Shown here in pieces: positions 1 to 62,668 of a stretch of 62,668 nt of DNA. The notes beneath the pieces are model-generated. The model had not been told where the DNA came from and ran no database searches. It saw nothing but the letters and a program-made list of their open reading frames with translations. The stretch is from Actinomycetes bacterium (GTDB lineage: Bacteria > Actinomycetota > Thermoleophilia > UBA2241), in the NCBI GenBank assembly GCA_029547745.1, contig JAKPOQ010000145.1, forward strand, positions 1-62,668. The letters are read 5' to 3'. Each line of letters starts with the position of its first letter. The stretch's first letter is position 1. Position numbers and translations under genes: made by a program.

Positions 1-1289
1 CCGCTAAGGTAGGCGTCGTACGAGGACAGGTCCATGAACCCATGTCCGGTGAGGTTGAAGAGGATGGTCCTGGCGACGCCCTCCTCCTTGCACTTGAGCG
101 CCTCGTCGATGACGACGCGGATGGCGTGGCTGCTCTCGGGCGCGGGCACGATGGCCTCGGTCTGCACGAAAAGGCGGGCGGCCTCGAACACCTTCGTCTG
201 CGGGACGGCGACCGCGTCGATCAGACCGAGGTGGTACGCGTGGCTGACGAGTGGGGCCATGCCGTGGTAACGCAGCCCGCCGGCATGGATGCCGGGGGGC
301 ATGTAGTCGTGTCCCAGGGTGTACATCTTGAAGAGCGGCGTCGTCGCAGCCTCATCGCCGAAGTCATAGCGGAGCTCGCCTTTGGTGAGTGTCGGACAGG
401 CGGTGGGCTCGACGGCGATGAACCGGGTCTTCGTCTTGCCGGCGAGGTTCTCGCGCAGGAAGGGGAAGGCGATCCCGCCGAAGCTTGAGCCACCGCCCAC
501 GCATCCGATGACCATGTCGGGGTAGGCGTCGGCGTCCTGCACCTGGAGGAGGGCTTCCTCGCCGATCACCGTCTGGTGGAGGAGGACATGGTTGTTGACG
601 CTCCCCAGCGAGTACTTCGACCCCGGATGCGTGACCGCGTCCTCCACCGCCTCGCTGATGGCGATGCCGAGGCTCCCGAGGGACTCAGGGTCCTCGGCGA
701 GGACGGCGCGCCCGGCCTTCGTCTTATCGCTGGGGCTAGGGATCACGTCCGCGCCCCAGAGCTGCATCATGCTGCGCCGGTATGGCTTCTGGTGGTAGCT
801 GACCTTGACCATGTACACCATGCACTCGAGCCCGAACATGCTGCACGCCATGCTGAGCGCGCTGCCCCACTGCCCGGCGCCGGTCTCCGTCGCGAGTCGC
901 TTGGTGCCGTCCTCCCTGTTGTAGTAGGCCTGCGCCACCGCGGTGTTGCACTTGTGTGAGCCGGCCGGGCTCACGCCTTCGTGCTTGAAGAAGATCTTCG
1001 CCGGCGTGTCGAGCGCCTTCTCGAGTCCGGTAGCGCGGACGAGCGGCGACGGTCTCCAGATACGGTAGATCTCATGGACCTCCTCGGGGATCTCGATGTA
1101 GCGCTCGCTCGAGACCTCCTGGGAGATGATGCTCGGCGGGAAGATCGGGGCAAGATCTTCCGGGCCGGCCGGTTGAAGCGTCGCGGGATTGAGGGGCGGC
1201 GCCGGCGGCTCCGGGAGGTCGGGGACGATGTTGTACCAGGCTCTGGGGATCCTCTCCTCGTCGAGGACGAACTTCTTCTTCTCGCTCAT
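1..1289 (-). CDS. trpB: TrpB2-type tryptophan synthase beta chain (3' end outside window)
   Basis: PLP enzyme that condenses indole with serine to make tryptophan in the cytoplasm. The N-terminus ([20 protein letters not shown]) and the long proline-rich lead-in before the fold are typical of TrpB2, the longer class that often lacks a TrpA partner. The PLP lysine lies in GSHKCNT at about K113, and the phosphate-binding loop GCVGGGSS follows later. Translation stays open to the window edge, so the last few residues are missing. The ATG is preceded by GAGAAGG at 7 nt spacing. No trpA or other trp gene is adjacent, which fits a stand-alone indole-salvage TrpB2, although some TrpB2-like proteins may use other substrates. 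The 243-bp stretch upstream holds a 7-bp-arm hairpin (1435-1451) and no gene. Confidence 0.93.
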
Positions 1290-1532
1290 GGCCTACCTTC
1301 TCTCGTGTGCCCTGCGTTCCGTTGCACTGCTCACGCTGCGGGAATGCACTGTCGCTGCGTCGTTTCGGGGACGGGTGACCGCGTCGAGCGGTCGAAGGGG
1401 ATGCGGGCGCGGCCCGCGCGGGGTGTCGGAGAACGGCGCGCTAGGCGCGCCAGAGCCAGCTGCGCCAGTTGCGCGTGGTGCTGCTTGTGGCGCCGATGCC
1501 GGTCATGGTGGCCGGCATTCTAGCACAGGCCG

Positions 1533-3230
1533 TCAATCGTCGGCCGCGGATCCTGCGGCGGGCTCGCCGGCGCCGGCCGGGCGCAGCCGAGCCGGCGGCT
1601 CGATCACCTCCTGCAGAGGGTAAGGCGAGCCGGGCCGCGCGAACAGGAAGCCCTGAGCGTAGGGCACGCCGAGCTCGACGACCTTGTCGAGCTGGGCGTT
1701 CGTCTCGACGCCCTCGGCCACAAGCTCGATGCCTGCGCTCTGACAGAAGTCGCGCAGCGTCGCCACGAGACGCTGCTTTACCTGCGACGTCTCGATGTTC
1801 CGCACCAGGCTCATGTCGAGCTTCATGAAGTCGGGCTCGATCTCGACGACCGCCTGCAGGCCCGAGTAGCCCGCGCCGGCATCGTCGATGGCGATTCTGA
1901 AGCCTTGGTCGCGTAGCTGCGCGACGACGTCGCGGACGCGCTCGAAGTCCTCGATCACGCTCTTCTCCGTCACCTCGATGATCGTCTTCTCGCGCAAGTG
2001 CGTCGGCGTGGCGGCGATGAGCTCATGGACGAACAGGTCGCTCCGTGCCTGGAACAACAGGTTGATGGGTTCGGTGTTGATGAAGCGCAGGTAGCGGTCC
2101 GGCAGCGTCGAGCTGGCGCGTGCCGCCGTCATCCGGCAGAGCCGGTCCAGCTCCGGCACGCGTCCTTGCTCACGTGCCACCTCGAAGAGCACGTCCGGGC
2201 GGTGAAGCTCGCTCTGCCGGGGTCCACGGGCGAGGAGCTCGAACCCCACGACCGTATAGTCGTCGGCGTGCACGATAGGCTGGTAGACGCACGTCACCTG
2301 TTCCTTCGCCAGGATCCGCTGGAACTCGGCGTTCAACCGGTGGCGGGTCTCGCTGCGTTCGCGCTGGATGCCGTTGGTGGCGTCTTCGATCGCATGAAGC
2401 AGGGCGCGCCTGAAGCGCACCTTCGGTGACTGCGACAGGCGCGCCCATCCTACGGACACACCGATCTGCACCTCGAGGCGTCTCTTGAGTTCGTCCTCGA
2501 TATCGACCAGGAGCTTGCTCTCGAGGCGTTCCTTCACAGCTCTCAGGTCGGCGTCGACGAGGTACCCCTTCGTGCGCGAGGGCGAGAGCACGATGACGAA
2601 GCCGGTTCCGAGGCTCGAGATCGAGACGAAGTCCTCGCGCCGGAGGATCTCGCCCCGCGCCTCCGAGAGGCGGGCGCCGACTGTACGGAAGACCTCGTCC
2701 ACGACCTCGAACCCCGACAGCTCCTCGAGAGCGTTGATGCCCTGGAGGCCGACGTAGATGACGCCGAGCTGGCCGTGGTTCGCGAGCAGGTGTTGGACCT
2801 CGGCTTGGACATTGGCGAGGGTCGGCAGGCCGGTGACCTCGTCGTAGTAGATGGAGGTGTCGCGCAGGACGTCACGCACCGTCTGGAGCAGGTGCTCGGT
2901 GCGGAACGGTTTGGTGACGTATCCCGAGGCGCCGGAGCGGTTCGCTTCCATCATGTGCGAGAGCTCCGCCTTGGCGGTGAGGAAGATGACGGGGATGTCC
3001 TTGGTGTAGCCGAACTGCAGCTCGCAGCACACCTGATATCCGTCCATGTCCGGCATCATCACGTCGAGCAGGACCAGGTGAGGGTGCTGGGTGTAGGCGA
3101 TCTCCAGCGCTGTCGCGCCGTCGTTGGCGATGACGACGTCGTAGCCTTCCGCCTCGAGCACGGCCTTGACCGTTTCGGCTACGTCGATTTCGTCGTCGAC
3201 CACGAGGATGCGGATGCGCGGATCGCTCAT
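1533..3230 (-). CDS. Response regulator with REC, degenerate GGDEF and EAL domains
   Basis: Two-component output protein predicted to hydrolyse c-di-GMP. The REC domain covers residues 1-120, with acidic pocket D12-D13, phospho-acceptor D56 and K107 in VTKPF. The region at about 135-290 has a GGDEF fold but reads SSLGTGF where GGDEF should be, so cyclase activity is unlikely. The C-terminal EAL domain keeps ELL in place of EAL, plus the FINTEP, EVTEKS, IDDAGAGYSGL, KLD, AEGVET and QGFLFARP motifs, so phosphodiesterase residues look intact. The start at MSDPRIR follows GGGAGGGG; an upstream in-frame ATG exists but has no better site. No histidine kinase is next to it. Confidence 0.93.
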   Translation of the reverse strand: MSDPRIRILVVDDEIDVAETVKAVLEAEGYDVVIANDGATALEIAYTQHPHLVLLDVMMPDMDGYQVCCELQFGYTKDIPVIFLTAKAELSHMMEANRSGASGYVTKPFRTEHLLQTVRDVLRDTSIYYDEVTGLPTLANVQAEVQHLLANHGQLGVIYVGLQGINALEELSGFEVVDEVFRTVGARLSEARGEILRREDFVSISSLGTGFVIVLSPSRTKGYLVDADLRAVKERLESKLLVDIEDELKRRLEVQIGVSVGWARLSQSPKVRFRRALLHAIEDATNGIQRERSETRHRLNAEFQRILAKEQVTCVYQPIVHADDYTVVGFELLARGPRQSELHRPDVLFEVAREQGRVPELDRLCRMTAARASSTLPDRYLRFINTEPINLLFQARSDLFVHELIAATPTHLREKTIIEVTEKSVIEDFERVRDVVAQLRDQGFRIAIDDAGAGYSGLQAVVEIEPDFMKLDMSLVRNIETSQVKQRLVATLRDFCQSAGIELVAEGVETNAQLDKVVELGVPYAQGFLFARPGSPYPLQEVIEPPARLRPAGAGEPAAGSAADD

Positions 3231-3324
3231 ACTCGCCCCTCCCACAGGTGTCATGCGCGCACTGTACAGCTATCGGTCGGTATCGGCAGCTCCATGAGCG
3301 ACTATGCGATACTGAGCACAGTAC

Positions 3325-3330
3325 AGGAGG
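3325..3330 (+). promoter_or_regulatory. Ribosome binding site that fixes the speB start
   Basis: A perfect AGGAGG lies 5 nt before GTG 3336. An in-frame ATG at 3294 would give 14 extra residues but has no such site and extends beyond the usual N-terminus of the family. Confidence 0.7.
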
Positions 3331-3335
3331 TGTCC

Positions 3336-4271
3336 GTGAAGGGACATGGTCCGACCGATCCGCAGGAGTCGCCGCGCTTCGCCGGTATCTCCACCTTCCT
3401 CCGCCTGCCCCACACGACCCATCTCGACGACGTCGACGTCGCCTTCGTCGGCCTGCCGTTCGACACGGGGGCGACCTTCCGCGCCGGGGCGCGCTTCGGG
3501 CCCAAGGCCGTGCGCGAGGGGTCGCTGGCGCTGCGTCCGTCGTACAATCCGGCCCAGCGCGTCGCCGTTTTCGACCGCCTCTCGGCGGTCGATTTCGGCG
3601 ACGCGCCCGTCGTGCCAGGGTTCACGGACCGCTCCATGGACCGTATCGCCGCGACGCTCGCCCCCATGCACGAAGCGGGCGTCGTCCCGATCGCCTTCGG
3701 CGGCGACCATACCGTGCTTCTCGCCGAGCTGCGGGCTGTGGCGCAGCGGCACGGCCCGGTCGCCCTCATCCAGTTCGACGCCCACAGCGACACTTGGGAC
3801 GAGTACTTCGGCGAGAAGTACACGCACGGGACCGTGGTGCGGCGTGCTCTCGAGGAAGGGCTGATCGACCCGGCGCGCTCGACCCTTATGGGGATGCGCG
3901 GCGGGCTGTACAGCCCGCACGACTACGACGACGTGCGTGCCATGGGGTTCGTGCTCTTCCCCTGGGAGGACCTCGCGCAGTTCGGCACCCCGGCGGTCGC
4001 CGCCGCGGTCGAGCGGGCCGCCGGCAAGGCGTTCCTGACCTTCGACATCGACTTCGTCGACCCTGCCTTCGCACCGGGGACGGGAACGCCCGAGTGCGGC
4101 GGCCCGACGTCCATGCAGGCGTTGGCGCTGGTGCGCGGCTGCCGTGGCCTGGACCTGGTCGGGGCGGACGTTGTCGAGGTCCTCCCCGACCTCGACACGT
4201 CGCATCTGACGGGCACGCTCGCGGCGACGGTCGCCTACGAGATCCTCAGCTTGGTGGCGTGCGAGCGGTGA
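3336..4271 (+). CDS. speB: Agmatinase (ureohydrolase family)
   Basis: Binuclear manganese hydrolase predicted to split agmatine into putrescine and urea. All ureohydrolase metal motifs are present: GGDH (H125), DAHSD (D148, H150, D152) and the FDIDFVDP block (D237, D239). The length, 311 aa from the GTG start, is normal for bacterial SpeB. The stop overlaps the next gene's start as GTGA, so the amidase behind it is translationally coupled. It is divergent from the c-di-GMP regulator, with about 105 bp between them. Related guanidino-acid hydrolases share these motifs, so the exact substrate is inferred. Confidence 0.9.
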   Translation: MKGHGPTDPQESPRFAGISTFLRLPHTTHLDDVDVAFVGLPFDTGATFRAGARFGPKAVREGSLALRPSYNPAQRVAVFDRLSAVDFGDAPVVPGFTDRSMDRIAATLAPMHEAGVVPIAFGGDHTVLLAELRAVAQRHGPVALIQFDAHSDTWDEYFGEKYTHGTVVRRALEEGLIDPARSTLMGMRGGLYSPHDYDDVRAMGFVLFPWEDLAQFGTPAVAAAVERAAGKAFLTFDIDFVDPAFAPGTGTPECGGPTSMQALALVRGCRGLDLVGADVVEVLPDLDTSHLTGTLAATVAYEILSLVACER

Positions 4272-5164
4272 GCGACGCGCCCGCAGAGGAGCGTTCGTCT
4301 CGAGGCGCCGACGCCGGTGGCCGGCCTCTGGGCCGCACTCTGCGCGTCGCGTGCGTACAGCTCAACACGACCTCCGACGTGATGGCCAACATCGCCACGG
4401 CGAGCCGGCTGGTACGCGAGGCGGCCGGCGCCGGCGCCGAGCTGATCGCCCTGCCCGAGACGTGGGCCTTCAAAGGGCACAGCGCCGGCATCCTCGCGAG
4501 CGCCGAGCCGATCGACGGGCCAAGCAACGCCGTGCTCGCCGGCCTTGCCGCCGAGCACGGCGTCCATGTCCTCGCCGGATCGCACTACGAACGGACCTCG
4601 CGTGCGGATCGCGCCTTCAACACTTCCGTGCTGTTCGGGCCGAAGGGCGAGGTCCTTGCCGTCTACCGCAAGATCCACCTGTTCGACGCCATATCGGGTA
4701 CCACGGTCTATCGCGAGTCGGACGATCTCGTGGCCGGCGACCAGGTGGTCACGGCGCGGATCGTGACCGGGGCGGGGGTCGCCGTGACCCTCGGCCTCTC
4801 GATCTGCTACGACGTGCGCTTCCCCGAGCTGTATCGCGCCCTGGCGTTGCGCGGCGCCGAAGTGCTGCTCGTGCCGGCGGCCTTCACGCACTTCACCGGC
4901 GCCGCCCACTGGGAGGTCCTGCTGCGCGCGCGGGCCATCGAGAACGGCTGCTTCGTGGTCGCGCCGGACCAGACCGGCTCATATCTGCCGGACCACCGGT
5001 GCTATGGCAACAGCATGGTCGTCGACCCGTGGGGGAGGGTGGTGCGGCGCATGGGAGAGGAGGTCGGGTGGTGTCTCGCCGACCTCGACCTCGACGCCGT
5101 CGGTCGCGTGCGCGAGCAGATTCCGTCGCTCGCCGGGCGACGGCCCGAGACGTACGGTCTCTGA
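4268..5164 (+). CDS. Nitrilase-superfamily carbon-nitrogen hydrolase
   Basis: Amidase with the nitrilase triad E64 (ALPETW), K135 (YRKIHLFD) and C180 (SICYDVRFPELYR). The sequence around the cysteine and the AIENGCFVVAPDQTG stretch resemble the Nit1/Nit2 branch (deaminated glutathione amidase or omega-amidase) more than N-carbamoylputrescine amidase. Coupling to agmatinase by a 4-bp overlap nevertheless hints at polyamine or omega-amide turnover. The first about 22 residues are a poorly conserved extension before the fold. The gene ends 14 bp before the convergent Wzz-like gene. Confidence 0.88.
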   Translation: MSDAPAEERSSRGADAGGRPLGRTLRVACVQLNTTSDVMANIATASRLVREAAGAGAELIALPETWAFKGHSAGILASAEPIDGPSNAVLAGLAAEHGVHVLAGSHYERTSRADRAFNTSVLFGPKGEVLAVYRKIHLFDAISGTTVYRESDDLVAGDQVVTARIVTGAGVAVTLGLSICYDVRFPELYRALALRGAEVLLVPAAFTHFTGAAHWEVLLRARAIENGCFVVAPDQTGSYLPDHRCYGNSMVVDPWGRVVRRMGEEVGWCLADLDLDAVGRVREQIPSLAGRRPETYGL

Positions 5165-5177
5165 GCGCGCGGGTCGC

Positions 5178-6059
5178 TCAGATCGCCGCAGCGCGGCTGA
5201 GGCGACGCTGGCGCACGAACGCGGCGATGATGCCCACGACCAACCCCGCGAGGGCGCCGGCGGCCACGTTCAACCGCATGTCGGGGCCGCTCGGGGTGTC
5301 GGGCAGCGCTGCCTCGTGCAGGATGCGTGGCTCCTCGACGTTCCTGGCCGTGAGGAGCATGAGCTGGGCCTTTTGCAGGGCCGTCGTCAGCGATTCGGCC
5401 TCGCTGGCGGCCGCTTGGGCCACGGCGACGTAGGGGGCGGCCGCGGCCGCCTTCTCGGCCCTGGAGCCGCTCCCCGCGGCGATCGCCGCGAGCGCCGCGG
5501 CGGCCCTCGCGCCGCGCTGCCGGGCCGCCGAGAGCTGCCTCTTGAGGTCGGCGACCTGGCTCTCGAGGAGCGCGATCCGGTCCTTCGGGGCCTCGCCGAT
5601 GCGCTCCAGGAGTGCGGCGGCGAGCGCGTCGGCGGCGGCGGCGGCGCGTCGCCGCGACTCGTCCCGCACCGTGATCACGACGATGTTCACCACCGACGAG
5701 GTCGTCTTGATCGTCGACGACGGCGTCTCGACCGTCGTCTCGCGGCGCAACGTCGCCGCTGTCATGCCGTCGCCGGTGGCCCGCGCGGCGTCGTTCAACA
5801 GCGTTTGGCTGGAGAGCAACTGGATCGCCGCCTTGGCGTTCGAGTTGAGGCCGGCCATGGGGTTGCCGTTGGCATCGGTGGTCTGGCCGATGTAGACGGA
5901 CGCCGTCGCGTCGTAGGTCGTCGGCTGGAGGAGCGTCAGGACGACGCCGGCGACGATGCCCACGGCCACGAGGACGAGGACGATCCACCAGTGGCGCGCG
6001 ACCGCGCCGAGGTACGAGGCGACGTCGATGTCGTCACGCGCCGGCTGTTCAGTGGTCAT
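5178..6059 (-). CDS. Wzz-type polysaccharide chain-length determinant protein
   Basis: Membrane protein of the PCP/Wzz family, which controls glycan chain length together with Wzy. It has an N-terminal membrane segment (WWIVLVLVAVGIVAGVV), a periplasm-facing middle region with an Ala-rich coiled-coil (about 150-225), and a C-terminal membrane segment before the basic tail. No fused BY-kinase domain is present. It is last in a minus-strand operon starting at 10090. An alternative ATG nine bases upstream (6068) would add MGD; the chosen start has GGATGGG in front of it. Confidence 0.85.
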   Translation of the reverse strand: MTTEQPARDDIDVASYLGAVARHWWIVLVLVAVGIVAGVVLTLLQPTTYDATASVYIGQTTDANGNPMAGLNSNAKAAIQLLSSQTLLNDAARATGDGMTAATLRRETTVETPSSTIKTTSSVVNIVVITVRDESRRRAAAAADALAAALLERIGEAPKDRIALLESQVADLKRQLSAARQRGARAAAALAAIAAGSGSRAEKAAAAAPYVAVAQAAASEAESLTTALQKAQLMLLTARNVEEPRILHEAALPDTPSGPDMRLNVAAGALAGLVVGIIAAFVRQRRLSRAAAI

Positions 6060-6069
6060 GTCGCCCATC

Positions 6070-7155
6070 CTACCCCAGCAGGCTGTCCCGCGGCAGCGGC
6101 GCACGGTACGAGGGGAAATAATGTCCGTCGATGATCTCCCCCTGCTCGTCGCGCCGGCGCTCGGCGCGCGCATACGCCTCGGGGAGGTGGATCGCGCTGC
6201 CGATCCGGCGCGGCGCGACCTGGTGCGTGAAGCCGAGCTTGAACCGGAAGAACTCGTCGTCGCCGCGGTAGCCGCCGCCGAGGTCGACGACCGTCGCCGT
6301 GGTACGGCAGGCCCACTGCATGGCCTCGAAGAAGAGCGGGCTCGTGGGTCGGAGGCGGGCAGCCTCGCGGTCGGCGCCGAGAGCGTGGAAGTGCACGAAG
6401 TCGTGGCTGCGGAGGAAGAGGGCCGCGGCGACGAGGCGCCCGTCGTGACGGGCGCCGAACAGCACCGCGGCCGCTCCCAACAGCTCGCGCAGGGTGCGGA
6501 AGTGCGCCGCGTCATACCGGTACTGGGGCAGCGCCCGGCGACGGAGCGCGTTGTCGAGGTAGAGCTCGGCGAAGCGCTCCCAGGCGTCGTCCTCCGTCTC
6601 GACACCGCACGTCACGCCGGCCTCGCGGGCGTGGCGGATGTTGCGGCGCGCCGGCCCGGTCAGGGTCTCGACGAACGCGCACCCGCCCTGGTCGAGGCGC
6701 GCCCAGACGGTCTTCCCGACCTCCTGGACGTCGAGGCGATAGTCCATACTGAGGCTGGTCTCAAGGAACGGGTGGAAGCGGACGAACTCGCTGACGACCC
6801 CGGTCTCACGACACCAGGCGTCCATCTCGGTCCGGAACGCGGCCACGGTCTCCTCTCGCGTCTTGTGAGGGATCAGAGGCCCGCCGTAGCCGACGGGGCT
6901 GGTCATGTCGTGGAGCCCGGAGAACTCGCTGCCGAGGTAGTCCACCCGGCTGAGGTCGCGGAGGATGAACGGATAGAGGACGAGCCCGTCACGGTCGCGG
7001 TAGACCGCGCCCAGCGCCTGGCCGTCGCCGTGCCGCTCCCACACGCGCAGGTAGGGGCTGGTGAAGAAGACGTCGCGCTGGTGAGGAGCAAGTTCGGCGA
7101 GGGCCTCGTCCCAGTCGGCGCCGCGTTGCTCGAGAGCGATGATCTCGAGGCTCAT
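6070..7155 (-). CDS. FemAB-like GNAT-fold transferase
   Basis: A 361-aa protein with the double-GNAT layout of the FemAB/Acetyltransf_6 group, which transfers amino-acyl or acyl groups onto cell-wall precursors or surface glycans. The conserved C-terminal half holds TGPARRNIRHAREAGV and VVDLGGGYRGDDEFFRFKLGF, typical of FemAB-like proteins in exopolysaccharide clusters. Its start overlaps the preceding glycosyltransferase by 4 bp, so it belongs to the glycan operon. With the ATP-grasp and PIG-L genes nearby it may decorate amino groups exposed on the glycan; that role is inference. Confidence 0.82.
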   Translation of the reverse strand: MSLEIIALEQRGADWDEALAELAPHQRDVFFTSPYLRVWERHGDGQALGAVYRDRDGLVLYPFILRDLSRVDYLGSEFSGLHDMTSPVGYGGPLIPHKTREETVAAFRTEMDAWCRETGVVSEFVRFHPFLETSLSMDYRLDVQEVGKTVWARLDQGGCAFVETLTGPARRNIRHAREAGVTCGVETEDDAWERFAELYLDNALRRRALPQYRYDAAHFRTLRELLGAAAVLFGARHDGRLVAAALFLRSHDFVHFHALGADREAARLRPTSPLFFEAMQWACRTTATVVDLGGGYRGDDEFFRFKLGFTHQVAPRRIGSAIHLPEAYARAERRRDEQGEIIDGHYFPSYRAPLPRDSLLG

Positions 7156-8399
7156 GACGGCCTCCTTTGCTCGTCGCGCACCCGCTCGAGGACGGCGAGA
7201 TAGTCACGCGCTAGTCTCCGGCGATCGAAGTGCGCGAGCACATGACGCCGGCCGTTCTCGCCGAGCCGCCGCGCCTCGGCGGGGTCGTCGGCGAGGCGTT
7301 CGGCCGCCGCCGCCAGCGCCTCGTCGTCCTCGGGCGTGAAGATAAGGCCGCAGTCCGCCGTGCGCACGAGCGCGGCGGCGTGGCCCTCGAAACCGAGCAG
7401 GATGGGCTTGGCCATGGCGGCGTCCTCGAACAGCTTCGAGGGAAGGATGGTCGTGAAGATCTCGCGGCGCTTGAAGTGCACGAGGCAGGCGTCGCTGGCG
7501 GCGAGGACGTCGGGAAGCTGCGCGCGCGGCACCATTCCTGTGAAGACGACGTTGTCGAGGCCCTCGGTGCGCGCCGTGGCCTCGAGCTCGGCGCGCACGG
7601 CGCCGTCGCCGACGAGCAGGAAGACGATGTCGGTGCGGTCCCGCGCGCGCAGGCGGCGCGCCGCGCGCAGGACGACGTCGAGTCCGCTCGCCATGCCGAT
7701 CGTGCCGGCGAAGACGACGACGAAAGCGTCGCGCGCCACGCCGTAGCGCGCGCGTACGGCGGGGTCGGGGTCGCGTGGGTAGAAGAGCTCGGTGTCGACG
7801 CCGTTGGTGACGACGTCGATCTTGGCCGCGGGCACCCCGCGCGCCATGAGCTGCTCCCGGTAGCCGTCGCCCACCGTGACGATGTGGTCGGCCGCCGCGT
7901 ACAAGGTGCGCTCCATGACCTCGAGGGCGCGGACGGCGAGGCCGCGGTCCATGGCCCCGACCGCGGTGATGGACTCCGGCCAGAGGTCGCGGACCTCGAG
8001 GACGAAGGGGGCGCGGTGCGCCCAGTGAGCCGGGACGCCGGCCCACCCGGCAAAGAACTGGGGCGAGGTCGCGATCACGACGTCGGGGCGGCGGACGAAG
8101 GCCGCCGCCACCGAGGCCGAGACGAAGTACGAGACGAAGTTGACGGTGCGCCGCACGGTGCCGGCGTTCGGCGCGAGGTAGGTCCAGACGCGGATCGTGT
8201 GGATGCCGTCGATCCACTCGTCCTGCCACAGCCCGTTGCGGTACCCGTCGTAGACCACACCGGCCGGGACGTTCGGGGCGCCGGTGAGGACCGTCACCTG
8301 GTGGCCCTCGCGGACCCACTCGCGGGCCATCGCGTGGACGCGGGCGGCGGGCGCGTTGTTCTCGGGGACGAAGTAGTGGCTCAGGTACAGGATGTGCAT
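7152..8399 (-). CDS. Glycosyltransferase family 4 (WcaI-like)
   Basis: GT-B fold glycosyltransferase of 415 aa. The N-terminal half opens with HILYLSHYFVPENNAPAARV, the WcaI/WbuB-like start, followed by LEVRDLWPES. The C-terminal donor domain has VVFAGTIGMASGLD and SKLFEDAAMAKPILLGFEG, where nucleotide-sugar contacts normally lie. It is cytoplasmic and should add one sugar to the lipid-linked repeat unit. It sits between an ATP-grasp gene (3 bp gap) and the FemAB-like gene (overlap). Donor and linkage cannot be read from sequence. Confidence 0.92.
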   Translation of the reverse strand: MHILYLSHYFVPENNAPAARVHAMAREWVREGHQVTVLTGAPNVPAGVVYDGYRNGLWQDEWIDGIHTIRVWTYLAPNAGTVRRTVNFVSYFVSASVAAAFVRRPDVVIATSPQFFAGWAGVPAHWAHRAPFVLEVRDLWPESITAVGAMDRGLAVRALEVMERTLYAAADHIVTVGDGYREQLMARGVPAAKIDVVTNGVDTELFYPRDPDPAVRARYGVARDAFVVVFAGTIGMASGLDVVLRAARRLRARDRTDIVFLLVGDGAVRAELEATARTEGLDNVVFTGMVPRAQLPDVLAASDACLVHFKRREIFTTILPSKLFEDAAMAKPILLGFEGHAAALVRTADCGLIFTPEDDEALAAAAERLADDPAEARRLGENGRRHVLAHFDRRRLARDYLAVLERVRDEQRRPS

Positions 8400-8402
8400 C
8401 TC

Positions 8403-9455
8403 TCATTCGTCCCAGAAGAGCTGCTCGTGATAGCGCACGGTGCGCCGCGAGGTGCGCACGCGCGACTGGGCGGCGGCGAGGGCGTCCTCGTCCAGCTCGC
8501 CCAGTGCGTACTTGATGCCCAGGTACGGGAGGATGAAGTCCTCCTGGTAGACGAAGGTCGAGACGCGCGGATTGATCTCGAGCAACGCGTCGCCCTTGAA
8601 CTGCAGGTTTACGAACCAGTCGAGACCGAGGGCGCGGCAGGCCTCGCGGGCGAAGCCCACGAGGTCGGGCCGCGCCACGGTGCGGAACGCCATCGCCAGC
8701 CCGGTGTCGACCGCCTCGCGCGTCTTCGTCTGCTGCAGGAGGATCTCGCCGCCGGCGGTGAGCGCGTCGACCGTGTGCTCCGGGCCTTCGATGTATTCCA
8801 TGACGAGCAGGCGTGGGAACGGCTCCAGCTCGCGAAAGGCGGTGACGGCCTCGTCGAGCGTCATGAGAACGTTGTTCGGACGCTCCCGAAGGATGACGGC
8901 GGCACGGTCGACGTCGGGGCGCAGGACGCGAAAGCCACGCGATCCCTTGCCGACGGGCGGCTTGAAGCAGACCGGCCCGTCTGGGTAGCCGAGACGCTCG
9001 CAGGCGGCGACGAACGCGTCGAGCGAACGGACGGCGAGCGTCTCGGGCTGAGGGACCGGCCGGTCGGCGAGCGCGGCGTACATCGCCCCTTTGTCGTTGC
9101 ACAGGTCGACGGCGGCGGCGCCGGCGACGAGCACGCGCGCGCCGAGGTCTTCGAACACGGCGCGCGCGTGCGCCACCGGTCCCACCTCGGCCGACGACTG
9201 GACGAAGAGGATGTCGGGGCGCTCGCCGGCGACGACGTCGGCGAGCGCCCCGACGTAGTCGTCCGACGACCCGGCCGGCACCTGGACGAACCGGTCGCAG
9301 AGGAACCTGCCGGCGGCCTCGGCGCGCATGTCCGTGCCGACGATCGTGACGTCGCGCTCACCGTTCGCCCTGAGCATGCGGATGAGCGCCGCGGCTCCGG
9401 GGCAGCCGGTGGCCGTGAGGACGACGGTGATGGGCGCCAGGTCGACGGCGGTCAC
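8403..9455 (-). CDS. ATP-grasp ligase, carbamoyl-phosphate-synthase-like
   Basis: A 350-aa stand-alone ATP-grasp protein. It has a pre-ATP-grasp Rossmann-like domain (VVLTATGCPGAAALIRML), the lysine-bearing VCFKPPVGKGSRGF loop, the EYIEGPEHTVD segment and LLEINPRVST carrying the magnesium ligands. Such enzymes join a carboxylate to an amine using ATP. In polysaccharide loci they are thought to add amino acids to sugar carboxyls or amines. The GTG start overlaps the PIG-L stop as GTGA. The substrate is unknown. Confidence 0.87.
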   Translation of the reverse strand: MTAVDLAPITVVLTATGCPGAAALIRMLRANGERDVTIVGTDMRAEAAGRFLCDRFVQVPAGSSDDYVGALADVVAGERPDILFVQSSAEVGPVAHARAVFEDLGARVLVAGAAAVDLCNDKGAMYAALADRPVPQPETLAVRSLDAFVAACERLGYPDGPVCFKPPVGKGSRGFRVLRPDVDRAAVILRERPNNVLMTLDEAVTAFRELEPFPRLLVMEYIEGPEHTVDALTAGGEILLQQTKTREAVDTGLAMAFRTVARPDLVGFAREACRALGLDWFVNLQFKGDALLEINPRVSTFVYQEDFILPYLGIKYALGELDEDALAAAQSRVRTSRRTVRYHEQLFWDE

Positions 9456-10090
9456 AGGATCCAGCGGTAGACCTCAAAGACCTCGGCGAAGTCGCAGCCC
9501 ACGTTGATGCCCCGCGTCAGGGCGACGTTGCGGATGTAGTCCTCGTTGAGGTAGTTGCGGTGACCCTGGCTCGCGTAGCACGACAGCGCCTCGACCTTCC
9601 GGGCGACGTGATGCTTCTCGAGCTTGACGTAGGCCTGCTGCGCGAAGTTGAGGTTGTTCCAGGGGATCTCGTAGGCGAGGACGGTGGTGCGCTTGAAGGC
9701 GCGCAGGCCCTCTTCGGCGACCGTCTTGTGGTCCTGGTGCAGGTCGACGAGCGCCGGCATGAGGACGCAGTCGGGCGCGAGCTCCTGCTGGAGGACGATC
9801 ATCTCCTCGAGGATCTCCTGACGCAGGGTCGGGAAGGTCCGCACCTCGAAGTCGTAGATCCTCAGGTCGCGTTCGGGGATGCCGAGGATGCCGGTCGCGG
9901 CGCGGACCTCGTGCTTGAGGATGTCGCGGGGGAACTCCGGCGGCACGCTCTTGGCGGCCGTCGAGAAGGCGGCGTACGTGACCTTGACGCCGTTCTCGAC
10001 GAGCCGCGCCATCGTGCCGCCGCAGCCGAACTCGCCGTCGTCCGTGTGGGGGGCGAGGACGAGGACGTTGTCGAAGCGTTCGATGCTCAC
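9452..10090 (-). CDS. PIG-L / LmbE family N-deacetylase
   Basis: Zinc deacetylase of 212 aa. The metal motif normally written AHPDDE appears as APHTDDGEFGCGG near the N-terminus, and HQDH with its flanks supplies the second conserved site. PIG-L proteins remove acetyl groups from N-acetyl-glucosamine-type sugars. Placed first in the operon with two GNAT/ATP-grasp enzymes, it could free an amine that they then modify. The GTG start is preceded by AGGAG at 9 nt. The divergent gene begins 267 bp away; that gap holds a 9-bp-arm hairpin (10150-10158 with 10176-10184). Confidence 0.88.
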   Translation of the reverse strand: MSIERFDNVLVLAPHTDDGEFGCGGTMARLVENGVKVTYAAFSTAAKSVPPEFPRDILKHEVRAATGILGIPERDLRIYDFEVRTFPTLRQEILEEMIVLQQELAPDCVLMPALVDLHQDHKTVAEEGLRAFKRTTVLAYEIPWNNLNFAQQAYVKLEKHHVARKVEALSCYASQGHRNYLNEDYIRNVALTRGINVGCDFAEVFEVYRWIL

Positions 10091-10357
10091 GGGGGACTCG
10101 CTCCTGCCGTTCGCTTTCAGAGACCGCCGGCGCAGCCGTCGGTCGCAAGCCGTGCCGGACAGGCGCCGGCGTAGCCCGGCACGGAAGTCTATCAGGTATG
10201 CCCGTCTCGCCATGTCGTAGACTACCCGCGGACGCGGATCGACGACGATCGTCGCCGGGCTCCCGCGGGCAGTGCTCCCGCGGCGCGCTGAAGGGCCCGG
10301 TCGACGAAGGACGCGACGCGCGCGACGAGCAGGCCCGAACAGGACAGGCAGCCCCCT

Positions 10358-11512
10358 TTGCATACCGTCAGCAGAGCCTATCAACCCGGCGACGAGGTCC
10401 AGATCAACCGGCTCTACCGGCTCATCACCGGCAGGGATCGCAGCGCAGCCGAGTTCGCCTGGGAGTGGCTCGACACTTGGGCGGGGCAGGGGAGCATCAA
10501 CCTGGTCTTCGACCTCGACCGCGAGGAGGGCGACCAGCTCATCGCCCAGTACAGCCTCATCCCCACCCCCCTCAGTCTGTGGGGCCGTCCCATGGTCGCC
10601 GGCAAGACGGAGAACTGCATGAGCCACCCCGACTACCGGGGCACCGGGCTGTACTCCGAGCACGAGCGGCGGTGCTTCGCGGACGAGAAGAAGAAGTACA
10701 GTTTCTTCTTCACCACCGCGGGCCAGGTCACGGGCGGCGCCGTGGGCAAGATCCGCACGAAGCTCGGCTACGTGCCCTTCGACGACTGGGCCGACTACAC
10801 GCTGTGGTTGCGGACCGCCACGCTCCGCGACGACATCCGCGGGTTCCTCGCCGCCAAGGGCGGTGCCTGGGAGACGGCGGCCCCCGTCGTGAGCGGCGTG
10901 GTCGCCGCGGCTCTGCAGGCGTACAGCCACCTGCGGCGCCGCCATGTCTGCCGGTACCGGGTCGCCGTCCACGGCACGGCGGACGCCCCGCTCGAGGAGA
11001 TCGCCGCCCTGTGGGAGCGGAATCGCCTGCGCTACGGCATCAGCGTCGACCGCAGCGTGCGCTATCTGCAGTGGCGCGTCAACGACGACCCGCACGTCGA
11101 GCACGAGTACTTGACGATCTCCGGTCGCGGCGGCCTTCTCGGCTACGCCATCTCCTTCGTCCAGGGCGACACCCTGCACATCGTCGACCTCCTCGTCGAC
11201 GACGCCCGTCCGGACCTGTTCCGGGACCTCCTCGCCGCCGTGGCGCGCCGGGGACGGGAGCTCGGGGTCGTTCGCGTGAGATGCCGGGTCCTGCGCCGCT
11301 CCTCACTGCTGCCCCGTCGCCTGAGGAGCGGCGGCTTCATCGACGCCGGCATCCGCTCGCCGCTCTCCATCGTGCGAGGCTCCCGTCCTCGCCAGTTCTT
11401 CATCTACGTCCCCGAGGAGCTGCGGGACGACCCCAGGATCCTCGACCACGCCAACTGGTACGTCACGGGGCTCGTCCTCGAGGGGCTCCAGCGAACGGGT
11501 TCGCGGGTATGA
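10358..11512 (+). CDS. GNAT family N-acetyltransferase, tandem-domain
   Basis: A 384-aa protein whose N-terminal half has a GNAT acetyl-CoA site (MSHPDYRGTGLYSEHE matches the R/Q-x-x-G-x-G/A loop). The C-terminal half looks like a second, degenerate GNAT fold (LLGYAISFVQGDTLHIVDLLVD). It resembles acetyltransferases found in exopolysaccharide loci. The best start is TTG at 10358, about 10 nt after an AGGACAGG-like site. No ATG lies in frame for the first 260 bases, so the exact N-terminus is uncertain. It is 19 bp ahead of the amidohydrolase gene. Confidence 0.75.
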   Translation: MHTVSRAYQPGDEVQINRLYRLITGRDRSAAEFAWEWLDTWAGQGSINLVFDLDREEGDQLIAQYSLIPTPLSLWGRPMVAGKTENCMSHPDYRGTGLYSEHERRCFADEKKKYSFFFTTAGQVTGGAVGKIRTKLGYVPFDDWADYTLWLRTATLRDDIRGFLAAKGGAWETAAPVVSGVVAAALQAYSHLRRRHVCRYRVAVHGTADAPLEEIAALWERNRLRYGISVDRSVRYLQWRVNDDPHVEHEYLTISGRGGLLGYAISFVQGDTLHIVDLLVDDARPDLFRDLLAAVARRGRELGVVRVRCRVLRRSSLLPRRLRSGGFIDAGIRSPLSIVRGSRPRQFFIYVPEELRDDPRILDHANWYVTGLVLEGLQRTGSRV

Positions 11513-11531
11513 GACACGAAAGGATGCGACC

Positions 11532-12359
11532 ATGGACATAGTGGACTTCCGCGTACGGCTCCGCACCGAGCACATGCTCGGGCCCTGGGACCCGGACCAC
11601 CCGGCGCCGTGGTTCTCGCAGTACATCGAGCTGTACAAGATGCGGCCCCGGCTCACGCCGATGGGCGTGCCGGACTTCGTGGCGATGATGAAGGGCGCCG
11701 GCGTGACGCGGGCCGTCGTCTGCGGCGGCTCGATCGAGGACAACGACCATCTCATGGAGGTCCACCGCTCCCTGGACGAGGACCCCTTCTACTACATCGC
11801 CGGGGTGCATCCGAAGTACGGCGTGCGGCGCAATCTCGAGGAGCTCGAACGGTGCCATGAGGCGGGGTTCCTCGGGGTCAACGTCAGCCCGTACCTTTGG
11901 GGGGTCGCCGCCAACGCCGCCGTCCTGTACCCCATCTACGCGTACTGCGAGAGCCACAACCTGGTCGCCATAGTCCACGGCAGCCTGCACTACAACCGCT
12001 TCCAGAGCATGTGGCTCGGCGACCCGAAGTACATGGACGAGATCGCCATGGACTTCCCGAGCCTCAAGCTGGTCATCTCGCATGCGGCCAACGGGTTCGG
12101 CGTGCTCGGCTTGGCCGTCGCGCAGAAGCACCCCAACATCTTCCTCGAGTTCAGCGCCCTGTGGCCGAAGTACCTGCCCGAGGCGACGCTCACCGCGGTC
12201 AATTCGTACCTCAAGGACCGCTGCCTGTTCGGCACCGACTACCCGCTCGTCGACTTCGGTCCCGCGGTCGAGGCCTGGACGGCGGCCGTCAAGCCGGAGG
12301 TGAGGGAACTGTTCTTCGCAAGGAACGCGGAGAGGTGCCTGTTCGGCGAGCCGCGGTGA
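11532..12359 (+). CDS. Amidohydrolase-2 family TIM-barrel protein, altered metal site
   Basis: A 275-aa TIM-barrel hydrolase of the ACMSD/amidohydrolase-2 group. Later barrel motifs are present: AGVHPKYG, IVHGS, VISHAAN and the FGTDYP aspartate. The first-strand HxH metal pair, however, reads DFRVRLRT, with both histidines replaced by arginine. It may use a reduced or different metal site, or be metal-independent. The gene lies between the GNAT gene and the convergent glycosyltransferase, so a role in glycan or lactone hydrolysis is possible but unproven. Confidence 0.8.
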   Translation: MDIVDFRVRLRTEHMLGPWDPDHPAPWFSQYIELYKMRPRLTPMGVPDFVAMMKGAGVTRAVVCGGSIEDNDHLMEVHRSLDEDPFYYIAGVHPKYGVRRNLEELERCHEAGFLGVNVSPYLWGVAANAAVLYPIYAYCESHNLVAIVHGSLHYNRFQSMWLGDPKYMDEIAMDFPSLKLVISHAANGFGVLGLAVAQKHPNIFLEFSALWPKYLPEATLTAVNSYLKDRCLFGTDYPLVDFGPAVEAWTAAVKPEVRELFFARNAERCLFGEPR

Positions 12360-12372
12360 GACGCGCCCCGGG

Positions 12373-13509
12373 TCAGTGCAGGCCGGCGGTGAGCGCGGCG
12401 TAGAAGTCCACGAGGTCGCCCTCGACGGCCTCCCACGAGTACGAGCGCTCGACGGCCGCACGGCCGCGCCGGCCCATCGCCGCCAGCTCGCCGCGGTCGG
12501 CGAGCAGGCGGCGCACACCGGCGAGGTGGCCATCCACATCCGGAGGCACGGCGAGCCCACACTGCTCCTTGCGGACCAACTCGCCGCGACCGGGCAGGTC
12601 GCTCACCAGCGCGGCGAGCCCGCTCGCCATGCCCTCGAAGAGCTTCGTCGCCGTCGCGGGATGCCGGTATTGGCGGCTGGGCGCCGACGGGACCCAGACG
12701 ACATCGGCCGCGGCCAGCACCGAGGGCAGTTCGGGCGGCGGCACGCGGCCGAGGAGGCGCACACGGTCGCTGAGGCCCGCCGTCAGGCGGGCCTCGACCT
12801 CGGTGCGCACATCCTCGGCCGCGAACACGCCGCCCAAATACAGGACGGCCTCGGATGGATCCAGGCGCTCCATGACGTCGAGCATGAGGAGGCAGCCCCG
12901 GTCGCGACTGAGGCTGCCCACGTAGACGAGCTTCAGCCGCGGGTCGGCCGTCAGCTCTGCGGCGGCTTTCGCACCGCTGAAGCGCTCGAGCCGAGGGTAG
13001 TTGGGCAGTACGAGGCGCCGCTCGGGCCGGCGCCCGAGGGCTTCCATCTGGTCGGGTACGACGACGACGACGCCGTCAGCGAGGGCGGCCAGGCCGCGTT
13101 GGGCGACGGCCGACAGGCGTGAGGCGAAGGGCCGCACGCGGGCGGGGATGTAGGGCTTCGCGGCGACCTGTTCGGGCAGGTACTCGTGCATGTCGTAGAC
13201 GAGCCGCGGCACAAGGGGCCTGATCGCGGGAAAGAGCGTCAGCAGCTCGGGGTCGTGCACGTGCAGCACGTGCGGACGCAGGGTGCTGAGCTCGCGGGCG
13301 ATGTCGATCGTGTCCAGGGACCTCGTGGCGCGGCGGCGTCGCGGGAGCGGGGCGAGGATCACGCCATGCTCGTCGCGCGTCCGGGTCGCTCCCGGGGCGA
13401 GGTAGGCCACGCGGTAGCCCGCCTGTGCCAGACTGCGACACTCGCGCTCGTAGATGCGTGGGTCGTCGGGCTCGTGGACCACGGAGAGATGGACGACACG
13501 GGCCGTCAC
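12373..13509 (-). CDS. Glycosyltransferase family 4
   Basis: A 378-aa GT4 enzyme. The N-terminus VVHLSVVHEPDDPRIYEREC resembles capsule GT4 enzymes, the midsection has VYDMHEYLPEQ, and the donor half holds LVYVGSLSRDRG and ATKLFEGMASGLAALVSDLPG. The GTG start overlaps the deacetylase stop by 4 bp. It is the last gene of the long minus-strand glycan operon and meets the amidohydrolase gene 13 bp away. The same-strand reading frame continues upstream for over 300 codons in the wrong frame of the deacetylase; that extension is not real. Confidence 0.9.
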   Translation of the reverse strand: MTARVVHLSVVHEPDDPRIYERECRSLAQAGYRVAYLAPGATRTRDEHGVILAPLPRRRRATRSLDTIDIARELSTLRPHVLHVHDPELLTLFPAIRPLVPRLVYDMHEYLPEQVAAKPYIPARVRPFASRLSAVAQRGLAALADGVVVVVPDQMEALGRRPERRLVLPNYPRLERFSGAKAAAELTADPRLKLVYVGSLSRDRGCLLMLDVMERLDPSEAVLYLGGVFAAEDVRTEVEARLTAGLSDRVRLLGRVPPPELPSVLAAADVVWVPSAPSRQYRHPATATKLFEGMASGLAALVSDLPGRGELVRKEQCGLAVPPDVDGHLAGVRRLLADRGELAAMGRRGRAAVERSYSWEAVEGDLVDFYAALTAGLH

Positions 13510-15008
13510 GCGGGCGCTCCGATGCGCTCGTTCCAGCGCCTCACGAGGCCGGCGGCCGTGCCCACGAACGCGCCCTCGTCGTGCGCCCAGTCGATGAGGC
13601 GCCAGTAGACGTCGTCGTACCCCTTCGTCGAGCGGTGGTCGAAGCGCTGGTTGTGCCAGAGGACGGCGACACCGCCGCCGGTGCGCGCCACCGTCGACAA
13701 CACCTTTCGGGTGGCGCGCTCGCCCTCGGCTGCCGGGAGACTGCGGTACTGCGGCTCGACGAGGGTGGTGTCCATCACTGCGAGCGGCAGCTCGAGCAGA
13801 CCGAGCGGGCGCTCCTCGGCGATGCAGTACGGGCGGAAGGGGAACGACGCGCCGCAGCGGAAGCCCTCGTGCTCGGCGAAGGCGAGGCTGCTGTCGTAGG
13901 TGAAGCCGGCTCTCTCCACAAGGGGCAGGGTCTCGTGGTACAGACACCGGAGGTAGTGGTAGCGCACACCCTCGACGGGGGAGCCGGACCGCTCCTGCAG
14001 GAGCGTCCGGTCGGCGGCCAGGGGGTCGACGCCGAGCCGGTCGGCGTCGTTGCCGTGCAGGCCGACCTCGCGGCGGCCGTGGCGGAGCATCTCCAGGGCC
14101 ACGGGGATGCGGCGCTGGTACTCGACCGGCTGATTGCCGTCCCGGCGGTGGGTGTGGCGGGCGATCACGAAGAAGGTCGACGAGACCCGGCGCTCGTCCT
14201 CGCCGCGCAGAAGCTGCGGGAAGGTCCACGAGGGGTCGGTACGCCGCGGGACGTGGACGGTGAGCCACTCGCCCAGATCGCCGAGCTCCTTGCCCAGCGC
14301 GTCCCAGCGGCCGTGCCGCACGGCGCGGGCGCTGCGGTAGGCCGTCGCGGCGAAGCCGCGCGGGGTCCAGCGCCACACGTTGTCGACGTCGTGGGTGAGG
14401 GCGACGGCGAAGCTCGCGGGAATCGCTGACCCGGTGTCCGGGGCCGGGGCGGCCCACATCCAGCCGGGCGGTGGCAGGGGCGCGAGGCCAAGGGCGCGCA
14501 AGCGTGGCTCGACGACCGTTCGCAGAAGGTCCACATAGTGGTCGACGGCGGGGTCCTCGATATGCAGGTCCGGGTTCTGGGCGAAGACGCTCGCCTGGAA
14601 GGGGAGTCTGCCGAACCGGTCGCGTCGTGGGCAGGTGCGCTCATCCCAGCAGGCGAGCAGGACGAAGGCCGAGGCGACGAGGTCGAACGGCGCGACGTGG
14701 CCGGCATCGCCGGCCGGGAACGCGCCCACGACCTGCCCTGCCTCGCCCTCGATCCTCGCGAACGAGCCGGGCGGCAGAGGGCGGCCCGCGAGGAGGACGT
14801 CCATCGCCTCGTCGGCGCAGGGCAGCGTGGGCACGCCCGGCACGGGCTCCCGTGCCCAGGCGAGGGCGCAGTGGCCGGCGGCCGTGCGTTCGCGCACCAT
14901 CAGCGGCGCTCGCCCGAGCGGCGCCAGGAGGGTGTCGAACACCCAGCGCGCGCGCGGCGCGAACGCCTCGGGGCCGCCGTCGTAGATCTCGATGGGCTGC
15001 AGGGCCAC
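13506..15008 (-). CDS. Polysaccharide deacetylase-like (NodB fold) protein
   Basis: A 500-aa protein with an N-terminal domain of unknown function (1-190), typical of capsule-locus deacetylases, and a C-terminal NodB-like barrel. Motif 1 appears as ALTHDVDNVWRW (D-D pair), motif 2 as VGLHGNDAD and a later segment as GFTYDSSLAF. It probably acts on a glycan precursor rather than chitin. A signal peptide is not visible, so it is likely cytoplasmic. It sits 3 bp behind the ATP-grasp gene and overlaps the GT4 gene that follows. Confidence 0.8.
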   Translation of the reverse strand: MALQPIEIYDGGPEAFAPRARWVFDTLLAPLGRAPLMVRERTAAGHCALAWAREPVPGVPTLPCADEAMDVLLAGRPLPPGSFARIEGEAGQVVGAFPAGDAGHVAPFDLVASAFVLLACWDERTCPRRDRFGRLPFQASVFAQNPDLHIEDPAVDHYVDLLRTVVEPRLRALGLAPLPPPGWMWAAPAPDTGSAIPASFAVALTHDVDNVWRWTPRGFAATAYRSARAVRHGRWDALGKELGDLGEWLTVHVPRRTDPSWTFPQLLRGEDERRVSSTFFVIARHTHRRDGNQPVEYQRRIPVALEMLRHGRREVGLHGNDADRLGVDPLAADRTLLQERSGSPVEGVRYHYLRCLYHETLPLVERAGFTYDSSLAFAEHEGFRCGASFPFRPYCIAEERPLGLLELPLAVMDTTLVEPQYRSLPAAEGERATRKVLSTVARTGGGVAVLWHNQRFDHRSTKGYDDVYWRLIDWAHDEGAFVGTAAGLVRRWNERIGAPA

Positions 15009-15011
15009 GGG

Positions 15012-16226
15012 TCAGATCTCGGTGGGGGTGCTGACCCGCCGGGCGACGATCCGTCTCGCCACCCGACCGACGTTGCGGAGGCCCGGCACTGGGTCCTCCA
15101 GAGAGAGCACGCCGTCGACCTTCACCCCGCGGAGCGAGTCCAGCCACTCGGAGACCGGCCGTTCGCGGCGCAGGACCTCACGGATACTGAGGGGCGTGTC
15201 CCTGGTCGCGATCAGCCACTTCGGTCCGTCGATCTGCCGTGGCGCCAAGAAGGGCTGGCCGATCGCGTCCATGTATGCGGCGAGCGAGAGGTTCACGCCG
15301 CAGGCGGCGGCGAGCGAGTGCCACATCCAGTGTCGCGCGTTGACCTCCATGAGCCGGTAGCGTCCGTCGCGCGGGTCGCGCTTGAACTCGACCTGGCTGA
15401 CGCCGTGGTAGGACAGCTCGCGGAGCAGGCGGAGTCCCGCCTCGGCGAGGTCGGCGTCCCATTCGCTCACGGCGAGCCGCGCGGTCCCCGCTCCAGCGGG
15501 GTGCTGACGGATCTTGTGTCCCGTGAACACCGCCAGCGGCCGCGACTCCGCGTCGAGATACGAGCCCACCGTGAACAGCTCGTCGTCGCCGCCCGGGATG
15601 CGTTCCTGGAGCATGAGCGTGCCGAGGTCGCGTACGTCGGGCCAGACGTCGGTCAGGCGTGCCGGGTCCTCGATGTCGATGAGGTGCTTCTGGAAACGGT
15701 CCTTGAAGGCGAGTGAGTCGACAGGTTTGAGCACGGCGGGGTACGTGACCGTCGCTGCGGCCGTGTCGAGGTCGTCGGCGCCGTCGATGAACGCTGTGCG
15801 GGGCGTGTCCACCCCGGCGCGCCAGGCGGCTTCGAGCTGCGCGCGCTTGTTGTAGAGGCGCTGCATGACGGGCCAGCGCGAGAACGGGATGCGGTACCAG
15901 CGTTCCAGATCGTCGGCGTGGCGCGAGATGGGCCAGATGAACTCGTCGTGCGTCGGAAAGACGACGGCAGGTCGCGGGAGGCGCTCCCCCAGTTCCTCGA
16001 GGAAGGCGATGAAGCCGGTCTCGTCGTGGCGCGGGTCCGGGCAGACCATCCCGGCGGCGTAGCGCGAGGAGAAACCGAGCGCGTCGTCCTCGGTGTCGAG
16101 GCCAAGGATCGGGATGCCGTGGCGCCCGAGGTCGCGGATGACGCCGAGACCGTTGGCGTATGCGACGTCGACGACCACGGCGGGGGGCCGGGCGGCGGCG
16201 AGACGGAAGAAGCGTCTCAAGTTCAC
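15012..16226 (-). CDS. ATP-grasp ligase, second copy
   Basis: A 404-aa ATP-grasp enzyme, distinct from the copy at 8403-9455. It has a Rossmann-like first domain (VVDVAYANGLGVIRDLGRHG), the TYPAVLKPVDSLAF lysine loop and YRLMEVNARHWMWHSLA with the acidic metal ligands. Homologues in surface-glycan loci are described as carboxylate-amine ligases. The GTG start is backed by GGGGAG at 6 nt. A weakly supported 55-bp gap separates it from the upstream GT4 gene. It may attach an amino acid to a uronic acid or an amine; this is inference. Confidence 0.85.
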   Translation of the reverse strand: MNLRRFFRLAAARPPAVVVDVAYANGLGVIRDLGRHGIPILGLDTEDDALGFSSRYAAGMVCPDPRHDETGFIAFLEELGERLPRPAVVFPTHDEFIWPISRHADDLERWYRIPFSRWPVMQRLYNKRAQLEAAWRAGVDTPRTAFIDGADDLDTAAATVTYPAVLKPVDSLAFKDRFQKHLIDIEDPARLTDVWPDVRDLGTLMLQERIPGGDDELFTVGSYLDAESRPLAVFTGHKIRQHPAGAGTARLAVSEWDADLAEAGLRLLRELSYHGVSQVEFKRDPRDGRYRLMEVNARHWMWHSLAAACGVNLSLAAYMDAIGQPFLAPRQIDGPKWLIATRDTPLSIREVLRRERPVSEWLDSLRGVKVDGVLSLEDPVPGLRNVGRVARRIVARRVSTPTEI

Positions 16227-16281
16227 GAGGTCTCCCCTCGATGGCGCAGCGCATCACCGTGACGCGCCACAGCGTCCGCGT

Positions 16282-17469
16282 TCATCGGCGTCCACCTGCC
16301 TTGTGGTTCGCCAGTGCCTGCTCGTAGACGGCCGACGTGAGTCGCGCGTTGCGCTCCCAGGTGAGGGCGGCGGCGGCGGCGCGGCCGGCTTCGCCGACGG
16401 CCGCCGCCGCCGCCGGGTCGTCGAGCACGGCGCAGATCACGCCCGCCAGCGCCTCGTGGTCGCGAGCTGGCACCAGGTAGCCGCTGGCCCCATCTTCGAC
16501 GAAGTCCTCCGGGCCGCCGCCGCGGCAGGCGACGATCGGCGTGCCCTGCGTCATCGCCTCGGTATAGACGAGTCCGAAGGCCTCGTCCCAGCTCGGAAGC
16601 GCGAAGAGGTCGGCGCGGGCCATGAGCTCGAGCACACGCTGGTGTGACTGGCGGCCCAGGAAGTGAACGGTGGCGGAGAGACCGAGGTCCGCTGCGCGGC
16701 GCTCCAGAGCGCCGCCCAAGGGGCCATCGCCGACGACGGCCCAATGGGGCCGCCGGCCCTGCGCGGCGAGCAGGGCGAGGGCGTCGAGCATGACGGCGTG
16801 CCCCTTGCGTGCGATGAACTTGCCCACCGTGAGGAGGAGGGGCTCGCCGGGGAAGAGGTCGTCGGCGGGCATCACCTTCGTTCCCGCGCCTGTCGTGCCG
16901 TTGAGGACCACGTGGAGGCGTTCATCGCCGACCACGCCCTTGAGAAGTCGGGCGACCGCGCTCGAGTTGGCCATCACCCCGGCCGCGCCGCCGAGGACCG
17001 CCGCGGCACGTCGCGCCGCGGCGTCGTCACGGCGCAGGTGCTGGTAGACGTCGGCGCCGTGGACTGTGACCACATAGGGGACGCCGAGGTCGTCCGCCAG
17101 GCGCTGGGCGATGGCGCCGTCGGGCAGCGCCTGATGGGCGTGCACGAGGTCGACGCCCCGGCGTACCGCCGCCGCGCGACGCACGAAAGGATAGGCGAGG
17201 TCGCCCGAGCGGTCGAGGAGCAGACGGCGTGGAGGCTGCGGGACACGCGGATACTCGGCGACGATGCCGTCGAGAACGGCGCGCCGCGGCTTCTGGCCGC
17301 GGCGGCGCTGGCGTTCGTCGCGCCAGAGTAGCCGCGGCGCGTACGGCGTCGGCGACACGACGCTGATGTCGACGCCGAGGTCGCGCAGGGCCTTGTTCTG
17401 TTCATGCACGAACAGGTGCCGCTCGACCCCGGGCGACGGATAGAGATGCGAGACGACGAGGACCTTCAT
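16282..17469 (-). CDS. Glycosyltransferase family 4
   Basis: A 395-aa GT4 enzyme with the classical layout: VLVVSHLYPSPGVERHLFVHEQ at the start, VVTVHGADVYQHL in the acceptor domain, LLTVGKFIARKGH opening the donor domain, and PSWDEAFGLVYTEAM (the E-x7-E motif) near its end. The closest style is the polysaccharide teichuronic/colanic GT4 group. The start overlaps the Wzy-like stop as ATGA. Confidence 0.92.
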   Translation of the reverse strand: MKVLVVSHLYPSPGVERHLFVHEQNKALRDLGVDISVVSPTPYAPRLLWRDERQRRRGQKPRRAVLDGIVAEYPRVPQPPRRLLLDRSGDLAYPFVRRAAAVRRGVDLVHAHQALPDGAIAQRLADDLGVPYVVTVHGADVYQHLRRDDAAARRAAAVLGGAAGVMANSSAVARLLKGVVGDERLHVVLNGTTGAGTKVMPADDLFPGEPLLLTVGKFIARKGHAVMLDALALLAAQGRRPHWAVVGDGPLGGALERRAADLGLSATVHFLGRQSHQRVLELMARADLFALPSWDEAFGLVYTEAMTQGTPIVACRGGGPEDFVEDGASGYLVPARDHEALAGVICAVLDDPAAAAAVGEAGRAAAAALTWERNARLTSAVYEQALANHKAGGRR

Positions 17470-19034
17470 GAGACCGCCCGCGAGGTCGCGCGCACGTCCG
17501 TCGGCCGGGTCTGCGGACCCTCCGTCAGACGGGCAGGCGCGCGCCGCCGGCGCACGCCCACGACGACGGCGACTCCGAGCCCGTATACGACCCACATCGG
17601 GGCGAAGCTCATCGAGCTGCTCGGGCCGAGAGCGCCGACCGTGAAGCCGATCAGGGCGAGCACCACGCCGCACGCCAGGTACCGCAGCAGGGGGTCAGGG
17701 CCGGCACGGGCGACGGGCCACAGCGTCACGAGCAGGCCAAGGTAGAAGACGAGCTGCAGTCCGACAGCGGGGAGTCCTCCGTTGACGTATGTCTCCAGCC
17801 ACCAGTTGTGGAGATTGACGATGCCTGGCGCATCGCCGCTTGCGCGTACCATGCCCTCCGCCTGTCCCGGTCCGGCGCCGAGCAGCAGGGAGCCGCCGGC
17901 GACGGAGAGACCCCGGTTGGTGAGGCTCGTGCGGATCTCGCCTGACCCGCGGCTTGCGGCCACGTCGCTCATCAGGCCTTGGAGGCGGAACTGACGGAGC
18001 ATCTCGTTGGTCGATTCGTTGAACAGGAGGTAGCCGGCGCCCACCACCAGTGCTGCAGTTATGGCCGCCCCGGCGACCTTGGCGCCGCGCCCCGACCAGC
18101 GGGCGCTCGGTCGCGCCAGCAAGGCGACCGCCGCGAGCGACTCAAGGCCGACGGCGAGGAGGCTGGAGCGCGAGCCGGTGCGCACGAAGGCGAAGGCACT
18201 CAGCAGGGCGATGCCGGCAGCGACGAGAAGGTAGAGCGGCCGTCGCGTGAAGAAGAAGGCGCAGAGGACGAAGGGCCAGCACAACGCCAGGTAGGTAGCA
18301 AGGTCGTTCTGGTTGTGGAAGACGCTGGTCACGGCATACGTCTGTGTGGTCGCGTCCAGCAGGCGAGACGTGGGCAGCCGGTATCCCGTGGTGGACTCGA
18401 GGACGGTGACGCCAAGGATGAGCACGCAGGCGACGACGAGGCTGATGCCGAGCCATGTGAGGCGACGGCGACTGCCTCCGGCAAGGGCCGTCGCCCATGT
18501 CAGGGCCATCATCGTCGCAAGCACGGTCAGGTAGCGCAGGCCCGCTGCCTTGTCGGGCGCCCACAGGAGCGCGAGGCAAAGCCAGCCGAACCATACGGCC
18601 AGCGGGAGGCCGAAGTCCCAAGCGGCGAAGCGACCGCGGAGGCCGCACAGCAGGAGCAGCCCGCCGCCGACGGCGACCACGAGCGCGAGCCCGACGCGGA
18701 AGGCGAAGGCTTGGGGGAGGCTCGGGAGGCTGAGGGACGGTCCGAGTAAGGCGAGCGCCGGCAGCAGGAGGGCGAGGCCGGTGACGAGCTTCGCCACCCT
18801 CCAGCGGGCGATCGTCTGACGGGCGAGGACGGCGGCGGCGACGAGCGCGACGAGCGTGAGGGTGGCCATACCGGTACGCACGTCACGCGTGATGAGCAAC
18901 AGGAGGACGACCGTGACGGCGGCGGCGCCGGCCAGCAGGGCGGCATCGGCGCTGCGGGTCGGAGCCGCCCGGGGGCGTCCGGCGGCCGCCGTGACGGCGG
19001 GGGTCGCACCGTGTGACGTGTCGTCCACGGTCAC
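17466..19034 (-). CDS. O-antigen ligase/polymerase-like membrane protein (Wzy)
   Basis: A 522-aa integral membrane protein with about 11-12 hydrophobic segments. The large extracytoplasmic loop carries GIVNLHNWWLETYVNGG, the H-N-x-x-L-E/Q signature of the WaaL/Wzy family, and SVFHNQNDLATYLAL earlier in the protein is also conserved. It should polymerise lipid-linked repeat units outside the membrane. The GTG start makes a GTGA overlap with the preceding glycosyltransferase. With the flippase and Wzz-like protein it completes a Wzx/Wzy export system. Confidence 0.9.
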   Translation of the reverse strand: MTVDDTSHGATPAVTAAAGRPRAAPTRSADAALLAGAAAVTVVLLLLITRDVRTGMATLTLVALVAAAVLARQTIARWRVAKLVTGLALLLPALALLGPSLSLPSLPQAFAFRVGLALVVAVGGGLLLLCGLRGRFAAWDFGLPLAVWFGWLCLALLWAPDKAAGLRYLTVLATMMALTWATALAGGSRRRLTWLGISLVVACVLILGVTVLESTTGYRLPTSRLLDATTQTYAVTSVFHNQNDLATYLALCWPFVLCAFFFTRRPLYLLVAAGIALLSAFAFVRTGSRSSLLAVGLESLAAVALLARPSARWSGRGAKVAGAAITAALVVGAGYLLFNESTNEMLRQFRLQGLMSDVAASRGSGEIRTSLTNRGLSVAGGSLLLGAGPGQAEGMVRASGDAPGIVNLHNWWLETYVNGGLPAVGLQLVFYLGLLVTLWPVARAGPDPLLRYLACGVVLALIGFTVGALGPSSSMSFAPMWVVYGLGVAVVVGVRRRRAPARLTEGPQTRPTDVRATSRAVS

Positions 19035-20245
19035 GCTCGGTCGCGGATGTGCTGTGGGACCCGCATGTCCTCGAGGATACCCGCCAGGCGCTCGGTGAGC
19101 GAGCGCAGCTCGTAGCACGCGAGCGCGCCGGCGTCGGCCCGTGGGCCCTCGCCGGCGCGCACTCTGTCGACGAATGCCGCGAGTGGTCCCGCCATAGGCT
19201 CGTCGGGCGTGACGCAGACGGCGCCGCCGGTATCGGCGAGGAGCTCGCGGGCCGCCGATCCCCGGGGCGAGATGGCGAAGATCGGCTTTCCGGCCTGGAG
19301 ATACTCGAAGACCTTGCTGGACATGGCCTCGGGGCGGCGCCCGTTCACGAGCAGCAGGGCGCTAGCGGCACGCTGCAGGCCGAGCGAGCGGGCGTGGGGG
19401 ACCAGCGGCTCGACGCGCACTCGGTCTCCGAGCCCGAGGCGGTCGGCCTCGGGACGGACACGGCTGTCGTCGACGCCCACGAAGACGGCCTTGACGTCGG
19501 CGGGCAGGCGGGCGAGCGCGGCGAGGAAGGCGGCAGTCTGTTCTTCGCGACCGTAGAGGCGTCCGGTGTGGACGAACCACAGGCCGGGGCCGAGGTCGAC
19601 CTCCTCGACCGCTTCGCCCGGGTCGAACCCGTTGGTGAGCACGTGCGTGCGTCCGCGGAGGAACGTGTGGCGCGCGAGCAGGTCGTCGAGGATCGGCCGG
19701 TTCACCGCCGTGACCGCAGCCGCCCTCCGCAGACACCATGCTTCGAGGCGACGGTGGGCCTCGCGGTGGGCCGGGGTCGGGTAGCGGCGGAACTGGTACG
19801 TCGTCCAGGGGTCGCGGTAGTCCGCCAGCCAAGGGACAGCGCTCTGCCGGGCGAGCACGGCCGCGACCACATGCACGCTCGCTCGCGGCGAGCTCGAGAA
19901 GAGGGCGTCGAACCTCTCGGTCGCGAGGAGGCGGCTGCCGAGCAGGATCGCGCCGGGTACCCAGGGCGCGTAGACGTCGGGGACGAAGAGCCACTGGTTG
20001 ACCCGCGTGCTGCGACGGCCGCTGCGCAGGAGCGGCGCGGGGACCGGGGCCGGCGCCCGGGCGATCCGCAGGCCGGAAGGCACGGGCGCCGGCCCCTCCG
20101 CCCGCGCCGTGAGCACCGTCGGCTCCCAGCCGCGTTCGGGCAGGTGGCGGAGGAAGCGGACGACGCGCGTCGTGCCGGCGCTGGCCATCGGCGGGAACGG
20201 GTTGGCGACGACGAGGAGGCGTTTCATGGGGCGCGCGTCGCTCAC
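19031..20245 (-). CDS. Glycosyltransferase family 4
   Basis: A 404-aa GT4-type protein. Marks include LLVVANPFPPMASAGTTRVVRF at the N-terminus, PWLADYRDPWTTYQF, WFVHTGRLYGREEQTAAFLAAL, and SSKVFEYLQAGKPIFAISPRGS near the donor-sugar site. This pattern is common in actinobacterial capsule loci. The GTG start overlaps the flippase stop by 4 bp; ATG 20227 is an alternative. It acts in the cytoplasm before the repeat unit is flipped. Confidence 0.9.
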   Translation of the reverse strand: MSDARPMKRLLVVANPFPPMASAGTTRVVRFLRHLPERGWEPTVLTARAEGPAPVPSGLRIARAPAPVPAPLLRSGRRSTRVNQWLFVPDVYAPWVPGAILLGSRLLATERFDALFSSSPRASVHVVAAVLARQSAVPWLADYRDPWTTYQFRRYPTPAHREAHRRLEAWCLRRAAAVTAVNRPILDDLLARHTFLRGRTHVLTNGFDPGEAVEEVDLGPGLWFVHTGRLYGREEQTAAFLAALARLPADVKAVFVGVDDSRVRPEADRLGLGDRVRVEPLVPHARSLGLQRAASALLLVNGRRPEAMSSKVFEYLQAGKPIFAISPRGSAARELLADTGGAVCVTPDEPMAGPLAAFVDRVRAGEGPRADAGALACYELRSLTERLAGILEDMRVPQHIRDRA

Positions 20246-21975
20246 GCCAAGGTCTCGCCTCCCTCCGTCACGTCGAGTCGCGCACTCGCCTCGAGGACGG
20301 TCTCCTCGTCCTCGGCGGCGATGTCGTTCGCCGTGAGACGTTCGTCGCCGGCGGCGGCCGTTGCGACGGCCGCCGCCGCGACGGCCGCCGCCGGCGCGAG
20401 CCGGCCGAGGCCGGGCAGGCGCGCGGCGGCCTCACGCAGGCCGCGCGCCTCGCCCGGTGTCCAGAAGCGCCACAGGCGGAGCAACAGGGGGAAGATCGCG
20501 AGGACGGGGACGGCGGCCAGTTGGCGGACGACCAGGTCGCCGAGAGGCATGTCGGTGCTCTGTCCGACGGCTCGCGCCAGGCCCCACTCGGCGCCCAGTG
20601 TGGCGGCGCCGGCCACGACGAGCGTGGCCAGGCGCCGCCACTCGTACGGGATCGGGTACCACTTCTGCGAATAGAAGTAGACGGTCACGGCGAGGATGGC
20701 GTAGCCGAGCACCGTCGTCCAGGCGGCGCCCCACATGCCGTAGCGCGGGACGATGACGAAGTTGAGGGCGATGTTGACGCCGGAGGCGATCAGGAAGAAG
20801 ACCGGGATCATGCGGTTCTTCTTGGCCACGTTCGAGCCGACCCAGAAGATGTAGTACACGGCGTACAAGGCCACCGAGACCGCGAGCACGAAGGTCGTCG
20901 GACCAACGGTCCAGTACCGCTTGTTCAGGAACACGTGTACGAGCAGCGGCATGAAGGTCCCCATGAGCACGAGGACACCCACGTTCAGACCGAGGAAGTA
21001 GGTCGAGCTGCGGGCCACCATGTGCTTGTGCTTCTCGGGCTCGTGCAAGCGCGCGTAGTGCCACTGCGGCCACGCCATGCGGAACGCCATGAGGGTGAGG
21101 TACAGCGGCTGGCTGAGCGAGTAGGCGACCGTGTAGAGGCCGACCTCGGCCTTGCCCTGGAAGTGCAGCAGGAACCAGCGGTCCGACAGCTTGAGCCAGT
21201 AGTACGAGACGCCCGTGAACAGGGCCGGGATGGCGAACGCCAGCATCGGGCGCATGAGCTCCCAGTGCCACCCCCAGTCGATCTTGCCGATGTACGTCGG
21301 GAGGAGCATGGCCTGCATGCCGGCCGCGGTGACGAAGTTGGCCGCGAGCACGCCCATAGGCCCCCAGTGGAAGACGGCGACGAAGAGGATGCTGAGCGGG
21401 ACCTGGACGAACACCCGGCCGATGGTGTAGGCGCTGAAGATCCAGGGCCGGTGCTCGAGACGGAAGAGCGTGAACGGGAGGTCGTTGAGGTTGCTGAAGA
21501 ACAGCGTCGCGAGGCCGACGGCGAAGTACTTCCAGTCTCCGGCCTGGTACTGCCCGCCCATGAGGAAGGGCGCGATCTTCGGCAGAAGGAGCATGGTGGC
21601 CCCGAGGAGGACGGCCGGATACACGGTCGAGACGTAGAACGTGTTGGTGATGACGCGCCGGCGGGCGGTCTCGGACTTGTCGTCGAAGTAGAAGCGCGAG
21701 AAGGCGACGTCGAAGCCCAGGGTGACGAAGACGTCGACGAAGGTCGTGACCGAGACGACCATCCCGAGGACGCCGTAGTCGTCCGGTGAAAGGAACGCCG
21801 TGTACAGCGGGAGGAGAAGGGCGACGAGGAACTTCTGCAGGGCGCGTCCGGCGCCGTAGATCACCGAGTCCTTGAGCAGGAGCGAGTAGCCGCCCTTGCC
21901 GCGCCCCTGCCTGTGGCGCTGCGCTCCGTCGCGGGCCGCGTCGGCCGTCCCTGCCCCTTCGTCAGTGGCCACCAT
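20242..21975 (-). CDS. Wzx-type polysaccharide flippase (MOP superfamily)
   Basis: A 577-aa membrane protein with about 14 hydrophobic helices, the count expected for MOP/Wzx lipid-linked-oligosaccharide flippases. The start KDSVIYGAGRALQKFLVALLLPLYT and the AFLSPDDYGVLGMV segment are typical. The last about 70 residues form an Ala-rich, then acidic, cytoplasmic tail not usual for the family. Part of that tail is encoded by an inverted repeat (20346-20396). The gene lies 10 bp after the LpxD-like gene and moves repeat units across the membrane. Confidence 0.92.
   Translation of the reverse strand: MVATDEGAGTADAARDGAQRHRQGRGKGGYSLLLKDSVIYGAGRALQKFLVALLLPLYTAFLSPDDYGVLGMVVSVTTFVDVFVTLGFDVAFSRFYFDDKSETARRRVITNTFYVSTVYPAVLLGATMLLLPKIAPFLMGGQYQAGDWKYFAVGLATLFFSNLNDLPFTLFRLEHRPWIFSAYTIGRVFVQVPLSILFVAVFHWGPMGVLAANFVTAAGMQAMLLPTYIGKIDWGWHWELMRPMLAFAIPALFTGVSYYWLKLSDRWFLLHFQGKAEVGLYTVAYSLSQPLYLTLMAFRMAWPQWHYARLHEPEKHKHMVARSSTYFLGLNVGVLVLMGTFMPLLVHVFLNKRYWTVGPTTFVLAVSVALYAVYYIFWVGSNVAKKNRMIPVFFLIASGVNIALNFVIVPRYGMWGAAWTTVLGYAILAVTVYFYSQKWYPIPYEWRRLATLVVAGAATLGAEWGLARAVGQSTDMPLGDLVVRQLAAVPVLAIFPLLLRLWRFWTPGEARGLREAAARLPGLGRLAPAAAVAAAAVATAAAGDERLTANDIAAEDEETVLEASARLDVTEGGETLA
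20346..20396. repeat. Inverted repeat, 16-bp arms, inside the flippase tail
   Basis: Arms 20346-20361 and 20381-20396 are exact reverse complements, separated by 19 nt. The stretch encodes the Ala/Val-rich tail, so simple GCC/GCG codon repetition explains at least part of the symmetry. Confidence 0.6.
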
Positions 21976-21985
21976 CGCTCTCGGC

Positions 21986-22834
21986 CTAGCGGATCTTGTG
22001 CGCCGGGTTCCCCGACCAGACCTGCCCGGCGGGCACGTCGTGGCGCACCGCGGCGCTCATGCCGACGACGGCGCGCGCGCCGACCCAGACGCCGTTGGCG
22101 ATCGCGGCGCTCTGCCAGATGACGGCGCCGGCGCAGATGTGCGCACCGCCGCCGATCTGGACGTGTCCGGCGACGAGCACGTCCTCGCCGATGTCGACGT
22201 TGTGGCCGATGTTGGCGTGCGGTCCGATCCGGGCGCCGCGGCGGATGACGGTCTCGCCCAAGGCGCCGCGCTGGACCGTCGCGTGCGCCCCGATGTGCAC
22301 GTCGTCCTCGACCACCACGCTGCCGAGCTGCGGGAAGCGCACCCAGTGACCCTCGGGATCACGCTCGTAGCCCATGCCGAAGCAGCCGATCGTGCAGTGC
22401 GGCCCGAGCACCACGCCGCGGCCGATGCGGGCGTTCATGACCCAGGCGTCGAGACGGGCGACCGCATTCGCCGTGGCGGGATCCGCGTACTGGGGCGCGC
22501 GATCGCCGGCAAGGTCGGCGAAGTAGCGCTGCGCGACCTGGGCCATGGCGAGACGGGGGTTGTCGCAGACGACGAGAGCGCGGTGGGCGCGGGCCGGATA
22601 GGTGTCGCCCACGCTCGTCTCGGGCTCGGGGGCGAGCAGCAGTGTGCCGCGGAAGGCAGCCCAGGACGAGGGCGTCCGCGTCCAGGCGACGTCGCCGGCT
22701 CCTGCGCCGGTATCGGTGGCGACGCCGGAGACGGCGGCGTCCGCCGCCGTCTCCGGCGTCGCCACGATCACCCGGCGCGCACGCCCGGCGTCCTCGAGAA
22801 AGGCGCAGATATCGGCGACAGTAGGTGTGGTCAT
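21986..22834 (-). CDS. LpxD-like hexapeptide-repeat N-acyltransferase
   Basis: A 282-aa left-handed beta-helix acyltransferase. The N-terminal third resembles the uridine-binding domain of LpxD. From about residue 130 the I/V-G-x4 hexapeptide pattern runs through IGRGVVLGPHCTIGCFG, RIGPHANIGHNVDIGEDV and VQIGGGAHICAGAV. In a Gram-positive-type glycan locus such a protein would acylate a UDP- or lipid-linked amino sugar, not lipid A. Residues 20-40 are encoded by a 24-bp-arm inverted repeat. Confidence 0.85.
   Translation of the reverse strand: MTTPTVADICAFLEDAGRARRVIVATPETAADAAVSGVATDTGAGAGDVAWTRTPSSWAAFRGTLLLAPEPETSVGDTYPARAHRALVVCDNPRLAMAQVAQRYFADLAGDRAPQYADPATANAVARLDAWVMNARIGRGVVLGPHCTIGCFGMGYERDPEGHWVRFPQLGSVVVEDDVHIGAHATVQRGALGETVIRRGARIGPHANIGHNVDIGEDVLVAGHVQIGGGAHICAGAVIWQSAAIANGVWVGARAVVGMSAAVRHDVPAGQVWSGNPAHKIR
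22716..22765. repeat. Perfect inverted repeat, 24-bp arms, inside a CDS
   Basis: Arms 22716-22739 and 22742-22765 are exact reverse complements with only 2 nt between them. They lie within codons of the LpxD-like gene (protein segment VATPETAADAAVSGVAT), so this cannot be a terminator. Confidence 0.9.
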
Positions 22835-22898
22835 GTCGGTCTGTCCAGCTTCGCCGCCAGGACGCCGGGACCTCGGCCGAGGATGCGTCGGCGTTCCG

Positions 22899-22951
22899 AC
22901 GCGACGCCCTGAGGCGGGGCGGCAAAGCCGCCCCGCCTCAGGGCGTCGCGT
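22899..22951. repeat. Perfect inverted repeat, 25-bp arms, at a gene junction
   Basis: Arms 22899-22923 and 22927-22951 are exact reverse complements around an AAA loop. The right arm contains the last four codons and stop of the hexapeptide acyltransferase gene. No U-run follows on either strand, so a standard intrinsic terminator is doubtful, but a stalling or mRNA-end-protecting hairpin is possible. Confidence 0.9.
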
Positions 22952-23588
22952 ACGGCAAGTATTTCGCCAGCAGCTCGGGGTCGAACCGCCGGGGCTCGTA
23001 GTCCGTCGGGATCTCGATGTAGTAGGGACTGTCCGGTCCGAGCACCCGCTGGAGCGTCGCGTACGGGTGCGGGTCGTTGAAGTAGACGCCGTTCGGGGTG
23101 TCGAGGTCGACCACGACGTGGGAGCCGTAGCCGACGATCGCTCCCGGGGCGACGGTGATACCGGCGCTGGTGTTCGTCCGGCTGCCGATCACACAGCCGT
23201 AGCCGAAGCGGGTGATGAGCTGCCGCTTCGGGGCCCGGGGGCGGCCATGGTAGATGTTCTTCGTATGTGACGACATGATGCCGGCGGCGACGAAGGCCCA
23301 GTCATCGACGATCACGGACTTGGAGATGCAGGAACCGGTGCGCACCCGTACGTGGTCGCCGAGCAGGCAGACACCGGTCGTGACGCAGTCGTCGGCGAAC
23401 TCGATGTCGTCGCCGAACCGCGTCCCTGGGGCGAGATGCACGCGGTGGCCCAGTCTGACGCCGTCGCCGACGACCACGTCCGGGTCGATGATGCACTCGA
23501 GGCCGTGCTCGAAGTCCGCGCCGTGCGCGAAGTCCTTGGCGATCCATGAACCGCTCGGGGCGTGATACTCGTAGGCGTCCCAATCCAC
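22938..23588 (-). CDS. Hexapeptide-repeat sugar O/N-acetyltransferase
   Basis: A 216-aa acyltransferase of the LbH class with hexapeptide turns such as IDPDVVVGDGVRLGHRV, RVRTGSCISKSVIVDDW and VIGSRTNTSAGITVAPGAIVG. It resembles the WbbJ/WlbB group, which acetylates nucleotide or lipid-linked sugars. The C-terminal extension (YEIPTDYEPRRFDPELLAKYLP style) is longer than in the minimal family. A palindrome CCGCGGGCGCGCCCGCGG (23621-23638) lies just upstream. It follows the orphan Rossmann gene and precedes the LpxD-like gene in the same operon direction. Confidence 0.85.
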   Translation of the reverse strand: MDWDAYEYHAPSGSWIAKDFAHGADFEHGLECIIDPDVVVGDGVRLGHRVHLAPGTRFGDDIEFADDCVTTGVCLLGDHVRVRTGSCISKSVIVDDWAFVAAGIMSSHTKNIYHGRPRAPKRQLITRFGYGCVIGSRTNTSAGITVAPGAIVGYGSHVVVDLDTPNGVYFNDPHPYATLQRVLGPDSPYYIEIPTDYEPRRFDPELLAKYLPYATP

Positions 23589-23672
23589 CGTGCGTGCCTC
23601 CTCGGTGACGCAGTCTGAGACCGCGGGCGCGCCCGCGGACGTCGGTCAGTCTACCACCGGGCTCGCCGCCGC

Positions 23673-24803
23673 TCAGCGGTGCGCCACGAGGTCCTTGGGG
23701 AGGAGTTCGGCGTCGGCTTCCGCCGCCGCAAGCTCCTCAGCGGCCGGTGGAGACGATCCGCGCCGGCGGGCGCGCGCCATCACTTCACCGACGCGCAGGC
23801 CGGCGGCGTGCAGCTCGATCACCGCCTGCGGAAGCAGGTCGAGAGGCGCGACAGGGCCGTCCCCCGGCGAGACCGAAAGGCCGGCGGCGGCGAGGCTGCG
23901 CCGGTCCACGTCGCCCTCGAGGCAGACGACGGCGACCTGCGGAGCCAGGCCGGCGAGGCCGGCGGCGTCGATCTCCCCTCCCGGGCCGATGACGCGCCGC
24001 TGGGGCGCCGACCGACAGACGAGGAGCGCCTCGGCTTCGGAGAGACGGCTGCGCGTCAGCTCCTCGCCGAGGTCGGCGCCGATCCTCTCGCCGCCGTAGA
24101 GGGTCACGCGGCCGGCGTTGTCCGGCGTGGCCACGAGGACGCGCGCCCCGAGCTGCGCGAGGGCGCGCACCACGTGGCCGTACGCCGGGCCGTCTCCGGC
24201 GACGGCCAGTACCGACCCCGAGATGCCGACGCCGGCCCCCAGCAGCTCGTGGACGGTGGCGAGCGCGGTCCAGCGGTAGAGACCGACGGCGTCCTCGTCG
24301 ACGCCGGCGACTGGGACGCCCCGGCGACGGCAAGAAGCGACGTCGACGTCGGGGCGGCGCCAGGCGCTCGTGCCGCGCATGAGCGTCACGGCGGCGCCCG
24401 GAGAGAGGTTGCGGACGATCGCCTCGTCGATTGGGCGGACGCCGGGCAGGTCGGTGACGACATCGACCGTGTGAAGGCGCGCCTGCAGCCGTGTGGGGAA
24501 GAAGCGGACGCGGTCCCTGACGCCGGCGACGTCGGCCAGCCAGCCGGTCTGCGCTTCGGCGTCGCGGCGCGAGGCGCCGGCGCTGTCGCGTCCGACTGCG
24601 TAGACCTCGGCGGCGCCGGCCAGCGCCGCGAGGACCGGCGTCAGGCGCCGATATCCCACCGCCGCCTCGGTGAGGACGCGCAGGCCGCCCAGGTCGAGGT
24701 GGCGGTCGGCGATCTCTCGCTCGGCGAGGCGCAAGACGCGTCGCCAGGGGAAGCGGTCGTCACAGGCGAAGCGGGCGTCCACTGTAGCCTCGTCGCGTCT
24801 CAC
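23673..24803 (-). CDS. Uncharacterised Rossmann-fold protein of glycan loci
   Basis: A 376-aa protein I cannot assign to a characterised family. The N-terminal part reads LRVLTEAAVGYRRLTPVLAAL and AAEVYAVGRDSAGAS, a pattern I associate with unnamed proteins of surface-glycan clusters. A second nucleotide-binding unit starts at GSVLAVAGDGPAYGHVVRAL, so the architecture recalls alanine dehydrogenase or S-adenosylhomocysteinase folds with two Rossmann units. The C-terminus is Ala/Glu-rich. It starts with GTG and stands first in the run of minus-strand glycan genes, 84 bp before the acetyltransferase. Confidence 0.65.
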   Translation of the reverse strand: MRRDEATVDARFACDDRFPWRRVLRLAEREIADRHLDLGGLRVLTEAAVGYRRLTPVLAALAGAAEVYAVGRDSAGASRRDAEAQTGWLADVAGVRDRVRFFPTRLQARLHTVDVVTDLPGVRPIDEAIVRNLSPGAAVTLMRGTSAWRRPDVDVASCRRRGVPVAGVDEDAVGLYRWTALATVHELLGAGVGISGSVLAVAGDGPAYGHVVRALAQLGARVLVATPDNAGRVTLYGGERIGADLGEELTRSRLSEAEALLVCRSAPQRRVIGPGGEIDAAGLAGLAPQVAVVCLEGDVDRRSLAAAGLSVSPGDGPVAPLDLLPQAVIELHAAGLRVGEVMARARRRGSSPPAAEELAAAEADAELLPKDLVAHR

Positions 24804-24872
24804 GTCTGCTCACCGAGGGACCGGCTCATACCATCGCCACCCATGCGGTCTGGTCACCGAGGATCGCGCCGC

Positions 24873-25832
24873 TCATGTCGTCTGGCCGCCGAGGACGTCG
24901 GCGAGGAGCCGGACGACACGCGCCGCGCACCTGCGCCCGGGGTCTTTGCCCGGGTCGTAGCCGGCGACGTCGAGGCCGAGCAGCGCGCCGTTCCGGACGA
25001 CGGGTCGGAGCAGGGCGGTGAGCTCGTCCCAGTCGAGGCCGCCGGGGAGCGTGTCGTACACCGCCGGCATGGCCGACGAAGAGAGCACGTCGAGGGCGAC
25101 GTGCAGCCAGAACCGTCCCGGTCGGTCGGCGAGCGCCGTGCTCACGGCCCGTCCGACTTCGACCGGGCCGTGGTGTCGCACGTCGGCATCGTCGGCGAAG
25201 TGTGCCTCGGGGAGCTCCCTGAGGGCGTCGGGGGCGCGCCGCGCGCGCATCACCCAGTGGTCGCGGAAGCCGAGGACCCAAGCGTCGTCGGGGTGGACCA
25301 GCGGCAGTCCGCCGACGATCGTCGTGAGGGAGCTCGGGCCGCCTCGCGTCAGGACGGCGAAGGTCATGTCGGCGAGGGCGCCGTCCGGGGCGCTCTCGGC
25401 GTCGTAGAAGTCGAGGTGCCCGTCGACGAACGCGAGACCGACGTGACGGTAGCGCTCGCGCAGCGCCGCGACGATGCCGACGAGGATGCCGCAGCAGCCG
25501 CCGATGACGAGGGGGGTGTCCGGCGAGTCGAGGAGCTGGGGGACGCCTTCGCGGATCTTCTCCGTCGCCGCGCAGACCTCGCGGTACGCGAGGACGCCCG
25601 TCGCCGCGTCACGGGTGTGGTCGCCGACGTGGATCTCGAGGTCGCCGAGGTCGGCGACCGCGACGCCGGCCCGGCGCAGGGCGTCGTCGAGGCCAGCGTC
25701 ACGCAGCGCCGCCGGCATGAGACGGGCGCCCCGGAACCGCGGTCCCGACTCCAGCGGCGCGCCGAGCACGACGACGCCCCGCTGCGCCGGCTCTGCTCGC
25801 GGGCGGTGGAACCATGGCGTCATGGGGGTCAT
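24873..25832 (-). CDS. Arginase-fold (ureohydrolase-like) protein with altered metal ligands
   Basis: A 319-aa ureohydrolase-superfamily protein. The middle metal motif is kept as FVDGHLDFYD (D, H, D). The first block reads GGCCGI instead of GGDH, replacing the histidine with cysteine, and the last reads VALDVLSS rather than the usual D-x-D-x-x-D-P, losing one aspartate. A single-metal or non-hydrolytic role is likely. PAVYDTLPGGLDWDEL after it is conserved in actinobacterial members. The start overlaps the phosphatase stop as ATGA. It is clearly different from the intact SpeB at 3336. Confidence 0.8.
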   Translation of the reverse strand: MTPMTPWFHRPRAEPAQRGVVVLGAPLESGPRFRGARLMPAALRDAGLDDALRRAGVAVADLGDLEIHVGDHTRDAATGVLAYREVCAATEKIREGVPQLLDSPDTPLVIGGCCGILVGIVAALRERYRHVGLAFVDGHLDFYDAESAPDGALADMTFAVLTRGGPSSLTTIVGGLPLVHPDDAWVLGFRDHWVMRARRAPDALRELPEAHFADDADVRHHGPVEVGRAVSTALADRPGRFWLHVALDVLSSSAMPAVYDTLPGGLDWDELTALLRPVVRNGALLGLDVAGYDPGKDPGRRCAARVVRLLADVLGGQTT

Positions 25833-26458
25833 CGCGTTCTCGCCTCTACCGCCTGAGCATTCCCCAGGAGGTAGCGCTCGATGCGTTCGGCCAGGCCGTC
25901 GTCGGCGACCTCGAGGAGCATGCCGTTGCGCGCCTCGCCTTCGTGGAAGGCGGCGATGCCGGCCCCGGCAGTGAAGCAGCGCACCAGGCGCATGCTCCCC
26001 CCGTGCGTCACGAGCAGGGCGTGGCGCCCGTCGAGAGCGACGTCGCGCAGGCAGCCGAGGACGCGACGCTGCTGCTCGACGAGCGTCTCTCCGCCGGGAA
26101 AGCGGAACGCCTCCGGATGCTCGCGGTAGCGTCGCCACGTCTCCGGCTTCGAAGCGGCGATCTCGGCGAACGTGCGCGCCTCCCAGCGTCCGCGGTCGCT
26201 CTCGGCGAGACGTGGGTCGACGATCAGCGCCGGTCTGCGGGCGCCGGTCGCGAGCTCCGCACGCACGATGTCCGCCGTCTCGCGGGCGCGTGTGAGGTGA
26301 CTCGTGACGACGAGGTCGAGGCCGCGCCCGCGCAGCGCGCGACCCCGGTCGCGCGCCTGGGCGCGGCCCGTCTCGTTCAGTGGCACGTCGGCCCACCCCT
26401 GACAGCGGGTGGGCTCGAGGTTCCAGTCGGTCTGTCCGTGGCGGAGGAGAAGGATCAT
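25829..26458 (-). CDS. Histidine phosphatase (phosphoglycerate mutase-like)
   Basis: A 209-aa acid phosphatase of the PGM/CobC branch. The phospho-histidine motif RHGQTDWN is at the N-terminus, SHLTRARETAD and the LAESDRGRWEART stretch follow, and the second catalytic histidine is in LLVTHGGSMR. Substrates range from phosphosugars to alpha-ribazole phosphate, so none is assigned. It is co-directional with, and 98 bp downstream of, the phosphosulfolactate synthase gene, which leaves open a role in that pathway. Confidence 0.88.
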   Translation of the reverse strand: MILLLRHGQTDWNLEPTRCQGWADVPLNETGRAQARDRGRALRGRGLDLVVTSHLTRARETADIVRAELATGARRPALIVDPRLAESDRGRWEARTFAEIAASKPETWRRYREHPEAFRFPGGETLVEQQRRVLGCLRDVALDGRHALLVTHGGSMRLVRCFTAGAGIAAFHEGEARNGMLLEVADDGLAERIERYLLGNAQAVEARTR

Positions 26459-26556
26459 CGGATCAGCCCGTCCGCCTCGCGGGGCTGGGGGCGCCGGCGA
26501 TGCGGCGGGCAGGATGCGCCGCGTCCAGGCGCAGGGCGCGAGGCCGACGCGGCCCC

Positions 26557-27309
26557 TCAGTGGAACGTGAGCAGCGTGTCGCTGCGCACCCCCAGGCGCA
26601 GGGTCTCGACGGAGACGACCTCTTCCGGCGGGATGTTCCCGAGATTGACGTTGGCCCCGAAGCGCTTGATGAACCAGACCTGCTGGCTCTTGACCGGAGC
26701 CTCGAACAGGAGGTCCGTGACGTCGACCGCATCGGCGATCTCGTGCACGAGACCCTCCTTGACCTCGCCGCCCGGTTGGTAGATGCCGACACTGCCCGAC
26801 TCGCGTCCCTCGGTGATGACCTTCCAGGCGCCGGCGTCGAGCTCGCGTTTGATGCTCTCGACCCATTTGTACGGGGCGATCACGACGCCGGCGTGCTTGC
26901 TGCCGACTTCGCTGAGGACCTTGAACTCCCTGCTCAGGCGGCGCACGAGGGCGATCTTCTCGTCCTCGGCCATGGGGACAGTGCCGTCCGAGACCTCGAT
27001 GTACTCCATCCCCATCGTGCGCACTGTCTGCAGGTACTGCTCCAACTTGCGCTGGCGCAGGCAGACCTCGAAGAGCGTGCCGCCGAAGCAGACGGGTATG
27101 CCGCTGCTCTGGTAGAGCTCGATCTTCTCCTTGAGGTGCGGTGTCACCACCGCCGTGCCCCAGCCGAGCTTGACGATGTCGGTACACTCCCCTGCGCTCT
27201 CGAGGAAGTCACGCACCTGGTCAAGAGACAACCCCTTGTCGAGGACGTGCGTGATCCCGCGCTCGCGCGGCTTGGTCGTCCGCTCGGGCAGTCTGAGGAA
27301 GTCGAGCAT
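26557..27309 (-). CDS. comA: Phosphosulfolactate synthase family protein
   Basis: A 250-aa TIM-barrel protein of the ComA family, whose founding member adds sulfite to phosphoenolpyruvate to give phosphosulfolactate in coenzyme M synthesis. Family marks include THVLDKGLSLDQVRDFLE, VKLGWGTAVV, CFGGTLFEV, YIEVSDGTVPM and the late NLGNIPPEEVVSVETLRLG. The start ATG follows GGGAGGACC. Outside methanogens, homologues make sulfolactate or have other roles, so function is family-level. A two-copy 41-bp repeat lies just upstream. Confidence 0.85.
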   Translation of the reverse strand: MLDFLRLPERTTKPRERGITHVLDKGLSLDQVRDFLESAGECTDIVKLGWGTAVVTPHLKEKIELYQSSGIPVCFGGTLFEVCLRQRKLEQYLQTVRTMGMEYIEVSDGTVPMAEDEKIALVRRLSREFKVLSEVGSKHAGVVIAPYKWVESIKRELDAGAWKVITEGRESGSVGIYQPGGEVKEGLVHEIADAVDVTDLLFEAPVKSQQVWFIKRFGANVNLGNIPPEEVVSVETLRLGVRSDTLLTFH

Positions 27310-27360
27310 GCCGGTCCTCCCGCAAGACAGGCGGTCGCCGCCGATTCCATCGTCATCGTA

Positions 27361-27449
27361 GCAGACGTCCCGCAGGGGCAAGGCGTCGCTCCCACCCTTG
27401 TGCGGCTGGCAGACGTCTCGCAGGGGCAAGGCGTCGCTCCCACCCTTGT
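27361..27449. repeat. Two-copy direct repeat, 41-bp unit, period 48
   Basis: Copies at 27361-27401 and 27409-27449 differ by one base. They sit in the 213-bp gap between the hydro-lyase beta gene and comA, upstream of comA. No similar copy was noticed elsewhere in the window. A duplicated regulatory site or a remnant of a dispersed repeat are both possible. Confidence 0.85.
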
Positions 27450-27522
27450 CGGGCAGGGCGGTCGACGCGCGGGCGACGGCAGTCGTGGCCGACGAGCAGG
27501 TCCAAGGCCTCCCGTGGCGGGC

Positions 27523-28155
27523 TCAGAGGCGCGCGACAAGCTCGGCGAGCTTGTCGCGCGCCTTCGCCGTCACCGCTTCGTACAGGCTCGTGCCGTGGCT
27601 GTCCATGGCGACGACCAGGGGTCCGAAGTCACGCACGCGGAACTTCCACAGGCATTCGGGCATCAGTTCCTCGAACTCGACCTCCTCGATGGCCTCGATC
27701 TGGGTCGTCTCGAGGGCCGCGGCCCCGCCCGTGACGGCGAGGTACACGCCGCCGAACTCCTGCAGGACCGGCAACGAGTCGGCGAGCAGGCCGCCCTTGC
27801 CGATGATCGCGCGTACCCCGTACTGCTCCATGAGCCCGCGCGTGAAACGGTCCATGCGGGCGCTGGTCGTGGTCCCGATGCAGAGCTTCTCGTAGCGCCC
27901 TTCGCCGAGGGCGCGCACGTTCGGGGCGGTGTGGAGCACGGCGGCGCCGGTGAGGTCCATGCGCGGCATCTCGCCGCGATCGAAGATGGCGATCTGCGTC
28001 GCGTCGCGGATGCCGATCACGTGTCCCTCGAGGCGCAACCGGTCGCCGGCGTGCAAGGTGCGCAGGGCGTCGAGGTCGGTGACGGGGAAGGTGAGGCGCC
28101 GCTCGTTCGCGCCGGTCTCGTGCGCCGTCGTCTCGTCGTAGCGCTCAGAAGCCAT
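27523..28155 (-). CDS. Class I fumarase / tartrate dehydratase-type hydro-lyase, beta subunit
   Basis: A 210-aa subunit of the iron-sulfur, two-subunit hydro-lyase family (fumarate hydratase class I, L-tartrate dehydratase). Conserved blocks include HAGDRLRLEGHVIGIRDATQ, YEKLCIGTTTSARMD, IGKGG and the late DFGPLVVAMDSHGTSLYE. It pairs with the alpha subunit just upstream, whose stop it overlaps by 11 bp. Together they would interconvert fumarate and malate, or act on a tartrate-like substrate; sequence alone does not separate these. Confidence 0.9.
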   Translation of the reverse strand: MASERYDETTAHETGANERRLTFPVTDLDALRTLHAGDRLRLEGHVIGIRDATQIAIFDRGEMPRMDLTGAAVLHTAPNVRALGEGRYEKLCIGTTTSARMDRFTRGLMEQYGVRAIIGKGGLLADSLPVLQEFGGVYLAVTGGAAALETTQIEAIEEVEFEELMPECLWKFRVRDFGPLVVAMDSHGTSLYEAVTAKARDKLAELVARL

Positions 28156-29086
28156 AGGTGACCTCCCCGGCAGGCGTGACGACGGCGCTCGCCCGGCGCG
28201 CCGCCCAGCACTGGAGGTTCACCGAGACGGGGTTCTGGGTGATGTGCGTGTGCGCCCATTCGATGTTGACGGCCAGGGCGGTGGTGCGGCCGCCGAGGCC
28301 CATGGGGCCGATCCCGAGTTCGTTCGCCGCCGCGAGAAGCTCGTCCTCGAGGGCGGCGACGGCCGGGTCGTCGCTGCGAGTGCCGAGCGGCCGCAGGACC
28401 GCCTTCTTGGCGAGGGCGGCGCACAGGTCGGCGGTGCCGCCGAGGCCGACGCCGACGACTGTCGGCGGGCAGGGCTTGGGTCCTGCCTCGACGATGCACT
28501 CGAGGACGAAGCGCTTGACCGCCCTTACGCCGTCGGCGGGGACGAACATCCTGAGGAAGCTCATGTTCTCGCTTCCCGAGCCCTTGGGCAGGCAGTGCAG
28601 CTTGAGGGCGTCGACGGGCAGGCTGGCGTGGCCGGCGACGGACTCGTAGTGCATCGCCGGCAGGTACCGGCCCGTGTTCGTCCCCGTGTTCTTGCGTGTG
28701 ACCGGGTGGACGGCGTTGGGGCGCAGCGGGTGTTCGAGGGTGGCACGCTCGACGCCCTTCTTCACCGCGGCGCTCACGCGCGCGAGGTTCAGCGGACAGT
28801 CCTCGCCGACCTCGAGCCAGAAGACGACCGTGCCGGTGTCCTGACAGACGAGGTTGTCGTCGCGTTCGGCGACGGCGACGTTCTCCAGCATGATGTCGAG
28901 GAAGCTCCGGGCGCCGGGATCGGTCTCGTTCGCGCGCGCCCGGACCAGCGCCTCCTTGAGGTCCGGCGGCAGCACCTTCAGGGCGCGCAGGTAGGTCTGC
29001 TTGGCGGCCTCTTCCACGGCCACGTAGGCGGCGGTGCAGGCGACGTCGCGGGCCGAGGGCGGGCGTGTGTCGGACGACGGTGGCAT
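28145..29086 (-). CDS. Class I fumarase / tartrate dehydratase-type hydro-lyase, alpha subunit
   Basis: A 313-aa alpha subunit that holds the 4Fe-4S cluster. The three expected cysteines appear in DNLVCQDTG, LHCLPKGSGSEN or its neighbourhood, and GPKPCPPTVVGVGLGG. TRKNTGTNTGRYLPA is a family signature. The ATG at 29086 is preceded by GGAG at 6 nt; ATG 29104 would add six residues but has a poorly spaced site. The gene is co-directional with the beta subunit and oxygen sensitivity is expected. Confidence 0.9.
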   Translation of the reverse strand: MPPSSDTRPPSARDVACTAAYVAVEEAAKQTYLRALKVLPPDLKEALVRARANETDPGARSFLDIMLENVAVAERDDNLVCQDTGTVVFWLEVGEDCPLNLARVSAAVKKGVERATLEHPLRPNAVHPVTRKNTGTNTGRYLPAMHYESVAGHASLPVDALKLHCLPKGSGSENMSFLRMFVPADGVRAVKRFVLECIVEAGPKPCPPTVVGVGLGGTADLCAALAKKAVLRPLGTRSDDPAVAALEDELLAAANELGIGPMGLGGRTTALAVNIEWAHTHITQNPVSVNLQCWAARRASAVVTPAGEVTYGF

Positions 29087-29167
29087 GGGGACTCCGGGTC
29101 GCATGATGGGCAGCGCCTTCAGTGTACGGAGCGAAAGCCGGCGCGTCACTCGCCCGCAGCAGTCCCG

Positions 29168-29640
29168 CTACCCCCTGAAGAGCATCATCAGCCCGCTCAG
29201 CAGGAGGACGGCGGCGAGGAGGCCGCGCACGCCCGGGTCGGCGCGCGGACGGTCAGATGTGAGCCGACGCTGACGCCCGGCACAGAGCCGATCAGCAGGG
29301 AGTCGACCATCCGGAGGTCGACGTTCCCGTAGCCGAGCTGGGCGAGGCCGGTGACGCCGAGCAGGATCGTGGCATGGAAGACGTCTGTGCCGACGACGCG
29401 GCTGGCGGCGGAGGGACCCGCGTGCGGGTGTGAGGTAGGTGACGACCACAACCACGGCCCACAGGGCGAGTGTCGGCCACCAGATGCCGCGCCGCGCCGC
29501 GAGCGCCCGGCTCCGTCAGTGGGGCGTCGACGACCGTCCCGTCCGGGTCGACCTCCTCCGCTGCGACGTACTCAGCCGCGGCGTCCATGGCCGCGCGCCG
29601 GCGCCGCCCTGCCCCCGTCAACGACGGAGCCCTCGGTCAC
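29168..29640 (-). pseudogene. Remnant of a TauE/SafE-type membrane exporter
   Basis: Reading the minus strand, membrane-protein sequence appears in pieces across frames: a lead-in with AAMDAAAEYVAAEEVDPDG, then VVVVVTYLTP in a second frame, then GTDVFHATILLGVTGLAQLG and IGSVPGVSVGSHLTVRAP in a third, and finally RGLLAAVLLLSGLMMLF back in the second. The last pieces match the C-terminal half of TauE/SafE anion exporters. At least two frameshifts and a missing N-terminal half mark it as a pseudogene unless the assembly is wrong. Its place next to cysH fits a former sulfite or sulfonate exporter. Confidence 0.65.
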
Positions 29641-29672
29641 TCCAGGGCGCTCGGGTCGCGATGCTGGGCAGG

Positions 29673-30389
29673 TCAGGCGTTCGCCCCGACCTTCAGCGGG
29701 CGCGTGTGGATGCCGCACTCGCCGCCACACTTGCTGGTCCCGATCCAGCGGCCGTCGCGCTCGTTCGCGCCCGTCGTGATGCGCGTACAAGGTTCGCAAC
29801 CGAGGGAGCGGTACCCCTCGGCGTAGAGGGGGTTCACCGGGATGCCGTTGACGGCGATGTACTGCCACACCTCGCGTTCGTGCCAGGGCAGGATCGGGTT
29901 CAGCTTCAACAAGCCCTCGTCACGCTCTTCGACCTCGAGGTAGTCGGTACGGGTCCGACCCTCGGTGCAGCGCAGGCCGGTGACCCAGCAGGTCACGCCC
30001 ATCTCCTCGATCGCCCAGCGCACGGGCTGGACCTTGAGCAGGTCGCAGCACCTGTCCGGATCGGTCTTGTAGAGGCCGTCGGGGATGTCGGCCGTGTTCT
30101 CGAAGACGCGCGTCTCGGGATATCGGGCGACCAGCTCGCGCATGAACTTCTTGGTCGCGGCCGGCTTGTAGCGCGTGGTGACGACGAAACCGCGGATCTT
30201 CGGGCTCACGCGCTTGGCGAGATCCCAGACCACGACGGAGTCCTTGCCCAGGCTGTTGGCGACGACGAGACCGTCGCCGTGCTGCGCGTAGTAGTGGTCG
30301 ATGAGCTCGAGCGAACGGTCGACCTTTTGTTTGAAGTTCAGGTTGTCGACCAGCTCATGGATCTCGGCGGGTGTCGTCGCGTGCTGCAT
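29673..30389 (-). CDS. cysH: Assimilatory APS/PAPS reductase
   Basis: Reduces activated sulfate to sulfite with thioredoxin. The PP-loop reads NSLGKDSVV (about 45-53). The iron-sulfur type is shown by DPDRCCDLLK, GLRCTEGRTRTD, GCEPCTR and the C-terminal GGECGIH, a set diagnostic of APS reductases with a 4Fe-4S cluster. Length, 238 aa, is normal. The ATG has an excellent AAGGAGGAGAC leader. The 137 bp upstream, between it and the LysR gene, contain a LysR-type palindrome. No ATP sulfurylase or sulfite reductase gene is in the window. Confidence 0.92.
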   Translation of the reverse strand: MQHATTPAEIHELVDNLNFKQKVDRSLELIDHYYAQHGDGLVVANSLGKDSVVVWDLAKRVSPKIRGFVVTTRYKPAATKKFMRELVARYPETRVFENTADIPDGLYKTDPDRCCDLLKVQPVRWAIEEMGVTCWVTGLRCTEGRTRTDYLEVEERDEGLLKLNPILPWHEREVWQYIAVNGIPVNPLYAEGYRSLGCEPCTRITTGANERDGRWIGTSKCGGECGIHTRPLKVGANA

Positions 30390-30422
30390 GTCTCCTCCTT
30401 GCGGGCCGCGGAAGCAGCATGG

Positions 30423-30444
30423 CATAAGATGCAGAACTCTTATG
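30423..30444. promoter_or_regulatory. Candidate LysR-type operator upstream of cysH
   Basis: CATAAGA, 8 nt, TCTTATG: a perfect 7-bp inverted repeat in an unusually AT-rich stretch, 34 bp before the cysH start and downstream of a LysR gene. The geometry fits LysR-family sites of CysB/CysR type. A nearby ATAG/CTAT-rich segment (30445-30465) may hold a second half-site. Confidence 0.55.
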
Positions 30445-30526
30445 GTAGCTATCTATCCTGATAATCAGAGCACCGTATCCCGGAGTGCGGAGTGCGTCAA
30501 GCCCGGGTGACGGGTCTTGCAGCGGC

Positions 30527-31429
30527 TCAGGAAGAGGCGCCGTACTGCTCGCGGAAGAAGGCGAGCAGGGCCTCGGCCGCCCGCGACAGGACACGGGTCC
30601 GCGAGCGCACCGTGTGGAAGTCGCGGCGGATCTCGAAGTCCCTCACGGGGACGACGACGAGCAGCCCGTGCTCGAGTTCGGGGCCGACGGCCCAACGGCT
30701 GACGAAGGTGACGCCCCCGCCGGCGATCGCCGCCTGCTTGGCCGACTCCATGAGGCCCATCTCGGCGGCGATGTTGAGCTGCTCGGGACGCACGCCGGCG
30801 GCCTTGAGGTGGTCCTCGACGACGGCGCGGATGCCGGCGCCCTGTTGCTGCACGATCTGTGGTTCGGCGACGAGCTCGGCGAGGGTGACGTCGTCGCGCG
30901 ACGCCCAGGGGTGCGTAGGGCTGCAGACGAGGACGACCTCGTCGCGCACAAGCGGCTCGACGGTCAGATCGGGACGGTGGGTAGGTGCGCCGACGGCGCC
31001 GATCTCGAACTCGCGCGCGACGACACGCTCGATCACCTCGTGGGTGTCGTCGACGTGGAGCGAGACGCGCACGCCCGGGTAGAGCTTGCGGAAGCGCGTC
31101 AGCAGGCCGGGCAGGACATGTTCGCCCGGCCCCGTCGACGCGCCCATCACGACGTGCCCGGCGACGAGCTCGCCGAGGTCGAGGATCTCGGTGCAGGCGC
31201 GCTCGTGGAGGGCGAGGATCTCGCGTGCGTAGCGGTAGAGCACCTGGCCGGCGTCCGTCGGGGTGATGCGCCGGTTCGAGCGGTCGAGAAGGGTGGTCTT
31301 GAGCTCGCGCTCAAGGGTGTGGACCTGCTGGCTTGCGGCCGGCTGCGTGATGCCCACGTCCTCAGCGGCGAGCGAGAAGCTGTGCCGTTCGACGATACGG
31401 CAGAAGAGCCGCAGTTGACGGATGTCCAT
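30527..31429 (-). CDS. LysR-family transcriptional regulator, CysB/CysL-like
   Basis: A 300-aa LysR protein. The N-terminal winged HTH is clear (MDIRQLRLFCRIVERHSFSLAAEDVGITQPAASQQVHTLE), followed by the ligand-binding domain with GASTGPGEHVLPGLL and VVLVCSPTHPWA. It lies directly upstream of cysH on the same strand, so a role in sulfate-assimilation control is likely. The effector would be O-acetylserine, APS or another sulfur signal, which cannot be told from the sequence. Confidence 0.9.
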   Translation of the reverse strand: MDIRQLRLFCRIVERHSFSLAAEDVGITQPAASQQVHTLERELKTTLLDRSNRRITPTDAGQVLYRYAREILALHERACTEILDLGELVAGHVVMGASTGPGEHVLPGLLTRFRKLYPGVRVSLHVDDTHEVIERVVAREFEIGAVGAPTHRPDLTVEPLVRDEVVLVCSPTHPWASRDDVTLAELVAEPQIVQQQGAGIRAVVEDHLKAAGVRPEQLNIAAEMGLMESAKQAAIAGGGVTFVSRWAVGPELEHGLLVVVPVRDFEIRRDFHTVRSRTRVLSRAAEALLAFFREQYGASS

Positions 31430-31825
31430 GCGTCAAGCTTATCGCAGCCATGCCAACGACGGGCGGGCGGCAGAGGCGTCGATCTCGTGCGGCGGGCGGT
31501 CTCGGGCACAGCTCGCTCGTGACAGGAGGTCGGAGATGGCGGGTTCGACGGGAGAAGGCGGGGCGACTGCCGGCCGGGCGGCTGTGCCCGCCGCCATCCT
31601 GACGCTGGGGCAGGCGTGCGGGTGACTCGCTCCCGGGCTCGCGGGACCCCTCGCGGGCAAGGCGCTCGCGGAGATGATGATGGTCGACGGTGGGGACCAG
31701 TGCACCGCCGCGTCGATCGTCGGCCGCGTCATGACGCAGGCGGCGATCGCCCTCGACAGCGCGGGTCCCCCACGACCGTCTCGGACGATGACGGTGTGCC
31801 GCGTGCCGTGGGCGGACCGTCTCAA
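31430..31825 (+). other. Gene-poor stretch with a TGA-interrupted open frame
   Basis: No complete gene is supported here. An ATG at 31536 with a GGAGGTCGGAG leader opens a 29-codon frame. This ends at TGA 31623-31625 and then continues open, with GC-ending codons, for about 50 more codons (LAGKALAEMMMVDGGDQ, then IVGRVMTQAAIALDSA). A 5-bp hairpin (31631-31646) follows the TGA. The simplest reading is a decayed gene divergent from the LysR gene. I do not recognise the family. Confidence 0.3.
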
Positions 31826-33016
31826 TCACGGCGAAGGCTCACGGTGCAGGATACGTCCGAGGCGCGTCGGTCTCGGTTGCCGGTGCGCGAGAGCGAGGAT
31901 CTCGTCGACGAACACCTGTGGGTCGCGACGTTCGACGGCGAGGACGCGCGGGTCCTTCTTGTGCGGGGCGATGTCGGCGACGTTTCGAACGCGCTTCAGA
32001 CGGCCGTCGGCGAGCAGTGTCGCGTCGACGGCGGTCGGCGTCCGTCGCGACAGCGTGTAGGCGGGCGTCCCCAGGGCGACGGCCTCACGTTCCATCACGC
32101 CGCCGGAGCCGAGGACGAAGTCCGCGGCAGCGACCAGGCTGACGCCGTCGACGGGGCCGTCGGGCAAGACCAGACCGGGCGATCCAAGGGCGGCGAAGCG
32201 GCGGCGCTGGTCGTCTGAGCGGGCCAGGACGACAAGGGTGAGGTCGGGTCGCGCCGCGAGCTTGGCGACGAGGGTCTCGAACTCTGCCGCCGTCGCATCT
32301 CCGCCAGACACAGGGTGCGAGGCAGCGGCGTCTGCCGCGGCTGTTGCGAGGGGCTCGGTGCCCGTTTGGGCCTTGTGGTCGTCCCCGGGCGGCAGGGCGG
32401 GCGGAGTCCCGGGATACGCACCGTGGTCGGGGTCGTGCGCGTCGCGAGGCGGGCGCACGACCCCGACCACGGTGCGTTCGTCGACGCCGAGCTTGCCGAG
32501 GACGTCCGCATCGGGGCGAAAGTCGTGCAGGTAGTACTCCTCCCTGAAGCCGGGAAAGCGAAACAGCTTGTCGCGCGCGGCGCCGAGGGCGTGAAGCTTG
32601 TGCAACGGCACAGCGTCCGGCACGGCGACCCGGTCTACCAGGCGGACGTTGACGGCGTCGGTGCCTCGAGGGCGCTCGTCGTCGAGCACGGTGAGTCGTG
32701 GCACGCCGAGCGCCCAGGCGGTCAAGACGAAGTCGCCTGCATGGCTGCCCACGGCGACGTCGAAGCGTCCGCTCGAGGCCGACGCGAGCAATTGCGCCGT
32801 GCGGTTGACGAACCCGACCGCGCGCGTCCCGGCGCCGCCGCCGTGATGCTGCCCCGTCAGCACGGCGACGGGGCCCAGACGGCGCATCATGAGGTCGGCG
32901 CTGGCGAAGCGCCGTGCCGTCAGCGTGACGACGTGCCCCTGCTCTTCGAGACGCCGGACAAGCGGCGCGAAGAAGAGGACGTGGGACGAGTCGGTGATGT
33001 CGACCCAGACTCTCAC
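31826..33016 (-). CDS. DUF354 family protein (GT-B-like)
   Basis: A 396-aa member of the DUF354 family, related in fold to MurG and UDP-GlcNAc 2-epimerase. The start VWVDITDSSHVLFFAPLVRRLEEQGHVV is typical, as are VGSHAGDFVLTAWALGVPRL and the C-terminal DFVLGSGGVMEREAVALGTPAY. A low-complexity insert at about 175-230, partly encoded by a long inverted repeat, separates the two halves and is not usual. The gene ends the run that includes the DegT aminotransferase, so it probably belongs to the glycan locus as a transferase or sugar-nucleotide enzyme. Confidence 0.82.
   Translation of the reverse strand: MRVWVDITDSSHVLFFAPLVRRLEEQGHVVTLTARRFASADLMMRRLGPVAVLTGQHHGGGAGTRAVGFVNRTAQLLASASSGRFDVAVGSHAGDFVLTAWALGVPRLTVLDDERPRGTDAVNVRLVDRVAVPDAVPLHKLHALGAARDKLFRFPGFREEYYLHDFRPDADVLGKLGVDERTVVGVVRPPRDAHDPDHGAYPGTPPALPPGDDHKAQTGTEPLATAAADAAASHPVSGGDATAAEFETLVAKLAARPDLTLVVLARSDDQRRRFAALGSPGLVLPDGPVDGVSLVAAADFVLGSGGVMEREAVALGTPAYTLSRRTPTAVDATLLADGRLKRVRNVADIAPHKKDPRVLAVERRDPQVFVDEILALAHRQPRPTRLGRILHREPSP
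32416..32477. repeat. Perfect inverted repeat, 25-bp arms, inside a CDS
   Basis: Arms 32416-32440 and 32453-32477 are exact reverse complements around a 12-nt spacer. They encode the segment VGVVRPPRDAHDPDHGAY of the DUF354 protein, at the edge of its unusual insert. Confidence 0.9.
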
Positions 33017-33029
33017 GTGGTCTTCATTA

Positions 33030-33084
33030 GCCGGGGCCGGAGGGGCCTGCCGCGCGGGGCGCGGCAGGCCCCTCCGGCCCCGGC
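33030..33084. repeat. Perfect inverted repeat, 26-bp arms, between two genes
   Basis: Arms 33030-33055 and 33059-33084 are exact reverse complements around a GGG loop. It fills most of the 75-bp gap between the DegT and DUF354 genes, both on the minus strand. There is no U-run. It could uncouple expression of the two genes. Confidence 0.9.
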
Positions 33085-33091
33085 CCCTGTC

Positions 33092-34189
33092 TCAGCCCAG
33101 CCCCGCGGCCACAGCGGCTGCGACCTCCCCGACCTGCCTCTCGGTGAGGTTCGGGTGCATCGGCAGGGCGAGGTTCTGGGCGGCGGCGGCGTCGGTGACG
33201 GGGAAGTCGCCCACCTTGTGACCCATATCGGCGAACACGGGCTGCAGATGGCAGGGCGTCACATAGTACGCGGCGCAGTCGACCTGACGCTCCTTGCACG
33301 CGGCCGCGATCGCGTCGCGCCGCGGGTGGCGGATGACGTAGAGATGGTAGACGTGCGTCGAGCCTTCGGGAACGCAGGGGCGCAGCACCTCGCGCGGCAG
33401 GTACGCGTCGTACCAGGCGGCGACCTGGGCGCGACGCGCGTTCCAGGCGTCGACGACCTCGAGTTCGACGCGCAGGATCGCCGCCTGCACCTCGTCGAGC
33501 CGCGAATTGAAGCCGATGGCCGTGAACGTCTTCTTGTCTCTGCTCCCGTGGAAGCGCAACTCGCGCACGGTCTGCAGCAGCTCGGGCTCGTGTCCGGTCA
33601 CGAGGCCTCCGTCGCCGAAGGCGCCGAGATTCTTGGTCGGGAAGAAGCTGAACACCCCGAGGTCGCCGAGGCTGCCGGTGCGGCGCCCCCCGTACGTCGC
33701 GCCCCACGCCTGGCAGGCGTCTTCGACGACGGCGATGCCGTGCCGGTCGGCGACGGCGTTGACGGCGTCGGCGTCGGCCGGCAGGCCGAAGAGGTCGACC
33801 GGCATGACGGCCTTCGTCCTCGCCGTGATCGCCGCCTCGAGCTGTTCCGGATCCATGGTAAGCGTGTCGGGGCGGATGTCGACGAACACAGGCGTCGCGC
33901 CGGTCTGGGCGATCGCCTCGACGCTGGCATAGAAGGTGAACGGCACGGTGACGACCTCATCCCCCGGTCCGACCCCAAGGGCGCGGAGGGCGATCGTCAG
34001 GCCGTCGGTGCCGTTGCCGACGCCGACGGCCCCGGCCGTGCCGAGGTACGCCGCCGCCTCCTCTTCGAACGCCTTCACGTTCGGTCCCAGGATCGCCCTG
34101 CCGCTGCGCAGGACCGCGAGCACGGCGCTCTCGATGCGCTCTTGCAGCTCGGCGTACTGTCCCTTGATGTCCATCAGGCCGACGGCCAT
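33092..34189 (-). CDS. DegT/DnrJ/EryC1-family sugar aminotransferase
   Basis: A 365-aa PLP aminotransferase that makes amino sugars from keto-sugar nucleotides. The PLP lysine sits in FSFFPTKNLGAFGDGG, and GNGTDGLTIALRALGVGPGDEV, TVPFTFYASVEAI and VEDACQAWGA are family blocks. The start ATG follows AAGGAGG at 8 nt. Placed beside DUF354 and near two hexapeptide acyltransferases, it probably supplies an amino sugar for the glycan. It is divergent from the LacI gene across 371 bp. Confidence 0.92.
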   Translation of the reverse strand: MAVGLMDIKGQYAELQERIESAVLAVLRSGRAILGPNVKAFEEEAAAYLGTAGAVGVGNGTDGLTIALRALGVGPGDEVVTVPFTFYASVEAIAQTGATPVFVDIRPDTLTMDPEQLEAAITARTKAVMPVDLFGLPADADAVNAVADRHGIAVVEDACQAWGATYGGRRTGSLGDLGVFSFFPTKNLGAFGDGGLVTGHEPELLQTVRELRFHGSRDKKTFTAIGFNSRLDEVQAAILRVELEVVDAWNARRAQVAAWYDAYLPREVLRPCVPEGSTHVYHLYVIRHPRRDAIAAACKERQVDCAAYYVTPCHLQPVFADMGHKVGDFPVTDAAAAQNLALPMHPNLTERQVGEVAAAVAAGLG

Positions 34190-34560
34190 GGGCGTGCCTC
34201 CTTGGTCCGGGTCGGCCGGTCACGCTACCACGGCAGGGGAGGAGCGGCCACCAGAGTCTTCGCGGCGGTGCGATTCGTCGTCGACAAGCACGCGCCGCAG
34301 AGTGAGGGCCGCTCAGTGATCGCGGATCACAGGCCCTGGCTGATCTGGGCGACCAATCTGTCGTCGTTGTGTGTGGCATGAACACCGTTCGTCGTACCTT
34401 CCGGTCCGCGTACTACGTTGCTCCCCGTCCACGGAGCATCGCCAGGGAAGGGTGCCGCGCGGTTCTGGTGTGGAGGGATTCGAGCGGGAATCGCGAGCTC
34501 GATGACGCTGCCGTTCCCGTCGCTGCTGTAAGCTTCATTGAAGCTAGCGGAAGGAGCAGG
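34190..34560. other. Divergent intergenic region between the glycan locus and the catabolic island
   Basis: The 371 bp hold no supportable gene. Two symmetric sites stand out: GTGATC-GCG-GATCAC (34316-34330), of GntR-like shape, and AGCTTCA-T-TGAAGCT (34531-34545) just before the LacI gene. Base composition falls here compared with the glycan locus, which marks the start of the island. Confidence 0.6.
34531..34545. promoter_or_regulatory. Candidate autoregulatory operator of the LacI gene
   Basis: AGCTTCA-T-TGAAGCT is a perfect 7-bp inverted repeat 16 bp before the GTG start, directly ahead of its GGAAGGAG ribosome site. Its sequence differs from the shared TTGACTRCGTATGY element, so autoregulation by the same protein is a guess. 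Confidence 0.4.
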
Positions 34561-35595
34561 GTGCCCAAGCGCCGAGCCAGGACGCACTCGTCATCGATCA
34601 CGAGTCACGACATCGCGAGGATGACCGGGGTGTCGCAGTCAACGGTGTCACGCGCCCTGCGCGGGGACCCACATGTTGCCGCAGCCACGCGCGAGCGCGT
34701 CCTCCAGGCAGCTCGGGAACTGAGATACGTGCCCAGCGATATCGGGCGCAGTCTCTCCACTCGTCTGACGCGTCGCATCGGCATGGTCGTGACCGACGTC
34801 GCGAACCCCTTCTACCCGTACCTCGTCGGACCACTTCACGATGTGCTGGACGAACTTGGCTATCGCATGGTCCTGTTTGCAGAGCGCGGCGAGGCCGGAG
34901 CGCTGGCCGACCGGCTCGCGGGCCAGTCGATCGACGGAGTCGTGCTCACGACTGCGATGCTGGAGTCGGAACTTGCTCGAGACCTGCATGCCCGGGGACT
35001 GCCGTTCGTGTTCCTGAATCGTGTTGCGGAGGGTGTGCCTGGGGATGTCGTGACGGTGGACAATGCGCTTGGTGCGTCACTCGTGGGTCATGAGGTCGTG
35101 CGTCGTGGCCACACCGATGTCGCTGCCATCTTCGGACCGCTAGAGACGAGCACGGGGCGAGACCGTGAGCGGGGCTTCCGGGTGGCTCTCGCGTCTGCGG
35201 GTGTCCAACTTCCCGAGGCTGCGGTTCGTCACGGGGACTACCACTATGACACCGGCTATGAAGGCATGCTCTCGATCATGTCCGGCACCGGCATGCGGCC
35301 GACCGCTGTGTTCTGCGGCAACGATGCCATCGCCATCGGCGCACTGAACGCCGCGCGGAAGGCCGGGGTGGCCGTTCCCGACGAGGTGTCCATCATCGGC
35401 TTCGACGACATCCCCATCGCAGACTGGGAACTCATACAGTTGACGACTGTCCACACGCCTGCGAGCGAGATGGCTGCGTCGGCCGGGCGCCTCCTTGTGG
35501 AGCGCATCGAGGCACGTCCCCGGGTTCTCGAACCCCGCATACGTATCTACGAACCGCATCTCGTCATGCGCCGGACCCTTGCCGACGTCAGTTAG
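34561..35595 (+). CDS. LacI-family transcriptional regulator
   Basis: A 344-aa repressor-type regulator. The N-terminal HTH reads SHDIARMTGVSQSTVSRALRGDPHV, followed by the hinge AARELRYVPSDIGRSLSTRLTRRIGMVV and a periplasmic-binding-protein-like core (VVTDVANPFYPYLVGPL, then FCGNDAIAIGALNAARKAGV and IIGFDDIPIADW). The GTG start has GGAAGGAGC in front. It opens the catabolic island, and three promoters inside the island share an element whose core, TGnnTRCGTAnnCA, has the CG-centred symmetry of LacI operators. The effector is unknown. Confidence 0.92.
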   Translation: MPKRRARTHSSSITSHDIARMTGVSQSTVSRALRGDPHVAAATRERVLQAARELRYVPSDIGRSLSTRLTRRIGMVVTDVANPFYPYLVGPLHDVLDELGYRMVLFAERGEAGALADRLAGQSIDGVVLTTAMLESELARDLHARGLPFVFLNRVAEGVPGDVVTVDNALGASLVGHEVVRRGHTDVAAIFGPLETSTGRDRERGFRVALASAGVQLPEAAVRHGDYHYDTGYEGMLSIMSGTGMRPTAVFCGNDAIAIGALNAARKAGVAVPDEVSIIGFDDIPIADWELIQLTTVHTPASEMAASAGRLLVERIEARPRVLEPRIRIYEPHLVMRRTLADVS

Positions 35596-35610
35596 GGCGT
35601 TTCTTCTCGC

Positions 35611-35639
35611 TTGACTACGTATGCAAACCGTGTCAAGAT
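35611..35639 (+). promoter_or_regulatory. Promoter with shared LacI-like operator, ahead of the PHP gene
   Basis: TTGACT (35611-35616), 17 nt, then CAAGAT (35634-35639). The element TTGACTACGTATGC recurs at the two other island promoters. TGACTACGTATGCA fits TGnnTACGTAnnCA, so a bound repressor would cover the -35 box and spacer. Confidence 0.6.
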
Positions 35640-35706
35640 TCGGGGCGCCAGCGACGCCCTTGCTCATGTGCCGGAGGCGTCGACGTCGAAGGTGACAGGG
35701 GGCGTC

Positions 35707-36822
35707 ATGAGTGGAGGTCGGAGATGCCGCAACTGGGTGGCGGGCTGCGCCATCGCTGCCGTATCACTCGGGGTTTGTCTCTTTGCGCCGGCGGCGGTGC
35801 GGGCGAGCGGGTACGAGCACTATTTCGGCGATGTTCATGCGCACACTGCAGTGTCCGATGGATCGGGCACACCAGCGGGGGCGTTCTGGTCGGCGCGCGC
35901 GTCGGGGCTTGACTTCTTCGTGGTCACCGACCATGCAACGATGATCTCGGCTAAGGAATGGCGTGAGACAGCGGCGGCGGCTGCTGCTGCGACGGAGGCC
36001 GGTGGCTTCGCCGCGCTGACGGGCTTCGAATTGAATTGGTACTACGATCACGTGAATGTGCTCGCGGTGCCATCCCACCTGACGCCAGGCGCGGTGCCGC
36101 ACGCACGTATGGCGAGCGCAGCCGACTACGAGGATGTGGTCGCGTCCATTCCGGGTGCCATCGGCCAGTTCAACCATCCCAGATGGGGTGAGTGGAGCAC
36201 TCCGGCGTGGACCATGGGTGGTGACGACTTCGAGGACTTCGACTATTGCACGCCCGCGCGCGACGCGGCAATGGAGTTGATCGAAGTCTATAACCACGAC
36301 TGCCTGCTCGACTACCACTCGTCGTACGAGTCCAGCTACGTCAAGTGTCTGGACAAGGGATGGCATGTCATGCCGTCTGCTGGTGGCGACACTCACTCGA
36401 TCGTTTGGGACAACGCTCTGCTTCCATACGAGTACCGGACCGTTCTGCTTGCCGGTGAGCTCACTCCAGTCGCGCTGTCCGAGGCAATGAAGGCGCACAG
36501 GGGATACGCGACGGTCGACCGGGACCTAAGGATCTCCTTCTCTGTCGACGGAGCGATCATGGGCTCCGTCGTTAGGGCGGGCACGACTCACAGCGTCTCC
36601 GTCCACGTGGATGATCCGGACATATTGGCTGTCAACGATGAGCTACGGGCGCTCGAGCTTGTGGGCTCGGGAGGCGTCGTGCTCGCGAGTGTGGACGTCT
36701 GCGGGCATGCCGCATCTTGGGCCGGACAGGTGTCCGAGCAGGACTCATCTTGGGCGTACTTGCGTGTGACGGCTGCCGACGGGGTCGCAGCTTGGACGGC
36801 CCCGGTCTGGTTCGAGGGTTGA
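35707..36822 (+). CDS. Secreted PHP-domain metal-dependent phosphoesterase-like protein
   Basis: A 371-aa protein with a signal peptide (1-33, cut near AVRA/SG), so it acts outside the membrane. The PHP metal ligands are visible: FGDVHAHTAVSDG (H44, H46), VTDHA, TGFELNW, QFNHPRW and GGDTHS. A C-terminal beta-rich domain of about 90 residues follows the catalytic part. PHP proteins hydrolyse phosphoesters or related bonds; this one may act on a phosphorylated or esterified substrate before uptake. The ATG is preceded by AGGGGG at 5 nt. It follows a promoter with the shared operator. Confidence 0.85.
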   Translation: MSGGRRCRNWVAGCAIAAVSLGVCLFAPAAVRASGYEHYFGDVHAHTAVSDGSGTPAGAFWSARASGLDFFVVTDHATMISAKEWRETAAAAAAATEAGGFAALTGFELNWYYDHVNVLAVPSHLTPGAVPHARMASAADYEDVVASIPGAIGQFNHPRWGEWSTPAWTMGGDDFEDFDYCTPARDAAMELIEVYNHDCLLDYHSSYESSYVKCLDKGWHVMPSAGGDTHSIVWDNALLPYEYRTVLLAGELTPVALSEAMKAHRGYATVDRDLRISFSVDGAIMGSVVRAGTTHSVSVHVDDPDILAVNDELRALELVGSGGVVLASVDVCGHAASWAGQVSEQDSSWAYLRVTAADGVAAWTAPVWFEG

Positions 36823-37255
36823 GACGAGTAGGTCCAAGGACCGTTCCGGGCCGCTTGGCGTCGTGTCTTCTTGGTCGTCTTCATGCGCGCTGCAGGTGAC
36901 TGTGTACGACGGAGTCGCGCGGCGGCCGAGCGCCGGACGAGTCTGGGACGGTCGATGGGTTCGATCGGGAACACTGTGCTGCGCTTCGCGATCATCGCTT
37001 GCGAAGCGCTCTGGGACGTCACCGTGCGCCAGCGCTGGGGCATCTTCGGCGCTGCGAGGGTCGGTCACCGGGAAGCGCAGCAGGCGGCTCCGATGAGCGT
37101 GGCCGCGCCTCGGACGACCGTAGATTCGATCGGTGCGTCGGTACTCTCAGGAGGGAGGTGGCGCGGGTGACGCCGGATACGTGTGATAGGCGACCGATCA
37201 CGCGCGCGGCCGACGGGTGCGGCAGCGAGCGGAGAAGCGACAGGGGTGCAGGTAA
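36823..37255. other. Intergenic stretch ahead of the aldolase operon
   Basis: No gene is supported in these 433 bp; short open frames lack ribosome sites and family features. A hairpin with 9-bp arms (36981-36989 with 37001-37009, 11-nt loop) is present. I found no copy of the shared operator here, so whether the downstream operon has its own promoter or reads through from the PHP gene is open. Confidence 0.55.
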
Positions 37256-38746
37256 GTGACGATTCGTTTTAGGCAGCGGCTTGTGGCTGGTGAGCCGCTC
37301 ACCGGCCTCATCGTCAAAATGCCGGCGGCGGCGCAACTGGACATGTCTGCCGCCGCCGGCTTCGACTTCGCGATCATCGACCTAGAGCACGGCGTGCGGG
37401 ACCTCGCGCTGTTGGAGGGCGACATGCGCGCCGCCGTGGCGTGCGGGCTGCCGACCCTGGTTCGTGTGCCTACCGGCGATGCTCCCACCGTCCTCGCCGT
37501 GCTGGATGCTGGTGCGGCCGGCGTCGTGGTGCCGCACGTGTCGAGCGTCACCGGCGCCGCTGACGCTGTGAAGGCCGCGTCATACCCGCCACGAGGACGT
37601 CGGAGCTTCGCTCTGACCACTCCCGCGGGTCGGTGGGGTGCGACCACGAACGACGAACACCTCCGGGTAGCTGCCGAGTCGGTTTGCGTGGTCGTGCAGC
37701 TCGAGGATCGGGAGGCGGTCGCTGCGGCCCAGGACATCGCTGGCGTCGAAGGCGTGGATGCGCTGTTCATCGGGCTCAACGACCTGGCTCTCGATGTCGT
37801 AGGCCGTGTCGCCGGTGACGCGCCCGCGGTAGTCGCAGCCCGCGACGCCGTGCTCGAGGCCGCGGCAACGGCTGGGAAGCCGGTGATGACGGTAGTCAGT
37901 ACTCCGACCGAAGCCGAGCGCTGGAGGGGATTAGGGGCAGAGGTAGCCATCTATGTCGCCCCCTCACTCACGCTCGCAGCGTTTCGGGCGGCGGCACGAT
38001 CGCTTCCGGACGACCACGCTCCCGATCCTACGCTGCCGGTGGTCCTTGTGCCGGGCATGCTTGAGGACGGCCGTGTTTGGGATGGCATCGTCGAGCGGCT
38101 CGGTGTGCGGCTGAGCTTGGTTCCCGCACGTTTAGATCTTGACGACAGTATCGAAGAGATGGCTGACAGCCTTCTTGCCTGTGCGCCACCCCGCTTCGTG
38201 CTGGTCGGGCATTCATTGGGCGCCGTCGTGAGCCTGGAAGCCGCTCTGCGTGCGCCGCAGCGCGTTCAGGCTCTTGCCGTGCTCAACGCTGACAGCCGGC
38301 CGCCGATGGACGAGCTGTCGACGTCGTGGGCTCGCCTCCGTGAACGCTTCTCGCAAGGCCCTGGCGCGATTGGGGAGTGGGTGGCGTCGGTCCTGCCCGG
38401 TGCCGGGGATCCGGTTGCCGGACTGGCGAGGCGTATGGCCGAAGATGTAGGTCGCGAGGCAGCACTGCGGCAGCTCGAGGCCCAAAGGTCCCGGACCGAC
38501 ATGCGCGGTCGCCTCGCGGGGGTGCGGTGCCCGGTTCTCGTGGTGTGTGGCGAGTGCGATGTCGTTTCACCGCCCGACCGACAGCAAGAGCTCGCCGCAG
38601 TCATCCCTAACGCACGGCTGCATACGCTCGCTGGCTGTGGGCATCTCGGCCTACTCGAACAGCCCGATCAAACCGCAGCGGCGCTTGGCGCGTGGCTTGG
38701 CCTCGAGCCCGATGCGTCTGGCGTCGCATCTGCCGAAAGGACGTGA
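37256..38746 (+). CDS. Fusion of HpcH/HpaI-type aldolase and alpha/beta hydrolase
   Basis: A 496-aa two-domain protein. Residues 1-250 are an HpcH/HpaI/CitE class II aldolase: IDLEHG (D42, E44, H45), LVRVP (R70), VVVQLEDREA and GLNDLA. Residues 258-485 are an alpha/beta hydrolase with VVLVPGM, nucleophile S320 in GHSLGA, D435 in ECDVVSP and H463 in GCGHLG. Both active sites look complete. I know of no standard protein joining them. One enzyme could open a lactone or ester and the other cleave the resulting keto acid. Start is GTG with a modest site; the stop is 4 bp before the HisD-like gene. Confidence 0.85.
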   Translation: MTIRFRQRLVAGEPLTGLIVKMPAAAQLDMSAAAGFDFAIIDLEHGVRDLALLEGDMRAAVACGLPTLVRVPTGDAPTVLAVLDAGAAGVVVPHVSSVTGAADAVKAASYPPRGRRSFALTTPAGRWGATTNDEHLRVAAESVCVVVQLEDREAVAAAQDIAGVEGVDALFIGLNDLALDVVGRVAGDAPAVVAARDAVLEAAATAGKPVMTVVSTPTEAERWRGLGAEVAIYVAPSLTLAAFRAAARSLPDDHAPDPTLPVVLVPGMLEDGRVWDGIVERLGVRLSLVPARLDLDDSIEEMADSLLACAPPRFVLVGHSLGAVVSLEAALRAPQRVQALAVLNADSRPPMDELSTSWARLRERFSQGPGAIGEWVASVLPGAGDPVAGLARRMAEDVGREAALRQLEAQRSRTDMRGRLAGVRCPVLVVCGECDVVSPPDRQQELAAVIPNARLHTLAGCGHLGLLEQPDQTAAALGAWLGLEPDASGVASAERT

Positions 38747-38750
38747 GACC

Positions 38751-40034
38751 GTGGCTCGATACGTGAAGAGGGCTGCTCCGCGGCAGTCTGTCGACAGCGA
38801 GGTCGTGCGCGAGACCGTCGCCGGCATCATCGCGGACGTCGCCGTGCGTGGTGAGGACGCCGTGCGGGAGTACTCGCGCAAGTTCGACCACTGGGATCCC
38901 CCCACGTTCAAGGTAGACACTGGGGAGATCGAGCGCGCCAGAGCTGCCATCGACCCCGACGTGCTGAGGTCCATGGAGTTTGCTCACGCTCAGATCGAAA
39001 GGTTCGCGCATCTGCAACGCGAGAGTATGCATGAGTTCGAAGCTGAGACGCTGCCCGGGGTCTTCCTCGGGCAGAAGCACATCCCGGTCCAGAGTGCCGG
39101 TGCGTACGTGCCCGGCGGCAAGTACCCGATGCTGATGTCCGCGCAGATGAGCATCCTGACGGCGAAGGTGGCCGGCGTGCCGCGTGTGGTGGGCTGTGCT
39201 CCTCCCTACGAAGGTAGCGGTATGTATCCGGAGATGCTGTGGTCGATGGCCCTGGCGGGTGCAGACGAGATCTGGTGCGTTGGCGGCGTGCAGGCTCTCG
39301 CGCTGATGGCTCACGGCAGTCCTGGCTACGACCCGGTCGACCTTATCGCCGGTCCCGGAAACATGTATGTGGCCGAGGCCAAGCGGCAACTCTTCGGCAA
39401 GACGGGCATCGACTTGCTCGCCGGTCCTACCGAGATCCTCGTCGTCGTCGATGACAGCGCCGACCCAGTCATTGCGGCTGCCGACCTGCTCGGGCAAGCC
39501 GAGCATGGCCCGACCTCGCCGGCAGTCCTGGTGTCTCTATCCGAGAGGATGGCGCGACGCGTCATGGAGGAGGTGGATCGCCAGTTGACTCAACTGGCGA
39601 CGTCGGAAGTGGCGCGGGTGTCGTGGCGCGATTATGGCGAGGTCGTGATCGTGAGCGACCGAAGCGAGGCGGTCGACCTGTGTGACGAGTATGCGCCAGA
39701 GCATCTCGAGGTACAGACGGCAGACGCCGAGTGGTACCTCGACAACCTCAACGCATACGGCACGCTGTGCGTGGGCGAAGAGGCGACCATCACCTTTTCG
39801 GACAAGGCCATCGGCACCAATCACACACTGCCGACGGGCAAGGCCGCACGGTACACGGGTGGCCTCTGGGTGGGCAAGTTCCTCAAGACTGTGACCTATC
39901 AACGCTGCACCAGGAAGGGCGCTCTGACCGTCGCGCCACATGCTGCCGTGCTCTCTGACGCGGAGCACTTTGCAGGACACGCTGCCACCGCGCGGCGCCG
40001 TATCGACAAGTACACCACGGCTGGGGAGATGTGA
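38751..40034 (+). CDS. HisD-like zinc/NAD dehydrogenase of a catabolic paralogue group
   Basis: A 427-aa member of the histidinol dehydrogenase family. Zinc ligands (Q249 and H252 in GQAEHGP, D351, H410) and the catalytic pair E317-H318 in EYAPEHLE are all present, so it should oxidise an alcohol in two steps to an acid with NAD. No other his gene is near and the gene lies inside a LacI-controlled catabolic operon. HisD paralogues in such places include HpsN, which oxidises dihydroxypropanesulfonate. The substrate here is unknown; a polyol or amino-alcohol is likely. The GTG start has GAAAGGA at about 10 nt. Confidence 0.88.
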   Translation: MARYVKRAAPRQSVDSEVVRETVAGIIADVAVRGEDAVREYSRKFDHWDPPTFKVDTGEIERARAAIDPDVLRSMEFAHAQIERFAHLQRESMHEFEAETLPGVFLGQKHIPVQSAGAYVPGGKYPMLMSAQMSILTAKVAGVPRVVGCAPPYEGSGMYPEMLWSMALAGADEIWCVGGVQALALMAHGSPGYDPVDLIAGPGNMYVAEAKRQLFGKTGIDLLAGPTEILVVVDDSADPVIAAADLLGQAEHGPTSPAVLVSLSERMARRVMEEVDRQLTQLATSEVARVSWRDYGEVVIVSDRSEAVDLCDEYAPEHLEVQTADAEWYLDNLNAYGTLCVGEEATITFSDKAIGTNHTLPTGKAARYTGGLWVGKFLKTVTYQRCTRKGALTVAPHAAVLSDAEHFAGHAATARRRIDKYTTAGEM

Positions 40035-40035
40035 C

Positions 40036-41157
40036 ATGAAGCGGTCGCTTCTCACACCGCCCATAGTGGCCGACCGGTCCAACCCGTCCGACTTCAGCAT
40101 CTCTGTGCGCTCGTACGGACCGGTGGCCGCTGGCGGTAAGGGCCGCAGACGACAACCGATGCGTGGCTTCGAGGACACCTATACGGACATCGTTGACTAC
40201 ATTGTGCGTATCACGGCACGGATCTGGGATGAACAGGACGTGGGCTATCTGCACCGTTGCTATGCCGAAGACATCCGTGTGGTCACGGAGGATGGCGTGC
40301 GTGTGGGTCGGGCCGCAATCATCGAGGGTGTACTGGAGCACCTGGCTGCGTTCCCCGACACACGTGTCCTTGCGGACGAGATCATCTGGGCGGGGGACGA
40401 GGACGTAGGCTTCGCCACCTCGCATCGCAACATCACTATCGGCCATCACAGCGGACTCGCAGAGCTCGGTGTGCCGACCGGGAAGAAGAGCGTGGTTTGG
40501 GGTATCGCCAACTGTGTCTCCATCGAGAACTACATCTTCGCTGAACACGAACTCACAGACCTCGTCACGTTCTATCGTCAGCTCGGTCTCGACCCGGTCG
40601 AGACCGCCCGCCAGGGTGCCGCCGATCTGTCGCCCAATGACTTTGAGGGACGCGTCGCTGCGGCCTCCGACTGGTTCACTGGTAACGCTGAACCTCTAGC
40701 CATGGGGCCAGTGCCTGACGGCTTCGACATCACCGACTTCGTCACTCGAGTCGCGCACCATGCCTGGAACTGGCGGAATCTCAGCGTGGTGGACAAGGCG
40801 TATTCACCCACGGTCCGCTGGCATGGACCCTCGGGCCGGGATTTCTACGGGCGCCGCGAACTCAAGGGATTCATGCTCTCGATGCTCGGGTCGTTCCCCG
40901 ACCTCAATTACCACATCGATGATTTGTACTTCATCGGTAACGAGCGCGAAGGCTTTCGGGTCGCGGTCCGGTGGACGATGTTGGGCACGCACCGAGGCGG
41001 GGGCCCGTTCGGTCAGGCGACAGGTCGCCGGGTGCATCTTTGGGGCATCACTCAACAGACAGTCGAGCGAGGACTGATCGTCGAGGAATGGACACTGTTC
41101 AACGAGTTCGAGGTGCTCGAGCAGCTCTGTTGCGACGAGCCGCTCATACGGGAATGA
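40036..41157 (+). CDS. Tandem SnoaL-like (NTF2-fold) protein
   Basis: A 373-aa protein with two NTF2/SnoaL-like domains, at about 45-190 (IVRITARIWDEQDVGYLHRCYAEDIRVVTEDG) and 220-365 (RVAHHAWNWRNLSVVDKAYSPTVRWHGPSG). Each has the helix-plus-barrel pattern seen in ester cyclases, isomerases and dehydratases of this fold. The N-terminal 40 residues are unrelated. It is 1 bp behind the HisD-like stop and overlaps the UroD-like start as ATGA. A role as isomerase or dehydratase of a pathway intermediate is plausible, but catalytic residues cannot be named. Confidence 0.78.
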   Translation: MKRSLLTPPIVADRSNPSDFSISVRSYGPVAAGGKGRRRQPMRGFEDTYTDIVDYIVRITARIWDEQDVGYLHRCYAEDIRVVTEDGVRVGRAAIIEGVLEHLAAFPDTRVLADEIIWAGDEDVGFATSHRNITIGHHSGLAELGVPTGKKSVVWGIANCVSIENYIFAEHELTDLVTFYRQLGLDPVETARQGAADLSPNDFEGRVAAASDWFTGNAEPLAMGPVPDGFDITDFVTRVAHHAWNWRNLSVVDKAYSPTVRWHGPSGRDFYGRRELKGFMLSMLGSFPDLNYHIDDLYFIGNEREGFRVAVRWTMLGTHRGGGPFGQATGRRVHLWGITQQTVERGLIVEEWTLFNEFEVLEQLCCDEPLIRE

Positions 41158-42329
41158 AGCCCAGGGAGCGACTGCGAGCGGTGCTGGAACACCGCGAGCC
41201 CGACCGTGTGCCGGTCGACTTCGGCAAGCACATCGGTTCGTTCCATCGCGATGCCTACGTTACATTGCGTGCCGCCCTGCCGGAACTCAATCTGCCCCTC
41301 GAACCCGCGATCCTTGATCGCATGGCGCAGAACGTGCGCTTGGATGAGGTCCTCTGCCGGCGTCTGGGGATCGACTTTCGGTGGGTGGTGCCCAATTGGA
41401 TCGGAGTCTGCGAAACGCTGACCGGAGATGTGCCTGGCTATCGGGACATGTGGGGCGTGCCGTACGTTTTCGTGGCGACCGGGTCGCACTATGTGCCTGT
41501 TGGCTCGCCGCTTGGCGCCGAGGACCTCGATCTAGCTGACATCGACTCTTACCCGTGGCCGGACCCAGACGACCCGGGCATCGTCGCCGGTCTTGCCGGA
41601 CGCGCCCGGCGTTGGCATGAGGACGCCGAAGTCGTCGTTGGCGCGGATGGAATCAAGACCGGCGTGTTGCAGACAGCAGCCCAACTGCGAGGCTACGATA
41701 AGCTCTTTCTCGATCTTGCCCTGCAACCAGCACTGGCGCGTGGGCTGTTCGAGCGGGTGACGGAGATCTCCCAGCGGATGTACCGACGGTACCTTCGCGA
41801 AGTCGGCCGGTTCGTCGATATCGTGGTCGTCACTGACGATCTCGGCACGCAGACGTCCCTCATGGTGTCGCCAGCCATGTTTCGCACCTTCATCAAGCCG
41901 AACCTCGCGGCCCTGATCGCGACGATCAAAAGCGAGACAGATGCCGCTGTGCTTCTGCATTCCGACGGCGCTATCGAGCCCATCATCCCGGACTTGATCG
42001 AGATCGGCGTGGACATCCTGAATCCCGTGCAGACGACGGCGAGAGGCATGGATGATACGCGCGGGCTGAAAGAGCGCTACGGACGGGATCTCTGCTTCCA
42101 TGGTGGTATCGATGTGCAGCATGTGCTGCGCGACCTCAGCCCCGACGAGATCGAAGTGGAGGTGGCCCGGCGCATCGCCGACCTCGGGACTGACGGCGGT
42201 TACATCCTCGCGCCATGCCACAACATCGACGGTGGTATCTCGCCGGCCCAGACGCTGGCAATGTTCGATGCCGCGCGCGAGCACGGTGTCTACCCGCTCG
42301 GGTCGGCGAAGGAGAGTGAAGCGTCGTGA
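41154..42329 (+). CDS. UroD/MtaA-family methyltransferase-like protein
   Basis: A 391-aa protein of the uroporphyrinogen decarboxylase superfamily, in the branch used by corrinoid-dependent methyltransferases (MtaA, CmuA N-terminal domain, O-demethylases) rather than haem synthesis. Marks are MKPRERLRAVLEHREPDRVPV at the start, VVTDDLGTQTSLMVSPAMFRTFIKP, LHSDGAIEPIIPDLIEIGVDILNPVQ and FHGGID near the end. The island also encodes a free corrinoid protein at 47341, which would be its partner. It would move a methyl group onto or off cobalamin; direction and substrate are not known. Confidence 0.88.
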   Translation: MKPRERLRAVLEHREPDRVPVDFGKHIGSFHRDAYVTLRAALPELNLPLEPAILDRMAQNVRLDEVLCRRLGIDFRWVVPNWIGVCETLTGDVPGYRDMWGVPYVFVATGSHYVPVGSPLGAEDLDLADIDSYPWPDPDDPGIVAGLAGRARRWHEDAEVVVGADGIKTGVLQTAAQLRGYDKLFLDLALQPALARGLFERVTEISQRMYRRYLREVGRFVDIVVVTDDLGTQTSLMVSPAMFRTFIKPNLAALIATIKSETDAAVLLHSDGAIEPIIPDLIEIGVDILNPVQTTARGMDDTRGLKERYGRDLCFHGGIDVQHVLRDLSPDEIEVEVARRIADLGTDGGYILAPCHNIDGGISPAQTLAMFDAAREHGVYPLGSAKESEAS

Positions 42330-43420
42330 CGGACAGTGCGATGGTGTCAGTCGACCATGACGAACTGCGGGGATACGTGGCGGCGCTGCTGGCTGGCGCT
42401 GGCATGACTCCCCCTGACGCGAAGCAGATGGCAGATTGTCTCGTTGAGTCCAACCTGTGGGGCGTGGATTCACACGGCGTGCTGCGGGTCCCGATCTACG
42501 TCGAGCGCCTGCGTAGCGGTGCCATGAACCCGCGGCCGCGTCTCGACATCGTAGCGGAGCATGGCGCCGTGGCCGTCCTCGAAGGGGATGGCGGCCCGGG
42601 CTTTCTGGCGGGGCTGGCCGGCATGCGTCACGCGGTGACGCATGCCGGCGAGCATGGTGTCGGCGTTTGTGCGGTGCGTGACAGCAATCACTTCGGGGCA
42701 GCCGGCCTCTACGCCCGCGCCGCTTTGGACGAGGGCATGATCGGCATAGCGATGACCAACGTGATGCCGAACATGGTCGCTCCCGGTGGTTCACGACCGG
42801 TGGTCGGAAACAACCCGCTCGCCGTGGCTGTTCCTGCGCCCACACCCTTCCCGATCGTTCTCGACATCTCGCTCTCGGCGGCCGCGGGCGGCAAGCTTCT
42901 ACTGGCCAGCAAGAGGGGCGAGAAGATCCCGCTTGACTGGGCCACGGATGCGGAAGGCCACCCGACGGACGACCCGGACGCGGCGTTCGCCGGATTCCTG
43001 CTCCCCATCGCGGGAGTGAAGGGTCTGGGCCTTGCCTACATCGTCGACATCCTGTGTGGCGTTCTCGCGGGCGGAGCCTTCGGCTGGGACGTCAAGAGCA
43101 TGTACGCGTACCCGAAGGAGCGGAGCGAGACGGGACACTTCCTCGTGGCGCTCGACATCGGGGCCTTCATGGACCGCGCCGAGTTCGATGCGCGCATGGC
43201 CCGTTACTGCGCGAGCGTCAAGGGTTCACCGTTGTGGGACGACACGGCGGAGATGCTGCTCCCTGGCGAGCTCGAGCATCGCACCGAGGTGCGACGGCGT
43301 GCGGAAGGTATCCCACTGCCCCGGGGACTCTATGACGAGCTGCTCGAACTCGGTCACGGCTTTGCGGGGCTCCCATCGCTCCATCGGTTGCGTGTCGTAT
43401 CCACCCCGTCGAGCCGATGA
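42326..43420 (+). CDS. Ldh2/malate-L-lactate dehydrogenase family oxidoreductase
   Basis: A 364-aa NAD(P)-dependent dehydrogenase of the malate/L-sulfolactate/ureidoglycolate group. Typical blocks are DSHGVLRVPIYVERLRSG, AVRDSNHFGAAGLYARAA, GNNPLAVAVPAP, LDISLS and the later GVKGLGLAYIVDILCGVLAGGAF. It starts with GTG overlapping the UroD-like stop. The enzyme would oxidise a 2-hydroxy acid to a 2-keto acid, a good substrate for the aldolase encoded earlier in the operon. It is the last plus-strand gene before the convergent SDR. Confidence 0.9.
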   Translation: MTDSAMVSVDHDELRGYVAALLAGAGMTPPDAKQMADCLVESNLWGVDSHGVLRVPIYVERLRSGAMNPRPRLDIVAEHGAVAVLEGDGGPGFLAGLAGMRHAVTHAGEHGVGVCAVRDSNHFGAAGLYARAALDEGMIGIAMTNVMPNMVAPGGSRPVVGNNPLAVAVPAPTPFPIVLDISLSAAAGGKLLLASKRGEKIPLDWATDAEGHPTDDPDAAFAGFLLPIAGVKGLGLAYIVDILCGVLAGGAFGWDVKSMYAYPKERSETGHFLVALDIGAFMDRAEFDARMARYCASVKGSPLWDDTAEMLLPGELEHRTEVRRRAEGIPLPRGLYDELLELGHGFAGLPSLHRLRVVSTPSSR

Positions 43421-43498
43421 TCGTCCGGCTGGTCTAGCCGGGCCACAGGGTGTTCGCAGGGGAGATGCGGCATGCGGCCTGCTTGAGCCACGCGGCGG

Positions 43499-44275
43499 TC
43501 ACCAGGCGGTCCAACCGCCGTCGACATGCAACACGGCGCCCGTGATGAGACCCGCGGCCGGGGAAGCCAGAAAGAGCACTGCGTCGGCGACGTCCTGTGG
43601 TTCTCCCAGGCGGGCGACGGGGATGCGTCGTAGCACGTCGTCCAGGAACGCCGTGTCCTCGAACATGGGCTTCGTCAGCGGCGTGTCGATGAACGTGGGC
43701 GCTACGGCGTTGACGCGGATCCCGCGTGACGCCCACTCCACACCCAAGGCTTTGGTATAGCCGTTCACAGCGTGCTTGCTACAGCAGTATGCGGATCTCC
43801 CGGGGTAGCCGACCGAACCCATCTGCGACGAGACGTTCACGATGCTCCCCTCACGAGCAGCCGCAAGCGCATGTCTTCCGAACGCGCGGCAGCACAGTGC
43901 CGTTCCGAAGACGTTGACCTCCATGACCAGGCGGAAGTCATCAGGCGCCTGCGCTTCGGCCGGTCCTGTGCGGTTCAGCCCGGCGGCATTGACGAGGATG
44001 TCGATGGGACGCCAGGACCACGCGCGCCGAACGGCTTGGTCGACTTGGTCGTCGTCGCGGACGTCGGCCACAGCCGCCGTAGCCTCGGCGCCTGCGGCTT
44101 GTGCTTCGGCCACGGTCTGTGCAGCCGCTTCGGCCGACACGTCGAGAACCGTGACGGCAGCACCGGACCGAGCAAACGTCAGAGCGCAAGCGCGACCGAT
44201 GCCGCCTCCGCCGCCGGTGACGAGCGCGTGGCTCCCGTGCAGATCGACCTCAAGGCGGGGCTGCTCGTGTTCCAT
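43499..44275 (-). CDS. SDR-family oxidoreductase
   Basis: A 258-aa classical SDR. The cofactor loop is VTGGGGGIGRA, the NAG-type motif reads VNAAG, and the catalytic set S-Y-K shows in NVSSQMGSVGYPGRSAYCCSKHA. The acidic residue after beta-2 (VLDVSAEAA) suggests NAD rather than NADP. It ends the minus-strand operon that starts at 48985, 44 bp after the fucose-isomerase-like gene, with its own GGAGGG site. It probably oxidises a sugar or polyol hydroxyl. Confidence 0.92.
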   Translation of the reverse strand: MEHEQPRLEVDLHGSHALVTGGGGGIGRACALTFARSGAAVTVLDVSAEAAAQTVAEAQAAGAEATAAVADVRDDDQVDQAVRRAWSWRPIDILVNAAGLNRTGPAEAQAPDDFRLVMEVNVFGTALCCRAFGRHALAAAREGSIVNVSSQMGSVGYPGRSAYCCSKHAVNGYTKALGVEWASRGIRVNAVAPTFIDTPLTKPMFEDTAFLDDVLRRIPVARLGEPQDVADAVLFLASPAAGLITGAVLHVDGGWTAW

Positions 44276-44319
44276 GGCGTCCCTCCGGGGAGAATGTTGG
44301 CTGAGGAAGAGTGAAGCGT

Positions 44320-45747
44320 CTAGAGAAGCGTCTGGATGGGGATGTCGCACAGCTGAGCTACGTAGGTGAGCGTCTCGGTCACGTCGCCTGCCACGCCGCT
44401 GATGTGGTTGGCCGAGAGCTGTTGGACGAGCTCCTCCGGGTCTCCACGCAGGCGTACGAAAGCCGTCGGCAGCGGCAGGCGGCTTCGGGCGCGGTCGAAG
44501 AGATCAGTGGTCTCAGGGGCTGGGGTGACGATCTCGCCTGGGGCGACGAGCAGATGGTACCGGCCGTCCTTGCGTGCCAGGCGAGCGAGCGTCACCGGAC
44601 CAGCGGCGGCGCGAAAGTAGGTGGTCGCGCCGCCGCCCTTGCGATTGGCGGGACGCAACTCGATGGCTCCCATGTTCCTCGCGGCGTCATCCGAGCGCGC
44701 CGCGTACCAACCGCAGAAGGCGCCGCAGTTGGGTAGGCATAACAAGTCGCCACTGTCGATGATGTAGCTCACGTCGGCGAAGAAGGCCGGCGTGCCCTGT
44801 GAGGCCAGCTTGAGCATCTGCATCGTGAGAGCGCCGTCAGCGTCGGCCTCGCAGGCGAGCATGAACGGCTCACGCGCTTCCCCCGCTACCGCCGGAGTCC
44901 CCATGGGAAGGAGGCAAGCCGAAAGACACTGTGGAACGAAGTCCGTGCTCAGTTCAGGCATGCACTTGACGGCGGCGAAGTCGAGCCCTTGCTCGTCGAC
45001 GAGGTCAAGGGTCGCCAGGTAGCAGCGAACCTGCAACTCGAGGCGCTCGGGGGTGAGGGAAGAACAGTCGTAGGCGATCGAAGCAGCGGTCTCTTCGAGC
45101 CAGTCGACAATGGCAGCGACGCGATCCCCCTCGACCCCGTCAGCGCGGCGCACGATCTCCAGCTGGTCGAACGTCTGGACGTCGACGCCAAAGAGGCGTC
45201 GCCATTGCATCGGATCGACACTGCCGGTATCGATGCCCAGGGATCGGCCGCCGAACAGGCCGCATGAGCTGCCGCGGAGGCGACGGACGACGGCGGCCGC
45301 GCGCGCGAACGGCAGCAGCCGTTCGCGCGCGCGGCCGCCGAGCTCTTCACGCACTCGGATGTGCGGCCAGCCGAGTTGGTCGAGCGCCCCGCCTGCGCCC
45401 AGAAGACCGACCATGCCGTGCGTGGAGGGGTCTCGATTGGACACGAGCGCTGTGGGCAACCCCGCACGCTGGACGCCACGCACGACAAGATTGGGCGGCG
45501 CCCAGCAGGGGGTGTGCGCCAGGAAGGCTTCCGCTCCATCCGCCACGAGTCGGTCGACCTGCTGGTCGACCTCGGTTCGTGTTCGGGCCACGTTGTCGGA
45601 GGCGACGACCTCGAGGGGCCACTGGCGCAGCTCCCGCAAGAGGTCCTCGTGGCGTGGAACGGTCATCGCTGCGAAGACCCGCTCCCACTCGAAGGGACGG
45701 TCGTCCCCGAAGGTCATCACGCCGACTTTGGGCGGTGCGACACTCAC
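44320..45747 (-). CDS. L-fucose/L-arabinose isomerase-like protein
   Basis: A 475-aa protein of the fucose/arabinose isomerase superfamily (COG2407-like). The N-terminal half has the Rossmann-like domain with VGVMTFGDDRPFEWE and AFLAHTPCWAPPNLVV. The C-terminal part holds KCMPELSTDFVPQCLSACLLP and CEADADGALTMQMLKLASQG, where catalytic acid and metal ligands are expected. It would interconvert an aldose and ketose. Residues around GGRARERLLPFARAAA are encoded by a perfect inverted repeat. The GTG start overlaps the second SDR's stop. Confidence 0.85.
   Translation of the reverse strand: MSVAPPKVGVMTFGDDRPFEWERVFAAMTVPRHEDLLRELRQWPLEVVASDNVARTRTEVDQQVDRLVADGAEAFLAHTPCWAPPNLVVRGVQRAGLPTALVSNRDPSTHGMVGLLGAGGALDQLGWPHIRVREELGGRARERLLPFARAAAVVRRLRGSSCGLFGGRSLGIDTGSVDPMQWRRLFGVDVQTFDQLEIVRRADGVEGDRVAAIVDWLEETAASIAYDCSSLTPERLELQVRCYLATLDLVDEQGLDFAAVKCMPELSTDFVPQCLSACLLPMGTPAVAGEAREPFMLACEADADGALTMQMLKLASQGTPAFFADVSYIIDSGDLLCLPNCGAFCGWYAARSDDAARNMGAIELRPANRKGGGATTYFRAAAGPVTLARLARKDGRYHLLVAPGEIVTPAPETTDLFDRARSRLPLPTAFVRLRGDPEELVQQLSANHISGVAGDVTETLTYVAQLCDIPIQTLL
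45291..45340. repeat. Perfect inverted repeat, 23-bp arms, inside a CDS
   Basis: Arms 45291-45313 and 45318-45340 are exact reverse complements around AGCA. They are entirely within the fucose-isomerase-like gene and much more GC-rich than the rest of that gene. Confidence 0.92.
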
Positions 45748-46535
45748 GGCAGCTCCTCTAGTCGTGGCGGAAAGCCCTGGATCATGCGTCCGCCATCGGG
45801 ATAGATGGCCTGCCCGGTGATGAAGCTGGCGTCGTCACTTGCGAGGAATGCCGCGACGGCGGCGACTTCCTCGCAAGTGCCTACGCGGCCGAGCGGTAAG
45901 CGTTCCAAAAGCTCGCGCTTTTTGGCCTCGTTGTGGACCACGACCTCCATCAGCTCGGTCCTTATTGGTCCTGGCCCGATGCAGTTCACACGGATGCCGT
46001 GTCGCCCGAGCGCGATGGCCATCGACTTGGTCAGTTGCGTCACGCCTCCTTTGGCTGCGCAATACGGGACTTGGTCGCCGAGAGCGAGGACCGCCATCAC
46101 TGACGACAGGTTGATGATGCTGCCTCCTTGGCCCTGCCGGACAAGGGTCCGGGCTGCGGCCTGGCTGAGCAGGAAGGTGCCCTTGAGGTCGACTCCTATG
46201 ACGCGGTCCCAATCCTCTTCGGTCGTTGCGAGAAAGCTCGCGGCGTGGTTGAGCCCGGCGTTGTTGACGACGATGTCCAGTCGACCGAACTCCTCCACGG
46301 TGCGGCAGACGAGGTGCTCTACCTCGGGCTTGCGACTGACGTCGCAGCCCGTGAACGCGATGCCGGCCTCGCGTCCACCAAGGTCGGCGACGACCTGCGC
46401 ACCTCTGCGCGGATCCCGCGCAGCCGCCATCACCTGCGCACCTTCATGCAAGAAACGCTCGGTGATCGCCCGTCCGATGCCGCGGGTGGCACCAGTGACG
46501 ATCGCGACCTTTGCTTGAAGTCCCATGGCCGTCAC
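45744..46535 (-). CDS. SDR-family oxidoreductase, second copy
   Basis: A 263-aa classical SDR with VTGATRGIGRA, VNNAG, and the catalytic S-x-Y-x3-K in INLSSVMAVLALGDQVPYCAAKGG. The arginine after the second strand (AAARDPRRGAQ) is compatible with NADP. The GTG start overlaps the creatininase stop; ATG 46526 is an alternative. Two SDRs plus Ldh2 and HisD give this island four dehydrogenases, enough to oxidise several positions of one polyhydroxylated compound. Confidence 0.92.
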   Translation of the reverse strand: MTAMGLQAKVAIVTGATRGIGRAITERFLHEGAQVMAAARDPRRGAQVVADLGGREAGIAFTGCDVSRKPEVEHLVCRTVEEFGRLDIVVNNAGLNHAASFLATTEEDWDRVIGVDLKGTFLLSQAAARTLVRQGQGGSIINLSSVMAVLALGDQVPYCAAKGGVTQLTKSMAIALGRHGIRVNCIGPGPIRTELMEVVVHNEAKKRELLERLPLGRVGTCEEVAAVAAFLASDDASFITGQAIYPDGGRMIQGFPPRLEELP

Positions 46536-47344
46536 GCGACGGGCGGCTTCGTACCGACGGGGTAGCGGCTCATGATGTCTCCGATCAGGGCACTGATCTG
46601 GTCCACCACTGTCATGACCAGCTGCTCGCCCTTCTCTCTGGTGGCTCTGGTCGGGTCGCCGATCACGCCGTTCTCGAGCTCTTTGTATTCGGGCCGGGCG
46701 AAAGTGCCTTCGAAGTGGTACATCATCCCAGGCTGGGGGACTTGGCCGGGGGCGATGACGAAGCGGTGATCCACGAGCGGCTGGCCGCCGCCCTTGGTCG
46801 CCTTGCCCATGTCGATGTATTCGGGGTACAGGTAGAGTCCCATCGAGGTCTCGGCTTCATCGGCGTGCCACATGTAGTCCTCGAGGACATGCCTGTCGTC
46901 ACGCAAGAAGTCGTACCAGTGCAACGACAGTGTGAAGTAGCCTTCGAGTCCGAGCTTGTGGACGGCGACAGTCGTCGTCGATACCTGCCCGTGTGCCGAC
47001 AGCAGGATGAACTTGTTGTAACCGGCGACCGCGGCGCCCCGGACGATGTCGGTGATGAGAGCGATATGAGTTTCATAGGAGAGAGGGATGGTGCCCGGCA
47101 TGTGCCAGTGGTGATAAGGATGCGAGCCGTACATGGGGCAGGGGAGGACCATGGCGCGGGTGCGCTCCGCGACGCGAGTGGCCAGCCCGATTGCGTTGAA
47201 GTCGTCGACCCCGGCAGGGCTATGTGGACCGTGTTGCTCGATTGAGCCGAGCGGCAGGATGGCAAGATCACATTCCTCGCGCGCGTGACGGCGGATCTCG
47301 TCGGCGGGCAGGGTCGCCCAAGACGGGTGGGGCGTGTTGTTCAT
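46532..47344 (-). CDS. Creatininase-family amidohydrolase
   Basis: A 270-aa metal hydrolase of the creatininase family. Metal-site motifs are LPLGSIEQHGPHSPAGVDDF (E36, H38), LSAHGQ where many members have NGHGGN, and WHADEAETSM. The family opens cyclic amides or lactams and includes MftE-type peptidases, so here it may open a lactam or lactone intermediate. It overlaps the corrinoid-protein gene upstream and the SDR downstream by 4 bp each, showing tight translational coupling. Confidence 0.9.
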   Translation of the reverse strand: MNNTPHPSWATLPADEIRRHAREECDLAILPLGSIEQHGPHSPAGVDDFNAIGLATRVAERTRAMVLPCPMYGSHPYHHWHMPGTIPLSYETHIALITDIVRGAAVAGYNKFILLSAHGQVSTTTVAVHKLGLEGYFTLSLHWYDFLRDDRHVLEDYMWHADEAETSMGLYLYPEYIDMGKATKGGGQPLVDHRFVIAPGQVPQPGMMYHFEGTFARPEYKELENGVIGDPTRATREKGEQLVMTVVDQISALIGDIMSRYPVGTKPPVA

Positions 47345-48057
47345 GACTTCCTCCGCAGTGACGATGGGTCTGGGCGGTCAGTAAGGGTGGTGCGGGCGAC
47401 GAGCTTCCGGGCAAGCCGTGCGCCTGTCGCCGCATCTGCCGCGTAGCCGTCGGCGCCGATGCATGCCGCAAAGGCCGGTGTGAGCGGCGCACCGCCGACC
47501 AGAACGACGAGGTCTTGCCTCATCCCGGCCTCGGCCAGCGAGTCGATGACCTCGGCCATCGCCGGCATTGTCGTGGTGAGCAGCGCCGAGAGAGCGACTA
47601 CAGTCGCGCTCGTCGCATTCACGGCTTCTACGAAGCGGGTCGCGGGCACGTCGACACCGAGGTCGTAGACCACGAAGCCCGCGCCGCGCAGGCTTGCTGC
47701 GACGATGTTCTTGCCGATGTCGTGGATGTCTCCGGCGACGGTGCCGAGCACTACGCTTTCAGCGTCGGCGGTCGGAGCGCTCGTCATGAGGGGTTCCAAG
47801 AGATAGACGGCCGACTGCATGGCGTGCGCCGCGGCGAGCATCTCGGGAAGGAAGTACTCGCCGCGACTGAAACGCTCGCCGACCTTGTCCATGGCAGGCA
47901 CCAGATCCGCCGCCAGTATGTCGCCCGCGGTGACGCCCTTCGTCAGGAGTTCACGCGTGGCCGCGACTACGTTCTCCACGTCCCCGGTCAGCAAGCTGGA
48001 CCCCAGACGCTCCCTGGCGCTGCGCACATCGTCACTTCGCGCTTGGCTGAGACTCAC
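47341..48057 (-). CDS. Corrinoid (B12-binding) methyltransferase subunit
   Basis: A 238-aa small corrinoid protein. Residues 12-95 are the helical cap (methionine-synthase B12-binding-1 type) and 100-220 the Rossmann-like B12 domain, with D110-I-H112-D-I-G115 supplying the cobalt-ligating histidine, plus SALLTTTMPAM and VVLVGGAPLT. It is the type that carries methyl groups between two methyltransferases (MtaC, MtbC, MttC). The UroD-family gene at 41154 is the obvious partner. No reactivating ATPase (RamA-like) is present in the window. The start is GTG. Confidence 0.92.
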   Translation of the reverse strand: MSLSQARSDDVRSARERLGSSLLTGDVENVVAATRELLTKGVTAGDILAADLVPAMDKVGERFSRGEYFLPEMLAAAHAMQSAVYLLEPLMTSAPTADAESVVLGTVAGDIHDIGKNIVAASLRGAGFVVYDLGVDVPATRFVEAVNATSATVVALSALLTTTMPAMAEVIDSLAEAGMRQDLVVLVGGAPLTPAFAACIGADGYAADAATGARLARKLVARTTLTDRPDPSSLRRKS

Positions 48058-48073
48058 TTCAGGTCCTCGCAGT

Positions 48074-48985
48074 TCACCCGGCGAAGAGGTTGCAGGGAAC
48101 GCCTCTTACGCCGGCGTCCACGGCGAACACATCGCCCGCATGCGGTTGGCCCACACGGCTCTTCGCCGGGAGACCGCGTCGCGCCGTGGTGATGTAGAGC
48201 ACGTCGAGACCTGAACCGCCGAAGGCGCAACTGGTCACTTGAGTGACCGGGAGATGCACTTCCAGGTCCAGGATGCCGGATGACGTGAACCGCCTCACAC
48301 AGCCGCCCCCGAAGAACGCGACCCAGATACAGCCCTCTTCATCGACGGCTAACCCGTCGGGAACGCCGGCCATCCCGGTGGTCTCGATGAGGACGCGGCG
48401 TTGACTCACGTGTCCGGCGTCTGGTTCCCACGCGAACACGTCCACCCTGCGCTCGGCGCTGTCGATGTAGTACATCCGGTCGTCCTCCGGGTTCCATCCG
48501 ATGCCGTTCGACACGCTGGTTCCCCGGAGCACCTCAGTCACATGCCCATCAGCCGAGAGGCGGTACAGTGCGCCTGCATGGGGAGCTGAGTCGTCTGCCA
48601 TGGTCCCCGCCCAGAACCTGCCCCTGGTGTCACATGCACCGTCGTTCATGCGGTTGTCGGGTCGGTCTGCCTCCACGAGAGCTACGGTCCTGAGAGGGGA
48701 GCGGAAAGCGTCGAGCGTGGCGAAGCCGTCGTGGACGGCAAGCACGTATCCTTCGCGCTCGCGCGGCATGACCGCGCCGAGGGCCTGTCCTACGTCCCTC
48801 CAGTCGGCTTGACCGGACACCGGGTCATAACGATGGAACCTGCCTTTGTGGAGGTCGACCCACAGGAGCAGCGAGTCTCTTGCATCCCATACTGGGCCCT
48901 CACCGAGTTCGGCACCAGTCTGCAGCACGGAAGCGACTTCGCCCGCGAACTGTCGCGGCAACCGTCTTGACGCTCGCTTGCACAC
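48074..48985 (-). CDS. SMP-30/gluconolactonase family protein
   Basis: A 303-aa six-bladed beta-propeller lactonase. Metal ligands fit the family: GAELGEGPVWDARD (E), NDGACDTRGRFWAGTM (N, D), SVSNGIGWNPEDDRMYYIDS (N) and VPDGLAVDEEGCIWVAFF (D). It would hydrolyse a sugar lactone after dehydrogenation. It is first in the minus-strand operon. The GTG at 48985 coincides with the expected transcription start of the promoter in front of it, so a leaderless mRNA is possible; a shorter product starting further in cannot be excluded. Confidence 0.88.
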   Translation of the reverse strand: MCKRASRRLPRQFAGEVASVLQTGAELGEGPVWDARDSLLLWVDLHKGRFHRYDPVSGQADWRDVGQALGAVMPREREGYVLAVHDGFATLDAFRSPLRTVALVEADRPDNRMNDGACDTRGRFWAGTMADDSAPHAGALYRLSADGHVTEVLRGTSVSNGIGWNPEDDRMYYIDSAERRVDVFAWEPDAGHVSQRRVLIETTGMAGVPDGLAVDEEGCIWVAFFGGGCVRRFTSSGILDLEVHLPVTQVTSCAFGGSGLDVLYITTARRGLPAKSRVGQPHAGDVFAVDAGVRGVPCNLFAG

Positions 48986-48991
48986 GTCGGC

Positions 48992-49098
48992 ATCATCTCA
49001 GCCAACACATACGTAGTCAAGACCACTGGGATGAGTTCCAGCGTGGCCGGCCGTTGAGACCGGCCGGTCTTGACTGCGTATGCACCATCTGCAATAGT
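48992..49098. promoter_or_regulatory. Divergent promoter pair with two copies of the shared operator
   Basis: Minus strand: TTGACT at 49020-49015, 17 nt, GATGAT at 48997-48992, facing the SMP-30 operon. Plus strand: TTGACT at 49070-49075, 17 nt, AATAGT at 49093-49098, facing the solute-binding gene. Both contain TTGACTRCGTATGY, and together they form a near-perfect 17-bp inverted repeat (49009-49025 with 49064-49080, one mismatch). A GACCGGCCGGTC palindrome lies between the two. Confidence 0.65.
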
Positions 49099-49248
49099 CT
49101 GCTCTGTGATTCCAGGATGGCGCGGTCGCTGCGCGCCTCGACCACCGGGTCGGCGCTCCATGGTGCGGGCGTTGCGTGGCGGCGACCAGTCAGGTGAGCT
49201 GGCACGGCTTGCCGAATGCGAGAGCGAAACCGACAGGGGGAGGTCATC

Positions 49249-51117
49249 GTGAAGCAGTCGAGTGGAACATCAGAGCCATCGGGCGCAGGGCGGCGAGCGC
49301 GCGTATTCAGCGTGCGGGTCGTTAGCGTGGTGACAGCGTTGATCGTGGCATGCGTGGTCGTGCTGAGCGGCGCGGGTATCGCCGGCGCGTCAAGCCCGTC
49401 GCCCTCCGCGTCCAACGGCAAGGTCGTACTCCGCATCGGATCGCTCGAGGAGCCGGACGGCTTGAACTGGTTCACCGCGTATTCGAACGCCAGCTACTAC
49501 GTGTGGCCGCTCACTTACGACTTTCTGCTCGGGTACGGGGAGGAATCGAAAGCTGTGCCAGGGCTCGCCACCGAGCTTCCCAGTCAGGAGAACGGCGGCA
49601 TCTCGGCGGACGGCAAGGTCTGGACGTACCGTCTGCGTGACAACGCGAGGTGGGACGATGGTCAGCCTGTGACGGCTGACGACGTCGCATTCACATTCAA
49701 CTTGACTCTGGATCAGGCGCCGAGCCGTCTTACCTTCGTGGAAGATGTTGAGGCGGTTGACGCTCACACGGTGCGGATCACCTGCTCGCGACCCAAAGCC
49801 GACCTGCCGCGGCTGTACGTCCCCATCCTGCCCAAGCATGTCTGGGAGAAGCTGACACCCGCGGAGGCCGCGACAAGGTTCGCCAATGAGCCGCCGATCG
49901 TGGGAAGCGGTCCCTTCAAGATTGTGGAGTGGAAGCACGGCAGCTACCTGCGTTTCAAACGGAACCCCTACTATTGGGGTAAGAAGCCGACGATTAGCGA
50001 GATCGTGTGGTCCTTCTACAAGAACGCCAATACGCTCGTGGAAGACCTCAAACTCGGCTCGGTTGACGTGGCTGTCGGTGTCGAGGCGAATGAGTTCCAT
50101 CGCTTGAGTGAGACACCCGGTGTTCAGACATGGCCTTTCGTCTATTACAACTGGGACTATGTGTGTTTCAACTGTTCCGACAGCAAACTCTCTACGGGTC
50201 ACCCCGCCCTCCGAGACTGGCGCTTCCGCAACGCTCTGAACTACGCGATAGACCGAGAGAAACTGTGCGACATCGCTTATCGCGGCCTTGCAGAGCCCGG
50301 GTACACTATCGTGCCGCCGAAGCAGTGGAACGACCCCGACTTCCACTGGGAGCCGACGGCAGAGCAGGCCTACCGGCTCGATTTCTCCCGCGCCGACCAG
50401 CTGCTGACGCAAGCAGGCTATCGCAAGGATGTTACCGGGAAGCGGCTTGACAAGCAGCACAAGCCCATCAAGTTGCGAGTCTTTGCACAGACGGACCAAC
50501 CGGCGGCGCAAACTGAGGCGCGACTACTGTGTGGCTGGCTCGAGGAACTCGGCATCGACACCGACCTTCAAGTGCTTGGCGCGGCCGCGCTATCAGGGGC
50601 CGTATGGAACTTCAAGGGCGACCAGTACGCGCCCGATTTCGATCTCGAACTCAACAATTGGATGGGCTCGGTCGACCCCACGATTACGATGAGCTTCTTC
50701 ACGACGTCCGGCATCGGTGTCTTCAACGAGCCGGGTTGGTCGCACGCCGAGTACGACAAGGTCGTCAGCCAGATGCTCACGACCATCGATCCTCACGCTC
50801 GTAAACCGCTCATCGACAAGCTGCAACAGATCATGTATCAGCAGTCTCCCTGGATCGTGCTGACGCATCCGTACTATCTTGAGGCGTTCAGTACCGACCG
50901 CTGGACGGGCTGGCCCGAAGCCAACAACGGTCATGATGCTCCAATCGCCACTTACAGCATCAACCGCTATCTGGACTTGCGGCCGCTGGAGACGAGCACA
51001 ACGCAGAGCGAATCGAACATGAGTCTCATCGCTCTCATCATCCTGGTGGTGGCCGTGCTCGTCGTGGTCGCCATCGTGGTCTTCCTTCGTCGCAGGAAGC
51101 TCGGCATTGAGGAGTGA
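49249..51117 (+). CDS. Family 5 ABC solute-binding protein with C-terminal membrane anchor
   Basis: A 622-aa extracytoplasmic binding protein of the peptide/nickel/opine (SBP_bac_5) family. It has an N-terminal signal peptide (about 1-47, ending GIAGA/SS). The core shows KVWTYRLRDNARWDDGQPVTADDVAFTFNL, PPIVGSGPFKIVEWKHG and NYAIDREKLCDIAYRGLAEPG. Unusually it ends in a hydrophobic helix (LIALIILVVAVLVVVAIVVFL) and a short basic tail, so it is probably anchored at both synthesis and maturity instead of as a lipoprotein. The GTG start follows GGGGGAGG. No permease or ATPase genes are near, so it must borrow them. Confidence 0.9.
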   Translation: MKQSSGTSEPSGAGRRARVFSVRVVSVVTALIVACVVVLSGAGIAGASSPSPSASNGKVVLRIGSLEEPDGLNWFTAYSNASYYVWPLTYDFLLGYGEESKAVPGLATELPSQENGGISADGKVWTYRLRDNARWDDGQPVTADDVAFTFNLTLDQAPSRLTFVEDVEAVDAHTVRITCSRPKADLPRLYVPILPKHVWEKLTPAEAATRFANEPPIVGSGPFKIVEWKHGSYLRFKRNPYYWGKKPTISEIVWSFYKNANTLVEDLKLGSVDVAVGVEANEFHRLSETPGVQTWPFVYYNWDYVCFNCSDSKLSTGHPALRDWRFRNALNYAIDREKLCDIAYRGLAEPGYTIVPPKQWNDPDFHWEPTAEQAYRLDFSRADQLLTQAGYRKDVTGKRLDKQHKPIKLRVFAQTDQPAAQTEARLLCGWLEELGIDTDLQVLGAAALSGAVWNFKGDQYAPDFDLELNNWMGSVDPTITMSFFTTSGIGVFNEPGWSHAEYDKVVSQMLTTIDPHARKPLIDKLQQIMYQQSPWIVLTHPYYLEAFSTDRWTGWPEANNGHDAPIATYSINRYLDLRPLETSTTQSESNMSLIALIILVVAVLVVVAIVVFLRRRKLGIEE

Positions 51118-51363
51118 GTCCTCGGGCGTGCGCCCGGGTCGGCATTCCGTCGACTTGGTCTGTCGACTCAGGCGCACGCCCTGCGGCCCATCAGCCGCCG
51201 GAGACCGCGGGTTGGCGCGCCGGAGCAAGCTCGGGTGACTGTCTGACGTCGCGTCGCGCTTGGCGGGCAGCGCGTTATCGCTCGCACCGGAGTCAGGCTG
51301 GAGCGGCCACCGACGGTCGTCGCGGTGTGGCCCGGCTGCGCCCGTGCGGTACGCTTAGCGCTC
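51118..51363. other. Gap after the island with a long-range hairpin
   Basis: GGGCGTGCGCC (51124-51134) pairs with GGCGCACGCCC (51171-51181), with an inner GTCGAC pair. This could end transcription of the binding-protein gene but has no U-run. No gene is seen. Confidence 0.5.
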
Positions 51364-52035
51364 ATGCAGAGCGTGATCGACATCGTGGTGCAGTGGGCGA
51401 CCGGCCTGATCGGCGCCTGGGGGCTGCCGGGCGTGTTCGTCCTCATGCTGCTGGAAAGCGCCTGCATCCCGGTGCCGAGCGAGGCGATCATGCCGTTCGC
51501 GGGGTTCGCCGTGAGCGACGGTCGCATGACGTTCTGGGGCGCCGTCGTGGTCGGCGTGGCCGGCAACGTCGCGGGCTCGTGCCTGGCCTACTGGGCCGGA
51601 TTGTACGGCGGCCGTCCGTTCATCGACCGCTGGGGCAGGTACGTGCTCCTGCGGCACCACCACCTCGAGATGGCGGAAGAGTGGTTCGCCAAGTGGGGCA
51701 CGGCGACGGTCTTCTTCAGCCGCGTGCTCCCCATCGTACGCACCTTCATATCGCTGCCCGCCGGCATGGGGCGCATGCCGTTCTGGAGGTTCATCCTGTA
51801 CACCGTGCTGGGATGTGTCCCCTGGGTGGCGTTCCTCACCTGGATCGGAGTCCAGCTCGGGGACAACTGGGAGGACATCCGCGGCTGGCTGCACTATGCC
51901 GACTACGCCGTGGCGGCGGCGATCGTCGTGACCGTCGTGTGGCTCTTGGTGCGACGGGTGCGGCGTCGCCCGAATGCCGGAGACCTTGGCGGCGGACCGG
52001 ATCGCCCCGAGGCGGAGAGGGGCGAAGAGGCATGA
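51364..52035 (+). CDS. DedA-family membrane protein
   Basis: A 223-aa integral membrane protein of the DedA/SNARE-associated group, now thought to include undecaprenyl-phosphate or phospholipid flippases. Signature pieces are LESACIPVPSEAIMPFAGF, YWAGLYGGRPFIDRWGRY and FFSRVLPIVRTFISLPAGMGRMPFWRF, with four to five hydrophobic helices and a polar tail. It precedes the homoserine kinase gene by 58 bp. Its codon use is again that of the high-GC backbone, marking the end of the island. Confidence 0.9.
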   Translation: MQSVIDIVVQWATGLIGAWGLPGVFVLMLLESACIPVPSEAIMPFAGFAVSDGRMTFWGAVVVGVAGNVAGSCLAYWAGLYGGRPFIDRWGRYVLLRHHHLEMAEEWFAKWGTATVFFSRVLPIVRTFISLPAGMGRMPFWRFILYTVLGCVPWVAFLTWIGVQLGDNWEDIRGWLHYADYAVAAAIVVTVVWLLVRRVRRRPNAGDLGGGPDRPEAERGEEA

Positions 52036-52093
52036 GCTCTGCGTCCGGTCACGGCCGCGGCCTCGACGTGAGCGCGGCGGTGGAGGAGCGACC

Positions 52094-53017
52094 ATGAACG
52101 AAGGTCTGCAGAGCTGCGCGGTGCGTGTGCCGGCGACGACGGGCAACCTGGGTCCCGGGTTCGACTGCCTGGGCCTCGCACTCGACCTGTGGAACGAGGC
52201 CCGCTTCGTGCTCGGCGGGGAAGGCGTCGTCGTCGACGTGCACGGCGAGGGCGCCGACCGGCTGCCGCGAGACGCCGAGAACCTGACGGCGCAGGCCGCG
52301 TTGCGCGTGTTCGCGGAGGCCGGCAAGGCTCCGCCGGCCGGCCTCCGCATCGACTGCCGGGTGAGCGTGCCGCTCGCCTCCGGTCTCGGCTCGAGCTCGA
52401 CCGCCGTCGTCGCCGGCCTGCTTGGCGCCAACGAGCTGCTCGGGCGCCCGTTCGGGCGCGACAAGCTGCTCGAGATGGCCGCCGACTTCGAGGGCCACCC
52501 CGACAACGTCGCCGCGGCCCTGTTCGGCGGCCTGACGATCGTCGTGCGCAAGGGCGACCGCCTGCTGACGAAGAAGATCCTCGTCCCGGACGTGCACGTC
52601 GCGCTCGCCGTGCCCGACCTGTCCTTCTCGACGCGGACGGCACGGGCCGGGTTGCCGACCGAGGTGGCGATGACGGACGCCGTGTTCAACCTGGGGCGGA
52701 CACCGCTCGTCGTCGAGGCGCTCCGCACCGGCGACTTCGAACTCCTCGGGCAGGTCATGGACGACCGTCTGCATCAGGCCAACCGCCTTGCCCTGATCCC
52801 CGGGGGTCGCGCCGCGTGGCTGGCGGCGCAGAGGGCCGGTGCGGCGGCGGTGGCGATCTCGGGTTCGGGTCCGAGCCTGATCGCCTTCGTCAGCCTGGCG
52901 AGCGACGCCGGTTCGGTGGCGCGGGCGATGTCCGATGCCTTCGCCGCCGAGGGCGTCGCGGCGCGGCCCCTCGGCCTCACGGCGTCGGCGGCCGGAGCCA
53001 CGGTCGTCCGCGGTTGA
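52094..53017 (+). CDS. thrB: Homoserine kinase
   Basis: A GHMP kinase of 307 aa that phosphorylates homoserine in threonine synthesis. The three GHMP motifs are present: VRVPATTGNLGPGFDCLGLAL near the start, VPLASGLGSSSTAVVAGLLGAN (ATP loop, about 92-113) and the C-terminal VAISGSGPSLIAFV. FEGHPDNVAAALFGGL is characteristic of ThrB. The ATG follows GGAGGAGCGACC. No threonine synthase or homoserine dehydrogenase gene is in the window. Confidence 0.95.
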   Translation: MNEGLQSCAVRVPATTGNLGPGFDCLGLALDLWNEARFVLGGEGVVVDVHGEGADRLPRDAENLTAQAALRVFAEAGKAPPAGLRIDCRVSVPLASGLGSSSTAVVAGLLGANELLGRPFGRDKLLEMAADFEGHPDNVAAALFGGLTIVVRKGDRLLTKKILVPDVHVALAVPDLSFSTRTARAGLPTEVAMTDAVFNLGRTPLVVEALRTGDFELLGQVMDDRLHQANRLALIPGGRAAWLAAQRAGAAAVAISGSGPSLIAFVSLASDAGSVARAMSDAFAAEGVAARPLGLTASAAGATVVRG

Positions 53018-53045
53018 GCATCGCTGCGGCGGGTACAGTCCCGCC

Positions 53046-53471
53046 ATGCCCGCGAAGCAGGGATACGAGCTCGTCGACCATACCGCGGACGTCGGTCTGC
53101 GGGTCTGGGCGCCGACGTGCGAGGGCGTCTTCGCCGAGGCCGGGAAGGCCCTCTTCTCCCTGATCTGCGACCCGCGCACCATCGAGCAGGTCGAGACCGT
53201 CGAGATCCGTGTCGAGGCCGACGACCGTGAGCTGCTCCTCGCGGCATGGATCGACGAGCTCATCTACCAGTTCGAGGCCACGGGCGCCCTGTTCACGGAT
53301 TTCACTTTCAGCGAGCTGGACGAGACGCACCTGGTGGCGCGCGCCTCGGGTGAGCATCTCGACCCCGCGCGCCACGCGGTGTGCGGCGGCGTGAAAGCGG
53401 CCACCTTGTGCGACCTGTCGGTTCGCGAGGGGCCCGACGGCTGGGAGGGGTTCGTCATCCTCGACGTGTGA
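53046..53471 (+). CDS. Archease (RtcB activator)
   Basis: A 141-aa archease, the protein that speeds guanylation and turnover of RtcB RNA ligase. It opens with GYELVDHTADVGLRVWAPT, the conserved D-H-T-A-D site, and continues with LLAAWIDELIYQFEATG and AVCGGVKAATLCDLSV. Length and end match the family. It lies 56 bp before rtcB on the same strand, the expected pairing. Confidence 0.94.
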   Translation: MPAKQGYELVDHTADVGLRVWAPTCEGVFAEAGKALFSLICDPRTIEQVETVEIRVEADDRELLLAAWIDELIYQFEATGALFTDFTFSELDETHLVARASGEHLDPARHAVCGGVKAATLCDLSVREGPDGWEGFVILDV

Positions 53472-53526
53472 GGCCCTTGCGGCGCAGCGTGCGGCAGGTC
53501 GGGCACCCCGGGAGGAGGCGAAGCGG

Positions 53527-54963
53527 ATGGTCCGGGTCGAGCGTGCGGCAGAGCACACCTACGTGATCGAACCCGAGGGCGCGATGCGCGTGCCCGGCCG
53601 GATCTACGCTGCCGAGAGCCTGTTCAAGCAGGCCGGGCACGAGGAGGCGCTGCAGCAGGTCGCCGACGTCGCCACGCTGCCCGGCATCGTCGGCGCGAGC
53701 CTGGCGATGCCCGACATCCACTGGGGCTACGGGTTCCCAATCGGCGGCGTGGCCGCCCTGCGCGCCGACGACGGCGTCGTCTCGCCGGGCGGCGTCGGTT
53801 TCGACATCAACTGCGGCGTGCGGCTGGCGCTCACCGGGCTCGACGCCGGTGACGTGCGACCGCGCGCCGAGGAGCTCGTGCACGAGCTGATGCGGCGCAT
53901 CCCGCAGGGGCTGAACGATCGCGGCACCCTCAAGTTGCAGCCGCGCGAGCTGACGAAGCTCGTCGAGCGCGGCGTGCCGTGGCTCCTGGAGCGCGGTCTG
54001 GCGACGGAGCGCGACGTCGAGCGCACGGAGCAGGGCGGGGCGATGTCCGGCGCCAGTGCGGCGGCGGTGACGCAGAAAGCGGTCGAGCGCGGGCGCACGC
54101 AGGTCGGGAGCCTGGGCGCCGGCAACCACTTCATCGAGCTGCAGGTCGTCGCCGACGTGCTCGATGAAGCGGCGGCCGGCGCCTGGGGCGTCCATCCTGG
54201 CCAGGTCGCGGTGATGATCCACTCGGGGTCACGCGGGTTTGGCCATCAGACCTGCACCGACCACCTGCAGCGCATGGCGGCCGCGGCGCGCCGCTACGGG
54301 ATCGAAGTGCCCGACCGTCAGCTTGCCTGCGCACCGGCGAGCTCGCCGGAGGGTCAGGACTACCTGGCGGCGATGGCCGCCGCCGCCAACTTCGCCTTCG
54401 CCAACCGGCAGACGATGATGCATGAGGTCCGTCTGGCCTTCGAGCAGGTCTTCCGGCGCCCGTGGGAACGTCTCGGCGTCGAGCTCCTGTACGACGTGGC
54501 GCACAACATCGCCAAGCTCGAGACGCACGAGGTCGACGGTGTGCCCACGCGAGTATGGGTGCATCGCAAGGGGGCGACGCGGGCCTTCGGCCCCGGGCAC
54601 CCCGAACTGCCGCCCCTCTTCCGCGAGACGGGACAGCCGGTGATCGTGCCCGGCGACATGGGCAGCGAGAGCTGGCTGCTCGTGGGCACGCAGAAGGCGA
54701 TGCGCGAGAGCTTCGGCTCGGCCGCCCACGGCGCCGGCCGCCGGCTCTCGCGCGGCGCCGCCAAGCGTGTCATGAGCGGCGCCGACGTCCGCCGCGATCT
54801 TGAGGCCAGGGGCATCGTCGTGGGCTCGCAGTCGACCTCGCTGCTGGCCGAGGAGGCGCCGTACGCCTACAAGGACATCGGCGAGATCGTCGCTGTGATG
54901 GATGCCATCGGTCTCGCCCGCAAGGTCGCGCGACTTGAACCACTCGGCGTCCTCAAAGGCTGA
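53527..54963 (+). CDS. rtcB: RtcB-type tRNA-splicing/RNA-repair ligase
   Basis: A 478-aa GTP- and manganese-dependent ligase that joins 2',3'-cyclic phosphate or 3'-phosphate ends to 5'-OH ends. Metal and catalytic motifs are complete: SPGGVGFDINCGVRL (cysteine ligand), GSLGAGNHFIE, VMIHSGSRGFGHQ, LYDVAHNIAKLE, HRKGATRAFGPGHP and SAAHGAGRRLSR with the histidine that becomes guanylated. It is cytoplasmic. Downstream is the convergent chorismate mutase gene at 88 bp. Confidence 0.96.
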   Translation: MVRVERAAEHTYVIEPEGAMRVPGRIYAAESLFKQAGHEEALQQVADVATLPGIVGASLAMPDIHWGYGFPIGGVAALRADDGVVSPGGVGFDINCGVRLALTGLDAGDVRPRAEELVHELMRRIPQGLNDRGTLKLQPRELTKLVERGVPWLLERGLATERDVERTEQGGAMSGASAAAVTQKAVERGRTQVGSLGAGNHFIELQVVADVLDEAAAGAWGVHPGQVAVMIHSGSRGFGHQTCTDHLQRMAAAARRYGIEVPDRQLACAPASSPEGQDYLAAMAAAANFAFANRQTMMHEVRLAFEQVFRRPWERLGVELLYDVAHNIAKLETHEVDGVPTRVWVHRKGATRAFGPGHPELPPLFRETGQPVIVPGDMGSESWLLVGTQKAMRESFGSAAHGAGRRLSRGAAKRVMSGADVRRDLEARGIVVGSQSTSLLAEEAPYAYKDIGEIVAVMDAIGLARKVARLEPLGVLKG

Positions 54964-55050
54964 CGCGTCGGTGCAGAGGTGCTCCCAGATCAAGGCGGCG
55001 CCGCGCCGCCGTGCTTGAGCCGAGACGCCCGGACGAGTGCGACCGCAGCG

Positions 55051-55401
55051 CTACTTGCGCGTATCGAGCTCCCGTTTCGTCACCGCGAGGACCTCGGCGA
55101 AGAGCTCGCGCAGCCCGTCGTTCGAGAGCGGACCCTTGTTGGCGCGCGACAGGTAGGTGAACATCCATTCCTCGCGCGCCGGGTCGTAGAAGTCGACCCC
55201 GTGCACTTCCTTGTACTGCTTGAGCTGGGCGACCAGTTGAAGGCGCTTGTTCATCGCCGCGACGATCTTGAGGTCGTTGTCGGAGATCTGGTCGCGGAAC
55301 TGAGTGATGACGGGGTCGGTGGGTCCGGAAGCCACAGGTCGCTCACGCTCGCTTTCTCGACCGCCCGCGGGCGCGCGACGGTCCATGATGTCGGTCGTCA
55401 C
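55051..55401 (-). CDS. Chorismate mutase, AroQ class
   Basis: A 116-aa monofunctional AroQ-type mutase converting chorismate to prephenate for Phe/Tyr synthesis. After a disordered 30-residue head it has the helical core RDQISDNDLKIVAAMNKRLQLVAQLKQYK, then DPAREEWMFTYLSRANKGPLSNDGLRELFAEVLAVTKREL, keeping the conserved R, K and E positions. It has no signal peptide. GTG 55401 and ATG 55386 are both possible starts, neither with a strong ribosome site. It is 36 bp after the bifunctional nuclease gene. Confidence 0.88.
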   Translation of the reverse strand: MTTDIMDRRAPAGGRESERERPVASGPTDPVITQFRDQISDNDLKIVAAMNKRLQLVAQLKQYKEVHGVDFYDPAREEWMFTYLSRANKGPLSNDGLRELFAEVLAVTKRELDTRK

Positions 55402-55437
55402 TTGCTGTCGATCGTTGCAGCCGCGCCTCGCCTCGCG

Positions 55438-56067
55438 TCAGGCACGGCTCTCGTCGTCGAGGCCCTCGTGCTCGTCGTCGTCTTCTTCATCCTCTTCGTC
55501 TTCCTCGCCCTCTTCATCTTCCTCATCGTCGGCCGTCATGTCGCGCTCGGCGTACAGCGCCTCGTCGGACATCACCTCGGCGGTGTTGAAGTCTTCGGGG
55601 CTGACCTTCTCGAGGAAGTCGCGAAAGCCTTCGATGATCTCTTCGGTGTCGTCGACCTCGTGCTCGAACTCGATGGCGTTCTCGAGGATCAGCTCGGTCG
55701 ACGCGTAGATGGGTGCGTGCGTGCGCACGGCCAGGGCGAGGGCGTCGCTGGGGCGCGAGTCGATGTCGATCTCGGCGCCGTCCTTGAGCAGGGTGAGCGT
55801 GGCGTAGAACGTGCTGTCCTTGAGCTCGGTGACGGTGATGCGGGCGAGTTGGGCGTCGAACCGGCCGATGAGGTTGGTGAGCAGGTCGTGAGTCATCGGC
55901 CGCGGCAGCTTCGTCCCCTGCAGTTTGATGAGGATGGCTGCCGCCTCGGGGTGGCCGATCCAGATGGGCAGGAACTTGTTGCCCTCCACCGTCTTGAGGA
56001 GGACGATCGGCTGCTTGCCGATGACGTCGAAGCTGACGCCGTAGATGACCATTTGCTGCACGTCCAT
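55438..56067 (-). CDS. Bifunctional nuclease (BFN/DUF151) domain protein
   Basis: A 209-aa protein of the DUF151 family, named for plant and thermophile members with DNase and RNase activity. The core at 1-150 contains FLPIWIGHPEAAAILIKLQG, RPMTHDLLTNLI and IDSRPSDALALAVRTHAPIY, all conserved. The last about 40 residues are nearly all Asp/Glu, a low-complexity acidic tail encoded by GAC/GAA/GAG repeats. The ATG is preceded by an AT-rich stretch with GAAAC. Its role in actinobacteria is unknown. Confidence 0.88.
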   Translation of the reverse strand: MDVQQMVIYGVSFDVIGKQPIVLLKTVEGNKFLPIWIGHPEAAAILIKLQGTKLPRPMTHDLLTNLIGRFDAQLARITVTELKDSTFYATLTLLKDGAEIDIDSRPSDALALAVRTHAPIYASTELILENAIEFEHEVDDTEEIIEGFRDFLEKVSPEDFNTAEVMSDEALYAERDMTADDEEDEEGEEDEEDEEDDDEHEGLDDESRA

Positions 56068-56145
56068 AGCAGTTTCATTATAGAGCGTCCGGTGGCGAGG
56101 GAAACGTGGGGCCGGCATCCTGCGCGGCAGGCATGGGCGTGCTCC

Positions 56146-56203
56146 GCGGTGGGCGGCGGCGCGTCGCTCGGCGCCTGACGGTTGACGCGCCGCCGCCCAC
56201 CGC
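56146..56203. repeat. Perfect inverted repeat, 20-bp arms, upstream of tRNA-Ile
   Basis: Arms 56146-56165 and 56184-56203 are exact reverse complements with an 18-nt spacer. It lies between the bifunctional nuclease gene and the tRNA, 21 bp before the tRNA. No T-run follows, so its role is unclear. Confidence 0.9.
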
Positions 56204-56224
56204 CCTAGACTCCAAGGCCCCCGT

Positions 56225-56301
<77 letters not shown>

Positions 56302-56382
56302 GGCGCCTCAGCCGCGATCCGTTCGGCGCCGCGTCAGTCAGGCGCCCTCGACGGCCACCCGGTCTGAAGGCTCGACTTCGGC

Positions 56383-56961
56383 ATGCGGGGCGCTTCTTCG
56401 CCGCAGGACCTCGCGTTCATCCCTGACCCTCTGACCTTGCTGGTCGCCGACGAGAACAACCATCGGGTCCAGGAGTGGTCCGTCGGTACGACCGGCGACC
56501 TTCCGGTCGTCACGTACCGGCGGTCGTTCGGTGCCTACGAAAGCGGACACGGGCAGATTCAGAACCCGCGGGGGGTCGCCGTCGACAAGGGTCAGGTGGG
56601 CGACATGTACGTCGCCGACACCTACAACCGCCGCGTACAACCATGGCGTCGCGACACCGTCGGCCCGCGCACCTATGCCTACAGCAAGGTGACGGTACGA
56701 CGGGGGCGCACGGCGCGCCTCACCTACAAGATCAGCGACAGTCTGAGCGACGGGTGCACCGTCGAGATCCGCATCTACCGCAGCGGGGTGAAGAAGAAGA
56801 CGCTCAGCCTGGGCTGGCGCGCTCCGGGCTCGTGGCGCACAGCCACGTTCACCTGCACGCTGGTTCCCGGGAGCTACACGTGGAAGGTCTAAGCCAGGGA
56901 CCGCGTCGGCAACGTGCAGCGCAGCTCGATCGGCGTCAAGACGCTGGTGGTCAGCCGCTGA
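56383..56961 (+). pseudogene. Decayed NHL-repeat protein fragment
   Basis: The frame encodes parts of two NHL blades (LTLLVADENNHRVQEWSV and NPRGVAVDKGQVGDMYVADTYNRRVQ), then a beta-sandwich region ending SYTWKV. TAA at 56890-56892 interrupts it, but the same frame goes on with ARDRVGNVQRSSIGVKTLVVSR to TGA 56959-56961, the normal kind of end for such proteins. No signal peptide or first blades are present, so the 5' part is missing as well. The remnant begins just after tRNA-Ile and its end overlaps the ABC permease gene by about 11 bp. Confidence 0.75.
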
Positions 56962-58165
56962 AGGCTCGCAGTCGCAGGGCGTCGCGCCAACCGAGGCACG
57001 CCCCGCCGCGCACGATCGCGCCCGCGTAGATGCGCGCCGCGAGGCGCGCCGCGCCGTACACCGACGCGAGCATGATCGCCACGGCCAGTGGCATCTCCCA
57101 CGCCGCCAGGTGTCCCAGGGCGAGACGCGTCGGCATGAGGATCGGGGCGAAGGGCGGCACGAAAGAGAGCACCCGGTTCCACCACACGTCGGGTGAATCC
57201 ATGGCCACGAAATCGAGCATGAACGCGGCCAAGAGGGGCATGGTGATCGGCAAGGTCACGGAACTGAGCTCCTCTTGGCGGGCGACCATCGCTCCCGCGG
57301 CGGCGAAGCCGAAGGCGTACAGGGCGAACCCCAACACGAACCAGACGAGGATCGTGGGCAGGAGCGTCCACACAGTGGCCGGGACCCGGGCGCTCCCGGC
57401 GAACGCGTTGGCGATCAGACCGGCGGCCACCGTGATGCCCATCTGTCCCAGGCCGCAGGCGCCGATGCCCAGGACCTTGCCATTGAGGAGCTGCGTCGGC
57501 CGTGCGGCGGCGAGCAGGACCTCGGCGGTACGCGACGTCTTCTCCTGGGCGACGCCGCTGGACACGGCGGTGGCATACAGAGAGAGCGTGACATAGAGGA
57601 GGATGCCGGCGGCGACCGCGGCGACGCTGCGCGCTGCACGGTCGGACGGCGGCGGCTCGAGGGCGACCGTTCTCAGCGTGACCGGCGCCAGGACGCGCGC
57701 AACGGTCGCCGGCGGCACGCCAGCCTCCTCGAGGGCCCGCCGCCGGTAGGCGTCGTCCAGCACCATGCGCACGAGGGCGGCGACTTCCGGGGCAAGGCTC
57801 TCCTTGACCTCGGCGACGGCCGCCCCTTCGCCGTCTCTCTCCAGGGACAGCGCCACGTCCAGGTCGCCGGCCCTCACCTGCGCGCGGGCGGTCCGGACGT
57901 CTGGCGCGTCCACGACCTTGACCTGCACCCCGGCGGCCTCGGCGACGGTGCGCAGTGAGGGTCCGAGGGACTGGGCCGGAGCGCCCGCCAGCCCGATGAC
58001 GGGCGGGCGCTCCGGCCGATCGACCAGCCCGGGGACGACGATGAGGGCGACGACCGACAGCGCCGTGATCGCCGTCATGATCCAGAACGTACGGCTGCGG
58101 AGGCTTTCGCCGATCTCCCGCCCGGCGATGATGCGGGTGCTGGGCACCGACTCCGAGGGCCTCAT
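56951..58165 (-). CDS. ABC-2 type permease (NatB-like)
   Basis: A 404-aa permease with an N-terminal membrane helix (TFWIMTAITALSVVALIVVPGLV), a large extracytoplasmic domain (about 50-180) and five to six helices behind it. SGVAQEKTSRTAEVLLAAARPTQLLNGKVLG is the ABC-2/NatB coupling segment. It exports sodium or a drug/antibiotic-type substrate with the ATPase encoded just upstream, which it overlaps by 4 bp. Confidence 0.9.
   Translation of the reverse strand: MRPSESVPSTRIIAGREIGESLRSRTFWIMTAITALSVVALIVVPGLVDRPERPPVIGLAGAPAQSLGPSLRTVAEAAGVQVKVVDAPDVRTARAQVRAGDLDVALSLERDGEGAAVAEVKESLAPEVAALVRMVLDDAYRRRALEEAGVPPATVARVLAPVTLRTVALEPPPSDRAARSVAAVAAGILLYVTLSLYATAVSSGVAQEKTSRTAEVLLAAARPTQLLNGKVLGIGACGLGQMGITVAAGLIANAFAGSARVPATVWTLLPTILVWFVLGFALYAFGFAAAGAMVARQEELSSVTLPITMPLLAAFMLDFVAMDSPDVWWNRVLSFVPPFAPILMPTRLALGHLAAWEMPLAVAIMLASVYGAARLAARIYAGAIVRGGACLGWRDALRLRAFSG
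57974..58017. repeat. Perfect inverted repeat, 16-bp arms, inside a CDS
   Basis: Arms 57974-57989 and 58002-58017 are exact reverse complements with a 12-nt spacer. They encode the segment RPERPPVIGLAGAPAQSLGP of the ABC permease, near the start of its external domain. Confidence 0.88.
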
Positions 58166-59106
58166 GAGGCGACCAGGCTCCGGTAGAGGTCGATCAGGCG
58201 CCCCGACTCGACGGCGAAGTGCTCGACCGGTCCCGCGGCCAACGCCGCTCTCAGGATCGCCTGGGTGTCGGCCTCGGGCTCGAGAGCGAGGACCACGCCG
58301 TCGGCGTCCCGACGCGCGACCCTCACGGCGGAAAGGCCTGCGGTCCAGTCCGTCGCAGTGTCGACCTTGACGCGCAGGCGCCGCGGCGCCTGCGCGCGAA
58401 GGTCGGCGAGCGTCCCTTCCGCGAGGACCTTGCCCTGCTCGAGGATGACGATGCGGTCGCAGAGGCGCTCGACGACGTCGAGCTGGTGGCTCGAGAAGAG
58501 GGTGGCGGCGCCGCGCCGCGCCTCGCCGCGGAGGACGTCCGACAGGACGTCGACCGCGGCGGGGTCCAGGCCGGCGAAGGCTTCGTCGAGCACGAGCAGA
58601 TCCGGACGGTGCACGAGCGCCACGGCGAACTGGACGCGCTGCTGGTTCCCGTGCGACAGGGCCACGAGCTTGTTGAGCTCGCGTCCCCGGAGCCCCAGCC
58701 TGTCCAGCCAGTCCCGGGCCTCTGCGCGCGCGACTCGTGTGTCAAGGCCGTGCAGCCGCGCGAAGTAGACGAGCTGGTCGAAGACGCGCATTTGGGGATA
58801 GAGGCCGCGTTCCTCCGGCATGTACCCGAACCGCAGGCGATCTGCAGGACCGACAGTGTGGCCGCACCATCGGATCGCGCCGTGCTGCGGGTCGAGGATG
58901 CCCATGACGGCGCGCATCGTCGTCGTCTTGCCGGCGCCGTTGCGACCGACGAGACCGACGATCTCGCCGGCGCAGACCTGGAGGGTGAGCCCGTCGACAG
59001 CGACCAGGTCGCCGAAGCGATGGCGAAGGCCGCTGACGTCGAGCGCGGAACCGTCCGCCGGCGACGCGGCGACAGCATCTTCCACGGCAGAGGCGGTCGG
59101 ACCCAT
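58162..59106 (-). CDS. ABC transporter ATPase (NatA-like)
   Basis: A 314-aa ATP-binding subunit. Walker A is VGRNGAGKTTT, the signature region is written LSHGNQQRVQ (in place of LSGGQ), Walker B is LLVLDEAFAGLDP and the switch histidine is in FSSHQLD. The C-terminal about 80 residues form the regulatory DUF4162-type domain common in NatA-like exporters. Its ATG start lies on the far side from the convergent-free gap to the Clp-fold protease gene, with which it is divergent. Confidence 0.93.
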   Translation of the reverse strand: MGPTASAVEDAVAASPADGSALDVSGLRHRFGDLVAVDGLTLQVCAGEIVGLVGRNGAGKTTTMRAVMGILDPQHGAIRWCGHTVGPADRLRFGYMPEERGLYPQMRVFDQLVYFARLHGLDTRVARAEARDWLDRLGLRGRELNKLVALSHGNQQRVQFAVALVHRPDLLVLDEAFAGLDPAAVDVLSDVLRGEARRGAATLFSSHQLDVVERLCDRIVILEQGKVLAEGTLADLRAQAPRRLRVKVDTATDWTAGLSAVRVARRDADGVVLALEPEADTQAILRAALAAGPVEHFAVESGRLIDLYRSLVAS

Positions 59107-59212
59107 GCCGTCAGTATCTCACGGCGGAGCCGGACCGGCCGCCGCCGGCTGTCATCGACGCCACCGCGCGTCGCCGGGTGTCGCCGCCGGCCCGTTTGGG
59201 CACTCTTGAGCC

Positions 59213-60103
59213 ATGGTCGACGTCCTGTGGCTCATCGTCCTCATCGCGGTCGCCATCATCGCGCTCACGCCGCTCGTGCAGCGCCGCAGACTGCTGCGTC
59301 GGCGGCGCTCGCTCATCCGTGAGCTCGAAGCGGCCCGCGGCTCGCGCGTCATCGGCATGATCCACCGTCAGGAGACAATCAGCCTCCTTGGGCTCCCGCT
59401 GACGCGCTTCATCGACATCGAGGACTCCGAGCAGATCCTGCGCGCCATCCGCCTGACGCCGGCCGACATGCCGATCGACCTCGTCCTGCACACGCCCGGC
59501 GGTCTCGTCCTCGCCTCCGACCAGATCGCCCACGCCTTGCGCCGGCATCCCGGCAAGGTCACGGTGATCGTGCCGCACTACGCGATGTCCGGCGGCAGCC
59601 TGCTCGCCCTGGCCGCCGACGAGGTCCTCATGGACCGCGACGCTGTGCTGGGGCCCGTCGACCCGCAACTCGGGGTGTTCCCGCGCGGCTCGTGGCCGGC
59701 GGCGTCGATCCTCAGGGCCCTGGAGGTCGAGAACCCAAACCGGGACGACGAGACGCTCATCCTCGGCGACATGGCGCGCAAGGCGATCACCCAGGTCCAC
59801 GACACCGTGCTCGAACTGGTGTCGCCGGGCCGCGCCCCCGACGAGGCCGAGCGTCTCGCGACGTCGCTCAGCGACGGTCGTTGGACCCACGACTACCCCA
59901 TCCGTTTCGAGCGCGCCCAGGAGCTCGGCTTGCCCGTCAGCGTGGAAGTGCCCGAGAAGGTCTACGAGCTCATGCGGCTCTTCCCGCAGCGGGCGCGGCG
60001 GCCGTCCGTCGAGTTCGTCCCAGTGCGCTATCCGGAGGAGGAGCACGGGGAAGGGCCATGCGACGGAGCCGCGCCGCCCGGCGGCGCCAGGCATCGCTGC
60101 TGA
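59213..60103 (+). CDS. Membrane-anchored Clp-fold serine protease (SDH/SppA-like)
   Basis: A 296-aa protein with one N-terminal membrane helix (VLWLIVLIAVAIIALTPLV) and a Clp/crotonase-fold protease domain. LHTPGGLVLASDQIAHAL supplies the oxyanion loop, and HYAMSGGSLLALAADEVLMD the nucleophile serine, followed by LGPVDPQLG. It belongs to the group named after Thermoplasma/archaeal serine dehydrogenase proteinases. It is likely a membrane-surface quality-control protease. A terminator-like hairpin lies 175 bp further on. Confidence 0.85.
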   Translation: MVDVLWLIVLIAVAIIALTPLVQRRRLLRRRRSLIRELEAARGSRVIGMIHRQETISLLGLPLTRFIDIEDSEQILRAIRLTPADMPIDLVLHTPGGLVLASDQIAHALRRHPGKVTVIVPHYAMSGGSLLALAADEVLMDRDAVLGPVDPQLGVFPRGSWPAASILRALEVENPNRDDETLILGDMARKAITQVHDTVLELVSPGRAPDEAERLATSLSDGRWTHDYPIRFERAQELGLPVSVEVPEKVYELMRLFPQRARRPSVEFVPVRYPEEEHGEGPCDGAAPPGGARHRC

Positions 60104-60118
60104 CGTCCGTCGTCGTCC

Positions 60119-60147
60119 TTGGACAACGGTGGTCGCGCGTGTAGGGT
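60119..60147 (+). promoter_or_regulatory. Candidate promoter between the protease and M6 peptidase genes
   Basis: TTGGAC (60119-60124), 17 nt, TAGGGT (60142-60147). The -35 box is good and the -10 box is fair. It would drive either a short RNA ending at the hairpin 60278-60301 or the leader of the M6 gene. Confidence 0.4.
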
Positions 60148-60277
60148 TAGACGCGGAGTGATGGAGGCGAGAGGCAAAGGTCGCATGTGGACCTTGGCGC
60201 GTCGGTGGCATGTCGCCCTTGTCGGCGGTCACGCCCGTCGCTGGTCGCGCCCGTCGCTCTTCGGGTCCGCCCAAGTG
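60148..60277. other. Structured stretch between promoter and terminator
   Basis: No gene is seen in the 358-bp gap 60104-60461. The transcribed part can fold into AAGGTC/GACCTT and GGCG/CGCC hairpins. It does not match a riboswitch class I can recognise by eye. Confidence 0.35.
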
Positions 60278-60310
60278 AAGACCGGTCATCTGGCCGGTCT
60301 TTCTCGTTCC
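60278..60310 (+). terminator. Intrinsic-terminator-like hairpin
   Basis: AAGACCGG and CCGGTCTT (60278-60285 and 60294-60301) form an 8-bp stem with an 8-nt loop, followed by the T-rich TCTCGTT. It could end the protease transcript or act as an attenuator for the M6 gene. Confidence 0.6.
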
Positions 60311-60419
60311 AGGGCGTTTCGGGGACCGGACAGCGTCTCCGGCGACTTGACGTCTTGAGTCAGGCATCGGGGAGAGGAGGTCGAGCGAGGCGCGATCGAA
60401 GGAGATGGTCGGTCAACGT

Positions 60420-60444
60420 GTGCCTCGCCGCGAAGCGGAGGCAC
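60420..60444 (+). promoter_or_regulatory. Hairpin just upstream of the M6 peptidase ribosome site
   Basis: GTGCCTC pairs with GAGGCAC (60420-60426 with 60438-60444). It ends a few bases before the GAGGAGGGAG site and could affect initiation. Confidence 0.45.
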
Positions 60445-60461
60445 CACGAGGAGGGAGAGAC

Positions 60462-62668
60462 GTGAGACGGAGACGGTGGCTTCTCCTGGCGCTGATGCTT
60501 GCGGTCGTCGTGACGGCGAGCGTGACGTTCGCCGCGACGAGGTCCGACGCCGACGTGACCAAGCAGGTGAGCTCCATCAGCATGTTCAAGGGCGAGAAAT
60601 GGACCGAGCATTACCGGGTGCCGAACGAGGCCCAGGTCGAGCTGATCCTCGCCGACGAGGGGATCCCGCTCAAGGGCGCGGATGCGAGGGAGAAGGCCCT
60701 CGCCGCGTTCCGCGAGGAATGGGCGGAGCGTAACCCCACGACACCGAACCCGAAGAAGCTCGAGCAGCTCCTCGCCAACGAGCGCAAGGGTGAGCCCGGC
60801 CTCAAGGGCGCGGGCCAGTTCAAGAGCCTGGCGGTGCCCGTCGAGTTCTCGACCACGCCGGAGGAGGTCAGCGGCTACGACGAGGAAGGGGATCCCGTCA
60901 CGGACACCTTCTCCGGTCCGGCGCACAACGAGATCCCGGCTCCCGGGCCGCGGGACAACAACACGGTCTGGTACGACGACGCGACTCCAGGACTGTACGA
61001 GGAGCTCTTCTTCGGCGTCGGGCCCAAAGCCGGCGTCATCGTCCATCACCCGAACCTGGGCAACGTGGACCTTCGCGGTAACACGATGGTCAACTACTAC
61101 CTGGAGCAGTCGGAGGGCAAGTTCAAGCCGGAGGGCAGCGTCTATCCCAAGTGGCTCGAAGCCGCGCACTCCGAGGCGTACTACGGCGCCGACGACCAGA
61201 CTGGCGGTAACAGCAACGTCCGCGCCGACGAGCTCGTGAAGGAAGTGGTCGACGCGGTCAACGCCGACGATCCGGACTTCCCGTGGCAGGACTACGACGG
61301 CGACGGCGACGGCGTGGTCGACAACTTCACGGTCATCCACGCGGGCATGGGCCAGGAGGCCGGCGGCGGCCAGCACGGCGTCTGGTCTATCTGGTCGCAT
61401 GCCTCCGCCATCGACTACCCGACCGGCTACCTCGCCTGCGCCGCCGGCACGCACGGGGCGACGCGCGACATCTACGTGCGCGAGTACAGCATGGACCCCG
61501 AGAACATCGACGTGGGCGTCATCTCGGAAGAGTATGGCCACGCGGCGTTCGGACTCCCCGACATCTACACGACGGACCTCCAGGCCTCGCCGTCCAACTG
61601 GGCGATCATGGAGTCGGGGTCGTGGAACGGCATTCTCGGCGGTATGCAGCCCGCGCCATTCCCGCTGTACTTCCGCTACCTGGTCGGCTGGGCCGATCCG
61701 GTCGAGATCGACTCAAGTACGACGACCCCGACCATCCGGACGGTCGGCCAGTTGTCGAAGCGTCCGGCTGGGCCCGGACAAGGCCTGAAGATCGACTTGC
61801 CCGACCAGGTCATCGAGACGCCGAACCCGCTGGACACCGGGAAGGCCCTGTGGTCGGACAGAGGCGACCTCAGAGAAGCGGTGGTGACGACCGCCCAGGC
61901 CTTCGACCTGACCAGCGCCGCGGCGCCCGTCTTCTCCTTCGCGAGCTACTGGAGCATCGAGGAGGGCTGGGACTACGGCTACGTCGAGGTGTCAGTCGAT
62001 GACGGCGGCACCTGGACGATGCTCCAGGACATGGACGGCGTCTTCACCGACTCGGACCCGAACGGCAACAACCAGGGTTGGGGCCTGACCGGCGAAAACA
62101 CCGGCACCCTCCGCTTCGACTTGTCGCCCTGGATCGACCAGCAGGTCTTGGTCCGCCTGCGCTACAGCACCGACATGGCGGCCCAGTGGAGCGGCTGGTG
62201 GGCGGACGACTTTCTGCTCACGGATGGCGACACACAGTTGTTCTCGGACGACCTCGAGGACGGCATGGCTGCCTGGACCACGCCGGAGGGCGACTGGGCC
62301 CTCGTCCCGCTCACCAAGGTGTACCCGCTGTACTACCTGGCCGAGTGGCGCAACGACAGCGGCTTCGACCGCGGCCTCAAGTACGCGTATCAGACCGTGT
62401 ACAGCAACGACGCGACCACCGAGTGGGAGGTCGACCGCTCGCCGTACACGGTCCCGGGCATGGTGCTCTGGCTGCGCAACGGGGCCTACGACTTCGACTA
62501 CACGCTGAGCGATGCACTGTTCGATCCACCCTCTTACGGTCCGAAGCACGCCCTGTCCGTCGTCGACAGCCACTACTGGCCGCTCACCTGGAGCAACATC
62601 GACGACAGGACCGGGGTGCGGTTGCGCATCAGTGCCCGTTGCCAGCCGTCGAACGCGGCGTTCACACT
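60462..62668 (+). CDS. Immune-inhibitor-A-like M6 metallopeptidase (3' end outside window)
   Basis: A secreted protein, open for 735 codons to the window edge. It has a signal peptide (RRRRWLLLALMLAVVVTASVTFA), a propeptide-like region to about 115, and an M6 catalytic domain that includes IHAGMGQEAGGG and WSIWSHAS. The expected zinc motif HExxH reads E356-E-Y-G-H360 followed by AAFGLPDIY, so the first histidine is replaced by glutamate. Beyond about 480 are beta-sandwich domains with repeated aromatic and acidic residues. The GTG start follows GAGGAGGGAGAG. Whether the variant is active cannot be told. Confidence 0.88.
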   Translation, partial: MRRRRWLLLALMLAVVVTASVTFAATRSDADVTKQVSSISMFKGEKWTEHYRVPNEAQVELILADEGIPLKGADAREKALAAFREEWAERNPTTPNPKKLEQLLANERKGEPGLKGAGQFKSLAVPVEFSTTPEEVSGYDEEGDPVTDTFSGPAHNEIPAPGPRDNNTVWYDDATPGLYEELFFGVGPKAGVIVHHPNLGNVDLRGNTMVNYYLEQSEGKFKPEGSVYPKWLEAAHSEAYYGADDQTGGNSNVRADELVKEVVDAVNADDPDFPWQDYDGDGDGVVDNFTVIHAGMGQEAGGGQHGVWSIWSHASAIDYPTGYLACAAGTHGATRDIYVREYSMDPENIDVGVISEEYGHAAFGLPDIYTTDLQASPSNWAIMESGSWNGILGGMQPAPFPLYFRYLVGWADPVEIDSSTTTPTIRTVGQLSKRPAGPGQGLKIDLPDQVIETPNPLDTGKALWSDRGDLREAVVTTAQAFDLTSAAAPVFSFASYWSIEEGWDYGYVEVSVDDGGTWTMLQDMDGVFTDSDPNGNNQGWGLTGENTGTLRFDLSPWIDQQVLVRLRYSTDMAAQWSGWWADDFLLTDGDTQLFSDDLEDGMAAWTTPEGDWALVPLTKVYPLYYLAEWRNDSGFDRGLKYAYQTVYSNDATTEWEVDRSPYTVPGMVLWLRNGAYDFDYTLSDALFDPPSYGPKHALSVVDSHYWPLTWSNIDDRTGVRLRISARCQPSNAAFT

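Follow-up and report, generated by a model that had tools for sequence, protein, structure and literature searches.

The window, i.e., the whole 62,668-nucleotide stretch of actinomycete DNA analyzed here, contains an uninterrupted reading frame with a GTG start and a TGA stop that encodes a protein of 496 residues, in which an HpcH/HpaI aldolase is followed by an α/β hydrolase. The fusion gene is the first of a five-gene coupled operon, with a LacI-family regulator gene upstream and an SDR dehydrogenase gene downstream on the opposite strand. The features are as follows:

34369–51117 (region, no strand): putative acquired catabolic island of ~17 kb; lower third-position GC, empty site in a relative
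34369–35595 (+): LacI-family regulator; its counterparts in other fusion modules are 53% (L150) and 47% (L160) identical
37256–38746 (+): aldolase-hydrolase fusion gene; from profile search, residue check and fused homologues
38751–40034 (+): histidinol-dehydrogenase-fold enzyme, HpsN-like ('hisD'); starts 4 bases after the fusion stop
40036–41157 (+): double SnoaL-like 'ester cyclase' protein; separated by 1 base from the stop of the gene before it, with a 49% identical counterpart in L150
41154–42329 (+): URO-D family (MtaA/CmuA-like) methyltransferase; its start overlaps the stop of the gene before it (ATGA)
42326–43420 (+): Ldh_2 protein (malate/L-lactate/sulfolactate dehydrogenase family); GTGA overlap
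43499–44350 (−): SDR dehydrogenase; 51–54% identical to the SDRs of fusion modules L150 and L160
Fusion protein: HpcH/HpaI aldolase (residues 1–250), linker (~251–260), α/β hydrolase (~261–482), short C-terminal tail

Both halves of the protein score above the curated Pfam cut-offs, i.e., PF03328 (HpcH_HpaI) over residues 25–225 with 94.5 bits (E = 7.5e-27; cut-off 25) and PF12697 (Abhydrolase_6) over residues 262–476 with 62.3 bits (E = 1.3e-16; cut-off 26.3), which together with the open frame bears out the original prediction of one 496-residue frame joining both domains. The active-site residues that it named are likewise all in place: D42, E44 and R70 in the aldolase half, and the Ser-Asp-His triad S320, D435 and H463 in the hydrolase half. 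The aldolase half additionally presents H45, with E150 and D176 as metal ligands, and all six aldolase residues are invariant in an alignment of 24 rows (the window aldolase and 23 from other genomes). E150 and D176 align with the metal ligands E145 and D171 of the aldolase SwHKA (PMC10099721), and Arg70 and His45 have been reported as important in HpaI (PMC8560999). Neither domain reaches an NCBIfam equivalog cut-off, the scores being 129.9 bits against 368.8 for TIGR02311 (4-hydroxy-2-oxoheptanedioate aldolase HpaI) and 64.6 bits against 255.85 for TIGR02427 (3-oxoadipate enol-lactonase PcaD). The predicted structure is confident for the TIM-barrel aldolase half only; the hydrolase half is poorly predicted because it has few aligned relatives, and we therefore make no claim about the domain arrangement.

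Homologues were surveyed in ~1,800 genome searches, which partly overlap. A second full-length fusion was found in G964, a genome of the same class and a different family (E = 1.2e-94, 42–43% identity over residues 13–482), with no internal stop and with a TGA as its natural end. In G1377, from the genus of G964, the last ~25 aldolase residues are in frame with the hydrolase up to the contig edge, and this fused stretch is 61% identical to its G964 counterpart. Both domains in one frame with the aldolase first, in a module with LacI, HpsN-like and SDR genes, are thus seen in the window, in full in G964 and in part, at a contig edge, in G1377. The linkers of the three fusions are similar in length (about 20 residues) and differ in sequence. 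Translation of a separate hydrolase from an internal start was considered and rejected, as none of the three shows a Shine-Dalgarno-like stretch at the joint, ahead of the hydrolase part. Both domain trees are consistent with the fusion having arisen once: in the hydrolase tree, a branch with a support of 79 has the three fused proteins on one side, and in the aldolase tree a constraint grouping the two fused rows is not rejected by the AU test (p 0.79).

Chance is excluded because each half has tiny-E matches of its own and the whole protein has a full-length fused homologue, and the fused homologues in independent assemblies of other species rule out a private assembly error. It had been anticipated that relatives with two genes would betray an assembly error or a lost stop codon; distant relatives do carry separate adjacent genes, but such an artifact does not follow, as two relatives of the same class are fused. 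That a lost stop or an assembly error merged two genes, for which the two separate genes in many relatives could be cited, is thus exceedingly improbable in view of the same fusion recurring in independent assemblies at 42% identity to the window, and with a similar linker length. Judged from sequence, the fusion is confirmed as genuine, with both active sites intact.

Several further matches were dismissed. A match in G770 that extends past the junction is an ordinary aldolase followed by a chance alignment across two stops, and long open frames around aldolases in relatives (e.g., L095 and L152) are GC-rich upstream read-through and not fusions. Phage collections gave matches to single halves only and no fusion, and a viral collection scanned with the hydrolase half gave no relative.

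The metal loop of the aldolase bears on a different reading, in which one domain is dead or only structural, e.g., with the aldolase holding an oligomer together while the hydrolase alone works. The loop reads G-L-N-D in the window, compared with G-P-x-D in nearly all relatives, and L174-N175 is replaced by E-T in the G964 fusion; these unusual residues would favor a dead domain; however, the metal and catalytic residues are all conserved in both fusions, which makes it improbable.

The genes at 34369–51117 have a third-position GC of ~0.72, compared with ~0.9 on both flanks. In G005 (L162), a genome of the same family as the window, the flank order is the same (fumarase pair, PAPS reductase, LysR, DUF354 and DegT, then GHMP kinase and RtcB), but the DegT and GHMP-kinase genes are adjacent and the island is absent. 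Because of the drop in third-position GC and the empty site in G005, the island is best read as an insertion in the lineage of the window. The native flank at 26557–30425 (−) encodes a ComA-like phosphosulfolactate synthase, a fumarase-type pair and a PAPS reductase-domain protein. The DUF354 protein (31826–33016, −) is 43% identical to its G005 counterpart, compared with 70–78% for its neighbors, and seems to hold an odd inserted stretch.

The three fusions share a module of LacI, HpsN-like 'hisD' and SDR genes, and two of the three also have the double SnoaL gene. The G964 module (L150) comprises LacI (53%), a cupin, a sugar-type ABC transporter, SnoaL (49%) and SDR (51%), and its fusion lies between two HpsN-like genes (51–52%); no cupin gene was found in the window. 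The product of 38751–40034 scores 388 bits as sulfopropanediol/DHPS dehydrogenase HpsN and 255 bits as HisD, and we therefore read it as a catabolic alcohol-to-acid dehydrogenase. A sulfonate pathway was considered on account of the HpsN-, sulfolactate-dehydrogenase- and sulfoquinovose-isomerase-like genes; the last two score far below their family cut-offs, and the idea is retained as a lead.

Other genes of the island are recorded here as observations. A CehA/McbA-family PHP metallohydrolase gene (35611–36822) lies between the LacI regulator gene and the fusion. The URO-D methyltransferase (41154–42329) occurs in the same island as a corrinoid (B12-binding) protein (47341–48057), which suggests a corrinoid-dependent demethylation step. 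The genes at 44320–48985 (−) encode a protein of the fucose-isomerase fold that weakly resembles sulfoquinovose isomerase, a second SDR, a creatininase-family hydrolase and an SMP-30 lactonase, and possibly constitute a second catabolic unit.

Members of other phyla encode the aldolase and the hydrolase of this module separately, in neighboring genes that often overlap and that occur in both orders. The hydrolase gene comes before the aldolase gene on plasmids of Rhizorhabdus, Priestia, Pantoea, Klebsiella and Deinococcus; the two mostly overlap, and their usual setting is a module that also has LacI, SDR, cupin, ester cyclase and 'hisD' genes. Thioclava, Vibrio and Salinivibrio have the order of the fusion, with the aldolase first, and here the pair lies next to a cupin gene and 2-oxo/3-oxo-tetronate genes. 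The partner aldolase of one separate-gene pair is SwHKA itself (Swit_5035 of Rhizorhabdus (Sphingomonas) wittichii RW1; PDB code 6r62); its gene (L059, 9719–10474) overlaps an α/β hydrolase gene homologous to the second half of the window protein, and a cupin gene follows. That genes fused in one lineage are neighbors elsewhere strongly indicates that the two enzymes cooperate. In the aldolase tree, most plasmid-pair aldolases fall in a clade apart from the fused ones, and the pairing has therefore arisen on more than one occasion, or was re-established by exchange; its recurrence with different aldolases argues for functional coupling.

Three modules (L066, L098 and L143) contain the hydrolase apparently without an aldolase nearby, so that one step does not have to follow directly on the other, and lineages differ in which gene of the pair comes first. 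Both observations would fit a single pathway in which the hydrolase acts early, on an ester or glycoside-type side group or on a thioester, and the aldolase late, the fusion securing only co-expression and stoichiometry. We consider this less likely, as the reduced clusters of Thioclava, Vibrio and Salinivibrio keep the hydrolase-aldolase pair as a unit even where SDR, hisD and SnoaL are missing. Three such reduced clusters (L064, L065 and L136) combine cupin, aldolase and hydrolase genes with tetronate genes of the otnK/otnI type and a transporter gene, and are a lead to the pathway products.

HpcH/HpaI aldolases bind a divalent metal that coordinates a 2-oxo acid, and catalyze retro-aldol cleavage to pyruvate or hydroxypyruvate and an aldehyde. 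In α/β hydrolases, the serine nucleophile opens an ester, a lactone or a C–C bond next to a ketone. We favor, as the probable reading, a bifunctional enzyme that catalyzes linked steps in a module under LacI control that breaks down a sugar- or polyol-like compound, and predict the aldolase half to be a class II, metal-dependent, pyruvate-type HpcH/HpaI enzyme. The SDR and the HpsN-like dehydrogenase would oxidize a secondary and a primary hydroxyl group, before or after the core steps. In the simplest scheme that links the two activities, the hydrolase would open an ester or lactone, or cleave a β-keto C–C bond, of the oxidized intermediate, and would thereby yield a 4-hydroxy-2-oxo acid; from this the aldolase would release pyruvate or hydroxypyruvate and an aldehyde, which the HpsN-like enzyme could take to the acid. 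The fusion would hold hydrolase and aldolase at a ratio of 1:1. Both the substrate class and the order of steps are what we infer from this arrangement. The original prediction is thus supported in part: the genuine fusion with two intact sites is borne out, and a lactonase or esterase activity, consecutive steps and a constrained intermediate are putative.

SwHKA, structures of which have been solved with hydroxypyruvate, is a trimer of dimers assembled via a swapped eighth helix (PMC10099721). In the fusion, the hydrolase begins directly behind this helix, the last of the aldolase, and a hexamer carrying six hydrolases is therefore plausible, provided that the domain-swapped trimer of dimers of the family is kept. 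A more specific proposal, which we advance tentatively, is that the fusion is the dedicated bifunctional enzyme of an undescribed, widespread pathway (LacI, cupin, SDR, HpsN-like dehydrogenase, double SnoaL, hydrolase and aldolase) for a sugar- or polyol-like compound, in which a labile 2-oxo acid may be passed from hydrolase to aldolase within one hexamer, and that this pathway may be the native context of SwHKA-type aldolases.

The fusion was not known as a described architecture in the original prediction, and the open-access full-text literature likewise yielded no account of an aldolase-hydrolase protein of this kind or of its operon, the only relevant papers being those on SwHKA and HpaI. 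The operon spans Bacillota, Deinococcota and Pseudomonadota, and no described function for it was found in that literature. Through the fusion, a conserved operon is linked to SwHKA, a biocatalyst that has been crystallized and studied with hydroxypyruvate, and assays of the missing pathway are made easier by a single protein that is expected to have both activities.

Compared with known systems, the fusion shares with SwHKA the fold family, the conserved D-x-[E/Q]-H motif, the arginine, and the metal-binding glutamate and aspartate. SwHKA is, however, a stand-alone enzyme of a different aldolase subclade and has Q43 where the fusion has E44, and the window aldolase is thus not of the SwHKA type, if that type is defined by membership of the SwHKA subclade and a Q at position 43/44. 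E. coli HpaI (PDB code 4b5s), GarL and YfaU are colinear with the fusion over ~240 residues and have the same active-site residues, but are unfused, and the window aldolase scores far below their equivalog cut-offs. Hydrolases of the PcaD, RutD, BioH and carboxylesterase type (PDB code 4uhc) share the fold and the GHSLG/D/H triad, whereas the window hydrolase is below all of the equivalog cut-offs. No aromatic ring-cleavage genes were recognized in the fusion operon. The PcaDC and PcaCD fusions (NCBIfam NF051488 and NF051487), the models of which matched the window protein through its hydrolase domain, differ in that the partner is a carboxymuconolactone decarboxylase and not an aldolase, but they also join an α/β hydrolase to the enzyme of a neighboring catabolic step; both domain families of the window protein are well known, and the fusion of a hydrolase to a neighboring catabolic enzyme has a precedent in these proteins.
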